From Amphiura filiformis (Eukaryota > Echinodermata > Ophiuroidea > Amphilepidida > Amphiuridae), in NCBI RefSeq assembly GCF_039555335.1, contig NC_092646.1, positions 34,129,380 to 34,193,379 on the forward strand: a stretch of DNA of 64,000 nucleotides, given 5' to 3'. A program made the position numbers and the translations under genes. Shown piece after piece: positions 1 to 64,000 of this stretch (position 1 is the first letter of the stretch; each line of letters begins with the position of its first letter). The notes below the pieces were generated by a model that ran no database searches, had not been told where the DNA came from, and saw only the letters and a list, made by a program, of their open reading frames with translations.

Positions 1-496
1 TAAATTTTTTTGATGAAAAACAAATGGCAAAAAAACAAAACAGGAAAACGACAGTATTGACGAAGTTGAAGCCCCATTCAAATATACATGTAGCTAATTT
101 ATATACTGTCAGTACCGGTATATAAATTACAGACTCACGTAAATGCATTATTTTTTGTCTAAGACACACGGTTTTCGGCTGAACCACTGCACTAGCAAGC
201 TATGTTAGCACATCTATGACAATGACGAAAGGTACAAAATCAGCCATAGGCCTTTAGATAGCAGAAGACACAAAAGTGGTGTTTTATGACCTTTGACATT
301 CTTTTGTGGCGAGTGACATGGTCTTTCAATTCACGCCGAGTGTCCTTGACAGGTTTGACTATGCTTCAGTGGTCATGAAAGAATTCAAAAGATAACCTCT
401 GCCCCAATAATCCCAAGTAATTGTCTGAAACTGCTCCTCGGATCATAAGAACTCAGTCCTCAAATGATAGTCATAATAATGTCCAAAATATAAAAA

Positions 497-655
497 TTAC
501 TGACTATCATTGAAGACTGAGTTCCGCAGTCTAGTATCCAAAATCTGAATTTTGATGATTTTTACGATCGTCGGGATGAAAAAAAATCAAAAGATGACTG
601 AATGGGCCTTTAGTTCCCTCTCCTTACCCTGGCAATATAAATCAAAGAAAAATAA
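497..655. repeat. Inner inverted-repeat arm, left
   Basis: This stretch matches the reverse complement of 1980-2150, including a block reading GATGATTTTTACGATCGTC and its partner. It nests inside the outer 1-475/3925-4328 arms. Confidence 0.75.
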
Positions 656-717
656 AGAAAGAAAACAAGAAAAGAAAATTAACCAAATTAAGGGATCTGG
701 AATGAGCGTTTTGAGCG

Positions 718-940
718 TTTCGATAGTATTTTTTGTGGGACATGAGAGCACATCAGACATATCGAATTGCATTCTGAATACGAAGAATGTCTTTCTGATA
801 TCAAATAAATTTCATTGTTTGAAATTCACGATATAATACAAATTTTATGACAAATTATTAAAATTTGATATTTTCACATTTTTGATAAATAACAGTCCTC
901 GAAGTAAATATCATAAATCTAATGTTATATTCTTAAACAG
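718..940. mobile_element. Partial copy of the TTAA-type MITE
   Basis: The sequence from the TTTTTGTGGGA block through GAGCACATCAGACAT and the GATATAATAC block matches one arm of the complete MITE at 10533-11179. Only one arm is present, so this is a fragment caught inside the larger foldback element. Confidence 0.7.
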
Positions 941-1186
941 TCCCTGGCATGATACCATACATGTATAGGCCTATGTATAGTAAATTTGTCTGCTTTATCT
1001 GTTTTGTGCTGTTTAAGCAAATAGTTAAACATAATTTCCATAAAATGTAAGCTTTTACTGTCAGCTAGATATGCCCCCTTTCAATTTTGAGCAGAACAAG
1101 TGAGGTAAAGCAAAGAAAATTGAAATTTACTACTACTAGCGCCAATGAATGTTATAAGATTGTAAAACGGTACGATCCTCTGGGTA

Positions 1187-1224
1187 GGGGTGTGTGTGTG
1201 GGGGTGTGTGCGTATGTGTGTCCT
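1187..1224. repeat. GT-rich simple repeat
   Basis: Short impure (GT)n/GGGTGT run. Open frames on both strands across it are by-products of the repeat. Confidence 0.6.
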
Positions 1225-1794
1225 GCACGCGTATTTTTTTCTGCAACTATAACGGGACGCAATACGATACCGATATGTTATAAGAATCAAACTTACAAGA
1301 AAGATGGCTCTTGTCAAATCCTACAATTCTGTCAGAGAAAATATGCATATTTGCATTAAATTTTTAATTAATTGACATAATTGATTAATTAATAAATATT
1401 TTATTTAATGAGTGTGATGGTTTTGTAGCAGATGACAGTGCTCATTCAAGCCTGTCAAGGTCAGTAAGTAGCCACTTGCTGAATGGATGGCCATGATCAG
1501 CTATCAAAGAGATGCGCAGCTGCCAATCACAGTAGAGGTTTGATAACATTTTGTTAAAAACCCAAATGTGATATAAGGACAAAGTTGTGCATGTTGGTAC
1601 TTAGTTGTTTGGATTCTTACGTTGAAATTCCCTTGTATTAGTATTTTTATGTGTAGTGTATAGTGGTCATAAATTATATAGCTTTTAAATTTTGGGCATT
1701 TTTGCTCTGTTGCATTCCATTATGGAATTTGAGCAAATCAATTACCGACACAAGCAGGTATACAGTGTATTATTTTATTTTTATTTCGTATCTC

Positions 1795-1892
1795 AGGAGC
1801 ACAGCTCACTTGGTAAGGCATCATAATTTGGTACACTAGAGCTTCGAACTTTAAATCGGAAGGTGGTGAGTTCGAGCCTCATCACGGTCACA
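1795..1892 (+). repeat. tRNA-Lys-like SINE head
   Basis: An A-box-like block (AGCTCACTTGGTAAGGCA) is followed about 65 bases later by a B-box-like block (GAGTTCGAGCC) inside a T-arm that can pair (GTGAG with CTCAT). The block ACTTTAAA resembles a Lys(TTT) anticodon loop. The A-B distance is too long and the acceptor ends do not pair, so this is a tRNA-derived SINE or decayed pseudogene, not a working tRNA. Confidence 0.6.
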
Positions 1893-1979
1893 TTAATTTT
1901 ATAAACCAAATATTGTTCGAACTTTTCATATTTGTTTTTCTTTTATTGTTTCTTTTCTTTGTCTTTTTTTTTCTTGTTT

Positions 1980-2150
1980 TCTTTATTTTTTCTTCATTTT
2001 TCTTTGATCCATATTGCCAGTGTAAGGAGAGGAGGGAACTAACGGCCCATTCAGTGATTTTTTTTCATCCGGACGATCGTAAAAATCATCAAAATTCAGA
2101 TTTTGTACAAGACTGCGGAACTCAGTCTTCAATGATATAGTCAGTAATAA
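1980..2150. repeat. Inner inverted-repeat arm, right
   Basis: Reverse-complement partner of 497-655 inside the large foldback element. Confidence 0.75.
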
Positions 2151-2169
2151 TCTTTTGGTCATTATGGGC

Positions 2170-2460
2170 GAATTTCTCGACGGATGGCTTAGCAGTTGGC
2201 TTGTCTAGCCTCAAGGCTTAAGAGGTCGTAAGACCAGGCTTAACTGAAAACGCGTTTCCCGATGCACGGCTACCATAGCCTCGAGGCTTCGTTAGCCAGT
2301 GGTCCGGGCTTGTAGGATTAGCCCCCAGGCTTCGTTGAAATTTGTATTTCTCGGAATCAGTCTTCTGTAGCCGTAGTCTACGCAAGCCTGTTAGACCGGG
2401 CTTACAGCGGCTTTTCTTGGCCCTGCCTCAGAGCAGGTCTTAGGTCGTAAGCCTTGGTCT
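2170..2460. repeat. Degenerate AGGCTT-rich repeat cluster
   Basis: Irregular repetition of AGGCTT/GGCTTA-type motifs. A matching cluster in opposite orientation lies at 3600-3920, so the two form part of the internal arms of the foldback element. Confidence 0.55.
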
Positions 2461-3024
2461 ATTTCAATTTACAAATTGTTTAAATTGTAATGCAAAGTTG
2501 TTCTTTCATATTTTGACGGTCTATCAATTAACAGGAGTAAGCAGTGGCGTAACTAGCGGGTGGGGGGGGGGGGTGCAGGGGAGCCCCCGATCTGAACTCT
2601 TGCCCCCTGCTTCACCCCCAAATGAAAAAGGTAGGCCTACTTCTGAAAGTTATTAATTAACCTCAAAATTGCATTTATTCCACTTTTGTACCATATATGT
2701 CACCGGTTTAGCTTATGGCATCTGTACGTGCATCATATCAAAAGGTGCTGCATTCACTATACTTCAAGACAATTTTTCCAACCCCTTCCTCCCCCCAATG
2801 TCAAAAAGAAATCTACGCTACTGTTCCGGGGGACACATTCGCTCAGTGCGACGAGGGTGTTGACGCGCTTACAAACCCAAACAACATGAACCCCCCCCCC
2901 ATGAAAATGTCTAAGTAATTAATTTAAGAAATTGTTTTGTTTACTTTGCTGTTGCTATCATAAGGCCTACTCATTTTGAATGATGACTTTTTTAGAGCAA
3001 CGAAAATAATAGAAAAAAACTACT

Positions 3025-3025
<1 letters not shown>

Positions 3026-3077
<52 letters not shown>
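3026..3077. repeat. (TCA)n microsatellite
   Basis: About 17 perfect TCA units, ending in TCATGAA. Confidence 0.95.
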
Positions 3078-3599
3078 GAAGACCTATATATATGTGATTC
3101 CACCTGTCCCTATCCAAGCCTTTAGTTTGATACTTGTATCTGTCCTTTTCATAAGTATTACAATATAATTTTGGAGTTGCCTATATTTACCAGGTTGGAC
3201 ATCAATTTAATACAATAGAAAAAGGGAAAAAATTAGTAAAGATATAGAAAATATTTGACACGAAACAATAATACATGCAGTATTAAAACAGAATTTACGA
3301 ATAAGATGCATTATGCTATATCTTCTACTTAATAATTATAAATATTGTACCAACTTCAAGTGAGATCTGAAAAAATTACTGAAAATATTAGCAGTAGATA
3401 GCACGTTGGTTGTCAAAATAATGTTTAGTTATGTTTTTGCACCAAAATATCCTTAAATAATGTTTTACTTTTGCAAACATGAAGTGTGAAACAACTTTTG
3501 CTTTACTTTTTAGTTTATTGTTTTTGCGATTGTAAAATTTGCTAATAAAAACATGAAGATAAAAAAAAAGTTGTGTACGGTATAAGCCCAAGCACAAGA

Positions 3600-3920
3600 C
3601 CGCGGGTCTTGGCTAGTCTTTGCGCTGGGAACATTGCGATAAATGAGACGGCAACCTTGTTAGTACGGTAAACGGTGAAGGACAACGGCTTATGCACATC
3701 TACCTACAACGGCCTATACAATAGCTTACAATTAAGTCGCTGGTAGAAAGGGACGAGGTTGTCAAGCGTTAAGCCTGCAAGGCCACTAAGACTAGGTTGA
3801 ATTTGCGTTTAAGAAATCCGGCTACAGCTAAGACTAAGGCTTCGAGACTGGGCTAGGCTTAGTAGCCTCAAGGCCACCTTAAGACTACGGCTTACTAAGA
3901 CTCCTGTCGGGAAACTCGCC
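3600..3920. repeat. Degenerate AAGCCT-rich repeat cluster
   Basis: Inverted counterpart of 2170-2460, rich in AAGACTA, AAGGC and GGCTTA motifs. It ends next to the right outer arm of the foldback element (GGGAAACTCGCCC here, matching GGGCGAATTTCTCG at 2165). Confidence 0.55.
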
Positions 3921-4328
3921 CTATACTATCATCAGTTGACGACTGAGTTCTTATGATACATCATCCGAAGAGCAGTTTCAGACAATTGCTTGGGATTGTT
4001 GGGGCAGAGGTTATCTTTTGAATTCTTTCATGACCACCGAAGCAGAGTTAAACCTGTCAAGGACACTCGGCGTGAATTGAACTGACCATGTCACTCGCCA
4101 CAAAAGAATGTCAAAGATCATAAAACATCAACTTGGTGTCTTCTACTAGTGGTTCAGCCCTAAGCCGTGTAGGCCTATTTAAGACAAAAATAATGCATTT
4201 ACGTGAATCTGTAATTTATATACTGACAGTATATATAAATTAGCTACATGTATTTGAATGGGGCTTCAACTTCGTCAATACTGCCGTTTTCTTGGGTTTT
4301 GTGCCAATTTTTTCATTAAATTTTTTAT

Positions 4329-5359
4329 AAAAGTAACAATTTGATTTTTTTTCACTTTCGCTGGGGCTTTGCAACGCGATATATTCAAAACTTGTATTCA
4401 CCTACTGTTATAGCATTAATCCGATTATTACACAACCTCACCAGCGTATTCAAGATATCCAATGCAAATAATCACCTAGATTATGACGTATCATACCGTA
4501 AATATGGCGGAGTACTCAAATTCATTCAACAAAAGCATGATTACAAGCTATTGCAATCTACCGCGACAGCTCGTCTCACACACATAAAAAATGCACAAAT
4601 ACGATCAAATAGGTTGACGACAACGTTTGATTGAATGCACTGCATTGTGCCATGATTACGGTGAAGGACACCGGTTCAATTCCTTTGTATGGAGCCAATC
4701 AATAATTTCACGCACATCCTCTATTATTGCCCAATTATTGCCCGGGATGATTGCACACTGTAAAAGAGCTATTGTTATAATGTTTGATGAAATCGTGTTT
4801 AACTACCGTATTTGCTTAAGAAGGGCACAATACAGATAAAGCAGACAGATTGACTATATGTGGTACATGTATATACATATTAATATAGGGAATGTGTGTG
4901 AGTCGAGTATTACCTAATTATAATAGGGGCGTATCCAAAAATGAATTCACGCCCCTTTCAAATGTCGAGCCAAAGTGCAGGCCCTATGGTACAAAGAATT
5001 GTACAGTGTGTTCTATTTCTGGGCTTCACAATACAGGTATGATTGTATTGGGTGACAGTTTTTGAACAGAACTTTTTGTTTTATCTAAATTTAGTATAAG
5101 CTTAAGAACATCGTGCAATGTAGGCTATATCAAACCACGGAGTATGTTGAATTCTGCACCCAAGACAACATGGTGCTCAATGCATCAGCTGATGCATGCC
5201 ATAAATGTGAATGTGTATATTATATGTTTTTAGCATGCAATGTAGCATTCATAATGTACATTTCAATTGCTTTTTGCCACAAATTTCAATGCTGCATGTA
5301 TGCACAATATAATCAATTGCTACACATTTCACATTTAATGTATGTACAACTATAATCAT
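4329..5359. other. No gene seen
   Basis: Open frames of up to 97 codons occur at 4341-4634, 4627-4839 and 5113-5355, but I recognise no family, splice pattern or coding bias. The stretch near 5330-5440 loosely resembles the interior of the element at 22120-23423 (CAGTGACCTT block). Confidence 0.5.
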
Positions 5360-5643
5360 TTGAAATTTTCCAGTGACCTTGTCCATATACCATGTAAATC
5401 TCTGGACATATCTCTATGACCATATTTGGGCAAAACAATTTACATGCGAAACAAATAGTATCAGATACTATCCCGATACTAGTATCAGGTACTATCCCGA
5501 TACTAGTATCGGGCACTATTTATCAGTGTCTCCCAGTAACAGTATCGGATAGTATCCCGATACTAATATCCCACTAGGTAGCGGGTACTATTCCGGTATT
5601 AGTATCAGAGACTATCCCGATACCTATTATATTTTGATATGGG
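5360..5643. mobile_element. Terminus of a minisatellite-bearing element
   Basis: A degenerate array of about 28-base units built on ACTATCCCGATACTAGTATC occupies 5455-5625. It is followed by TTTTGATATGGG at 5633-5643, which read on the other strand is CCCATATCAAAA, the same terminal motif as the element at 22120. The array supplies the GIVPDTSIGIV-type repeat in a minus-strand frame, which I do not consider a protein. No left partner was found, so the element is probably truncated. Confidence 0.55.
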
Positions 5644-5724
5644 TAGTTGTATTTTTGTGCTGAAAATCAGTTTAAACTTTTAGAAATTGTTTATCACCAA
5701 CACCTATGAACTTACATTCAAGTA

Positions 5725-6625
5725 AAGGGTGAGTCAAAAAAGTGCAATAGAGAAAAGAATCCATTTTTTAAATTTAAGAACCGAGTTGAACCTTTTAGGT
5801 TTTAAATTTTTTTAATATATGATATATCCATCAGTGACCTTGTGTGAACTTAAAAATCAAGGAATAAGCATTTACCGTTTTGTTTTTATAACACATTTGA
5901 TAGCGATACCCAATTTTAATGTTTGGCCAAGAGACATCTAAAATTTGAATGCCAGCCCACTCTATGTAAGGTAGATTTTGAACAACTTCCATTTTCTTAA
6001 CCTCATTGGCATTGAAATAAAATGGAGCACCCAAAGTGTTATTGCCCTTGATCTGGTTTAAGGAGAAGAAACATTGTTTGTTGTTATTTTCATTTCACCT
6101 GTACTTTACAGATGTTTATTCGCTATCAAAAACATACAAACTGATGAAGGCGGGTTTTTCAAATGTCAAAATGAAATGCGCTCAAATTGAAGTGGAGTGA
6201 ATTACAAAATATCCAGTAAGTTGGGTGTATTGGGATAAAAAAAACTGGAGTTGTAGTCGAGTGACATATGAAGGACTTAAAGTAAACTTAGAAAGTTTGT
6301 TTGAACAGAAAAAAGAAATTAAAATAACGCAAAAATTGAAGTTATTATCGAAGTTAAAGTCAGTTTCAAAGCTGGTACCTTTATCGTGCATTGTGGGCTT
6401 TTATTCAAAATACATGCTACCTCTTGGACAAATAACGGAATTGGGTATCGCAGCAAAAGGACTCATACAAATTAAACGGTAGTCGCGATTCACTTCATAT
6501 TTTCACAAAAGGTGGCTATTGAGTGTGACATTTATAGAATTTTTCAATAATGGGAAAGTTCGACTTGGTTCTTGCATACATATCGATTCTTTGCTCTATT
6601 GCACCTTTTTTTTTTACTCACCCTG
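5725..6625. mobile_element. TA-flanked MITE, Tc1/mariner-like, 901 bp
   Basis: The ends are inverted: AAGGGTGAGTC with GTGCAATAGAG on the left and the complementary CTCTATTGCACC with ACTCACCCTG on the right. Each end is directly flanked by TA (5723-5724 and 6626-6627). This fits a TA target duplication as in Tc1/mariner elements. Two short open frames inside (5831-6034 minus, 6225-6482 plus) show no recognisable transposase. Confidence 0.8.
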
Positions 6626-7553
6626 TAATACGTTATAGTTTTGATAATGCGTTATAGGGATAAAATATCGATAACGTTTATCGTACAATCTTTAAAAAAA
6701 ATCGATACTATTTGATTATATAAAGCCAGGGGGTAAAGAAGGGGATTCGCAGAAACGAAACTATACGTGTATAGTACATGGTGTTACGTAACCCAGTGCA
6801 AAATTTGCTACATTAGAGGAACCAATGCTTTTTAGTTTCTAACTACCCCTACGAACAAAACCTGAGTTGGTTCCATTTTTTTCGAATGTGTCTTCGGCGG
6901 CCATTTTGAAATTCAAAATGGCCACTATATTTAACCTTTTTTAAGCCATATTTGTCCCGAAAGTGCACAAAGTCATATTTTTCTTACTGATTATTTATAC
7001 CTTTGATTGTCAAATCCACTAAGAACATAATTAGGACCATTTTCTAGAATCCAAGATGGCTGCCAAATCCAAAATGGCCGCCAATTTGTCTAAAATGGTA
7101 TGCCAGCTATAAAGACATTGATTTCTTTCCTTTTTTGCTGATTTATTCACTACTTATGTTTTTGAGAATCCACTGAGAAATAAAAACTTAATTTGGTCTA
7201 TTTTCTCCAATCCAAGATGGTCTCTAAATCCAAAATGGCCGCCTTTTATTAAAATATGGCATACCGCTTTAGGCAATTACTATCATTGAGAGTAAAATAC
7301 ATGTATCTCATTTCTGTCAGATATGGATAAGAAAATGATTCTAAACATCTTAAATAGTGCAACAACATTGTTTAAGGAGAATATAGGTGTATTTCACCTT
7401 TCAAAATGGCCACCAAAGCTAATTTGTTAGCATTTATGCAATGAAATGCAGAAAATCGCGTTTTAAAAAGTTGAAATTTCAATATTGTAATTCAACTTTA
7501 GACGTTTATGATAGAGCTAACCTTGAGGCATTTTAATGCCTAGTTGTCATCAT

Positions 7554-8700
7554 CTATGTTATCAATATTTTCAAGTTCCTCAGCATAGCTGTATGGGTAC
7601 ACTCTTCATCTGCTCCACAAGCACATGCTTCTGTACAAGTCAGATTGTCAGGTCGTCTGCAGTAACATCTTCTGGAGCATTTGCTTATTCCACATCCGAA
7701 CCTAAGAAGCTCGACAACAGACTCGGGAGCTATTGCAATGTCTGAAAGGATAGGTACTGGAATGTTATCTGCATCACTCGACCATCCTTGCTTGAACGGG
7801 TCTGGAATATTTGGATTTACCACAAGGTCTTGACTTCAAATATATGCTTGCATATGGGCCCGCAGAATGTGTTGATGCCACGCACCAGAAGTTGGAGGGA
7901 TTTTATCAATCCCCCCTGGTTGGCTCTTGAAGTGTTTCCATCTCAGTTTGTCAACTGTGTTGGCCTGTAGGTCATTTTTGTGTGCCCATGAGCCTGCACA
8001 AAAACCTCTCATAGCCTGAAACAACACTTTGAGATGGCATTTCTGCATCACCAAGTTGACTCAGTGCTGTGAGTTCTTCAGGTGTTGCTTCAGTGAAGGC
8101 ATTGAAGGCAGTCTTCATGCCTATACCTCTGATACATGTATGTCCACATGTGTCGCATCCTGCTTTTGATGTCCCAACACGGATATGTATTGGTTTCAGC
8201 AAGATTTTCCTTCTGTTGTCACCTGTTCCCATAAGCATGATTGTCTGAAGACCAAGAACCGTTAGTCTTCGAAGAGCAATGACCATAACACCTATATTTT
8301 GGGTCATGATATGGACATTCTGTCCAGCTTCAGAGATCTCTGCTGCATGTAGCATGATTAGAGTGTCTGCTTCCTCTTGCGTACTAAAACCTGTCGATGG
8401 CTGAACATGATTCATGTTGCTTCTCACATGCAGACGTGTTACAGTGACTACTGCGCTTCAAAACTTTGTTTGCCAGGTAGATTGCGAGGGTGTCCTTAGT
8501 TTCATTGTTAGCCAAAAATAGCTTTGAGTCATGGATGGGGGTTGTGTCAGCAACAATGTAGGCTCTCGCTGATGATTGGACTCCTAACTTGCGATGTCTG
8601 ATTATATCTTTGATGAGTTTTCTCTTCCATAATTATCAAAGATGACACGGCAACCTTCATATTCACTGTAACACATCTGCATGTGAAAAGCAACACGAAT
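7554..8700 (-). pseudogene. Transposon-type PIN-like/CXC protein, broken copy (left arm)
   Basis: I recognise a protein family common as unnamed, multi-copy genes in invertebrates and fish. Reading from 8700 down, there is a stretch with CRVIFDNYG, then EEADTLIMLHAA followed by VMVIALRRLT and GTGDNRRKILLKPI. This arrangement resembles PIN/FEN-like nuclease folds with spaced acidic residues. A linker follows, and then a cysteine-rich end (CGISKCSRRC ... LTCTEACACG) resembling tesmin/TSO1 CXC motifs. Frameshifts occur near 7830, 7980 and 8430-8600, so no intact product is possible. The function is unknown; association with a transposable element is inferred from the palindrome and TIRs. The right arm carries the mirror copy. 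Confidence 0.65.
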
Positions 8701-9688
8701 GACGTTCAGACATCGACAGGTGTTAATACACAAGAGGAAAGCAGACACTCTAATCATGCTACATGCAGCAGAGATGCTGGAAAGAATGTCCATATCATGA
8801 TCCAAGATACATATATAACATACATACAACGGCTTTTTTATAGCGCAATTTCAAAGAAATGATCATTGCACTTTACAAAAAAACTTATGCTACTACTAAA
8901 GACTACAAGAAAACAAAAAACATGCAAAAGAAACAACATCAGCAATGGTTAAAAAGATGGGTTTTCAGGCTACATTTGAAAGTAGTAACTGTGGGAGACG
9001 ACCTAATGGATGAAGGAAGATTGTTCCAGATTCTGTTCCAGATTCCAGATACAGATGTTATGGTCCTTGCTCTTCGAAGACTCACGGTTCATGGTCTTCA
9101 GACAACCATGCTTATGGGGACAGATGACAACAGAAGGAAAATCTTGCTGAAACCAATACATATCCGTCTTAGGACATCAAAGTGTTGTTTCAGGTTGTGA
9201 GAGGTTTTTGTGCAGGCTCATGGGCACAAAAATTACCTTCAGGCTGACACAGATGAAAAACTGAGATGGAAACAATTCAAGAGCCAACCAGGGGGGATTG
9301 ATAAAATCCCTCCAACTTCTGGTGTGTGGCATCAACAAATTCTGCGGGCGCATATGTTTGTAGTCAAGACCTTGTGGTAAATCCAAATATTCCAGACCCG
9401 TTCAAGCTAGAATGGTCGAGTAAAGCAAATAGCATTCCAGTACCTATCCTGTCAGACATTGCAATAGCTCCCGAGTCTGTTGTCGAGCTTGTTAGGTGCG
9501 GATGTGGAATAAGCAAATGCTCCAGAAGATGTTCTTGCAGACGACACAATCTGACTTGTACAGTAGCATGTGCTTGTGGAGCAGATGAAGAGTGTACCAA
9601 TACAGCTGTGCTGAGGAACTTGGAAATACTGATAACATGGATGATGACAACTAAGCATTTAAATGCCTCAAGGTCATCTCTATCATAA
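8663..9688 (+). pseudogene. Transposon-type PIN-like/CXC protein, broken copy (right arm)
   Basis: This is the mirror copy of the left-arm pseudogene. It begins in the block homologous to CNTSACEKQHE, then shows the EADTLIMLHAA region at about 8735-8800 (frameshifted). About 230 unrelated bases follow (8815-9040). The TDVMVLALRRLT and NRRKILLKPI block lies at 9050-9180. A deletion removes the segment that in the left copy reads from AGCDTCGHTC to about MPSQSVV. The C-terminal part at 9375-9640 is in one frame and keeps CGCGISKCSRRCSCRR and LTCTVACACG. Stops and frameshifts near 9200-9340 make it non-functional. Confidence 0.65.
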
Positions 9689-10532
9689 ATGTCTGAAGTT
9701 GAATTACAATACTGAAATTTCAACTTTTTCTGCCAATTTAAAGACATTTTGGCGGCCATTTTGAAAGGTGGAATGCACCTATATTCTCCTTAAACAATGT
9801 TGTTGCACTACTTTAAGATGTTAACAATCATTTTCTTATCCATATCTAACAGAAATGAGATACGTGTATTTTACTCTCAATGATAGTAATATTGCCTAAA
9901 GCGGTATACTATATTTTGATAAACGGCGGCCATTTTGGATTTAGAGGCCATCTTGGATTGGAGACAATGGACCAAATTAAGTTTTTAGTTCTCAGTGGAT
10001 TTTCAGAAACATTAGTAGTGAAAATAATCAGCAAAAAAGGAAAGAAATCAATGTCCTTATAGCTGGCAGAACATTTTAGACAAATTGGCGGCCATTTTGG
10101 ATTTGGCAGCCATCTTGGATTCTAGAAAATGATCCTAATTATGTTCTTAGTGGATTTTGACAATCAAAAGTATAAATAATCATTAAAAAAATATGACTTT
10201 GTGCACTTTCGGGACAAATATGGCTTTAAAAAGGCTAAATATAGTGGCCATTTTGAATTTCAAAATGGCCGCCGAAGACACATTCGAAAAAAATGGAACC
10301 AACTCAGGTCTTGTTACCTAGGGTATAAGGGTGCAAAAAAACCTTGGTTCCACTAATGTAGCAAATTTTGCACTGACTTATGATATTTCTACGTAACACC
10401 ATGTACTAGTAATTCATCGATCTATTTCATCAACATGTTTCAATACTGATGTTTGTGTAAGAATTCATTAAATTACCGTTTAAGTCTGGAATGTTTTGTT
10501 CATTTTATAGTATCGTCTATGCGTGCCCTTAA

Positions 10533-11179
10533 GGAATCGGATAGCAACGTTTGCGCAGTATATTTGTGGGACCTGAGAGCACATCAGACATATTGAATTG
10601 CATTCTGATTACGAGGAATGTCCTTCTGATATTAAATAATTTTGATTTTTTGAAATTCGCGATATAATACAAATTTTATGGCAAATTATTAAAATTTGAT
10701 ATTTTTTATATTTTTGGAATTAACTAGTCCTCGAAGTGAACTTAATAAATCTAAATGATGTACGTTAAGTGTATGTAGCTGGGATGAAAAGCGGATAATC
10801 AATTTAAAATTTTGACCTTTCATATTGAAGATACACATTTTTTCCCAAAAAAGACCAACATATTTTTGGCGTTTTGGGGAAAAAATGTCTACCTTCAATA
10901 CAAATTTTCACACGATGGACGGCTTTTCACCCCAGCTACATACACTTTAAGTAGCCTACATATCATTAGATTTATACAATTTACTTCTAGGACAATTAAA
11001 TTTGCAAAAATATCAAGTTTTAATCATTTGCTATAAAATGTGTATTATATCGCGAATTTCCAAAATCTAAATGATTTGATATCAGAAGGACATTCCTCGT
11101 ATTCCAAATACAATTCAATATGTCTGATGTGTGTTCTCAAGTCCCACAAAAATACGTGAAAACATCGCTATCCGAGACC
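10533..11179. mobile_element. TTAA-flanked foldback MITE, 647 bp
   Basis: The ends GGAATCGGATAGC and GCTATCCGAGACC are inverted, and both are directly flanked by TTAA (10529-10532, 11180-11183), the target of piggyBac and Kolobok transposons. The whole element is a loose palindrome: GAGCACATCAGACAT, ACGAGGAATGTCC and GTATGTAGCTGGG blocks occur in both arms. It is non-coding. Relatives occur at 718-940, 23554-24524 and 30779-30935. Confidence 0.85.
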
Positions 11180-11222
11180 TTAAACAAAGGGCAATATATC
11201 CAGTAACTATACGTCAATTTAA

Positions 11223-11588
11223 GGTAATACACTATTTTAAAGTGTTGCGATTTGGTAGTTCACAACATTTTGCGAATGGTAGTGAGCTTTGGCAAAAATT
11301 GCATTGCCCATTTCCGTGCGAGCGTATAGAAGAATTCAAATATCACAGAAATACTTTTGTAGGTCCTGTGGTTCTTGAGTTATGTTGTAAAGAGAGCTGA
11401 AACAACAACACTTTTGTAAAATCTACATAACTCATTAGCAACAATAAATTAAGCAAGGTTTTAAAGTATATCATTTGTAGAATGAACTTTTACAAAACAT
11501 CAAAGTGTTATCTTTTAATAATATATTGATTTAGACAATAAAAATCGATTTGTTTTGGCTGCTTCGACCAACAATACCGCATCTACCC
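11223..11588. mobile_element. TTAA-flanked MITE, second family, 366 bp
   Basis: The element lies between TTAA at 11219-11222 and TTAA at 11589-11592, with ends GGTAAT and CTACCC. The interior (TGCGATTTGGTAGTTCACA, ACTTTTGTAGGTCCTGTGG) is shared with a copy at 24751 and a full inverted copy at 26261-26561, which has the same TTAA flanks. Confidence 0.8.
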
Positions 11589-11737
11589 TTAAGTGGCATG
11601 AGTGTTGCTCGGGATTCTTGTAACTTTTTATGCTGTCATGTTTCACCAAAATATCACAGTGTAATAATTGACTTAGCCAAGGGTCACTGAACATGACAGT
11701 ATGCAAGGACTAACTTGCTTTATGTATACGTTTAATA

Positions 11738-12167
11738 AGGGGCTGTGCAATAATAATATGAGCGGGGGTACAATTTGCAAATGGCGTGCCAAAATTGAAA
11801 AAAAAATGCTTTTCTCTTGCCCGGCCCCTCTCGGCCTGCTAAAAATTGCTTCAGTGTCCCCTCCCCTCCGCCTGCAAAAAAATGTCCCCTCCCCCTTTGC
11901 TCATGCCAAATTGTTTGGTTCCCAACTCAACTTTTAATGGTCTAGTTATATGACGCGAGCGTATGGAGCAGGAAATTTTGCATATTTGAACGTTTCTGTA
12001 GTGTTTTCCTGAGCCTTTTTAGAGTGTGTTATTTAAAAGGTGCCCCGTAAATGTGTGCCAGAAATTGCTTTCCCCCTCTCGGCCTGCAAAAATCGCTCCC
12101 CACCCGTCGGCCTGCCAAAAATCTTTGTCCCACAATTTAACCCCCCCATAATCATTGCACAGCCCCT
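11738..12167. mobile_element. MITE with AGGGGCTGTGCAAT ends, 430 bp
   Basis: Terminal inverted repeats AGGGGCTGTGCAAT and ATTGCACAGCCCCT bracket C-rich sequence with repeated CGGCCTGC(C)AAAAAT motifs. No clear target duplication. A short relative is at 49200-49328 and diverged ones near 20090-20400 and 61860-62215. Confidence 0.75.
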
Positions 12168-12577
12168 ATTTATGGTAACATGGTAAATAGGGAAGTTTAC
12201 TGAACTGTACAACAATTGAGTAATTGTATAAAGTCATGAAGTATGATATGCGCAAGAGCTCTGTGTCAACTATTCACAGAAGGAAACGTTTTGCAGTCGA
12301 TATGCACATTGAATTGACACGGTCTACGAATAATTATAGACGTTTATCCTTTTCTCAGTATCGATAGTGACCCTTAATATCGATAGCTGCACCGGTTGAA
12401 CTCCAATGTGAACAACATTGATTCGCCAAGTCAGAACGGAGCTGAACAGGGGGACCAGACATTATTATATATACGGCACTACTACATTTTTTGACGAGAA
12501 ACACCTGTTGTACATAGGAACAGACGGATTGATAGTCGACTTTCAAAGCCTTATCCAATTCTTCTGTTAAGCACTGC
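12168..12577. promoter_or_regulatory. Upstream region of the SLC10-type gene
   Basis: No coding signal. A TATA-like run (ATTATTATATATAC) lies at about 12459-12472, roughly 105-130 bases before the start codon, so transcription could start near 12495. This is a suggestion from position and motif only. Confidence 0.3.
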
Positions 12578-14206
12578 ATGGTCATCATGATGGCTGCGCG
12601 TTTTAGTTTCATCCATAATATTTACTGCGCGGTGTTTCTAATTTACGCGCTAAACTCATATGCCTACGCAACTTTCAGCTATGGTATATTCATCCCAGAG
12701 TCTAGGGAATCCGATGTTCTCCATGTACAATCAGGAAAAACGGCTACAGTTGTCTTGAACATATCAGGAGTAGAAACAGATCTGTTGCTTGAAGTTGAAA
12801 GTCAAAATCCGCAATATTTTCGTGTTGAGGGGAACTCTACTTTTGCAATTTCAAAAATAACGCGTGAAGTTGTTCTTGATAATGGAACGGTAATAACAGA
12901 ACTTGACTTGGACACAAATGTCTCTCTCGCAATATCTGTTGAAGGCGTCTTCATTGGTATTGATCAACTTACTTTTAAACTAAGAACAGCAACATATACT
13001 CGAAATCCACCCGAGATGTTTATCGAGCCTCTGCTAGTCAAAGTTCGACGACCACCAAGCATTTTATCCACCGTGTTCTCGATAATTTTGTTTATATGGC
13101 TTCTGATGTCGTACGTATCGATGGGAGTAAAAATTAATTGGCCTGAAATTTGGAAGCGGTTACGGCGTCCTTGGGGCGTTATTGTAGGCATTCTGTGCCA
13201 GTTCATAATCATGCCTGTGCTGGCGTTCGCGTTGGCGAAGCTTACCCACTTAGACAATGCCTCAGCAGTTGGTCTTATCATCATTGGGTGTTGTCCAGGA
13301 GGATGGCTTAGCAATATCTTCACCTTGATTTTAGACTGTGATCTTATATTGAGCATTACAATGACGACGTGTTCCACGGTGATTGCGCTCGCGCTCATGC
13401 CTTTGAATCTGTTCATCTATGGTCGATCGTACGCATCTGAGGATGAAAGCCTTAGTACACCATTTGGGGATCTTTTCATTCAACTTCTCATACTTGTAAT
13501 CCCAGTACTTATCGGTATGGTCATCTATTATAAACTCCCAAAAGTGGCTAAGATTCTTAAACGTGCACTTCGACCACTGGCAATCATAATGCTCATATTA
13601 GCACTCTGTTTCGGCGCACCATCGAGCCTGTACATCTTTCAATCATCAGCTTCGATATATCTGATTAGTATCGTGTTCCCGATTATCGGGTCGACGTTAG
13701 GTTTGGTCTTCGCCAAAGTAGCATGCCTAGATAACCGTGCGTCAATTACGGTCGCTTTCGAGACGGGTTCACAGAATGCATTTGTTGCTCTCGCGCTGGC
13801 AAGACTTTCCTATCCTTACCCAGAGGCAGACATCATTGCAGTGATTCCAAACCTGATTGCCATTACGACCATCATAGAAGGAGGCTTCATTGCTAGTGTT
13901 TATAAAATTATGAAAAGGTTTCCGGGTAAACGGTATTATGGTACGGAAGAAAGTTTACTTGAGCTTGAAGACGGTGATACAGTTATAACACACCGTAGTG
14001 AGAGCAATTCGCAGAGGAATACGGCACAATCAAAGAATGTTAGAAAAACTGAACCAAATGAACTAAACGGAAATTCAACGTCAAATGCGAACCCGTCAGA
14101 GGAACACGGGGACAAGGTAGTTTCTGGAGGTTCTTCAAACACGACCAGAAACGACGATCATGATGACAACAGAAATACGGAAGATGTTCAGAAAACATAC
14201 GTATAG
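12578..14206 (+). CDS. SLC10-family sodium/bile-acid symporter-like membrane protein (P3-like)
   Basis: A complete 542-residue frame encodes a polytopic membrane protein of the SLC10/BASS family, which couples sodium to organic anion uptake in characterised members; the substrate here is unknown. Residues 1-31 look like a signal peptide. Residues 32-160 form a hydrophilic, probably luminal/extracellular domain with four N-glycosylation sequons (NIS, NST, NGT, NVS), as in SLC10A3/A5-type proteins. Hydrophobic segments run from about 161 to 445. The family landmarks GCCPGGWLSNIF (237-248) and ETGSQN (395-400) are intact; the latter lies in the crossover region that binds sodium in bacterial homologues. 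The last ~90 residues are a polar tail. The gene has no intron, as in vertebrate SLC10A3 and A5 coding regions. Met5 (ATGG, A at -3) has a better start context than Met1. No clear AATAAA was seen just downstream. Confidence 0.9.
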   Translation: MVIMMAARFSFIHNIYCAVFLIYALNSYAYATFSYGIFIPESRESDVLHVQSGKTATVVLNISGVETDLLLEVESQNPQYFRVEGNSTFAISKITREVVLDNGTVITELDLDTNVSLAISVEGVFIGIDQLTFKLRTATYTRNPPEMFIEPLLVKVRRPPSILSTVFSIILFIWLLMSYVSMGVKINWPEIWKRLRRPWGVIVGILCQFIIMPVLAFALAKLTHLDNASAVGLIIIGCCPGGWLSNIFTLILDCDLILSITMTTCSTVIALALMPLNLFIYGRSYASEDESLSTPFGDLFIQLLILVIPVLIGMVIYYKLPKVAKILKRALRPLAIIMLILALCFGAPSSLYIFQSSASIYLISIVFPIIGSTLGLVFAKVACLDNRASITVAFETGSQNAFVALALARLSYPYPEADIIAVIPNLIAITTIIEGGFIASVYKIMKRFPGKRYYGTEESLLELEDGDTVITHRSESNSQRNTAQSKNVRKTEPNELNGNSTSNANPSEEHGDKVVSGGSSNTTRNDDHDDNRNTEDVQKTYV

Positions 14207-15909
14207 ATCATTTTAAACTTTCTGGTCAACGTGTTGCTATTTATAACAAAACCTGATTTCAGGCTGAAATATACTTCTTCGCCGGACCATCGCAGCAATG
14301 TACCCGATTTCCATTTGTTATTATTTTCTGTCTCTGCATGTCAAATTCTCGGGCACTATAATAGCCAACATTAACGCGGTAAGGGCAGCATCCAAAAATG
14401 TCAGCCCCTAGTCAAATGTGCGTCCCTAGGTGGCTCTGAATAATTGACCGTTGGTGACAGAACTTTGGTCAACTTTCTTTTAAAGTAAGAATAGTAGTCA
14501 AAATTTTAGCCTCTCACCTTCATTGCTAGTGTTTATACGACGACCTTCAAACGAATCAGAGTGATAACAAGAAAAGTAGGAACAACATGCACATTCTCAG
14601 CAACAACAGCAATTATCTTTTGAGCTATCTTCATTAGATAGCAAACAATTACATCATATTACATCCAAAGCCAGCCTGGCTGATCTCACAAGTATGAACA
14701 ACTATGGGCCTACCAAATACCTAATAATATCAAAAACTTTGTTTAAGGGGTTGTTTGGAATGACAGGTGAGTCAGGGGTCAAAAACAAAATTTTTACCTT
14801 TTTGACCTCAGCACATGTGTATGTATGATCTGCCATACAAAAATTAAAAAAACAATACCTCAAAGTATCATTTTTTAATGTTTTTTGTCATAATCACGCT
14901 TTTCTACAAATTTCATCTGTTTGTACCGGGGCGTGTCTGTTGCTAGGTAGGCCTACATGACAGCATAGACACACGTTACAACCTTGAATAATAATACAGA
15001 ATTGTGACGTTATATTCTTCTTAACCTATCTTAGAACTGCCTATTATTCCAATTGTTATACTGTTCTGGTTGGTTTATTGCATATACTGTATAGAAATTA
15101 TGCAATATGACGTCGAGCATGACAGAGTCACCTTCATTCAAATAAAATTCAGGTACCCGTAAGGTACCACGGAGCAATTCGCACGATAATACAATAAAAC
15201 AGATGAAAGGTATAAATGGTTGTGGAATCGAATTGCAGACCTGTCCCTCTGTCACCTTAGAACTGCATCTCGTAGGCAATGGTAGGTAATAAACCAACCG
15301 GAACGGTATAACAATTGAAATAACAGCATGTCTTGGTCTCAATTCAAGATGTGCAATTTGGACACACCTACTCGTTGGCTGATTTATACTTCAACAGTTC
15401 CTCAAAGCTATATCAGAAAAGCCACTATCTCATTGTTCATTGGCCCGCAGTATGCGCTCGCCGCCCCGGGGCTCTCAACTTTAGAATTGATGGGTAGGCC
15501 TATATGTGCCTACAAGCGTCGCGAAGTAGGCGCATATCAGTACAAAACGTTTTTTTTTTTTTTTTAATAAAAAAAAAAGGGTCATTATGTACAATCAAAA
15601 TGAAAAAGGGGTCATTGGGTATAATATTTTGAAAACTGAAGGTGCCTGGTCATCGGGTATAGTCGGCTTCAAAAGAGGGGCATATATTGACAGGCACATA
15701 CCGTAACCTCTAAAGTTGATGCCCCCCGGGTGATCGCATTATATTTTGTTCATGGCTCGGCTTTTAAAACTCCCACACATCACAATAAGGCTATTGAAAA
15801 GTGTATAGAATAGCTAATGATAGACCGGTCCCTGCGATTAGTCGCGGACCCGAGCGACAATATAGTAAACACATCGAGTTTATAACACAAGTGACAGTAG
15901 TCGTGAATT
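14207..15909. other. No gene seen downstream of SLC10-type gene
   Basis: Presumably begins with the 3' untranslated region. Open frames at 15031-15342 (minus, 103 codons) and 15328-15567 match nothing I know. A T-run plus A-run lies at 15549-15578. Two TAGGCCTA octamers occur (14948, 15495). Confidence 0.5.
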
Positions 15910-16053
15910 ATGGAGGGTTTCATTGAACTTCTACCAGCAAAATATGGAATAATACTAACACAAGACACCAATCGAGATGATGATACCAGCCATAATGGAA
16001 GGCTTGTATTTGACCTTCTTATGAATCCAATTTCGTGGCGAGAAGTTAAAAAG
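15910..16053 (+). CDS. Possible first coding exon, unrecognised
   Basis: An ATG in reasonable context (A at -3, G at +4) opens exactly 48 codons that end on a splice-donor-like AAAAAG/GTAATG. The peptide starts MEGFIELLPAKYG and ends NPISWREVKK. Its mixed polar/hydrophobic composition looks protein-like, but I do not recognise it and cannot identify a following exon. It could be a chance open frame. Confidence 0.25.
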
Positions 16054-17288
16054 GTAATGTATATTTCAAGAAATTTGGGTTCAAAAATTCCGTATCAGCT
16101 CGTATCATCAATTCCGTAAATATGGCGTATAGAGGCACAACTTGACAATAAACTGAACTATTTAAACGTAAAGGACGCACTGGATACACATAAATTTGTG
16201 TTTCCTTGCTGGCGGAATAGTTGCAAAACTCTTTTTTGTCATATAAGTTGGACAATTTATGAATTATGATTGGCAAAATAGCGAAAGGAAATAGACTTTT
16301 CCAACCATGTAAAACTACACTGGGTTGTTGACATGGTCGACATACATTAAGGCATATGCATGTTCCTAAAGTAGGAGGTAAGTACTATAATTAATTGTTT
16401 AAAGTGCTCAACATACCAGCAAAAGGTCATAGGGTCATCAGAGTACAGGGACTTTGTGAAATACTGGGTACAAAAAAAAAGTGCGTGAGCCGATATGCAA
16501 CATCAAATATAAAAGCCGATTTACATAATTTCCCATGACCTTACAGAAGTGATCGTGCTCAAATATAAAACTATAGAGTTTGGTCCTTGATATGCACCAT
16601 CAATTGTGTACTTGTGATCAATATTGCTAGGCAAACAATCACAGCAAACATGCCAAAATCCTCCCATTTCTCCTCCATTTACACACATATAAACCCATCC
16701 CTTAAGGTTAAACAAAGTGTTGAAGGGCTTTACCTCCAGAAAAAATATATTATTACCTTATACGTAAGAAAATATGTCTACTTATCATGTGAAATAAAAA
16801 AATCCGGAAAAAAATGTGTGAAAATGTGTTTTAGCCTATTTTTTAGCTCTTGTCAAGCACTATTATTCGATTTGTTTACAAGCGCCAAGCAACTGTCGTC
16901 TAGGAGAGTGATTGACATCTTTATTATTAGAGAAGAATGGAATCTGTATAGTTCATGAATATTCATGTAGTATTTATACAACCTGTATCCCAGCCATTTT
17001 GCTTAGCTATCATAATCGTTCATATAAGACGCCCATATGATCCATGGTGTTAAACTGATATTCAGCAACTTTATATCTCTCGATCTTTGCGATCCGAAAT
17101 ATTGAATTTCAACTTTAGGCACATCTCTAGCAAGATAATTAAATACCTGTCACAAATATAGGTCTTGAAATGTTACTTGCAACGTTAAAAATGTGAATAG
17201 AGAACAAATCGGGTTCAAACATGCTTCAAAAATATGAAAGTAATTGTCAACGCCTACTACCAGAATAGCCGGAAGAGGGCAGACTTCA
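16054..17288. other. No gene seen
   Basis: AT-rich sequence. The 123-codon frame at 16587-16958 is low in coding character and unrecognised. Confidence 0.5.
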
Positions 17289-17290
17289 TA

Positions 17291-19145
17291 AGGGAGTGTT
17301 CATAATATATTTTAGTGGGGGACAAAGAATTTGAAACTTATTTCGGGAAATTTCCTGGGTTTTTGGTTTTGTTTTTTTATTTTATCTTCCTGTTCGGGTG
17401 TTTCGGTTGGCACATTTTCGGGGCATTTTCATGCACTTCACAGGAGTTTTTTCGTGGCTTCTCTGTAGCTGTCGTGTGTCTTTTTCCCCACGTACAGGGT
17501 ATAAATAATAAATGAATAATAATATATGAAAAAAAGAATCTGGAACTTCAACGTCAAAAACAAAACAAAAACAAGACAAACTGTACCCTGCTAAAATATC
17601 AACCCCTATCCTCTCTGAGAATAAAAATAATAAGACTCAACCTCACCTGCAAAAAAAATTTTTCGGGGATAATTTGGGATAAGTTCGGACCTATTTTATT
17701 GCGACAATTTTCCAAATCTATAAGGTGAAATACGGTGTCGTGGGGATGTGCGGCAGATTTGGGGTGCATTTTCAGCCATTTAGTTTAGACTCTGTTGCAT
17801 TTTTAGCCATGATTTTATTGACCCTCAGTGTCTTGAAAATTAGGTTTAAGAATGGTATTTTTCAATGATTTTCTCGAAAAAGTAAAAATTTGCGAAAACT
17901 TTCAGTCCAAAAGTTGATACAATTTTGGGTCTGTTTTATTCAAATTTGGTTTAAAATCGTACCGTAGTTTTTCGGAGTCACAGCCTCACATCCTTACCCA
18001 AACCAACTTGAGAAGGTTCCCCGGGGTGTGTGCAAATTTGCAATTTATAGGCCTACACTCGTCATTTAAGCCTAAAATCAAAGTGTTAATACCATTAACA
18101 CTACCATGGCCCGTTTTGTCGTGATGACTGGCTTCCAAAATGTAGGCCTATTTTAAATTATAAATCTGGTCCCGCTAGAGGTGTGTTTTTACCCGCGGAG
18201 GTCTCTCCCTCGGGTTCGTGGATGTGCCACAGTTTTGGAGTAGGCCTACCTTTTCAACGACTATGATGGGTGGGTTTACAGCGAAGACCAACTTTTGGGC
18301 GCATTTTGGCAAAAGTGCCCTTAAAAAGCGTCAAATTAGGCCAAATGTGGGTGACTTTGATCCCCATGGCCCGGCCCCATGGTACAAATGTTTTGAAGAG
18401 ACCCGCCCGAGGTGAAGTTATAAAAAAAATGGTCGGGCCTGCTAAAAAACCTCCCGGAATCAAGCATGGGTAGGCATACCAAAATGCCTTGAGACCCCCC
18501 CCCCCAACCCAGCGCCGGGACCTCCATGACATGATATTCTCCGCGAGTCCACCAGAAAATATAAAAATATAACATTTTGATAGGCCTACTAGACCTAGGC
18601 CTATATTTGTCTGTAAACCTTTCTTGTAGTTGTAGGCTACCGCGTATGTCTACCGTGATGACAGTAGCGTAGCTGCCGGGGGGGGCAGGAGGCCCCGCCC
18701 CCTAGTGCAAGGAAAAAAAGAGGAAAGAGGGGGGGGGGAGAGGAAAAAGAGAGGGTGAGAGGAGGGGCAGAGAGATGGGGAATCCAAACGATATGCAATA
18801 CAGCTCAATAGGCCTACCATATACGATTATTATCAATAAGCCTGGCAAAAATTGTCTATTTGGGCCCCCGCCCCCAGTGGGAAATTTGGTGGATTTGGGC
18901 CCCTCAAAAAATCCCAGCTACGCCGCTGCGTGATGATGTTGCAAAGTTGCGGAAGTTCATTCATAAATTTCCCATTTCCACTCGACAACAACCCGGGACA
19001 ACAACAGGCCAGCACGCAGCGCGCAGTAGCTAATCCCCGAGCTAATCAGAGACATGTGCGTTTCTCTTTCAATGTACGCTTCAAATAATTATGCTCTCGG
19101 CGTCGAAAGTATGATAATGGAAAATATTTATAATGAACACTCCCT
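17291..19145. mobile_element. TA-flanked TIR element, 1855 bp
   Basis: The ends AGGGAGTGTTCATAATATAT and the complementary ATATTTATAATGAACACTCCCT-type right end are inverted, and both abut TA (17289-17290, 19146-19147). The interior is non-coding, has several TAGGCCTA octamers, and is itself interrupted by the hAT MITE at 18662-18928. Confidence 0.75.
18662..18928. mobile_element. hAT-type MITE with perfect 8-bp duplication
   Basis: Ends CAGTAGCGTAGCTG and CAGCTACGCCGCTG are inverted. The 8-mer CGTGATGA flanks both sides (18654-18661 and 18929-18936), the target length typical of hAT transposons. The interior is G-rich. The insertion is nested in the 17291-19145 element. Confidence 0.9.
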
Positions 19146-19309
19146 TATTTAGCCACACCTCAGTTCCTTTCTCGGGTTGCCTGGTATATCAGCAAAATCC
19201 TACACCTATCGCCTTCCCTTGGTAAAATCCTGATAAAAACTCGTGATATTGAAATTGAATTTCCGCAGCGCCAGAACTTCCGTCATTCTAGCATCATGGA
19301 TGGATATGC

Positions 19310-19501
19310 AGTGGCGCCGCTAGGGGGGGCAGTATTTCCACCAATATTTTTTCTTTCCCACCCAGTTTTTAGGCAAAATCCCCACAATTATGTAATTTTC
19401 CACTTTTTGCGGCAATTTAGTGCAAAATGATGATTTCAAGTGCCCGTCTCAAATTCACTTCCCCCCCCATGCCCCGCGAAAAAAATTCTGGTTCCGCCAC
19501 T
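19310..19501. mobile_element. hAT-like MITE, degenerate
   Basis: Left end CAGTGGCGCCGCTAGGGGGG, right end GGTTCCGCCACTA. The flanking 8-mers TGGATATG and CGGGTATG agree at six of eight positions, a possible eroded target duplication. Confidence 0.55.
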
Positions 19502-20089
19502 ACGGGTATGGCCATAGCTAGGGGGCTTTCCCACCCACCCCCAGTTGCCCTTGGTTATGCTGGACGTATGAGAAATTTAGAGCTTGTTCAATTCCACCAA
19601 TTTTAGAAATTTTAAAGGTATATACAGTGTATATAGGATCACAGTCAAATAAAATATCGTAGGCCTAATAATTTTACCAATGGCATTTATTGAGCTGCTC
19701 CTATGGTTTAATATTGATATTATATAATTGAGCTCCTTGTCAAGCTCCTGAGTACAGTGACTAACTGAGCTCCCGCTATTTTCAGAAATGAAGGCCTGGC
19801 CTTAAATGAATAGGCCCTAATTAGGATTGAGGCAGCCTTTTGTTTCATTTTACAGAACTTTTTTAATCCCCCAAAATTAGTGGGGTTTTTTAATGGGGAG
19901 TAGGCTTTTAAAACGAAATTCAAATTTGGCAATATTTTCCATTGCTTAATGAATTGATCTGCGTGAAAATGCCTAAACATGTGGCCAGAGCAGGGATGAG
20001 TGGTATAAAATCTTAACTTGTGAGAAAGGACGTAGGCCTATGGGGTTGTATGAGGTTGTGGATCACGAAATGCCCCTTTAATGTGTGCT

Positions 20090-20400
20090 AGGTAAAGTCA
20101 TTCTTCCTCCCTTTCGACATGCCAAAATTTATTCCCTCCCCCGGCCCCGGCTTGCCAAAAAATTGCTTTCTCGAAAGGCTGTGCAATCAGTAGGCCTACC
20201 TGTATTAGCCTACTAATTATAAGCCAAAATTTCCAAGCGACTCGCTAAAAATCGCTTGCCTCCCGTCTCGGCCAGCCAAAATCGCTTGTCCGCACCCCCT
20301 GGACTGCCAAATTTTGTGGCCCCTCCCCTGGCCTGCCAAACTGTGCCCCACCCCTTTGCATAGGCCTAGGCCTATATGCCAATTTTTGGGATCCCCAATT
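20090..20400. repeat. Diverged copy of the C-rich MITE family
   Basis: Repeated TGCCAAAA(T)CGCTTG-type motifs and a GGCTGTGCAATCAG end resemble the MITE at 11738-12167. The ends are too eroded to define. Confidence 0.45.
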
Positions 20401-21986
20401 TCCATACCCATACCTTAAACCTGTTGCAAGCGCAGCAAGCATGAAAATGTGCACATTTTTTTCGCGCCCTAACTACCCCCACATTTTCCCTCCCATGCAC
20501 CAGGTTCATTGGCGCTAGATTTTAAGCTAGAAAATACCTAAATATTTTAAAATCCAAACTCGGCAACACCACTTTATCGGGCAAATAGAGCCCGTCGTAT
20601 ACGTAAACAGCGTGTTTAAAAAAAAAAATGAGAGTGTCACTTTTGTCCAAAAATTTCGAATTTTGGCCTTGAGCAGCGACAATCAGAGGTAAGAAAAACA
20701 CAGTATGACGCAGCTTGAAATATAGAATCACTATATCAATTTTGAAGTTTGTACTTCAAAGCACGAGCCGAAACGAGGTGAAATGGTTCTAAAAAAAATT
20801 GATTTCGCTGTATCTTTTTATCGCGAAACTAGACAATTTGACAGCAGCGAGTCGGAAAAATAGCAAATATCTCAATTTTCTGCTATCGAAATAAAAATTT
20901 AAATAGCACCTGCATATAGAAGAGGGTTTATAGAAATAATGTAGGTCAGAATTTTGTCTATGAAATCGTGCACGGAATTGTTATTACTGGTTACAAAACG
21001 ACATACAAGTGGAGGCCATTTTACTTCAAATTCGGCAAACATGTAAGCTTACTAAAACAAATCGAGACAAGCAATATCAAGAATGAATATGCACATTCTT
21101 TTATTGACTTGTTTGTAATGTGCGTCGTAGTTCCCAACAAAATCGCCACTTCCACTGAGAAATTATGGCCGTGTTCCCAAAAATCTTGATGCTCCGGATA
21201 TTGAAAAAAATTGAAATGTTTGAAAAGTACATTTCTTTTTTTGAGCCAAGTGGAAAATTCAAGCATAATAATAACCAGTACACTTTCAGCTATTAGACGT
21301 AGTTTGCGTTTTCTCTCTACGATATTTATTTCCAGAAATAGATAATTTTAAAGGGGGCTACATGCAGTCTCATTCTGGATCGATCATTACAAAGTTTAGT
21401 ATAACCTTAATACACCTTAATTTGACATTTGCTATGTGCATATTTGACGCATAGTGATATGAAGCTAAGCCTCTGATATGAAATCCACTAGCCAGTTATT
21501 TGGTTTTAGAACTCATACCAGATACATGGCCAATGGATCTCACAGTTAGACGGGGAAAGACTCGCTGAATACTCGAACAGAAATATACGGTTAACAAAAT
21601 ATAACTTCACAATAATCTTTAATTCCGCATCATCGAATCAACAAAGTATCACAACATAATATAGATTACGGATTGAATACGCTTGCGGTCCTTCTCCTTC
21701 AGTGACTGGCCATCGACTACATAGGATCATAAGCGAGCATGATTGATGAGAGAAAGCCGCGGAGCGATATATTTAAATGATGAAATATAGAAAGAAACTA
21801 GCGCCATAGTGATACATGTTTACGTCTACTGTAGATCTGTGTATTGATGAAGAATCGAAAACGTTGTCGACATTATTCGCAAAAGGTTATAAAGCGTTTT
21901 CATAACATTTAAAATCATGTTTGGAAACCTTACTGCAAAATTATATTCTATCATAATGTTATCTTTAAAATAAAGTTATTTTAAAA
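20401..21986. other. No gene seen
   Basis: AT-rich sequence with only short, unrecognised open frames (up to 81 codons). Nothing structural stands out. Confidence 0.5.
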
Positions 21987-22083
21987 TGTGGCAAATATTT
22001 CTTCAACACTAAGTGTTGAAGAAATATTTGCCACACAAATATTTCTTCAACACTTAAAAGTGTTGAAGAAATATTTGCCACAC
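21987..22083. repeat. Two adjacent perfect palindromes
   Basis: 21987-22035 is a 49-base perfect palindrome (arms of 24 around one A, starting TGTGGCAAATATTTC). It is directly followed by a second palindrome using nearly the same arm with a central TTAA. Either strand could extrude a cruciform. Confidence 0.9.
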
Positions 22084-22119
22084 AATATTTGCAAAATATA
22101 ATAACAGTTTGATTGTAGT

Positions 22120-23423
22120 CCCATATCAAAAAATCAGACCTTTTCGGATAACTTCCCGATAGTCACCGGGTAGACACCGGCAAATTTCACATGCAAATTA
22201 GATAGGTAGCGGGTGACTACCCGATAAATTTTTGGGAAACCATAGTGGATACCTTTCGGGTAATAGGTACCGGATGACTACCCGATGACTGTTTCGGGAA
22301 ACTAGCGGGTAACCACCCGATGACTTTTTTTGGGAACTAGCGGATAACTACCCGATAACTTTTCGGGGACCTAGCGGATAACTTTTGGTGACGATATACC
22401 TGGTGACCTCTTTGGAGACTTCTTGTTGACCTTTTGAGGAATGCAGAAATACAAATTCATGAGTACATGCACAAATGTATTCGGCAATTTAGCTTATTAT
22501 TTGAATTGTAGTAAGTTTTTGGAGAAATACAACTCTGCAGTCATGGCAGTGTGCTATATCTTGCTATAATAAACTTGAAAGTGTACAATATGTAATTGTA
22601 GTTATTGTACAAAAATATTCTTCTGATTTAATTTAGTTCACACCTTTATAAGGGGCATACCTTTCAATTAATGTACAACCAAATTATTATGATATCTAGC
22701 ATACTAAGTATATACATGTATTACAGCACCTAATTGTGATCACATCACTGACACAGCCTATAATTTTTATATCAAATATTATAATTTATTTACAACAATA
22801 GCTTAACATAAAGCTTATCAGTTAATTGACACATTAGCTGATGATTAGTAATTTAAGTGGCATTAATTTACTGTCATTTCAAATCATTTCATACAAATTT
22901 TCCTACCTGCATTGTCATATGAAATCAAGCATTCAATGCTTTATAATTCCTACAGCATGTTCCAGATTAATTAGTAAACATCTTGTAATGTTCTACATGT
23001 AAATCCATACATTTTGGACCACAAATAGCTTGAATATTCTGCACAAATATATTCCAACTGCCAACAGCTAGCTTCTCCATTTTGAATTCATTCAGTGACC
23101 TTTGACCATACACCCACACACAATGCATTCTTAAGATGCTTAATACTATTTTCAAGGTCAAATTAAAAGCGGATAACCACCGGGTAACTCACAAAGAATC
23201 AAAGTTTCTGGGAACCTTCTGGGTAACTCATTTGAAATATTTGAGTTTTTGGGAGACTTCCGGATGTCTACCCGAAAACTTTTGGATAACTTAATTAGGT
23301 ATCCGCAAGGTATCCGCTAGCAGGCACTTTCGGATAACTCTGGAAAAGGTACCCGAAAGGTTTCTGATGACCACCGAATGGTCATCGGGTGGTCACCGGA
23401 AAACTTTTCTTTTTGCTATGGGG
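22120..23423. mobile_element. Element with minisatellite arms, about 1.3 kb
   Basis: Ends CCCATATCAAAAA and TTTTTGCTATGGG are inverted. Just inside each end lies a degenerate array of GGATAACTACCCGAT/CGGGTAACCACCCG-type units (22135-22400; 23165-23400 in opposite sense). The 750-base AT-rich core is non-coding. The terminus at 5643 belongs to the same family. Confidence 0.65.
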
Positions 23424-23553
23424 TGTGCTTTCATAGAACGTTTTCAAGACCTTTATGACCAACATTTAATGTTATTAAAACGCTTTTACCAAAACCAAAA
23501 CCCAAAATATAATTCGTTAACATGTATCGTAGATATGTGTGTTGATGAGTTCA

Positions 23554-24524
23554 GGAATTCGATAGCAACGTTTGCACAGTAATTTTGTGGCAACTGAGAG
23601 CACATTAGACATTATTGCATTTTGAATACGAGGAATGTCCACATAATTTTGATATTTTGAAATTCGCGATATAAGGCTAAAAAACATGTTTGTTTCATGT
23701 AGCAGGTCAAATGCGAAATGCGGTTTTATATTTATATTTATATTTTTTTTAAATCCATGTCTTCAAATGACAAAAATGCCTTCTTTTGCTGCAAATTGGA
23801 ATGGGAATTTACATGGGTCTCTCCGACACATCCCAAAAATCATATTCAAGAATATTTATGATCCCCTTTCAATATTGAAAAAATGTGTGTGTTTTCTCCA
23901 GTAGTTTTTCACTACGCTCGTTTGTTGTATAATGTGTAAATGTTTACTCCAGTAGTATTTTGTATTATTTTTTGCGATTTTTTCGTTTTTTGGGTTTTTT
24001 TTCCTTTTTGTAAGTGAAAAAAATTCTAATGCGCAAAATAAGCCGTCCAAAACGTAATGCGCTAGCTACAGGACACAATTTTTTTTTGACCTAACACAAA
24101 TTTTATGTGGAATTATTAGAATTTGATATTTCTGATATTTAACAGTCTTCGACGTAAATTGTATTAATCTAATGATAATTATTTACTTAAAGTGTATGTA
24201 GCTGGGATGAAAAGCCGACCATGAATTGAAAATGTTGACCTTCCATATTGAATATTATACATTCCCCCCCCCCCGACCTAAAAAATTTTGGTGTTGGAAA
24301 AAAGTCTATTATCTTCAATACGAAAGTTTTAAGTACACATCATAAAATTTATAAAATTTACTTCGAGGACTGTTAAATGTCAAAAATATCAATTTGTAAT
24401 CATTATTGAATCTGAATTATTTGATATCAGAAGGACATTCCTCGTTTTCAAAAAAATCCAATTCGATATGTCTGATGTGCTCTTATGTCCCACAAAAATA
24501 CGTGGAAACGTCGCTATCCCAGCC
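23554..24524. mobile_element. TTAA-family MITE with internal insertion
   Basis: Both ends match the MITE at 10533-11179 (GGAATTCGATAGC on the left, GCTATCCCAGCC on the right), including the GAGCACAT...AGACAT and ACGAGGAATGTCC blocks. The TTAA flanks have decayed. About 400 unrelated AT-rich bases (about 23680-24090) interrupt the left arm. Confidence 0.75.
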
Positions 24525-24750
24525 ATTTATGAAATAATGTTATTTGATTTAAAAACAATAAACGTGTCAATTAACCATTTACCTATACTAATAAGAAAAA
24601 CGGGAAATAAATGCAGCAAATGCAATATTATATAATAGAATGTCCCATTGTCATATTTGTAGCTGTTCCCCTGGTAAGCTGTGTGGTTCTTGTCAGAGAG
24701 GACTCATACCTAACTCTGCGGATTCAGTGCACGCAAGAAATGTCATTTAA

Positions 24751-24965
24751 GGTTAGCAACTATTTTAAACTGTTGCGATTTGGTAGTTCACAGCATCTTG
24801 CGAATGGTAGTGAGCATTGGCAAAAATTGCATTGATCATTTCATAGCGAGTGTGTAGAAGAATTCAAATATCACAGATATACTTTTGTAGGTCCTGTGGT
24901 TCTTGAGTTATGTTGTAAAGAGGGCTGGAACAACAACACTTTTATAAAACGTACATAACTCATTA
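24751..24965 (+). mobile_element. TTAA MITE, second family, truncated
   Basis: Begins directly after TTAA (24747-24750) with GGTTAGCAAC and follows the 11223-11588 copy up to the ACATAACTCATTA block. The other end is missing and Tc1-like sequence takes over. Confidence 0.7.
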
Positions 24966-24976
24966 AAAACAAATAA

Positions 24977-25385
24977 ATGAGAATGTATTTCAGTTTTTTC
25001 ACGCCCGAGTACAAGTCTTATTCTTTGCATCAAGCTGCAATCCCTTATCTTCACAATCTTGGACCTAATGCAATCCTCCCAGATGACAACGCTCGCCCCC
25101 ACAGAGCCAGGGTATTCCACGACTACCCACATAATATGGGAGCAGACAGAATGGGATTGCCTGCCACCAGCCCAGACCGCAACCAAATTAAACACTTGTG
25201 AGACCAGCTGGCCAGAGTAGCCCAATGCAACCACATTGAATGACTTGCGACAAATCCTGGTTAAAGATGGAATGCCATTCTACAGCAACGTGTGACCAGG
25301 TTGATGAGCAGCATGAGGAGTAGGTGCCTAGCTGTTGTGGCAGTGTATGGTTTTCCATCCGCTATTGAGGTTAGTGACTAGTGTT
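24977..25385 (+). pseudogene. Tc1-like transposase, C-terminal remnant
   Basis: Translation shows the catalytic-domain signature ILPDDNARPHRARVFHDY followed by GLPATSPDRNQIKHL, the D-x-N-A-R-P-H and SPDxNxIEHLW region of Tc1-family DDE transposases. The expected Trp after KHL is a TGA stop. A further stop and a frame change follow (Q-RVTRLMSSMRSRCLAVV matches the family's C-terminus). The N-terminal DNA-binding half is absent. It lies between a truncated and an inverted complete TTAA MITE. Confidence 0.8.
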
Positions 25386-26256
25386 GTTTGAGCACAGAAT
25401 AATGATCAATTTGGCACTTAATTGTGTGTACTCAACCGTGAAAAAGGCGATTGTTTCAAATTGGATGTCAGTATAAAGGGAAATAATGTAGCTAGATCCA
25501 TTGATATGAAACACGATATGAACATGTCACAAATAATTGGAGATATAGATGCTTGAAAAAACTTTGCAAACTTTTGTTGAGGAGTTTTTTTATAGTATTT
25601 CAGTAGAACGGCGTCTGTTATCGCTGACTTCATAAGTCCTCATGAAGTCAGATACACATCTAAGTCCCCACACATTTGACGAAAGCTCAACCACTCACAC
25701 AGGGATCGGCTGCACCGATTATATGATAACTGAAGGCGTACTCGTAGAAATACTAAAACATATTCCCATCGAGAAAGCATAATACTTACTTTTGAATGTC
25801 GTAAATGCCAAAAGACCTTAGTGCAATCGTATTGATCTTATTCCAGGTATGCAAAATTCACCTTTTACGCGTTTTGATATTTAATGCCCAAACTCACTTT
25901 CCATGAAAGTAAATACCTAGCAATTTCAAAAGATTGTTAATCTTCAAACTTTGGTTGCTTGATTTCAATTTAAAAAATCAAAATAATCATACTGAGGATC
26001 GTTGACATTTTCTCTTGAAATTCAATTTTGTCAAATATATCGCTGTGGGAACAAGTAATGTAATTAAAATCCAGCTTCTTCAATATGTATTTTTAAAGTG
26101 CACTAGTTTAGTTCTTATAATAGATTTGCAGGTAGATATTCATTGTTTGTTCAAATAGAGCCAGACATGTATACTGTGTATATGTGCCCAATAGGATCCG
26201 AGGGAAGAAATATTAATGTTTGTTAATTCTTTCAGTCCTCATGGTCTCAAAGTGAC
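25386..26256. other. No gene seen
   Basis: AT-rich spacer between the Tc1 remnant and the next MITE. Confidence 0.5.
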
Positions 26257-26260
26257 TTAA

Positions 26261-26561
26261 GGGTAGACTCGTTGGTCGAAAAAAAAAATCGATTTTCATT
26301 ATCTAAATCAATATATTCTTGAAAAATAATAGTTTGTTTTGCAAAAGTTCATTCTACAAATCATATACTTTGAAAACTTGCTTGGTTTATGTTATTAATG
26401 AGTTATGTACGTTTTACAAAAGTGTTGTTGTTTCAGCATTCAACATAACTCAAGAACCATAGAACCTACAAAAGTATATCTGTGATATTTGAATTCCTCT
26501 ACACACTCGCTATGAAATGATCAATGCAATTTTTGCCAACAGTTTAAAATAGTTGCCAACC
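26261..26561 (-). mobile_element. TTAA MITE, second family, complete, 301 bp
   Basis: Flanked by TTAA on both sides (26257-26260, 26562-26565), with ends GGGTAGAC and GCCAACC. It is the inverse-orientation copy of 11223-11588 and 24751-24965. Confidence 0.85.
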
Positions 26562-26565
26562 TTAA

Positions 26566-27066
26566 TGACATACCCATATTCCCAAAAAAACTTCCCCAGT
26601 GATCCACCCCCAAAGTATAGGTGATTTTTATGAGCACAAAAAGTGCCTTAAAAGGACGCTCTAATCCTTTATCATACTTGAAAACACGAAGCTAATTGAA
26701 AAGAAATGCGATCATCAGGTAATAAAATAATTAGCATTGACTCCAAATCACTTTAAACCATTCGTTGTCACTTAAGCAACTTTACCTGTCACACCTTGGG
26801 TCTTTTCCATAGACATATTATAACATGTGATATCCTGTACAATAATAACAGTATCCGCAGAGGTTTGCAGTCTGTGTTTGCAGTAATAAATCCTCCTATT
26901 CTTCATATGAACTCCCAATCATCCTGTGCCACATCCCGGTGCTACATATATCATACTATTCTGTTATACGACTTTATACCATACAATCGATAGAGGATAT
27001 ACCAATATATAATATATAAGAGAAACCAAGACGAGTGGGAAGTCATTCTGAAAGCGATGCGTTCTA
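26566..27066. other. No gene seen
   Basis: AT-rich sequence with no recognisable feature. Confidence 0.5.
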
Positions 27067-27068
27067 TA

Positions 27069-27308
27069 TGTGACCGTACAGCACGAATGAGCCGTAAATG
27101 TCCTCAATTGTATTCTGAGTTACAGTGTAAAATGGGCATGAAGGTCGTATTAATAGGTACCTCAATTTGGTGCTACGTGTACCTCATTTAATGAGATACA
27201 CGTAGCACCAAATTGAAATACTATGAATATGACCTTCATGCCCATTTTACACTGTAACTCAGAATACAATTGAGGACATTTACGGCTCATTCGTGCTGTA
27301 CGGTCACA
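27069..27308. mobile_element. Near-perfect foldback MITE, 240 bp
   Basis: The first ~78 bases (from TGTGACCGTACAGCACGAAT) are perfectly complementary to the last ~78. After a short mismatched stretch the arms pair again to the centre near CTCATTTAATGAG. TA flanks both sides (27067-27068, 27309-27310). Confidence 0.9.
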
Positions 27309-27310
27309 TA

Positions 27311-28078
27311 TTACCTATCTGTTTATCTGTTTTGCTGATGGATATTGTCAAAGCTGAGCAATAGGAGTCCTTTATTTTCTATTAGAATGAAAATGCCCCA
27401 TTTTTTTTCATGATATTTTTAGGGTAAAACGGGGCCAATCACGCAACCCCATTATCTTTCGTTATCAATCAAAACCGGGAAGCAGTACTGCTCCACGTCA
27501 AGAAAGACGTTAATCTTAAAGTTCAACTAAAATGTAACCTGAAGTCAAATAGGTTTTAAAATTTTACAAACATGCTACAGAATGATAATGGTTTATTCAA
27601 TATCATATATCGTATTTTTCGTTAAACTTTAAACAACCACATTTCCATTTTCCCGCAAGGCAATCTCTCAGATCATATGTGCCACTTTATCTGATGATGT
27701 ATTGCTGATCTTACGAGGCAGCAATAAGGTGCAGTTATACTGTTTGTTACAATTTTCAAATCCCCACAGAAAACTTAAAATATATTTATCTTCAAGGTAG
27801 ATCTCAATAATTCATTTCCCCCTTGGTTGAACAAGAATTTATTATGATTGAAAACTGCCAAGATTTGAAATCGTTGTCCTAGTTATCTTTGGTTCTAAGT
27901 AATAGCAGTCTTGATACGATTTTTGCTTAAACTATTCATTATCCTCTTTAAAATAGCTGCTGTAAGCACAATTACTGGTAGGTGACAATAATAATATTGC
28001 ATTCCTATGGATAATTTATCGGGGAAAGTATAACTGTTATTTTTTCTAAAGTCAATTTTCTAATTCCTCTCATTCAGG
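27311..28078. other. No gene seen
   Basis: AT-rich sequence without recognisable coding or repeat structure. Confidence 0.5.
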
Positions 28079-28310
28079 GGCGGACTGGTGGTTTTAGGCA
28101 GCTGTGGCAAATTTATTAAGACCGGCCCTATTACTCAAATAGAGCGCAGCGAGTGAAGCGAGCGTAGCGACTAGCGCATGGGGTCCAGGGGCCCGCGTAA
28201 GGGCCCCTGGTAGGGTCGAGGGGCCAAGCCCCTGGCGGGGGTCCCGGGGGCGAAGCCCCCGGACCACTCAGGGTTTTAGCTATTCGAGGGGTCAGGAAGC
28301 CCGGATTTGA
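28079..28310 (+). mobile_element. hAT-like element, left end only
   Basis: Begins CAGGGGCGGACTGG, a widespread hAT terminus. The interior has GC-rich mirrored blocks (GGGGCCAAGCCCC, GGGGGCGAAGCCCCC). I find no matching right end. Confidence 0.5.
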
Positions 28311-28588
28311 CAACGATTTCTGAAGCCAAATTCCATTTGTACAGACTTGAAATATTCTTTATCCATTGTCACTCACTTGCAATAATCAAGATCAAACCAA
28401 CAGTTATTCAATTTTATAAGTAGCGTGCATGTTTTATGTTTTTACTCATTTGCACACATATAGAATTACATCTTTGCGGAACTGTGTTATCATATCGTGA
28501 GTATATTCAATCATTAAAAGACAAATGCTAAAAATTGTTTAGGCCTACTGCATTGATCATTTCATAGCGAGCGTGATAAAACTCCACA

Positions 28589-28913
28589 GTGGCGTAGATT
28601 TGTTTTTGACATTGGGGTTGGAAAAATATTCTTGAAATAGCACCTTTTGGCGACATTATAAGTTTAGTGTACAAATGCGCGTGAAGCGCACAGACATTTT
28701 TGGCATATTGAAGCTAAACTGGTGTTGATGCAGTGGAATAAATTCGCGCGAAGCGCGAAGAAATTGACAGTTTTTAGGCTAAAATGGCCAAATATGAGAT
28801 TGATTTGGTCAGAAACTCACATAGGCCTACAGGTGTCATCATGGGGGCTTGTATGGACCATCCCCTTTTAAAATATTGGGGGTTTTGATCCCCCATCCCC
28901 GGGATCTACGCCT
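28589..28913. mobile_element. hAT-like MITE
   Basis: Ends CAGTGGCGTAGAT and ATCTACGCCTATG are inverted. No matching flanking 8-mer is visible, so the boundaries may be eroded. Confidence 0.55.
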
Positions 28914-29509
28914 ATGAGTTGAAACATCAAAAGGGAAAGAAATTGGTTTGAGTATTGAACTGAGTAATGTGGCTAGGCTGTAAGTATTATGTAATCATTG
29001 TAATGTAATCCCTGCATTACAAGGAGCACCCCCGCCCAGAGGTTTTCGAATGATGGTCTAGTCGTGCTAGTTTTGACAGCTGATGGTGGTCCAAAGGGCC
29101 AATGGCCGGGAGGGGGGCACTCACTAAAAATGAGTGAAGCTACGTGCGTGAAGTGCAGCCACAACCCACATTAACCCCATTTTCAACTCCCTCTCACTCA
29201 ATGACCACTTTTTATTTTTTATTTTACTGAATTACTGAACTCCTCACTCAATGACCCCTATTTTTTCTTTTCCTGTCACAAAAGACCTCCCTTTGTAAAG
29301 AATTTTTGACAAATTTCTGGTAGTCTTTCACCGTTGTTTCTCAAAAAAAAATTCCATTTTGATGACTTTTGAAAAACAATTATCAAATATTTGTCAACTT
29401 TTATATTTTGACCCAAGTTTTGTCCCAGTCTCACTGAAAGAACCCCCTTTTGAGGACTCCTAACTGAATGACCCCCTTGGTTATATGGCGTCGAAGCTCT
29501 CACCAAAAG

Positions 29510-29808
29510 CAGGGCTGTCAACTTTTTGGAATTGCTTGGCGTGAGACAGAGGCGTACCGGGATTTGCCGACTCCAATGTTCATTTTGTAGTGTACCATGA
29601 TTATTTGAGCCACGGCGCTTGAGACTGTGAAAAGCGGGGGGGGTAGGAGTAACAAATTATTCATGGGGGGTAGGAGTAACAAATTATTCATGACGATGCG
29701 TGAGATTTTACTCATTTTGCGTGAGATTTATTACCTGGGCGTGAGATTATACTACCTTGGCGTGAGACCGTGAGAAAGTGACCCAATGCGTGAGAGTTGA
29801 CAGCCCTG
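29510..29808. mobile_element. MITE with CAGGGCTGTCAACT ends, 299 bp
   Basis: Inverted ends CAGGGCTGTCAACT and AGTTGACAGCCCTG, flanked on both sides by CCAAAAG (29503-29509, 29809-29815), a 7-8 bp target duplication of hAT type. The interior repeats GCGTGAGA-type motifs. It split an older repeat that read CTCACCAAAAGACCCC. Confidence 0.85.
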
Positions 29809-29815
29809 CCAAAAG

Positions 29816-30778
29816 ACCCCTTTAGCATTTATAGTTTCAAACTGGTGTCCCATGTCCGTACATCCCCGTAGGCCTATCAGCCTCTATTTCTACAGGCCTT
29901 AGGCCCTATCACTATGCAGACAAACAGCGGGTACACTGTGTAGGCCCTTATACATTACTCATCCCCCTCAATTATCCCCCTCCTTTCTTCTCTTTTCCTT
30001 TCTTTCTCCTATGTCTGCCTAATACCAAATGCTCATATCGGCCCTAGCTTCATTCCGTAGCCACAATGAAATACCAATATTCCATTGACAGCCAGCCCAA
30101 TATTTTGCTGTTGGCTTAAAATTTAAAAATTTTACTGTATCGCATCTAGAGTATTGGCCTTTTGCTGTGTTTACTTTCTAGAGAATAGATTCAAAAGGCC
30201 ATTTGTAGGTGATGCCGCGACGGTGTACTAGTGGCCGGCCTATAATAGCTTAGTGTTAGGGCCTATACCTTAAGCCCTAGGGCCTATGTCTTAGGCCTTA
30301 CGCCTTCGGCTCTCGGACCTATGCCTCAGGCCCTAGGGCCTATGTCTTAAGATACTCCTTCCCCATTCTCTCCCCTTTTCCCTTTCTTTTTGCTCTTTTT
30401 TCCTTTCTCTCTTTCTCTTTTTTCTCCCCTTCTCCTTTCTTTTCCTTTTTCTCTTCTTTTTGAGCAACCGGCCCTGAGCGGCCCAGAACCAAGCGGCCCA
30501 TGTGGCGATCGCCACAACGCCACAGTGGCCAGTGCGCCCCTGCTCTCATTCCTTTCTTCCTTTCTATGTAGTTATACACTGCTGCTGGTCTGACCAGCTG
30601 TGTTCTGTCACACATTGCCGGATCGACACTACATACAAGAAACGGATGGTATTTTAGTAAATCTGAAGTTGTTCGTCAATGCTCATTGTATGTTCCTTTT
30701 TATATCCTGCTACCATCCGCCAAATCTTTCGTGTTAGGTGATGTTCGTTTAGTTCGTCAGCAAATCCGTTGTTGTTCT
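29816..30778. other. No gene seen; simple CT-rich and AGGGCCTA-rich stretches
   Basis: 30240-30350 repeats AGGCCCTAGGGCCTATGTCTTA-like units; 30355-30460 is pyrimidine-rich. Lysine/arginine-rich minus-strand frames here are by-products of the CT run. Confidence 0.55.
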
Positions 30779-30935
30779 TTACCGAATCGGATAGCAACGT
30801 TTGCACAGTATTTTTTGTGGGACCTGAGAGCACATCAGACACATCAAATTGCATTATGAATACGAGGAATGTCCTTATGATATTAACTAATTTTGATTTT
30901 TTGACATTCGCGATATAATACAATTTTTATGTAAA
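30779..30935 (+). mobile_element. Partial TTAA-family MITE, left arm
   Basis: Starts CGAATCGGATAGCAACG and follows the left arm of 10533-11179 as far as the GATATAATAC block. The right arm is absent. Confidence 0.75.
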
Positions 30936-31241
30936 GAAAGTTTGTAGTTGCCTGCTATATTGAAATGGAATGAATTCACCAAGGCAGTTAAGTTAGTGCC
31001 CCGTGTCATTTATCCCTCCGGCTTTCAAATATCTCCGAACCACAAGATCAGAAAAACACGGGAACCTCCAAACAAACCGATCGCAGCTGGTGGCAAGAAT
31101 TTTCGCATCACTTATGTCGAAGTTCACTTTTCAAAGGGCGAACAGTTGTTATGATAACAAATACGACTGGTACGAAAGGCTGTAAATTATCTCAAAAGAT
31201 ATGAAAATAAACTAGTGCCAAATGGTGGTCATAGACCACAA

Positions 31242-33020
31242 ACCTAGCTGGGGCGTACGTGTTGGTGTTGTGGAGGTATCTGACCCCTGCAAAATGTTCC
31301 CCTGATCATGAGATTTGTTGTCACCGAGTTTGAGTCCCGTACTTCTTACAGATGTTCAGAAAATGCTATTTTAAGATTTGACCCCAGATGACCTTTAACC
31401 TGACCCCTACAAAATGTTCCAAAAATGTTCCCCTGTTCATCTAGTTTGTTGTCACCGAGTTTGAGCCCCGTACACCTTATAGATGTCCAGAAAATTCATT
31501 TCTAAGATTTGACCTCTGTATGACCTTTGCCCTGACCTCTGCAAAATGTTCCCCTGTTCGTGAGATTTGTTGTCACTGAGTTTGAGCCCTAAACCCCTTA
31601 CAGATATCCAGAAAATTATATTATAAGATTTGACCCCATATAACCTTTGACCTGACCCCTGCAAAGTGTTCCCCTGATCATTAAGTTTGTTGTCACCAAG
31701 TTTGAGCCCCATACCCCTTACAGATGTCCAGGAAATGCATTTCTAAAATTTGACCTCTGCATGACCTTTGACCTGACCCCTGCAAAATGGTCCCCTGGTC
31801 ATGAGATTTGTTGTCACCGAGTTTGAGCACCATACACCTTACAGATGTCCAGATAATGCAATTGTAAGATTTTACCCCTTTAATGACCTTTGACCCCAAT
31901 TCTGTATGCAAGTTATAGGCGTGTAGTATAGCCGATGCATATATGCAAATGACATCATTGTACTATATAATATGTGGTAGAAGAAGCATTTTGAAGGTAT
32001 TTGGTAAAATACCAGAAATGCCCCCTTAATGACCTTTGACCCCAATTCTGTTTAGACACTATGGGCACTGGACATAGCCGATACATATGTGCAAGTTACG
32101 TAATTGTAGGGTGTAACATGTAGGAGAAGAAGCATTTTGAAATTTGTTGGCAGAAGAAAGAAGAATCGGAGAGCATTACAGTACCTAGCTGGGGGTGTAA
32201 ACCCCCCAGCTAGGTAAAGAAAGAATTGGAAAAAAGACAGAACAAGCCGACGTTCGTCGTCGGCTTGTAACTAGTTTGTTGTCACCGAGTTTGAGCCCCG
32301 TACGCCTTATAGATGTCCAGAAAATTCATTTCTAAGATTTGACCTCTGCATGACCTTTGCCCTGACCTCTGCAAAATGTTCCCCTGTTCATGAGATTTGT
32401 TGTCACTGAGTTTGAGCCCCAAACCCCTTACAGATATCCAGAAAATGAAATTATAAGATTTGACCCCATATAACCTTTGACCTGACCCCTGCAAAGTGTT
32501 CCCCTGATCATTAAGTTTGTTGTCACCAAGTTTGAGCCCCATACCCCTTACAGATGTCAAGGAAATGCATTTCTAAAATTTGACCTCTGCATGACCTTTG
32601 ACCTGACCCCTGCAAAATGGTCCCCTGGTCATGAGATTTGTTGTCACCGAGTTTGAGCACCATACACCTTACATATGTCCAGATAATGCAATTGTAAGAT
32701 TTTACCCCTTTAATGACCTTTGACCGCAATTCTGTATGCAAGTTATAGGCGTGTAGTATAGCCGATACATATATGCAAATGACATCATTGTACTATATAA
32801 TATGTGGTAGAAGAAGCATTTTGAAGGTATTTGGTAAAATACCAGAAATGCCCCCTTAATGACCTTTGACTCCAATTCTGTTTAGACACTATGGGCACTG
32901 GACATAGCCGATACCTATGTGCAAGTTACGTAATTGTAGGGTGTAACATGTAGGAGAAGAAGCATTTTGAAGTTTGTTGGCAGAAGAAAGAAGAATCGGA
33001 GAGCATTACAGTACCTGGGG
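31242..33020. repeat. Satellite-bearing element: 120-bp units in an 830-bp duplication
   Basis: The phrase TTGTTGTCACCGAGTTTGAG recurs about every 120 bases (near 31316, 31446, 31568, 31688, 31809, and again 32276-32639). The block 31443-32180 is repeated at 32273-33015, an 830-base offset. ACCTAGCTGGGG occurs at 31242 and again in the hairpin at 32183. Minus-strand frames of 72-92 codons with repeated QGSGQR motifs arise because 120 is a multiple of three; I do not treat them as genes. Confidence 0.8.
32183..32268. other. Two strong hairpins at a duplication junction
   Basis: ACCTAGCTGGGGG pairs with CCCCCAGCTAGGT across six bases (32183-32214). ACAAGCCGACG pairs with CGTCGGCTTGT across five bases (32242-32268), followed by AACTAG then T. 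A GC-rich hairpin just before CTAG-T is what a Helitron 3' end looks like, but no 5' TC end was identified. Confidence 0.7.
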
Positions 33021-34014
33021 AAATTGCGACACTGACTTGCTAAGATCTGTCACCCTTGCGAGTGAAAATACAGCTTATATTTAGCCAATGTCAACATAGG
33101 GTATAATATCAGGACAAATATTTTCCTAATATATCAGACTAACACCACAGCTATATGCACTTTACAATGTGAAGGAAATAGGAGAAGGCACTTATTTCCT
33201 AAGTCACGTATATGACCCACTTTTAAAGACTGGAGACAAGACCAATCACAACCGGAAGTCAGTTTCCCGGAAGAGTGGATCAGATGGTCACATCTGATGA
33301 AGTTCTTTGACGTGTAGGACGAAATGTTAGAGTAATAAAAAGTAAAAACTTACTGGTTTTGTCAAGCGAAAATTGCTAATTGATATGATTTATAAAACCT
33401 GATGAATCTATTCACTGGGATTTTGTCTTATTATTTGCCATTTTGCTGAAATATTAGCAACATCCATCCGCACGACATCCGATTTTATTAAGTTTGCACT
33501 CCAACCCACTGTATTTTCGCAATGACCTTTTATGGTACAACTTTGCTTGACTCATTTAGGTGTTTTACCCGGGTGTTTTGCCTGTGTGAGATCTGAATAT
33601 GAGAACATTCTGCACGAAACTAGCCATTTCCCCATTGAAAACTGTATTATAGACAGTTAGTATAAATGCTTAACCATATACGGTATAGGGAAAAAGAATA
33701 TTACTCCTTTTAGTCCCCACCAAGTGAACAGCGGGCATTGACAGTTATATTGCAACGCAAGCGAGACGAGCGAAAACTCGCTGGACCGGTTCTCGGAAAG
33801 AAGCATATTTCCTGCTTCACTCAAATGATGGACTGGTGTAAATAATGCCTTGTTTAGATAACTCACACTGCTTCCTTAATAATGTTCTCGACTATACCGG
33901 GGAGTATAACAAAATACCAAAGTATGCATAATTAAATCAACTATGCAGCTTGAAACATATTGGTACCCTTTAATCGTTGTCATGATTTGTAAAGCGTGGA
34001 CATGATTAAACAGT
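33021..34014. other. No gene seen
   Basis: No recognisable coding sequence or repeat. Confidence 0.5.
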
Positions 34015-34022
34015 AATCATGG

Positions 34023-35015
34023 CAGGGGTGCAAATTGTGATTTCTTCCTCAGAAGCAAGGTTTTTTAGGCTCAAGATTACCTCAATCATACCAGACATAA
34101 AATGGCTTTATTCTGTACTTCAAAAGATGAGAATGGTAACATAGCATGTATTTTTAGAGCAACATTATGTTAAGTCTTCGAGCTTCCAAAAAAGGCCTTA
34201 TCTGAAGTTATGAGGATAAAAAATGTTATTTTACTCTAGTTTGTGGTCAATTTTTGTGGGACACAGGATCCTTTCTCCTTTTCGTTTCCTTTGCCCATCC
34301 CCCAATTTCCTCTTTCATTTTTTGTCAGAGGGAGCACAATTTGTTCAGTGCTTTATGGTTCTTCTTTTTGAATTTCCTCAATATTTTTCAGGTCGTCCTC
34401 TCCTCACTGGCATTAGTATTGATACACTGAATTCCATCATGATTTTTGTTCCCAAATCCTCATTGCCGCCTCTCTATTAGTTTCCTCAGATATGATTGCC
34501 GCCTCTCTATAAATTTCCTCAGTTATGTGCCCTAGTGCCCTAGTTATGTGCACCATGTGCCTTCACCCAACTTCTTTTTTTCCTGTTATATTACATTGAA
34601 TAGCTTCTCTGGTGATGAATTGTAAACTTCCCTATATGTATTATAACCTAATTTCCGTATTCTAACACCAACATTTTCCTTTTTTGCTATTATTTCTTGA
34701 AAAATCAGATGAATTCCTCCAAATGTTGCACAACAATGTCTGGAGATTTCCTCTCTTCCATTCAGTTTAGCTTCACTGCCTCACAATAATAATTAATTAC
34801 CTTTTCCTGAGATCTGTTTCCCTCAACGTAATCTTCAACCTCATGCCTCTTCTTTTTCTTTCCTCTTCCCCCCCCTCTTCCTCTCCTCTTTTATTTTCTT
34901 CTCCCTCCCTGTTTTTCCCTCTCTTTCCTTTTTCTTCCCAAGGCATTATTTCCTCAATTTTGACTGTCATTTCCTAGGAGCGGTGCTCCCCGCTCCCGCA
35001 CAATTTGCATCCCTG
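34023..35015. mobile_element. hAT-type element with perfect 8-bp duplication, 993 bp
   Basis: Ends CAGGGGTGCAAATTGTG and CACAATTTGCATCCCTG are inverted. AATCATGG flanks both sides (34015-34022, 35016-35023). The interior is pyrimidine-rich and non-coding. Confidence 0.92.
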
Positions 35016-35261
35016 AATCATGGTAATAGTCAAAGTACAGAATAAGAATGAAAAGGACACATTCATTAAAATCTAGGACATGTGCAGGGGATTTTAACCC
35101 CTAATTTTGCTTACTGACAAAAATGTCTAGAACAAATGTGTTTGACAGGAGACATATGACTTCATTATAATGCGTGAAACGAGACATTGTTAACATGATG
35201 TAAATCATTACATCCAGTCACAATTTACACGTACCACCTTTTAGCGTGCGAAGCACAGAGG

Positions 35262-35555
35262 AGTAAGATAAGACAGAGCGCGTACCACCAGTCAAAGTCT
35301 CCGCCTCATCCGATAATGAGGGCCGATTGTTCTGTGAAATGCGACAGGCGAGACTGCTACGCAATTACCGCGTATTTTCATGGTCTATCGCGTAATCGCG
35401 AAAGCACGCAACGCTCTATCGCGGATACGCGAAGGCACGCAGCGCTGGCGTGATTGTTAGACACTACACGATCGAACAATCGGCCCTCATGAATATGCGA
35501 GAACTTACACCATACAATACACGGGGACTTTGACTGATGGTACGCGGTCTGTTTC
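35262..35555. mobile_element. CG-rich foldback element
   Basis: GCGTACCACCAGTCAAAGTC and ATGAGGGCCGATTGTTC near 35279-35335 recur as complements at 35480-35550. The centre holds two ~31-base tandem units (CTATCGCGTAATCGCGAAAG and CTATCGCGGATACGCGAAGG starts). Confidence 0.7.
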
Positions 35556-37723
35556 TCTTTCGTCCATGGTGCGAAGAGGGGACCAAAACACAGAGACGAA
35601 GGAAACTACTTTCTTCCGCATATTTACAACCAACCCCAGACAAACAAGAACCTTGTATGTCTATGCAACCAACCCCTTGCAACGCCATCTACGTCAACTC
35701 CAACCGGAAACAGTCGTCGTGGTGCAGGAATTGTTTAGTCAATTTGAGAAGGCTTTAAGTCTGAGCACGAAACAGTAATTGAGGTAAAAGTGTCACACTA
35801 ACCCAAATTTTGGATTTGCATAACAGAATCTCTGAAACAAAATTGAGGTCTACTGCCAGGGTGCACTGATCTGCCAGGAAGCACCGAAAGGTCAAAGGAG
35901 CACTGCCATCTCAAGGCGTAGCGCTCCCAACTCACACATGCAAATCATATTGAAAAAATACAAAAAAAGGCATCAATACAAGCTAATCGTCACGATCTAT
36001 AGAGTGAGATTTTAGTTGCGATTTGAAAGCAGACTTGCTACAAGTGAGATAAGAGTCTCTGATATCGGATGGAGTAGCAGACCACAATACCGGGAAATTG
36101 ACTAAAAGACATCTGTTTCAGGAGTGATTGATTGTTTACTTTAAAAAAAGTTAAAGTTTCATGTCTAGTATTATTAAGACACCACCTGGAAAAAGATAGA
36201 GATTTGTACATGGCATTATAGTGAGACATGAAGAATCAAAAGAAATAGACGAATAAAGTTCTGAGTCTGGTCTCATATGATTGATCCCCATACGTTGACA
36301 AAGAATTGGCCTATATTGTAGCACGATGCTGTATTTGGAAGAGATGGTCGAAAGGCCAACAAGGCCATCATTGATCATCCTAAACAGAAACTAGAGCGGT
36401 TCTCGGCTTTCACGGTTCTCGGGTTTGGCGGTTATTAGCTGATGTTGGTGTTAGATGGAGAGTGGTAGTGTTTGGAAAACGTGTGTGGTTGTAGCTGGTT
36501 GTATACTGTTTCTGTTCAGAACCTTGTGTGTTTGGACGAGTCGATGGGTCGGGCATTTGGTAATATTGGGAAATTAGACTGTTTGGTTTTAAATATGGAG
36601 AGAGATGACATAGTTGGAAATTGCTATGAAAGTGTTTACAAAAAACATTTAAAGAAGAGTTAAATATTAAAATGGATACAACAATAACATAATATAATTG
36701 TAGATTGTTTTTCGAGTTTCGGCAATTATTGATATTGACTTATGCTATGGTTTTATTACAAGGTGTAAAAACAGAACTGATACAGTAGACCTAGGAAGAA
36801 AAACATAATTTTAAGGTGTTTTACGCTTTTCGGATTATGTTGATAACTGAACAGGCCTTTCAGGAAGTAATACAACATATGAGCATGGACTGTTAACATG
36901 GTTAAAGAATATATGAAAATAAGTGTAAACTTTTTAAATTACCCCAATGCAGTGCATGTCTCAAAAATTCTATTACTATGTGGAATTGTCATAGGTTTTT
37001 ACACTTTTAAATCATGAAAAATAGAAATATGAATAGAATTTTGAAATTTTGACAACTATTTTGATACTTGGCTAGTCTTCAGTTGGGCATGTTAGGAGAA
37101 ATAATATAGAAATATTTCATCATACATTAAAACAACAGCATGGTGTATGTTTTTTAATGGTTCTTCAAAATCATCATGGACGATAGTGTAATATTTGAGT
37201 TAAAGTTTATCTGTACCGTAATGATTGCCTGTGTTAATATTGTTGGTGACAAAATGATGAATTGAACATTTGACAATACAAAAATGTCAGTGATTGCCGT
37301 CATATATATGTGTTCCTCAGTCCTTTAATAGAAATATGAGGAGCTCACTTATTTGTTCTCCTGGAATTATTCAGGAGCTCAACTTTTGAGCACCTAAAAT
37401 TGCACCCCAGGGTGAAATTTCAAACTTGCTCAAATTGTGTTAAATACCATTCCAATGTATTCCTCTAGACTCCCTCAAGCATTCAGAAATTGTATAGTTT
37501 GACCTATCTAGGACGTACCATTCTTGAGTCATAACCAAAAAGGTCAAATGTCACGTTTTTGTCTCTATGGGGATCCAAAATAAATCAAAGTGCTCTGATT
37601 ATGTCTAAATAGATAAGTTTGATGCACCAATTGAGCCAATTATGAGCCCCCCGGGGTAAAATTTCGAACGGCTGGCCAAAAATCGCTTCCCCCCCCACAT
37701 CATGAGCGCATAGCGCGAAGTCC
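35556..37723. other. No gene seen
   Basis: Overlapping short frames on both strands at 35464-35778 and 36038-36378 match no family I know. The rest is AT-rich. Confidence 0.5.
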
Positions 37724-37726
37724 TTA

Positions 37727-38081
37727 GACCGTGTTTCTGGGATTTGTCAGATTTTTTGTATTTTTTTTTTTTATAGATTTTTCTATTTTTTTAGACTTTG
37801 GAATGATTTATGAAATGTTCATACATACAAATAAGTTTATTAGAGAACAAGCATCACTTCCAAGTCTTTTTGTGGTACTCTAGGGGTTTATCCTCAGAAT
37901 CTCACATTTGAAAAAAAAAAAAAAAGGGCCTCGTCGTTTCCTCAAGCACTGTTGGAGAAGACCGAAAACTACTGACAATGCTAATTTTACATTGAAAAAA
38001 AAAAAAGAAAAGACACCTCCCTCCCTCATCAATTCATGAAAATCCTCTGGACGAGAATCAAAACATTAATTTTATACGGCC
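37727..38081. mobile_element. PIF/Harbinger-type MITE, copy 1, 355 bp
   Basis: Flanked by TTA on both sides (37724-37726, 38082-38084), fitting the 3-bp TWA target of PIF/Harbinger. The left end GACCGTGT is a one-base variant of the GGCCGTGT end of copy 2 (50183-50576); the right end is ATACGGCC. The interior matches copy 2 closely (for example ATGATTTATGAAAT, ATCACTTCCAAGTCTTTTT). Confidence 0.85.
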
Positions 38082-39094
38082 TTACGGCCGGGGTCCAGCT
38101 CTGGGGTTCTAGATGCTCTCTGGTGCAATCTGAGTCCTTATTTGGAGCCTCCGTTTCACAAAATTTATGACCAATATTTCAAGAAATATATCCAGAAATG
38201 TTCAAAATCTTCATTGTGAAAATGTGTCTCAGTAAATTTTTGTTCCAAAATGGCAATATGACTAGTTCCCCACGTAAACTTGTATGGCTCAAAATTCGGA
38301 CCGCTAGACAGATCTAGTATCAGTTTGTGAATGAGGACATCGTATAAGTTCCTTGTACTAAATATGACTATCTGAGACGAAAATTGCCAAATGGGTATTT
38401 GAGTTTTTATTTTTTGCCAATACTTGTTGCAAACTTTACAGGTAGCTTTAGTTTAACTGCCTTAATCCCGTCAGAGTCGTATTGCCAATTGTACGTATCG
38501 ATCAACTCTTGTTTCCATTTCAAAAGAGTTGCCTTTGAAACAGACCTAGTAGACGACGCATCTGGAGCCTAATTCATGAATCGGTTCCAGACACAGAATG
38601 TTTTTTTCCAGTTCATGCAAGCAATCCAGAATTTCCCTCCAGTATGACATATATTTCCCATACCGGTATGTATTTCTTTAATTTTTTGGTCAAAAACCAA
38701 AAATTTCCATGCAATGAGCTTCCCGTATTACCCACTTTTTCCTGCCATGACAGAATCAGTGAATATGACATGATAAAACTACAGGCTTTTACAAAATCAA
38801 ATCATGAAAATTAATAAATTTAAGCTTAACAACCGGTTAACAACTCATGAACCAAGTTATACGTTTACAGTTATTTATAAATGATGACAGGCAACAAGTA
38901 CTGGCAAAAGCTTACAAACTAATCGTGTTATACCCCCTGTTTGAGTCCTGCAGCCATTAATTCCCCGTATGAGTTCATTTATAATTCTTTTTGGTGCGGA
39001 TAAATCTCCCGATATTCATGTATTGCTCCCAAATAAACACACACGCTGTCACTGGCATCAGCAAAATTGTTATACCGACGTGCTCCATAACCCG

Positions 39095-39260
39095 TTTTGT
39101 GATTGGTTGCACAGACGATTTTACTAAATCATAAGCCAATCAATGAATGCGACGGCCTGGTTTGGCAGCACACAATTGTTGGCAGTGAAGCGAAGTACGA
39201 ATTTTCTGATTGGTCGAATAAACTACTAAAATATTGGCTAAGCCAATCAGCGTGCTCGAT
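39095..39260. promoter_or_regulatory. Cluster of four CCAAT/ATTGG motifs
   Basis: GTGATTGGTTGC, AGCCAATCAATG, CTGATTGGTCG and AGCCAATCAGCG occur within 165 bases. They match the NF-Y (CCAAT-binding) core with its preferred flanks. No transcript start or neighbouring gene supports promoter use. Confidence 0.3.
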
Positions 39261-40189
39261 ACATAACAAACAACCACGTTGGGTTTAAATGGCCTACGAT
39301 ACGCGATCGAGGGGATTTCCCGTACTCGTGTAAATCGATAGGTGATATCCCGGTGTACGTGTGAGCAATTGATGGTTTGTTTGAATGTAAATGTTTTATT
39401 TCTTTTCTCTTGGTTTCTTTCTGTCTATTCTTTTCTTTTCTTTCTTTTATGTTTCTTGCATTTCTCTTTATTATTTTTGTTTTATTCTTCTTTCTTCTAC
39501 GCGAATCAACTTCAAATTTGAGTCTATAAATGCATGTTTTATATTTTTACTAGTATTAAAATTTTAAATGGTTCTCTTAATTTATTTACTATTTTGTTTA
39601 CTTCTAATTAACATATGAATGAAAAGTTAGTTAACTTACGGGGGTGATCCAGAGATGAAACAAAAATTCGTTTGCTAATACTTGATAAAAAAAAAAGTTA
39701 ATTATTACGTTTCTGTACTGATTTTGAAATCTGGATGAGCTTCATAGTAAAAAAAAGAAGATTACAATTTAGCGATTTTACCGGGCGATTTTATTATCAA
39801 ACATATAACTAAAATTTGCCGACAAGCGGGCCGACAAGTCACAATAAATCAGAGAAGAAAAGGCCTATTGTTAGACAATTATGAACATTTATTAAGATAA
39901 AACGTGAAATTTGCACAGCGAAAATTTTCATACCTAAACTTGAAAGACTTAAAATATATCCTTGTTTCGAAGTTTTCGTCTCAGTGATGGGCAATCCTAG
40001 TTAATATTCTTTACCAAACTTGAATAATGTCCTATAACATAATTCAAAACATTGCAAGCAGAGAACGATGCCTGGAACGAAAAATTTTACCATTACAAAA
40101 TCAGATACATGTTCGGGACATGAGAGGGTGTCACTATGCTAATAGGCTGTAATGTAAACTTACGTCATGCAGCTTGTGAAGGTGGACAC

Positions 40190-40395
40190 GCCGCTAATTG
40201 GTCAAACTTTTGCTATGCAACAGGCTATTGACTGGTCAGAATTGTGCCGTCAGATGTGTTTACCAATTATCAAGTCTGTCGGCGGCGTGGAGATATGCAC
40301 AATAAATTAGTATAAAAGCCAGGCGACTCTAGAGCGAGCCAATGAAATCCAGCGACACTTTTATACTTTGGAATTGATCAACATTGATTGGTTCA
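40190..40395. promoter_or_regulatory. Possible core promoter: TATA boxes with CCAAT motifs
   Basis: TATAAAAG at 40311-40318 and its complement CTTTTATA at 40358-40365 are flanked by CTAATTGGTC, AGCCAATGA and GATTGGTTC. No convincing coding sequence follows on either side. Confidence 0.25.
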
Positions 40396-41007
40396 ATGCT
40401 AGTCTGACCTCCGTATAATCTAGTGACCTAGTCTCAGTGTTACCGGACAAAATGACAGATCTAGCCAGATTTATCTTGGCTCTAGCGCCCAAACATACAC
40501 CCATATGTTAAATACCCACCCACTGCAACGCCTTTTAGTGTAGGATAGGTAGGGATAAAAGAGTTGCCGATGTACATAATTAGCAACCAGTATTGGGTGA
40601 CCGGAAAGCTGTTCAATGCCTTTGCTGTTTTTTTGGGTGTTTTGGTTTTTAATTAATTTCTCTGTTTCTACATCTCTGGTACGATTCAAATACAATAGGT
40701 GTCATCATTAGCACACACTTTACATATCCTGAAAGTGTCACTGACCAAAAATACTTCGTTTGTCTGCTTTTTTGTATACAAGAAACACATGGGGCATCTG
40801 TTGGTGTGTTGTTACCCAAACACACAATGATACAATAATTTTACCGGTATCGTTCTGTATTCATTTCTATAATATGAAAATAATTAAAAAAAACCACTGT
40901 ACTGGACTTAGATCCAGTTTGGGACAACCTACTCATACCCAAGACCACCGGGGTTGACGTCATCTCCTAGTGTGACGGCATTCAAGGTTGTTAACAAGCC
41001 GTAAATC

Positions 41008-41430
41008 CAGGGGCGTAGCCAGCTTTCTTGGTCAGGGGGGGCAAAATAAAATTTTGGGGGCACAGACGAAAAAAATTGCAGTTGCATCATACAATACATA
41101 GAGACTGTATGTCTTCGAGCTTCCCGAAAAGGGCCTGATTTGGATGATGTGCGCGCGTAGCGCGAAAAAATGGTATTTTACACTATTTTCGCCCAGTATC
41201 CGGCTAAAAAGGGCTTTATTGTTACAATGTGCGCGCGTAGCGCGAAAAATTTTGTATTTTACACTATTTTGGCCCTGAATTTTGCTAGAAAAGGGGCTCC
41301 TTGCCCTTTTTCTTTTCCTTTGCCCTCCTGATTTTCTCTTTCATTTTTTGTCAGAGGGGCACTTTTTCTTTCATTTTTTTTTGTCAGGGGGGCACTCTGC
41401 CCCCTGCCCCCCCTGCTGGCTACGCTACTG
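41008..41430. mobile_element. hAT-type MITE with perfect 8-bp duplication, 423 bp
   Basis: Ends CAGGGGCGTAGCCAGC and GCTGGCTACGCTACTG are inverted. CGTAAATC flanks both sides (41000-41007, 41431-41438). Inside, a ~75-base unit containing GTGCGCGCGTAGCGCGAAAA is tandemly duplicated (about 41150-41270). Confidence 0.93.
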
Positions 41431-41438
41431 CGTAAATC

Positions 41439-43081
41439 ATCACAGCCATAACATCTGGCTGAGGACGCAGTTGGAACTGTGAAAGCGCTTCCGGTAAGCG
41501 ATCAAATTTTAAGTATTGTTGAAGTCAAAAAGTCTTCTAAATTTAATAAAAGCCTTTCCTACCATGTCTACTGACGATACAATTATTATCGTACTTTCGT
41601 ATATTCATTTGTTTACTGTTTGAAATTAATCTAGAGATGTAAAGTAACAAAACAAGACGGTAATGTCATATCAGAAAATATAACTTCAGCTGTTTTTGAG
41701 CTGTACCACTTACTGCAAGATTGTCGCTATTAACTTTCCGTAAACGAGAAAACAAAAGGTCATATCAATATGCTGAAATAAGTACCCACATTCGGGTAAT
41801 AATAGCTACTGATGCTCTAATAAAATATGTAATGTCTTCCCAGATCAGGTTCAATTATTATTGCCATTATTGTTTTTATTAATCATTCCATGATCAGTAG
41901 GCAAAGTATACAATAATGGCATGTCGTTTCGTGAAATAGAACTAGAATCCCATTTACCTTTTTATATCAATTTATATCATTGTGATATATCAAATATCCG
42001 AATGTTAATTTTATGGGGTAATTGTCCTATTTCAAGAGTGATCATTGTTCCATGTTGACACGGTAACAGGAATAGTTGCTCTATTGCTGTGTTGTTGTTT
42101 CTTTTAGTCATATAATCCAAATTAAATATCAAAATCATCACATAATAACAAAAGTTGAAGGATGATCATATAAAATGTCAGTCCTAATTTTCAATCTTTT
42201 AATTCGCATTCAAACATGAAGAAAATATAAACATTTAAGATGCAGACCACAACGGCGTGCCAAGAACTACGAGCACAGCGATATAGCCATAAAATTCCCG
42301 GCCCAATATTTGAAGACCGATTTAAAAAGACTAGTTTGCGTCTGACGTCAGGGCAAAGGCGCTGCGTGATTGGTTGCTGACCTGGGCAGTATGGCATTTT
42401 TTTTGGTCTGGTTGACAGAACGTCATACGCAAGGTAGTCTATTTAATTCGGTTTTCAATTATAAATTGACTGATTTTGTATGTATTAAGCATACGGCACT
42501 GGATATATGTCGCATAGACCCAGTGCTGTACCATCTGCACCCCATGGATACGCCCCTTAACCTTATGTGTGTTTGTATTTTGCATTTTCTTACTTTAAAA
42601 CGAACCTTTAGTACGCCTTAAGCCTATCCACTCTTACCTTACACCTGTCCCATAGATAGGTGTACACTGTGGTGGTACGTCCGCAATTAAAAACTATCCC
42701 CCACAAGGCGACGTTACATATATTGCCCATCCCCCAGAAGATACTCCGCACACACCCACTTTTATACCATAAGACCTAAAAAATAACCTTCTGATGAAAA
42801 TGTGTCTCGGTAAACATGGTACACTAAAGACAATATTATTTCCAAATCTAAAATTAACGGAAGCATACCCCGGGAAGCATACACTATAAAATGCGTATAA
42901 AGGTATTAAACATTCGATGTCAATCCAAATATGTCAAATCCCTAAAAAACCCTGATATTTTGAGTGTTCCATACCTTAACACTTTGAATCCACTTCTTCC
43001 ATATGGATGTTTAAATTCTCTTTAGGTCTGGTAAAGTTTGTACGTAAAGACTCTCATTTTTCATATAATGTTTTTTTTTAG
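41439..43081. other. No gene seen
   Basis: Short unrecognised frames only. An ATTGG motif at about 42369 recalls the CCAAT clusters. Confidence 0.5.
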
Positions 43082-43167
43082 CGCAAGACTCGGAGTGAGG
43101 AAGGAAAATATGAAGAAATCTTATTCAGCTCACACCGAAGCGCTCGATAAAGTGATTGATAAATTGG
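43082..43167 (+). CDS. Possible internal exon, unrecognised
   Basis: A T-run ending TTTTTTTTTAG precedes and a GTAAGA donor follows this 86-base stretch, which is open in the frame reading RLGVRKENMKKSYSAHTEA. The spacing suits a small internal exon. No family is recognised and no partner exons were found, so a chance match is likely enough. Confidence 0.2.
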
Positions 43168-44790
43168 GTAAGACAACTGTGTATTTCGGCCAATGTCAAT
43201 TTGTTAGAAATATACGAATTATATTGTCAAATACTAAAAGTCAAGAACGCAGTAACTTGTACTGCGTGAGCAAGCAAGAGCTGTTTTGATAATTCAGTAT
43301 GATTTCATCTTATGTGATATGTATATAAATATATGAATATAATATTAGACATTAACTTTCAAGACCACATTAATCTGAGTAAGGACACAAATGGAAAGGT
43401 TTCCATAAAAAAAACCGCACAGTTTCCACCTCGATACATCTAAGCACACATTTTCGTCCAAGAGCTCTCAAGCAAGCAGTGAATTGTCTTCACACAGTCT
43501 TTGATTGCACTAGACATTGCATAGCATCGTAAGAGCTGTGGAGTTTCTAGCTGGAAATTGGTCCTCTGTGATATGGTTTTTGTCGAAACCTCAAGTGTTC
43601 CCTTCATCCAATCAGATTTTTTTTTATATCAAACGAAAGCTAACAATGTAGGTTTTAAAAGTCAAAACCTCAAGTGTTCCTTACAATATTTTCAAATTTT
43701 TCACGAAATGAAAAATCACACTTATATACTAGCGTCATTAGAATGAGCAATTCTCTATAAATTGCAAATCTTGTGGAAAAAGTTACTATTTTCGTCTGTT
43801 TTGTGAAATTCAATGAACTATGACTTTGCTAAAAAGCGCTTACAAATTGATATGTGAGAGGGTGAGCAGGGGGCACACGCTCAAACTCATCAGTGACCTT
43901 GTATGTACAATTGACTAAAATGAATAAAATTCAATACTCACTCATTGGTTTCACAAAAATAGTTACAATCCCCGACTCAAACTCATGCACAAGAACATAA
44001 ACCCAACCACCCAACCCATGTAAATATCACACCTCACATTCTCCCACCCCACACACCCTATCGGGCACCACAAACCCTAACTCACGTCACATCCACAATC
44101 AGACACGTCCCTAAGCATTAGCAATATGTGGTTTTATATGCGCAAGATGGTATCAAGAAGACACTTTCCTTATCAACAAGCCAAATTAGTTACATGAATG
44201 CATGAATTTACATGATGACAACGCAAAGTAAATTAAAAGGAAATGCAACAGGTAATAAAATTGCATTGCCTCAAGCGGTTGTCAACGAGTAACAGATTGC
44301 ATCGTAATATATATATCATTAGTTATAAAGGTTTCATATCAGAGTATACCAAATTCATCATCATGTCAAAGCCCCGGGTCTCTACTGCCGATAGTTTTAT
44401 ACTCTAATAATTATTGCGAATATTCGCAATAATATTTATATATATTTTTTGCACTAATATGCTTCCGCACTGTTCAGATTTAATTCAAAATTTAATTCAA
44501 TTGCACAGTCAGTGCTAGTAGTTGTGAGATAGTGTAGGCTAGTACAAGGAACTTATAAGTTGTCTCTGGACAACTTAAATGGCGAGCGGTTCGAATTTTG
44601 AGCCATAGCCTACAAGTTTACGTGATGCATGATGCAGTCATGTCTACAGTAGAATTCAATTCGACCTTTGCAGGACTCAAACCCCATTAAAAGCTATTAA
44701 ACCAAGATAACACTCATTGAAAACAGCTCAACTGATTAAATCATATCTTCTCTGGTTAAATACACACATCATATGTTTCTGCTTTTACAC
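43168..44790. other. No gene seen
   Basis: Contains the 44540-44630 block that matches 38270-38365 in inverse orientation. Otherwise featureless. Confidence 0.5.
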
Positions 44791-45847
44791 GGGGAAGGTG
44801 GGGCATAACGGAACCCCGGAACGGAACACTTAACTTCAAGGATGCTCTGTGACGTCACCATAAGTAATATGACTGTAAAAATTATATGTTCAGTAAGATT
44901 GTATTTAACTTTAATATACCATTAACCAATATAACTTGAATCTTACAGTTTTTTTATAAAAATGAAGAAATATTTTCAAAAAAATAAATCCGTTTTGCCC
45001 CACTATCGGGGCAAAACGGAACCCCCCTATGGGGCAAAACGGCACCCTGGGTGTAAACTTATATCAGTAGTTCCATCGGTAGGCCCTAGGCCTAGTTATA
45101 TGTAGGCCTATATTCAGTTACAATATTAAGTGGGCCTACCATCTCTGTGGAGTGAGTGGTTAACTTCTTATAGACCTAGTAGGCCTATAATATGTATGAC
45201 CAATATTTGATTAGAAAGAAATATTAAGTAGGCCTACCCATCTCTGTGGAGTAAGTTAACTTTTATCATTAATTCTACCTGTAGGCCTAGTTTAATATGT
45301 CTATGTTTCAGGGAAGTGTTTACCATGCTCGAGTAGGTCCCTAGATAACGCCTACATTTCCTTGAGTGAAGACGTATTTATGTACAATTGGGGCAAAACG
45401 GAACCCATCTGTGGGGCAAAACGCCCGGGGCAAAACGGAACCCTGTTCCGTTATGCCCCACACTAGGGGTTCCGTTTTGCCCCATACCCGATTTTTTAGG
45501 AATAGGTTGCATGCATAATACATTGTAGCATATAGCCCATGCAGTACATACAGCTCAAAGCTAGTACCTTAGTGTTTACATATACACAATTATTTAAGAA
45601 TCCGATATTAATGAAGTAAAATTTCAGTACATTAAACATCTGCATATCTTACGTCAGACAGGTTGTAATTTTTTGACTCGATCTTGCTCGGATGTCAGTA
45701 GATTGTTTCAGATCAAATTTTTGTTGTAAATCTGGGTGGTCATACTTGTGTTCCTCGATATAATTTGCATAGACGACAGTATTACCAAGGCCTATTTTTC
45801 CCGTGGGTCCGTTTTGCCCCGGGGGTCCGTTATGCCCCACCTTCCCC
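44791..45847. mobile_element. TIR element with GGGGCAAAACGG repeats, 1057 bp
   Basis: Ends GGGGAAGGTGGGGCATAACG and the complementary CGTTATGCCCCACCTTCCCC are perfect over about 20 bases. GGGGCAAAACGGAACCC or its complement recurs near both ends and in the middle (45000-45050, 45390-45485, 45810-45825). The centre has a duplicated block (45123 and 45218, AATATTAAGT...CATCTCTGTGGAG). TACA occurs next to both ends, one base off on the left, so the target duplication is uncertain. Confidence 0.8.
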
Positions 45848-46004
45848 TACAATGGAGCAATGCGCTGGGATTATAGTTTCAGTTGGGTGAACGATTATAA
45901 AGCGAGCACTAGAGAACAATTCTGTATGGTCTTTGTTTACGAAATGAGACAATACGTGCTTATTGTTAACCAGCGTTCTTGAAAATGAGAAACATGGTGG
46001 TTTG

Positions 46005-46661
46005 CAGACTTAACACGGTTTGGAAATAATTTCTTCATATTTTTTGGTGTTATCTGTCGTTTACATATCCTTCCTAAAACACCAAAGTACGAATATTTCC
46101 AAACATCTAAATTAGCTAAAATTTTAGGACATGTTACAAAACTAGCCTAGGCCTATATTGTCTAGAATTTTAGAAGAGTACTTTTAATATTGGCCGGTTA
46201 TTTTTCACACAGCGACGTTAACTAGGCAATGTACTATTACCTATAACATTAACTAAAACACCAAAGTACGAATATTTCCAAACATCTAAATTAGCTAAAA
46301 ATTTAGGACATGTTACAAAACTATATTTTCTAAAACTTTAGAAGAGTACTTTTAATATTGGCCGGTTATTTTTCACACAGCGACGTTAACTAGGCATATC
46401 CCCATACTTTTAACGTAGGCTATTTGTAGAGGTCACGCGTCAATGGGAAAGAGCACTGTGTATTCAGCATCGAAGTGGTTACGTAATTCTCTTGGTTACC
46501 GGATCACGCTACTTTGGTATGCCTTCGAGTGCCATATACTTTATGTGGTGATCATTTCGATCGTGGTTCATTACTCTAGCGCGTGATCCCGTTGACATAG
46601 TAACATTACGTAACTTCGATACTGAATTATGTATAGGAAAACGGACAGTAACTGCAGTATG
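46005..46661 (+). repeat. Duplicated repeat, copy 1
   Basis: Matches 49754-50647 in the same orientation. It contains an internal dimer: the CACCAAAGTACGAATATTTC ... GCGACGTTAACTAG unit occurs twice. Copy 1 carries a 160-base insertion (46465-46624) that is missing from copy 2. It lacks the Harbinger MITE that copy 2 carries. Confidence 0.85.
46465..46624. mobile_element. 160-bp TIR insertion absent from the sister copy
   Basis: Ends CAGCATCGAAGTGGTTACGT and ACGTAACTTCGATACTG are inverted. The sister repeat at 50615 reads straight across (GTGTATTGTGTATAGG). ATT occurs at both junctions, a probable 3-bp target duplication. Confidence 0.8.
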
Positions 46662-46764
46662 GAACTCACAGAGTGTAGGGATACCACACAATTTATTCGC
46701 TACCTGAATTCAAATAGAGAATGAATCATAGACATTAGAATGATAAGAATATTTGTTTATATTT

Positions 46765-47401
46765 GTTTTTAATTTTCGAATATTTTTGTTTTCAATAGGT
46801 TCAATTAAATAATACATTTAAAAAAAAAAATATTCTGTCAAAGTACGGGTATCGTATCGGAGAATGGCCGATACCAAATGGTATCGACCATCGATACCCA
46901 CTGGTATCGGCGGTATCTAATATTCACATTAAGGTTTGCAAAATTATACTCGGAGTTCATAAAAAATCCACTAACAATGCAGTAAGAGGCGAATTAGGTA
47001 GTTTTCCACTGCTTTTAATTAGGTAGTTTTAATTAGTTAGGTAGTTTTAATTAGGTAGTTTTAATTAGTTTTCCACTGCTTAGGTAGGTAGTTTTAATTA
47101 GGTAGTTTTAATTAGTTTTCCACTGCTTTTAATTAGGTAGTTTTCCACTGTTTTTAATTTTCGAATATTTTTGTTTTCAATAGGTTCAATTAAATAATAC
47201 ATTTTTTTTTTTTTTTAAATATTCTGTCAAAGTACGGGTATCGTATCGGAGAATGGCCGATACCAAATGGTATCGACCATCGATACCCACTGGTATCGGC
47301 GGTATCTAATATTCACATTAAGGTTTGCAAAATTATACTCGGAGTTCATAAAAAATCCACTAACAATGCAGTAAGAGGCGAATTAGGTAGTTTTCCACTG
47401 C
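46765..47401. repeat. Tandem duplication with AATTAGGTAGTTTT minisatellite
   Basis: About 250 bases at 46765-47016 recur at 47150-47401, including a palindrome-rich block (GGTATCGACCATCGATACC) and the start of the LINE coding fragment. The 130 bases between are irregular repeats of AATTAGGTAGTTTT. Confidence 0.85.
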
Positions 47402-48367
47402 TCACAACTATGCTTTCTTTATCTGTAAAATACTGGTGGAAGCTAAACGAAAAATGTATGAATGGTAATGATTCTCTTGTAATTCAAGCACTTGTAGATA
47501 ACAGAAAGTTAGTGTGTACTAATAATTTCACATGGTCGACAGGTATAAAAATATATTTAGCCTTATCAATAGGATTGACATTTGGGATAAACCAAATACG
47601 ATCACCGCTTCCAATTTTAATGAAATTATTGTATCTAAACTTCAAATCGTCTATAACAATCTTTGGGTTAATCATATTAATAATTTTAGTCCTAAACTCA
47701 GAACATATTGTACATTCAAAAATTCTTTCAGTACAGAAAATTATGTTATTATCGCTAAAAGATCTTCCAGGGCTGCATTCTGTAAATTAAGAATAAGCGC
47801 ACATAATCTCATGATCGAAAAGGGGCGTCACTTCTCTCCAAAAATTAATCCAGAGAATAGAATTTGTACACTTTGTAATTTAAATAAGGTGGAGGATGAA
47901 TTTCATTTTGTAATGATATGTCCTTTCTATACCAACCCTCGCCAAGATTTATTATCTACAATACATGAAATGTATGATATAGATGGTATGGTAGACACTG
48001 ACATTTTCAAACTTATAATGAGTGCAAGTGATTTTGACAGTATTACTCAATAACCAAATTCGTCAAATCAGCTTTTGATTCACGAACGAACATGGACTTA
48101 TAGATAATAACAAAGTTCCCATTTGGGATTAGAGCAGCGACCCCATGTCATATTTTCATTCTATAGGCTCAATGTAACATGGACTTGAGCGCCACTATTA
48201 ATATTGTCTATTATTATTAAGACTAATTTATATTTCTTCTATAATTGTAAATATTTGTACTTGTAACTTTAATATTGCAATTTCAATTGTAAATATTTGT
48301 ATTTGTAAATATTAACTATACCAGTTTGTTTGGTGAATGTTAATAAAATATATTGATATTGATATTG
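47310..48367 (+). pseudogene. Non-LTR retrotransposon (LINE), 5'-truncated 3' end
   Basis: Translation from about 47310 gives IHIKVCKIILGVHKKST then NAVRGELGSFPLL, the region after the fingers-palm domains in many LINE reverse transcriptases. After a frameshift near 47530 it continues to RLRISAHNLMIEKGRH-like sequence, then a CTLCNLNKVEDEFHFVMICP motif (C-x2-C ... H-x4-C), the usual C-terminal cysteine-histidine motif. It stops at 48053. About 300 bases of 3' UTR end in AATAAAATATATTGATATTGATATTG, a short-repeat tail. The RT catalytic core and endonuclease are missing, so it is inactive. Confidence 0.75.
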
Positions 48368-49199
48368 AGTATCGCCCAACGCTATAATGCGGCCATTTGC
48401 GTCAGGCCCGCGACACTCCGGCACTTGTTGGAAGACATGAAGTACAGCAGACAGTTACATGTACAATGTGATTTTCTCATTTATAATTAGGATTACGTCA
48501 TTGCCAGAATGCCAGAGCTTGTTTCATTTGTTCATTAGAATGATTGACAGCGGTGGGCGGACTTATACTCTAAAAATGTGATTCTCTAATAAATTATAGG
48601 TCACTAGGTCAATTCGGACCGTCTCTTTCTCAGATCTCTATATGTAGGACTCTATGGTATCTTCTCATTACACGTTCGTAGTAAGACTTGGCCGGCGACG
48701 ACGCTTGCGAATTGCATGTCTTCAACTGCTGTATAGCATGGTATAGGCAGTTTGTACAGAGTGTCGCTTCTCTATCTCTTTTTCTCGGTTTGCGTCCTTG
48801 TGGTGCATGTTTCATGGATATTTTATCATAGTACTACAGAGTGTTTTACTTCATTATTCTAGTATCTGATAGTCGTGTATGCGTGTAAAGAGTAAGTATT
48901 TTAAACTATACTTTCTGTTTTTCTAATAATAATTATATGCGTGTTTAACATTCTGCTACTTTTATATTTCCACATTTTGTCAGAATAAATCCCGTATCAC
49001 GCTCTTTGTCTTGGCTCTTAATCTTGTTTTAATACTAGTGCTACATGTACATGTAGTAGTGGGGAGCATTTTTAGTTACAATGTATGTCACATGTAGGCC
49101 TACATGTATATATATATATAGGCCTATATATAATTATGTAGGAAAATGCATGTAGCCTAGGACCTAGACCTGCAATCTTGGCACGTCCAATGGGCGACA
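48368..49199. other. No gene seen
   Basis: No recognisable coding sequence. A (TA)n run with two TAGGCCTA octamers lies at 49095-49130. Confidence 0.5.
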
Positions 49200-49328
49200 A
49201 GGGGCTGTGCCCGGGGGCTGTGCAATAATTATGGGCCGGGGGGGGTACAATTTTCAAATGGCGTGCCAAAAATGTCTTTCCCCTCCCCCCAATTTTTCCC
49301 ACCAGGGCTCATTTACTGCACAGCCCCT
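49200..49328. mobile_element. Short copy of the AGGGGCTGTGC MITE
   Basis: Ends AGGGGCTGTGC and GCACAGCCCCT bracket 129 bases. The interior (GGCGTGCCAAAAATGTCTTTC) matches the 11738-12167 copy. Confidence 0.75.
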
Positions 49329-49753
49329 ATATCCAAACCAAAATACATATAGTATGTATATTGTATAGGCCTTCAGTGACATAGTAGGCCTAGGCTGATG
49401 GACATAGGAACGGCGTCCATGAGCCTCAGTGAGTCTAGCGCCCTAGGCCCTAATGATGTTTAATTAGCAATCCATAATTGTTTTGCTTTTTTGCCATAGG
49501 GCCTATAAATATATCACGTTGCCGTATTTGACTGCCGTCAGTAATAATCTGGTTGATATTGAGAAAAATGTGAGTTTTCGTCAGATACTGTGCACCATTT
49601 CATCATGCGGGGTATTCCCTTTACTATTATAAGCCATAGCCTATACGATTAGGGAGCGATCGTTATTTATGGCAGGGGTGGAATGGGTAAATTTAGGGGG
49701 GAACACAAATTTTTTTGTGGTCTTAGGGGGGAACCTGACATTTTTAGTTGAAC

Positions 49754-50647
49754 CAGACTTAACACGGTTTGGAAATAATTTCTTCATATTTTTGGTGTTA
49801 TCTGTCGTTTAGGCCTACATATCCTTCCTAAAACACCAAAGTACTGACGAATATTTCCAAACATCTAAATTAGCTAAAATTTTAGGACATGTTACAAAAC
49901 TAGCCTATATTGTCTAGAATTTTAGAAGAGTACTTTTAATATTGGCCGGTTATTTTTCACACAGCGACGTTAACTAGGCAATGTACTATTACCTATAACA
50001 TTAACTAAAACACCAAAGTACGAATATTTCCAAACATCTAAATTAGCTAAAAATTTAGGACATGTTACAAAACTATATTTTCTAAAACTTTAGAAGAGTA
50101 CTTTTAATATTGGCCGGTTATTTTTCACACAGCGACGTTAACTAGTCATATCCCCATACTTTTAACGTAGGGCTATTTGTAAGGCCGTGTAAAATTAATA
50201 TTTTGGTTCTCGTCCCTCCCTCCTCAATTTCTGGGATTTGTCAGATTTTTTTTTTTTTTTTTTAGATTTTTCAATTTTTTAGACTTTGGAATGATTTATG
50301 AAATCTTCATACATATAAATAAGTATAATAGAGAACAAGCATCACTTCCAAGTCTTTTTGTGGTACTCTAGGGGTTTATCCCTCAGAATCTCACATTTGA
50401 AAAAAAAAAAAGGGCCTCATCGTTTCCTCGAACACAAATAGAAGAAAAAACCGAAAACTACTGACAATGCTAATTTTACATTGGAAAAAAAAAAAAAAAA
50501 AAAAAAAACACCTCCCTCCCTCATCAATTCATGAAAATCCTCTGGACGAGAACCAAAACATTAATTTTATACGGCCTAAAGGTCACGCGTCAATGGGAAA
50601 GAGCACTGTGTATTGTGTATAGGAAAACGGACAGTAACTGCAGTATG
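49754..50647 (+). repeat. Duplicated repeat, copy 2
   Basis: Direct repeat of 46005-46661, interrupted by the MITE at 50183-50576 and lacking the 160-base insertion of copy 1. The ends do not look like LTRs (no TG...CA, no primer site), so this is a dispersed repeat or segmental duplication. Confidence 0.85.
50183..50576. mobile_element. PIF/Harbinger-type MITE, copy 2, 394 bp
   Basis: Ends GGCCGTGTAAAATTAATATT and AATATT-like/ATTTTATACGGCC are inverted over about 33 bases. TAA flanks both sides (50180-50182, 50577-50579). The empty site is present in the sister repeat at 46427-46431 (TTTGTAGAGGTCACG). Confidence 0.9.
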
Positions 50648-52029
50648 AAGGCTTTAATGTGCTCATGCATGCAACTTTTAAAACTGTGTACGTGCTACAC
50701 ACACCATGTACAAATAAAAGGAAACCAGACAGTGTAAAGTTCATATAAGGGACATACATTTACAGTCCAGCTTTTGTTAATGTTAACGTTGTGGTGGTTG
50801 ACTGCAAATTTTATTGTGGTTGGTAATTTTCACCAGCGTTTTACATAGGCATACCGGTCGCGCAGTAGACTATGCCATAGTCGAATTTTATTAAAAATAT
50901 GTTATTATTAGTCATGATGAACCCATTTCGTTGAACTCAAAATTATACTGATGTTTATTAAAATTAAAGTATTCAATAGTAAAATGGTCTTAAAGAGTTA
51001 AAAAATATTAGATGATTAGTGACAAACAATAAAAGTAATTGAATGCAACACAATCTTGCATAATTATAATGGCTCACTTTAATACTGAAAAATTCTGATT
51101 TTGGAATGTAGGCCTATCAGTTTATATGTTTGATGAGAGATTAACATTCGCGTCAACAGACTCAACACAAAAGCGCCGCAAATACCACAGATAGTTGTGT
51201 ACGGTGTAGTTAGTGGTAATGGCACGGGTCCGGAAGATTTAAACCATAGCGAGATATGGGCGACCAATCACAAGGCAGATCCATTTAAAGATGCATTACA
51301 TCATGGCCAATTTTAGTTAGGCCAGAAATTGGCCTAACTCTCCATAGAGTCCCGTGTTAAAAATCTTAACCGCAAGGCAAAGTCAGTAGTCCCCGGGAGT
51401 AGTCCACTTGGGAAGCTAACAAACAGAGGGAGTGCGGTGACTGAAAAGATCAGATACAGATGTGAAAATCTATCAGTTGCACACAAATCAATATAAATCT
51501 TTATGCTTAAATGTATTATAATAGCCAGAGTATGCAAAATGGGCAAGTGGACTACGGAGAAGTCTAGTCGCGCAGCCGATTAAGCAGTAGTAGTAAAGTA
51601 TCGAATACCCGTGCATTATATGTGACCAGCTCCAACAAAACCCGGAACAAGTCGCCAGGCATGTTTTTGAGATACAGACCTTTAAAGATGACGTTCACAT
51701 AAAAAAAAATTGGAATTCTTAATTTCATGGTATCTGACCTTGGGACTGAGTGGACTTTCAAATCCTTGAAAGTACTTATTAAAAAGAGGCTTATTTAATC
51801 AACTAGCGGTCACCCGTCTTTCGCGGTCAGAGTCTTTCGCGGTTGGTAAATTTTGTATATTTTTTGTACATGTAAATGTTTTATTTAATGGGATTAATGG
51901 TATGAGAGGAGATTATCATTTAGAAATATAATATTTAGTATCTTTTCCATATAAATCAATGGCTTGAAATTGCAATTAGATCATGATCGAAGTCTTCTTG
52001 CCACCATATCATATCCACCGTGAGAAGGG
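50648..52029. other. No gene seen
   Basis: Short unrecognised frames only. Confidence 0.5.
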
Positions 52030-52445
52030 ATGCTGGGACCCCGGCCCCTGATATTTAAAATTTGTATGCATTTGTTTATACATTAATTTTTCGCCCATTT
52101 TGGACAAATTTGTTGTACCTTTTAGCCCATTTGTTACCATTTTCGTCCAAGTTTGTCCATCCCCAACCTTGAAATGTACCTTGCTGACCCCTGCAAAAGT
52201 CCTGGCTACATCACTGAGCAGATGAACACAATTTTATTTACTTCCCTCTTGGGCCCCTATGGTATGCTGGCTATGGATATTTAAGATTTGTATGCATTTT
52301 GTTGTACTTTTTATTTATTAGCCCATTTTGGATCAATTTTGTTGTACCTTTTACTTTTTAGCCCATTTGTGACAATCCCCCCATGAAATTTGCCTCCCCC
52401 CCTCTCTCTCTGAAAAAGTCCTGGCTACACCACTGTACAGATGAA
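52030..52445. repeat. Tandem duplication, about 220-bp unit
   Basis: Two copies of a unit with TTTGTATGCATTT, TTAGCCCATTT and AGTCCTGGCTACA(T/C)CACTG, near 52050 and 52275. The unit ends resemble one terminus of the CAGTGG-type hAT MITEs. Confidence 0.7.
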
Positions 52446-52854
52446 ACAATTTATTCACATATCCTTACACTCTGTTTCATATAACATAGCATGGTAAAAT
52501 TCAGTGGTTTGATAAGGCATGTAAATAGGCAATTGGATCATATTATAATTAGCACAATTTATAACTATTTATAACATGTTGGCAATCTTGACCTCAGTAA
52601 ATGTTGACATTATTGATGTGTGACTAATTAGGTGTTCATACACAGTCCCTGGTATTATATTAATATAATAAATTACTGAGTTTTTCAAATTGGTAAGTTC
52701 AGTGACCATGTTGACAAATTGGTTGAATAAACAATAGATGTTAATTTAGTTTCACCTGGTGCAGGGCAATTTGAGGTGCAGTCTCGGAATAATCAAAATA
52801 AATGTACAATTTTGTAGAACACTTACTTTCAACATTGGCAAAGTATTTTGCACA
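52446..52854. other. No gene seen
   Basis: AT-rich, featureless. Confidence 0.5.
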
Positions 52855-53300
52855 GACACTGATTATGCTGCTAACCTGTGAGTTACGGTGAGCCTTACCA
52901 TGCTTACCAGACTTGTACCTGCGTTGCTATTTAAAAATTCACCCATTTTTCGTAACCATCTGTCTCTATGGGACAGGAAATTGTCAAAAGTTGGGGGATC
53001 TTCAAAAGTCACCCATTTGGGCTACTAAATCACAGTTTGGCAATCCTGTTTAATTTGGGTGATTTGTAGACTTTGACCTAATTCACTGATTATGCCGCTA
53101 ACCTGTGAGTTACGGTGAGCCTAACCAGACTTTTGTACCTGCATTGTTAAAAAGTCACCCATTTTTCTTAACCATCTGTCTCTATGGGACAGGAAATTGT
53201 CAAAAGTTGGGGGGATCTTCCAAAGTCACCCATTTGGGCTACTAAATCACAGTTTGGCAACCCTGTTTAATTTGGGTGATTTGGAGACTCCTAATTCAAT
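52855..53300. repeat. Tandem duplication, 226-bp unit
   Basis: ACTGATTATGC(T/C)GCTAACCTGT begins two units at 52858 and 53084. They share CATCTGTCTCTATGGGACAG and AAATCACAGTTTGGCAA. Confidence 0.85.
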
Positions 53301-53530
53301 AAACAAACATTTAACTGTTGACAATAGGTTCTAGTTTGAACACTGACATGATAATGTTGACAAATTAGTTGAATAAACAATGCATGTTAATTACTCAAGT
53401 CAGATTCTCCTGTGTAATGGTATGAGTGACCCAATCTCAGCATTGATCAGATCAGACATAGGATTTGCGGGTGTTCATGTTAGACAGCATGACTGTATTG
53501 TAGTGTATTGTGACTGTTTACTCAGTGTTT

Positions 53531-54150
53531 AAGGCCCGGTCACACTATGACGAATAGGGGTGAACGGCAAGCGACGTTAAGCTGCGAATTGCAATTTTGA
53601 ATTTATATTATTGATATTGATGTTAATATTTTTGATTATTATTGATATGGATATTAAAAGTTTAGATTATTATTTATATTGATTTTACTATTTTTGATTA
53701 TTATTGATATTTATATTGTTTTTTTTAAATATTATTATTGATATGTGTAATATTTTTGATTATTATTGATATTGATGGTAATATTTTTGATTATTATTGA
53801 TAAAGATATTAATAGTTTTGATTATTATTGATATGTGTAATATTTTTGAATATTATAGATATGTGTAATATTTTTGATTATTATTCATATCGATAGTAAT
53901 ATTTTTGATTATTATTGATATAGATATTAATAGTTTAGATTAGCCCAGACAACGTCCGGATTTGGTCGCTAGTCTCCGTTTCCTGCCGCAGCCTTTCGTC
54001 CCTTGCCGTCGTGTTGTCGCTAAAGGTCGTTCCCACTCGTCACCGAATCTTGTTTTCCTCTTTTTGTCGTCGCTTTGCCGTCAACATTTTGTAATTTTCA
54101 CGTTCGTCACCTTTCGTTGCTTATCGTCCGTCATAGTGTGACCGGGCCTT
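53531..54150. mobile_element. TIR element with AT-rich satellite interior, 620 bp
   Basis: Ends AAGGCCCGGTCACACTATGA and TCATAGTGTGACCGGGCCTT are inverted over 22 bases. TACTCAGTGTTT precedes and TACTCAGTGCTT follows, a 12-base near-perfect flanking repeat. 53600-53945 is a degenerate array of TTTTTGATTATTATTGATAT; the right side is rich in CGTCG motifs. Confidence 0.8.
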
Positions 54151-54883
54151 TACTCAGTGCTTAGCTCGCAGGTTGCTTGCTAGTGCCTTTGAAACTAATT
54201 AACATAATTTGACACCCTTAACGTAAACAAAAACAAAATTGGACGTTTTATTGGGGTGCGGACAACTTTACTCTACGCAACGCAAAAATCCGTTTTCCGA
54301 AATAATGTAAAACGTAGAAGTTTTTAGCCTTACCAAGTCGCCAAACTCAGTTATTTATTATAGATATAATTGACAGTTGAACTATGATAGTCCCTATTCA
54401 ATCATGTGTAAAGTAGGAAACTAATTAGCCCATTTTTCAGAATTACAGTTCCGCAAAAATATCAAGGTAACTAACATCTATAAAATTATCCATATCTTGA
54501 ATATAATTTTGGTATCATTTTGAAGCTTATTATCTCGTGCTAAGTTACATTTCAAGTCATGAAATGTCAAAAATGCGACTTACTTCCCTGGTTTGCGGAA
54601 CGGGTCATATTCAAAATCCCGTCACAGGAGAGTGATTTTGAATAGATTCCACTGCCGTTCGATACGTACGTTTGAAATCGCAATGGGAAAGAACGTAAAC
54701 TTTAATTGCTAATATTTTTTATTTGTATTTGTAAATTTCTGAGAATTTAATAGAAATAAAATGAAAATCCAACAAGTTTCCTTGATAAAATAAAAATAAT
54801 ATCACAATAGCAATGGATATTTAAAATTGTGTTATACTTGATTTAAGACAATAATGTGGTTAATAAAACATTGCAAATATCAG
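54151..54883. other. No gene seen
   Basis: AT-rich, no recognised feature. Confidence 0.5.
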
Positions 54884-54967
54884 CTTGTGCCCGGGATTGA
54901 ACCGGAGCAAAAAATTCAAAAATGGATTAGGAGTCCATCGCTTTGACCGCTCCGCCACGGGTAGCTG
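54884..54967 (-). tRNA. tRNA-like sequence (Ser-type frame), probably pseudogene or SINE head
   Basis: On the minus strand: CCCGTGGCGGAGCGGTCAAA is a tRNA-Ser-like D region, ATGGA-CTCCTAA-TCCAT a perfect five-pair anticodon arm with CCT in the anticodon position, a long variable region, then TCCGG-TTCAATC-CCGGG, a good T arm. The acceptor halves do not pair and the CCT anticodon (Arg) conflicts with the Ser-like body, so I do not call a working gene. Confidence 0.4.
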
Positions 54968-56364
54968 CTTGAAATTAGATGGGGAAATGGAGTATTTGGT
55001 AAAATGAATGTATGTTGTGGTCCGGAAAGAATAAAAGAATTGCGAAAAACTTAATTTCTTGGCGAATGGGGTACAGAAATTATATGTAGGATATCAAAGG
55101 AAATGCTAGGGTATATTTGAAAGTGAATGTGAGAAAGTAGTGCCTACGTGATTCCTAGCTATAGAGCTGTTACCGTGTTCAAAAAATTCTGGATATCAGT
55201 ATTATTGCCACTAATTTTGGTTATGAAAAACCGCGTGAAATGAGTAAGAATGTCTGTTTATCATCAAACCAAAGATTGTGTGTAGGATTGGTGTCACTTT
55301 TTGAATTAATGAGTTGTTAAAATATTACACTTGGGATGTTTTATAAGATTTAGCATGGTTTTAAATATATTTTGTACCCAGCGAAAAATATCATAGAACA
55401 ATCGTCATGTTACGTGTAAATATAGTCCCGCGGTGCATCTGTTTATTCTTCTTTAGCAGTCGTTTTATATTTATAACTTGCTGGTCACGGCTACCGCGTG
55501 ACTATAATGTCAAATAAAAAAGATAGAAATTTACATCTATATATTCATCAGTGCAAGTCAAATAGGGCACTTTGTTAAATACTAATACTTATGTATAAAT
55601 TATGTCCATCATAGGCCCTAAAAACTTTTATTTTTCATTTGATTTTCCCATTGAAAAGACACAATGTTCGATTTTCGATCAATTTTATCAATAAAAAAAA
55701 TACAGAACAGGATATTATGTAGCACAGTGACATCGCCCCGATATCTTCATAGTAGAAATCGCCATGGTAGGTTGAATCCACAGCCACACATGGCTATTTT
55801 ATTCGGACCTTATGAGATGCATATTATTAGCGAAGTGACCTGACTAAGGCTATGACAATAGACGGGGTAATTGATTTCTCGCTGTGTGAGCAAGCTTGTA
55901 TACACATTGCGGTCAATGGTTAATATACTGTCTCCACTTGAGTGAGTGCCGCTATAGCCTGCTGCGCGCTGTAGTCCATAGGCCTACAGGACCAACGCAA
56001 TATAAAATTGAGAGTTTTGGTCAAATGTTGAGTTCAAAGCGCACGGCCAATTTTCAAAGCGCACGCTAACGACTATAATATCTGTTCAACACGTATTTTC
56101 AAGTGTATGAGACCACATCTGGTTTCTTGAGAAAAATTCATTTACGGAGATATTCATCATTTTCTAACCCAGTATACGAAGATTTTCGTCTGATATCAAA
56201 ATCGTGCATAGCAATTCACGTGTATCGATCCCGTGTATTCATTTTAATGTCTCTGCTGCACCAAATAATTATTAGCCAGGCGATGTCGGTGTGTGTAGGG
56301 CCCTATGTATACAAATCTTTCTGTTTTCTTTCTTTCTTTCCTTCTTTCTTTAGCTTTATATATT
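54968..56364. other. No gene seen
   Basis: AT-rich. The 109-codon frame starting at 56103 overlaps a CT run and the next foldback; not recognised. Confidence 0.5.
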
Positions 56365-56935
56365 TGGGTAAATGTAAATCTAATCCTGCACATTATCATG
56401 ATAATGACACCCCATTGAATCCAATTATTTGACCTCAAGAAGTAAAGTTACCAGCACTGATTAGACGAAGGTCCAGGTCCAGTGACAAACTGCATGGCAT
56501 ATACACACCTGATTTTGAGCATGCGACGTTATGGACAATAACGGTGCGCGGTGGCCACACAAGATATTGCTGGGATCAAAAGAACTTAATCAAAAAAGAA
56601 CTGAAGAAAACTAAAACAAAATAACTGAAAAATAAAATAAAAGTTGTGAAAAGTACAGAAAAGAAAAAGAAAAAAGAAAGAAAAAATTACTGCTTTTAAA
56701 ATAAAGCTTTACTGAATAAACTGTATTGTCTCTTTGTTGCGCTTGTTGGAATCATTTCGCCTTGTATATACCCAGTGTTGTCACCTTCAAAACTAGACCT
56801 TCGTCCTATCAAATGCCTGTAACCATGGTAACTTTTCTTCTTGAGCCTTTTTTATAGGTCACATTGGATTCAATGGGGTGTCATAAATATGCAGGATTAG
56901 ATAGTGCATCTATTCAAAAAATAAATTTACCCAGT
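56365..56935. repeat. Inverted repeats just upstream of the Schlafen-type exon
   Basis: CTAATCCTGCA, GACACCCCATTGAATCCAAT and ACGAAGGTC blocks at 56370-56480 recur as complements at 56795-56915. The arms are about 150 bases with a ~280-base centre. Confidence 0.75.
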
Positions 56936-57111
56936 AGGTTTTGGTAACTATGGTTTTAATAATTGTAAAATTGGGATTTTTCCCAATTGTAAGGATACCT
57001 TTTTTATGGCGCAATATAAATTTATATAGAAGTATATAAGCCGGTATATATCTCTCCTTTAATACCTTTTCCCTCTTAAAACTGACCGTTAATCTCTTTT
57101 GTTTTTCTAAG

Positions 57112-58231
57112 ATGGCAGCGGGAGGAGCAACTGACAAACCAATTTATTGGAACATGGAATTATGCAAAAATTCACCTGACGATCAACTTAACAACCAAAG
57201 AATACCGTTTGCAAGTGTTCAGGTCAGCTACAAAATGTCAAAAAAGTTGAAGTCTGAAGGATTAGAAGATGATACAAATGAGAAGTTTGAAGGATTAGTG
57301 GATGTAAAAAAGAAGTTTGAAGGGTTAGAGGATGTAAAAAAGGTATGTATCGCATTCCTCAACAACAGTTCAGGCGGTATGATTCAACTGAACAACAAAA
57401 ATAATTCAGATGGCCAAACTGTGCCTTATGCTGAATTTGATGATGGCTTAATAAAATGGCTGAATCAAAGAGGACAAATGACAAACTACATATGGTACGG
57501 AGCAAAAGGGAGTCGACTCAATGCAAAGCGTCGTATTTTTATCAAACCAGTGCAACAAGAACCTCTGGCCTACCAGTCCTGCGTGTTTGCAAAAACACAG
57601 AACAGCGTGATCATGATAGACAAATCAACAGAAATAACTAAGATAGCCAAAGGAAAACACAAGTATGCAACCTCTCTGCCCTTGGAATCGCTACCCAATG
57701 CGGTAATTTGCGGACAAGTTCTTAAAGATTTTCCAGAAGATATTCTGATAGAAAACAAAGGCCCTACAAAAGAAGTCACTTTTGATAATCATAACAATGA
57801 CAAAAGCGGGCAAGCTCTACCTCGGTACGTATCTGCATTTGCCAACACTAACGGGGGACATATATTATACGGAGTTCATGATAAATCACTGAAAGTACAA
57901 GGCATCAAATTTGATGAAAAAAAGGTAAAAGGAAACATTGACAGAATAATCACGAGCATGGTGTGGTTTGTTCCTGCAGAGGGGCGTCAAATGTCAAAAG
58001 GAGACATCGGCAAGTATTACAGAATCACAATCATACCCGTCAAGGAAGCTAAGGATGGGAAAGATGGTGTGCTTGTTGTGACAGTGATGCGCCCACTCGG
58101 AGCTGTTGTGTTTTCTCATACACCGATTGTTCCTTTTCTATTGCCGTATGAGCAGGGCGAAAACGTGATTCAGTACATGAACTTAACGAAGTGGTTCGAA
58201 GCTTTGTTGTCAAATAAGGATCCCAAACAAG
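57112..58231 (+). CDS. Schlafen-family core domain protein, one exon
   Basis: The frame encodes the two-lobed Schlafen N-terminal core, known in mammals as an RNA-binding or tRNA/rRNA-cleaving module. Lobe 1 has KVCIAFLNNSSGGMI (residues 77-91, compare VCxxLNSGGG); lobe 2 (AlbA_2-type) has LPRYVSAFANTNGGHILYGV (236-255) then HDK. Acidic residues E214, E221 and D257 fall where catalytic Glu/Glu/Asp sit in rat Slfn13, though the first two are spaced more widely. The zinc-ligand blocks (HxC and CC) are absent. Residues 58-77 contain a repeated KFEGL(V/E)DVKK. The ATG directly follows a strong acceptor (TTTTGTTTTTCTAAG), so a 5' UTR exon probably lies upstream. CAAG/GTAAGG at 58231-58232 is a good donor, so the frame onward to 58275 is likely intron; later exons were not found. 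A retained-intron short form ending at 58275 is the alternative. Confidence 0.75.
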
Positions 58232-61200
58232 GTAAGGCCCAATTTCTAGAGTCATATCATGACTTCTTTGCTTAAGAAAATAATTGCTTAGATTTGATAC
58301 AGGTAACCACTTTCAAAATTATTTTCTTTTCTGAAAATAGATATCGTAGGAAGACAATTCGTGTTCATAGTGCTCCTAAAATGTAAAGGTCTAAGGAGTC
58401 TTGTATCATTATTTACAAAGTCTTATTAGTAATAGTTTTATTCTGAGCCAAAAGAAAACCTTTGCTGTAGGCCTATGTGTTTTAATTTTGTATCACATGC
58501 ATGAACTGGCTCTTTTTTCAGAATCAATTCATTTTGAAAGCTTACTATCATCAGATTTTGTTTAAAATTTGGATATGTGTTCTTATGCAATAAATTGTTC
58601 ATTAAACCTTCTAATTCTATTAGACCTTTTTCCCATCTTCCCATCATGCACTATTCCAGGGGTGATGACGTAGTCAATCAACCTCATAGATCGTGTGCAT
58701 CTGATGGTCTTTGCAATAATTTTGTCTTAATATGGGCAATTGGGCATACTGGTTCCATATTATGTAAAGGCCACCGATGTTACTATAATGAAAGACAGAG
58801 ATAAAAAGAATTTATCGCGTCTGATGTCACTGTCAATTACGATTGCTTTACACAGATTAAATAGCGCGTACTAAAAGGAAGGCCAGTTTATCTGGTGCCG
58901 ATCGGAGTAAAGGAATAGCAGAAAATGGCGAAAAATTACGCACTTTTACAAGGCAAAAAGCAACTTTTCTAGATATTGTTGACATGGTGCCTTCGTGAAA
59001 GAAAGTTTCATACTATAAAGACCTAACTTTTGAGATGGTTTGTATGTTTGAAGGTGCAAAATTAACAATGAATAAGGCGCCCTGTTATACCGCCGCGTTC
59101 AGCAAGTCATCATCACGATACTTATAATCAAACCGTGCTCGAGTTTTTTAGTACCAAAAAGGGTTAACACTACGTTTTACTTTTCTTAACTTTGTGACGA
59201 GTCCCTGAATGAATGAATTATTTAGAATATCCCCAGGCCTATTTAAATCTTTAAGGTTCTTTATAGAACCTATTTAAATCTTTAAGGTTCTTTATAGAAC
59301 GTTTTAAGGTTCTTTTAGAACCTTATTACTGCTTAGGGTTCTACATACAGGACAAAAAAGGTTCTAAGTAGCACCTGTTTTTTTCTGAGAGTGTGTGTAA
59401 ATAATTGTTTGTTATGTTGAATCTTTGTTTTCCATATACCATGTATACATTTCCTAAAAGCTCTTTTGTTACTTTTGACGAGATGGTGCCGGTGGTAATA
59501 CTAATTCAAAACTGCTCATTATAAGTAGTTATAAGTGACCCTTCCTGCATTCTTATAAATACTGTAATTAAAAAAATAAAAAAAAATATGAAGCTACCGG
59601 TATTGAGGATGAAAGGCTTTTTTAAAATACTTATTCAATTGAATATGTCGGTCAGCAGACAACAGTGTGAGACAAGAAATATTATTGCCCAATACGCACT
59701 GTATACAATATGGAATGTCATAACTTTATGCATCTTGATCTACATACTATATACATGTAGTAGATATAAATAGCGTTTGAATTACGCGGCCCTGTGGTGA
59801 ACCTGGCTAGGGGTCAAAGGCTAATAGCATTTTCAGAGCTAGTGTAACCATATACCATGGTAACATGTGTAAATACTGGGGTATATTATAAATGAAATGT
59901 AAATTTCCCTTTTCATGTGATGAAAGAAATAACGTTTGAAAATATAACATGTATGCCTATAATCCCTACAAAAAATATTAGGCAAAAGAACATCTGTAAG
60001 TATATTGCACTGTATTTTTCTAATATTGGGAGTTTTACTATTGATGATAAATCAAATGGCACAGACAATCTGAAGAAAATAATATTAGACTAGACTTGAA
60101 TTAGTACTGTTTTGTATTCATGAATTTCATATAGGTCTTACTTAGTTATGTGTAGGTCAAGAGTAAATAATATATGTTGTTGCTCTTCTGGGCCAATTTT
60201 TTAACTTGTTGTTGACCACCATTTTCAACTGCCTCTCATCAAATGATCCCCGGAATTGATCCCTTCAATCAATTAATTTCGCGTCCACTCCTCAATTTCT
60301 GGGATCAGTCCATATTTTTTCCTCTATTATCATATTTAATTTTAAGGTTAGGCCTAATGTTGATAAACAAGTTAAATTTTCACCATGAATCACTTGCAAG
60401 TATTTTTGTAGAACTTTAAAAGAGTCTAACCCTTGGCCTTCATAATCTTAAATATAAAAATAAGGGCCTCATCATTTTCCTGTTAGATACTGAAAACTGC
60501 TAGCACTGTCAATATCACATGGAAACTGCAGTATTTTTTTTTCATTTAGCAAAAAATAAATAAATGTTGGGACATGAAACAAATTGTCAAATTATGTGGC
60601 CTCACCAAACACAGCCCCCAATTTCTGATAATCCAAAAAGTACTTTTCTTCAAATATTTCCTCCTAAAACTTTCCATGGCTTTTTGAAAAAAAAATCCAA
60701 ATTTCGTCAACTTTTATATTTTGACCTCATTGTCCCCACTCCGACGGAAAGATCTAGCTCATTTTGATAAAATGTTTCCCGTGACTCTCACACCCCCTCC
60801 TAAACCTGTCAAATCCTTCCATTTGTTCACCATGTATCCCAATGTGTTATTTTAAAAGGCTTATTTCTAGCTCTATGATTACATTCTTGTTAAACTTCTC
60901 CTCCTACCCCTCATACAGCCCTCCAACCACCACCCTATGCAGATGCACCCATGTCAATGCATATGGGCTTATCCCCAAAGTATTCTTGGGCGGAGTCATC
61001 TTCCACAGCATGGGCACATTATCATTTTTACTGTAGTGGGGTACTGGGGGTGATTTATGTTTGTATGTCTGTGCAAGTGCCTGTTCATATATTGGTGAGG
61101 ATGATCAAATCCACAGCCTATTCCCCACATCAAAATGTAGATTTTTGTTTGCATCAGTAGAAAAATTATTATCATTGACCCTATGAATGCTATGTGAAAG

Positions 61201-61350
61201 TGAAGACCTGAGCGCAAGTAGACTGTAAGTACAAAAATGATATATCGATCAATATTATAGACATTTACTTGGTTGATATACAAAATGATTCTTCTTGCCT
61301 ATATCCATGTACCTGAGAAGTATCAATGTAAAGCAGTATTCAGACTTTTT
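58232..61350. other. No gene seen; presumed intron or downstream region of the Schlafen-type gene
   Basis: I found no further Schlafen exon. 59225-59365 holds short hairpin repeats of AAGGTTCTTTATAGAACC type. 60195-60560 is a diverged relative of the Harbinger-type MITE (AAGGGCCTCATCATTTTCCT, AATTTCTGGGATC). Confidence 0.45.
59240..59370. repeat. AAGGTTCTTTATAGAACC hairpin repeats
   Basis: Two tandem ATTTAAATCTTTAAGGTTCT units, each followed by TTATAGAAC, plus two looser copies. Confidence 0.7.
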
Positions 61351-61609
61351 ATTGTACGTACAATATTGTATGCAACATATCTACGTTGTTTAATCTATTG
61401 CCATTCTATTTTCAGTAATGTTTAAGTTCTAACGAATGTTTGATGACGTAAAATCGATAATATATTTCTACTAGATATTACATGTAACATATTATCGATT
61501 TTTCGTCATCAAACATTCGTTAGAACTTTTAAAAAAAACATTACTGGAAATAGAATGGCAATAGATTAAATAACGTAGATATGTTGCATACAATATTGTA
61601 CGTACAATA
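61351..61609. mobile_element. Foldback MITE, about 259 bp
   Basis: Arms of about 120 bases, from ATTGTACGTACAATATTG at each end through GCAACATATCTACGTT and TCTAACGAATGTTTGATGAC, pair with only a few mismatches and one A-run length difference. Confidence 0.88.
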
Positions 61610-61859
61610 CTCGGAGTCTGTGGAGCGCTTCATGGCTTTTTTTTGCGGTTTCCAAATTAGCTTATTTAAAAAAGTTTAAACAATCATATCTCAAGTTTAA
61701 CTTTTCTTATTTCTAACCAACTTGAAATTGCTTACCGAGAGGAAGCTTTCTTCCAGTATTCTCTTGGACGTCTTCAGCCCCAATATCTCAAGATGCCAAT
61801 AGGCCTATGAATTAAAGATGTGTTGTTTGAATTGGAATGTGCATGATGAGTGATTCTTA

Positions 61860-62215
61860 ATGTTCTGTTAAAAATTGCTTGCTCCTCCCTTTCATTATAC
61901 CAAAAAAATCCTTACTGCCCTTTTTTTAACATGCTGAAAATTTTTTGCCACGCCCCTGCCAAAAAATCGTTGCCCTTTGTTTACACATGTTAGATTTTGG
62001 GGAACCCCAATTTAAAACCTGAAATTATCATGTGATGTGAGTGCATCAAAAAGAACATTTTGCATATTTGAGCATTTCATGATATGTTTTACACGGCGTT
62101 TTAGGGTTTAATATCGAAATGGTGCCAAATATCTGTGCCAAAAATCGCTCGCCTCCCCTTTTAGCCTGCCACTTTTCACCATTCTATGGGTATACATAAT
62201 TATTGAACCACCCCT
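61860..62215. mobile_element. Diverged copy of the C-rich MITE family
   Basis: AAAATTGCTTGCTCCTCC, TTTTGCATATTTGAGCATTT and TGTGCCAAAAATCGCT follow the order of the 11738-12167 copy. The ends are eroded. Confidence 0.6.
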
Positions 62216-62339
62216 AAATGCAAGTGCACTGTGCACATTATTTTGGGCATAAAAGGTGAAAACCGCACGTCTGTGAAGAAATCGTACCATCCTGTAAATT
62301 AAAGGTGGGTAACCTGATTGACAATCTCATCCCCCACTT

Positions 62340-62735
62340 TAGGCCAATGAAAGTCAATTCCGAGTTTATCGTCACTTTTTTTTCCAGGTTGGTGAGGTGA
62401 CTTTTTCATTTTTCATTTTTCATTATTTCATCAGATTTCATTATTGACCTAAAATGCATGTTGATTTAAAGCCAAACTCATACATGTGATTTATAAACAT
62501 GTTTTTATACGGGTAAGGACTAGAAAAGTTAGAAAAGAGCCTGGTTTTGCTTCCAAGTTATGAATATATGTTTTACAAACAAAAATATTTGTTTCCAATT
62601 GCTAAAACTGGTGAAAACACTGATACTTTGAAAATAATGAATTATTTTGGCATTTTTGAAAATTTGACGCGGGTACTTTTGGTTTCCAAAAAGTGACGCG
62701 GGCGGGGGACGATAAACTCGGAATCGACTTTCACG
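62340..62735. repeat. Inverted repeat, TCCGAGTTTATCGTC arms
   Basis: GAAAGTCAATTCCGAGTTTA followed by TCGTC at 62348 is mirrored by GACGATAAACTCGGAATCGA followed by CTTTC at 62708. The spacer is AT-rich. Confidence 0.75.
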
Positions 62736-62814
62736 CGCCTTACCTCATCAAAATGCTGATTTTGGTATCAGATCTAGATGAAAGCTCATATTTTCTCATA
62801 AACTTATTGAATTT

Positions 62815-62942
62815 GGCGTTCCAAATTGGTATATTTCGAAGAATCGTCAAAAACTGCAGAATTAGTCTCAAATATGGTATACCACATTTGAGACTAATTA
62901 GGCAGTTTTTTGATGATATCTTCGGAAATACACTGAGTTGGA
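62815..62942. repeat. Palindrome with AATTAGTCTCAAAT arms
   Basis: AATTAGTCTCAAATATGG pairs with CCACATTTGAGACTAATT around GTATA, and outer blocks (TTCCAA, CAAAAACTGC) also pair. Confidence 0.8.
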
Positions 62943-63079
62943 ACTTCTAACTTTAATATGTTTATGTTACTCCTGGCTCTATGGGGGAGTTCGTGGCCAT
63001 CTCTGTTGTACTCAGTCAACCATGATTTTATTGTTGTACAAGTCAAGGGCTTTCAGAAAAACTTGGGTGATCGATCTGA

Positions 63080-64000
63080 ATTTGCCTAACTTTTTCTGTA
63101 GAGGGCGCTTTTCAAAATGGCCCAAATTAACTATTTTTGACTATATCTTAGCTCCAGAGGCTCATAGAGATATGATTTTGGTGTCTATACATATGTTTTC
63201 AGGGTCAAGGAACCCGAAAAAACTAATAGAATATACTTAGAATATAAATAACTTTTCTATTGAGGGCGTTTTTCAAAATGGCCGCCAAATTGACTACTTT
63301 TGACTTTTCTCAGTTCTAGAGGTCATAGAGACAGGACATTGGTGTCTAAACATACCCCCCCCAAAAAAAAACTACTAGTATAGACGAATAGAATATGATT
63401 AACTTTTCTATTGAGGGCGCTTTTCAAAATGGCCGCCAAAGTAACTATTTTTGACTATATCTTAGCTCCAGAGGCTCATCAAGATATGATTTTGGTGTCT
63501 ATACATATGTTTTCAGGGTCAAGGAACCCAAAACAAAATAAAAGAATAGACTTGGAATATGAATAACTTTTCTATTGAGGGTGCTTTTCAACATGGCCAC
63601 CAAATTGACTACTTTTAACTTTATCTCAGCTCTAGAGGTCATAGAGACCGGACGTTGGTGTCTAAACATACGTTTTCAGGGTCAAGGAACACAAAAAAAA
63701 CTACTAGTATAGTAGATATCGGAAGGTCGTGGGTTCGATTCCCATGCCGGAACATTTGTGTTTATTTGTTCTTGTGCAGGATGCGTATCCCCATTACCTA
63801 CTTTACTAGTATAGACTAATAGAATATGATTAACTTTTCTATTGACGGTGCTTTTCAAAATGGCCTAAATTGATTACTTTTGACTTTATCTTAGCGTTAG
63901 AGGTTTATAGACCTGACGTTGGTGTCTAAACATATGTTTTTAGGGTCAAGGAACCCAAAATACTACTATATTACACTAGGACGCAGTAGGGGTGGACACC
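63080..64000. repeat. Tandem array, 155-170-bp units, running off the window
   Basis: Five or more units start near TTGAGGGCGCTTTTCAAAATGG (about 63098, 63261, 63413, 63577, 63843). Each carries a TGACTA(C)TTTTGACTTTATCT block and GTGTCTAAACATA..TTTTCAGGGTCAAGGAAC. One unit contains the SINE insertion at 63713-63804. Confidence 0.85.
63713..63804 (+). mobile_element. tRNA-derived SINE fragment with 10-bp duplication
   Basis: ATATCGGAAGGTCGTGGGTT then CGATTCCCATGCCGG is the 3' half of a tRNA with a clear B box and T arm. ACTAGTATAG flanks both sides (63703-63712 and 63805-63814) and occurs once in sister units, so this is a target duplication. The 5' half of the tRNA is missing. Confidence 0.8.

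Follow-up and report, generated by a model that had tools for sequence, protein, structure and literature searches.

Five- and six-base gains at TA dinucleotides, with only G and C between the flanking TAs, form a real class of micro-insertion in the Amphiura filiformis genome. In the window analysed (the whole 64-kb stretch of DNA), the gains themselves, their GC-only cores, the flanking TAs, the polarity of one case and an excess of the commonest form, the octamer TAGGCCTA, were directly observed. On balance, and by a modest preference, TAGGCCTA and TAGCCTA/TAGGCTA are taken to be the excision scars of a cut-and-paste transposon that targets TA (TA-GGC...GCC-TA), with TACCGGTA and TACCGTA as a second kind left by CCG...CGG ends. 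This footprint reading is the best supported, though unproven, and its main rival is a transposon-free process.

Two copies of a repeat, 46005-46428 (copy 1) and 49754-50181 (copy 2), were aligned with 95.6% identity over 435 alignment columns. The initial annotation had reported that they differ by exactly GGCCTA, and this was borne out as a 6-base gap in the alignment (TTTA------CATA versus TTTAGGCCTACATA). The copy-1 stretch had been placed at 46036-46050; its true place is 46054-46070, the start having been 18 bases off. The features of the pair are as follows.

49810-49817, unstranded: octamer TAGGCCTA in copy 2, a 6-base gain relative to copy 1 (self-alignment).
46054-46070, forward strand: copy-1 counterpart without GGCCTA, TTTACATA / CTGTCGTTTACATATCC, versus TTTAGGCCTACATA in copy 2.
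46143-46155, unstranded: TAGCCTAGGCCTA in copy 1, a putative +5 scar (TA-GCC-TA) and then a putative +6 one (self-alignment).
49901-49907, unstranded: TAGCCTA in copy 2, the putative +5 scar alone (self-alignment).
46320-46329, forward strand: sub-copy 2 of copy 1, ACTATATTTT, the outgroup state without either scar (alignment).

The change at 49810 was probably a gain. A mirror case was found at 46148, where copy 1 reads ACTAGCCTAGGCCTATATT, copy 2 reads ACTAGCCTATATT and the tandem sub-copies of both read ACTATATT. The GGCCTA of this octamer (46148-46155) is missing from copy 2 and from both tandem sub-copies, and since the two outgroup sub-copies lack the insert, a gain is the simpler polarity there. 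The sub-copies at 46253 and 50005 have plain CTATATT as the counterpart of the copy-2 TAGCCTA. The simplest history at 46143-46155 is that GCCTA was gained before the duplication and GGCCTA later, in copy 1. The two repeat copies, 3.75 kb apart, could in principle be alleles misassembled in tandem. Phage records were considered as a match for the repeat, and none matched.

All distinct 4-12-base indels that passed a flank filter were collected from self-alignments of the window (67% to 96% identity). Events were distinguished by position and length, their independence not being proven: 11387 and 24915 probably represent a single event, 9980 was counted at two lengths and the rows at 46142-46145 overlap. 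Four of ten six-base indels had the form TA-palindrome-TA (CCGG at 113; GGCC at 4170, 46148 and 49810), and four of ten five-base indels the form TA-core-TA (CCG at 4804; GCC at 10952, 44606 and 49901). The core was GC-only in all eight of these TA-flanked indels and TA flanked it on both sides in all eight inserted copies, while a GC-only core between TAs was found in none of 22 four-base and none of 11 seven-base indels. The empty partner had a single clean TA in seven of the eight; the exception was 4170, whose left-arm partner has TG in place of TA and which was lost under a stricter flank filter. The cases outside the repeat pair are listed here.

4170-4177, unstranded: TAGGCCTA on the right-hand arm of an inverted repeat, the six bases being missing from the other arm, the left one, at about 159-172.
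113-120, unstranded: TACCGGTA in the left arm of the 1-450/3960-4320 inverted repeat; CCGGTA is missing from the right arm, at about 4211-4228.
4804-4810, forward strand: TACCGTA, putative +5 scar; the paralogue at 976-1038 (80% identical) has plain TA.
10952-10958, forward strand: TAGCCTA, putative +5 scar; the paralogue at 24092-24522 has plain TA. At 67% identity this alignment is the weakest of the eight.
44606-44612, forward strand: TAGCCTA, putative +5 scar; the paralogue at 38271-38360 (75% identical) has plain TA.

The inverted-repeat arms 1-450 and 3960-4320 are about 80% alike in their outer part, which reaches the window start; one arm has TACCGGTA, the other TAGGCCTA, and neither is in both. 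Other TA-flanked indels fell outside the class, namely 47033 (a four-base indel with core GT within a tandem repeat), 10379 (11 bases) and 56394 (eight bases, TCATGA, in a weak alignment). When the twenty 5-6-base events were re-placed randomly within 300 bases, the mean number of GC-core events was 0.067 and the maximum 2; the eight observed were reached in 0 of 20,000 trials.

An aligned paralogue within the window was available for five of the 34 octamers, the other 29 having none. Clean six-base gaps at three of these five (4170, 46148 and 49810) disfavour point mutation as the origin of the octamer. At 45103 and 45229, in a local 77% repeat, the partners are substituted (TATGACCA-like and TGGGCCTA) and not gapped, which fits an older octamer that is decaying. 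The proposal that the octamer arises by insertion with a TA duplication, and not by point mutation, is thus sustained by eight such indels and by the polarity that two outgroup sub-copies give at 46148. Slippage of a TAGGCC tandem repeat was rejected as the main route, as octamers mostly stand alone and an empty site contains a lone TA.

The 34 copies of TAGGCCTA in the 64-kb window compare with a mean of 0.51 (largest 3) in 100 dinucleotide shuffles and with 0.56-0.77 expected under a second-order Markov model, an excess of about 60-fold. The octamer was top of the list of octamers with both-strand counts of at least 8. None of the other 15 NNGGCCNN palindromes exceeded two copies, which indicates that the TA flank matters. 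For TAGG-Nx-CCTA, counts of 34, 10 and 3 were obtained at spacings of zero, one and two bases, versus 0.75 expected. Across all cores, 4-base palindromes flanked by TA numbered 96 versus 29.3 expected (3.27-fold, the remaining 15 flanks ranging from 0.46 to 1.75), and 62 versus 28.8 once GGCC was set aside. For cores in which one of the two pairs is complementary, the TA flank gave 239 versus 160.7 (1.49-fold), CG 24 versus 15.8 (a similar ratio on small numbers) and AT a ratio of 1.27. TA-N4-TA was the top spacing among 25 (586 versus 418-537).

Several related forms were also in excess. TACCGGTA (CCGG core) was counted 4 times versus 0.49 expected and TAGGCCCTA/TAGGGCCTA 9 times versus 0.3; the excess was modest for TAGCCTA/TAGGCTA (13 versus 5.0) and TACCGTA/TACGGTA (8 versus 4.6), and slight for the +4 form TAGGTA/TACCTA (37 versus 27.7). 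TACATGTA (CATG core, 15 versus 2.1), TACTAGTA (CTAG core, 7 versus 0.9) and TATCGATA (TCGA core, 4 versus 0.8, with one-mismatch forms at 48 versus 27) are possibly older scar families. Among other marine animals and in some fish, TAGGCCTA and TACATGTA are probably common as well. Composition immediately 5' of TA was also biased: of 68 flanks, 31 had G there, 24 had A, 8 had C and 5 had T, with 12.8, 23.8, 11.3 and 20.0 expected, respectively (chi-square 37.9, 3 df). The second-largest signal among the 12 flank positions tested was at -9 (chi-square 12.0). Sites with adjoining or clustered octamers are listed below.

20361-20374, unstranded: TAGGCCTAGGCCTA, two overlapping octamers, as if one TA had been used twice.
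45080-45094, unstranded: TAGGCCCTAGGCCTA, a putative +7-type scar adjoining an octamer.
18048-20374, unstranded: cluster of 11 of the 34 octamers within 2.3 kb.

Between dense clusters on either side, 29877-45086 is a stretch of 15.2 kb without any TAGGCCTA. The segment 30237-30342 holds three TAGGGCCTA in 86 bases and several GGCC-rich fragments, and is either a cluster of +7-type scars or a small local repeat. At 49090-49107 there is a perfect 18-base palindrome, ACATGTAGGCCTACATGT, with the octamer at the exact centre of ACATGTACATGT; a general preference for palindromic targets was unsupported (permutation p = 0.29). Among the matches listed from pattern scans for TAGGCCTA in viral contigs (at least 120 stretches) and prokaryote genomes, nothing was recognised as animal DNA. 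The scanned loci, with octamers counted in at least 120 viral stretches, were mostly coding-dense or short tandem arrays, coding density having been profiled for 15 of the 123 loci from viral contigs and for all 27 from genomes. Three contigs from the viral collection or prokaryotes (L067 at 3599-3997, L080 and L142) have several TAGGCCTA, closely spaced or in short arrays, which were judged unrelated to the animal case.

From these scars we infer a transposon, its ends, the length of its overhang and the repair route. The element would insert at TA and duplicate it. At excision, the transposase would cut the 5' strands three bases inside, and a 3' overhang, GGC, would stay on each flank. Overhangs pairing over three bases (G:C, a G/G mismatch, C:G) would yield TA-GCC-TA or TA-GGC-TA (+5), and those pairing over two bases (GC with GC, perfect) would yield TA-GGCC-TA (+6); the perfect two-base pairing would make +6 the commoner scar. 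CCG overhangs would likewise lead to TACCGTA and TACCGGTA. By this reasoning, four triplets permit both a 3-base and a 2-base overlap, GGC and CCG among them. Scars may far outnumber elements, a scar being left at each jump while the element moves on.

Both scar lengths were present for both cores (GGCC/GCC and CCGG/CCG), and every core was palindromic (GGCC, CCGG) or one base short of a palindrome (GCC, CCG). The four +5 cases in ten indels and the absence of +4 in 22 fit a 3-base cut; the commonest form, +6 (34 octamers), needs the route through 2-base overlap. The same +6 scar would follow from a 2-base overhang if both strands were kept, so the 3-base cut is a tentative preference. The resemblance first proposed was to the excision footprint of a TA-targeting transposon with GG...CC termini. 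Of that proposal the anatomy fits, while a TA-flanked GG...CC element was not found in the window. Because 5-base scars occur beside 6-base ones, the ends may be better put as GGC...GCC with a 3-base overhang. As to age, the excess over expectation is 33.4 for exact octamers and 11.3 for one-mismatch forms. Steady neutral decay would make these about equal, so many octamers look young, suggesting a recent origin at roughly a few per cent divergence. The agreement with the burst of mostly DNA transposons reported for A. filiformis, dated to 10-15 Ma ago and peaking at 2% divergence (PMC11310086), is loose. The heterozygosity of the species is estimated at 3.22% in that genome paper.

A parent element was sought in several ways. 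A search of the 64-kb window for TA-GG...CC-TA elements with inverted ends (at least 15/20 alike, up to 6 kb) yielded none. The TA-flanked inverted pairs listed in the window numbered 171; six had GG or CC at an end. Each of the six was part of a longer inverted repeat, fell within a stretch locally rich in GGCC, or was chance-like. One candidate pair resembling terminal inverted repeats, 247/2969 (GGCCTT..GATAGCA), was rejected, as it would straddle one arm of the inverted repeat 1-450/3960-4320. TAGG starts (349, octamers and nonamers removed) were repeated no more than those of ten other tetramers, at 13.6 per 10,000 pairs versus 13.5-17.7, and formed no family. No transposase family was found in the 22 Pfam-scanned of the 40 window ORFs (stop-to-stop, at least 95 aa), three weak matches each being below its cut-off, and Rfam gave no match over the whole window.

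Other features of the window include a 542-aa ORF at 12578-14206 (Pfam SBF) with a 99% match, over 73% of the query, to an ileal sodium/bile acid cotransporter-like protein of Amphiura filiformis, and a 387-aa ORF at 57112-58275 with a Schlafen AlbA_2 domain (E 1.9e-12). A large inverted repeat at 6789-10380 has arms of about 1.5 kb, the main blocks being 89-97% complementary; none of the four ORFs scanned in it had a Pfam family above cut-off.

Further observations count against the footprint reading. Taking the clumped window as typical, its density would amount, by extrapolation, to some 0.8 million scars in a genome of 1.57 Gb. The preference for G/A before TA (55/68) and the rarity of T (5/68) were matched to no known element, and the excess of TAGGCCCTA/TAGGGCCTA is not yielded by the simple overlap model. 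The window scars are also uniform, whereas the rice excisions described in PMC4423477 are mostly messy, 8 of 94 being perfect.

The main rival is a transposon-independent micro-insertion in which a staggered 2-base break at TA would be filled in, G/C added without a template and the ends joined, placing GGCC between TAs; we regard it as a tentative alternative. The parent element missing from the window, the insertion of G/C only and the tandem scars at one site (20361, 45080, 46143 and 18633) all speak for it. Free addition of G/C, however, predicts many cores, and GGCC was found in 34 of 47 TA-[GC]4-TA sites with GCGC or CGCG in none; a polymerase would have to add identical bases every time. 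Somewhat more doubtfully still, the host itself, with no transposon involved, may insert short GC palindromes, chiefly GGCC, at TA sites with TA duplication. One specific 6-base insertion would then be a standing mutation class in this animal lineage, and its density, at 34 in 64 kb, would account for the octamer being the most over-represented in the window. Telomerase-type addition (TTAGGG) at TA ends, which the TAGGGCCTA excess had prompted, was rejected, T before TA being depleted.

It is quite unlikely that the octamer is ancestral and that the copies without it dropped six bases through TA:TA pairing. Such microhomology deletion is feasible given the TA...TA flanks, and polarity was read without an outgroup at 49810, 4170 and 113. 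Against this, chance TA-N4-TA (586) and TA-N3-TA (451) sites are far commoner, and the twenty 5-6-base indels included no loss of a non-GC core. GGCC/CCGG occupy 38 of the 586 TA-N4-TA sites and GCC/CCG 21 of the 451 TA-N3-TA sites, versus 4/4 and 4/4 in the indels; as GC-core sites are rare among chance TA pairs, deletion between TAs would mostly hit other cores. Moreover, the 46148 insert is missing from two sub-copies, and an ancestral octamer leaves the about 60-fold excess unexplained.

That the octamer is a functional site under selection, such as a protein-binding motif, is very improbable. Its strong excess, the few one-mismatch forms and its clustering, with 17 neighbour gaps below 500 bases versus a null mean of 7.8 (maximum 16 in 5,000), would suit such a site. 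The octamer, however, arises by a clean six-base gain within repeats, and further TA-flanked palindromes are also in excess.

The window also contains Harbinger-like MITEs with ends GGCCGTRTAAAATTAAT, and the insertion of one of them sets repeat copy 2 apart from copy 1.

50183-50576, unstranded: Harbinger-like MITE, TAA-GGCCGTG...ACGGCC-TAA, in copy 2; the empty site in copy 1 is 46427-46429 (TAG).

A second copy at 37727-38081 has a TTA duplication and a shortened left end, GACCGTG. The idea that the octamers are scars of these GGCC-ended elements can draw on their ends (GGCCGT...ACGGCC), on the presence of one inside repeat copy 2 and on AAGGCCTA/TAGGCCTT, expected within Harbinger scars and the highest-ratio one-mismatch form (6 versus 1.9), but it is the least credible of all and was rejected, since the duplications are TAA and TTA, not TA, so that a scar would read TAAGGCCTAA or TTAGGCCTTA and not TAGGCCTA preceded by G/A, T before TA is depleted (5/68 versus 20 expected), and elements of this type usually excise precisely (PMC4561436).

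Among known systems, HIP1 of cyanobacteria, which is prokaryotic, is likewise a palindromic octamer in extreme excess, there genome-wide and here in a 64-kb window; it is not known to arise by TA-duplicating insertion. The +5 scar of Sleeping Beauty, TAC(A/T)GTA, is of the same kind as TA-GCC-TA here, and the +4 scar of Tc1 consists of TA and two terminal bases. Sleeping Beauty and mariner are described as leaving 3-base 3' overhangs, with footprints equal to the overhangs and repair by end joining (PMC7827188). As with these elements, the TA target is duplicated and a few element-end bases would be left between the TAs; unlike with them, the scar seen most often is a +6 palindrome, with a density of about 0.5 per kb in the window, the parent element was not found in the window and G/A precedes TA. 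Tc1 of Caenorhabditis elegans leaves small insertion scars, +4 being typical in somatic cells at 78% (Eide and Anderson 1988, cited in PMC13148408). Unlike these scars, no +4 scar with a GC core was seen in the 22 four-base indels; TACATGTA, which would retain both Tc1-type ends, is in excess here (15 versus 2.1).

PIF/Harbinger elements and Tourist MITEs (mPing) share GGCC-type ends (PMC4423477), and such a MITE adjoins the octamer repeat. They differ in having a 3-base TWA duplication, with mostly precise excision (PMC4561436), whereas the octamer duplication is TA. A TWA duplication was not found around the octamer, T preceding TA in 5 of 68 flanks and G/A in 55 of 68. ISL2EU elements, for which the 25 families studied were all in animals, usually have ends starting with GG and duplicate AT within A-AT-T (PMC4482050), unlike the TA found on both sides of the core in the eight inserted copies. 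In the titles and abstract openings of the papers listed from the literature, no description of a TAGGCCTA excess or of GGCCTA insertions was found.

Should the octamers be footprints, the scars of a low-copy transposon can be far more numerous than its copies, and octamer counts would preserve, like fossils, past jumping that escapes repeat libraries. The pairing of +5 and +6 scars would then be a direct readout of the joining of 3-base overhangs in animal germ cells. Otherwise, an animal genome would be under the shaping influence of an insertion mutation not yet described.
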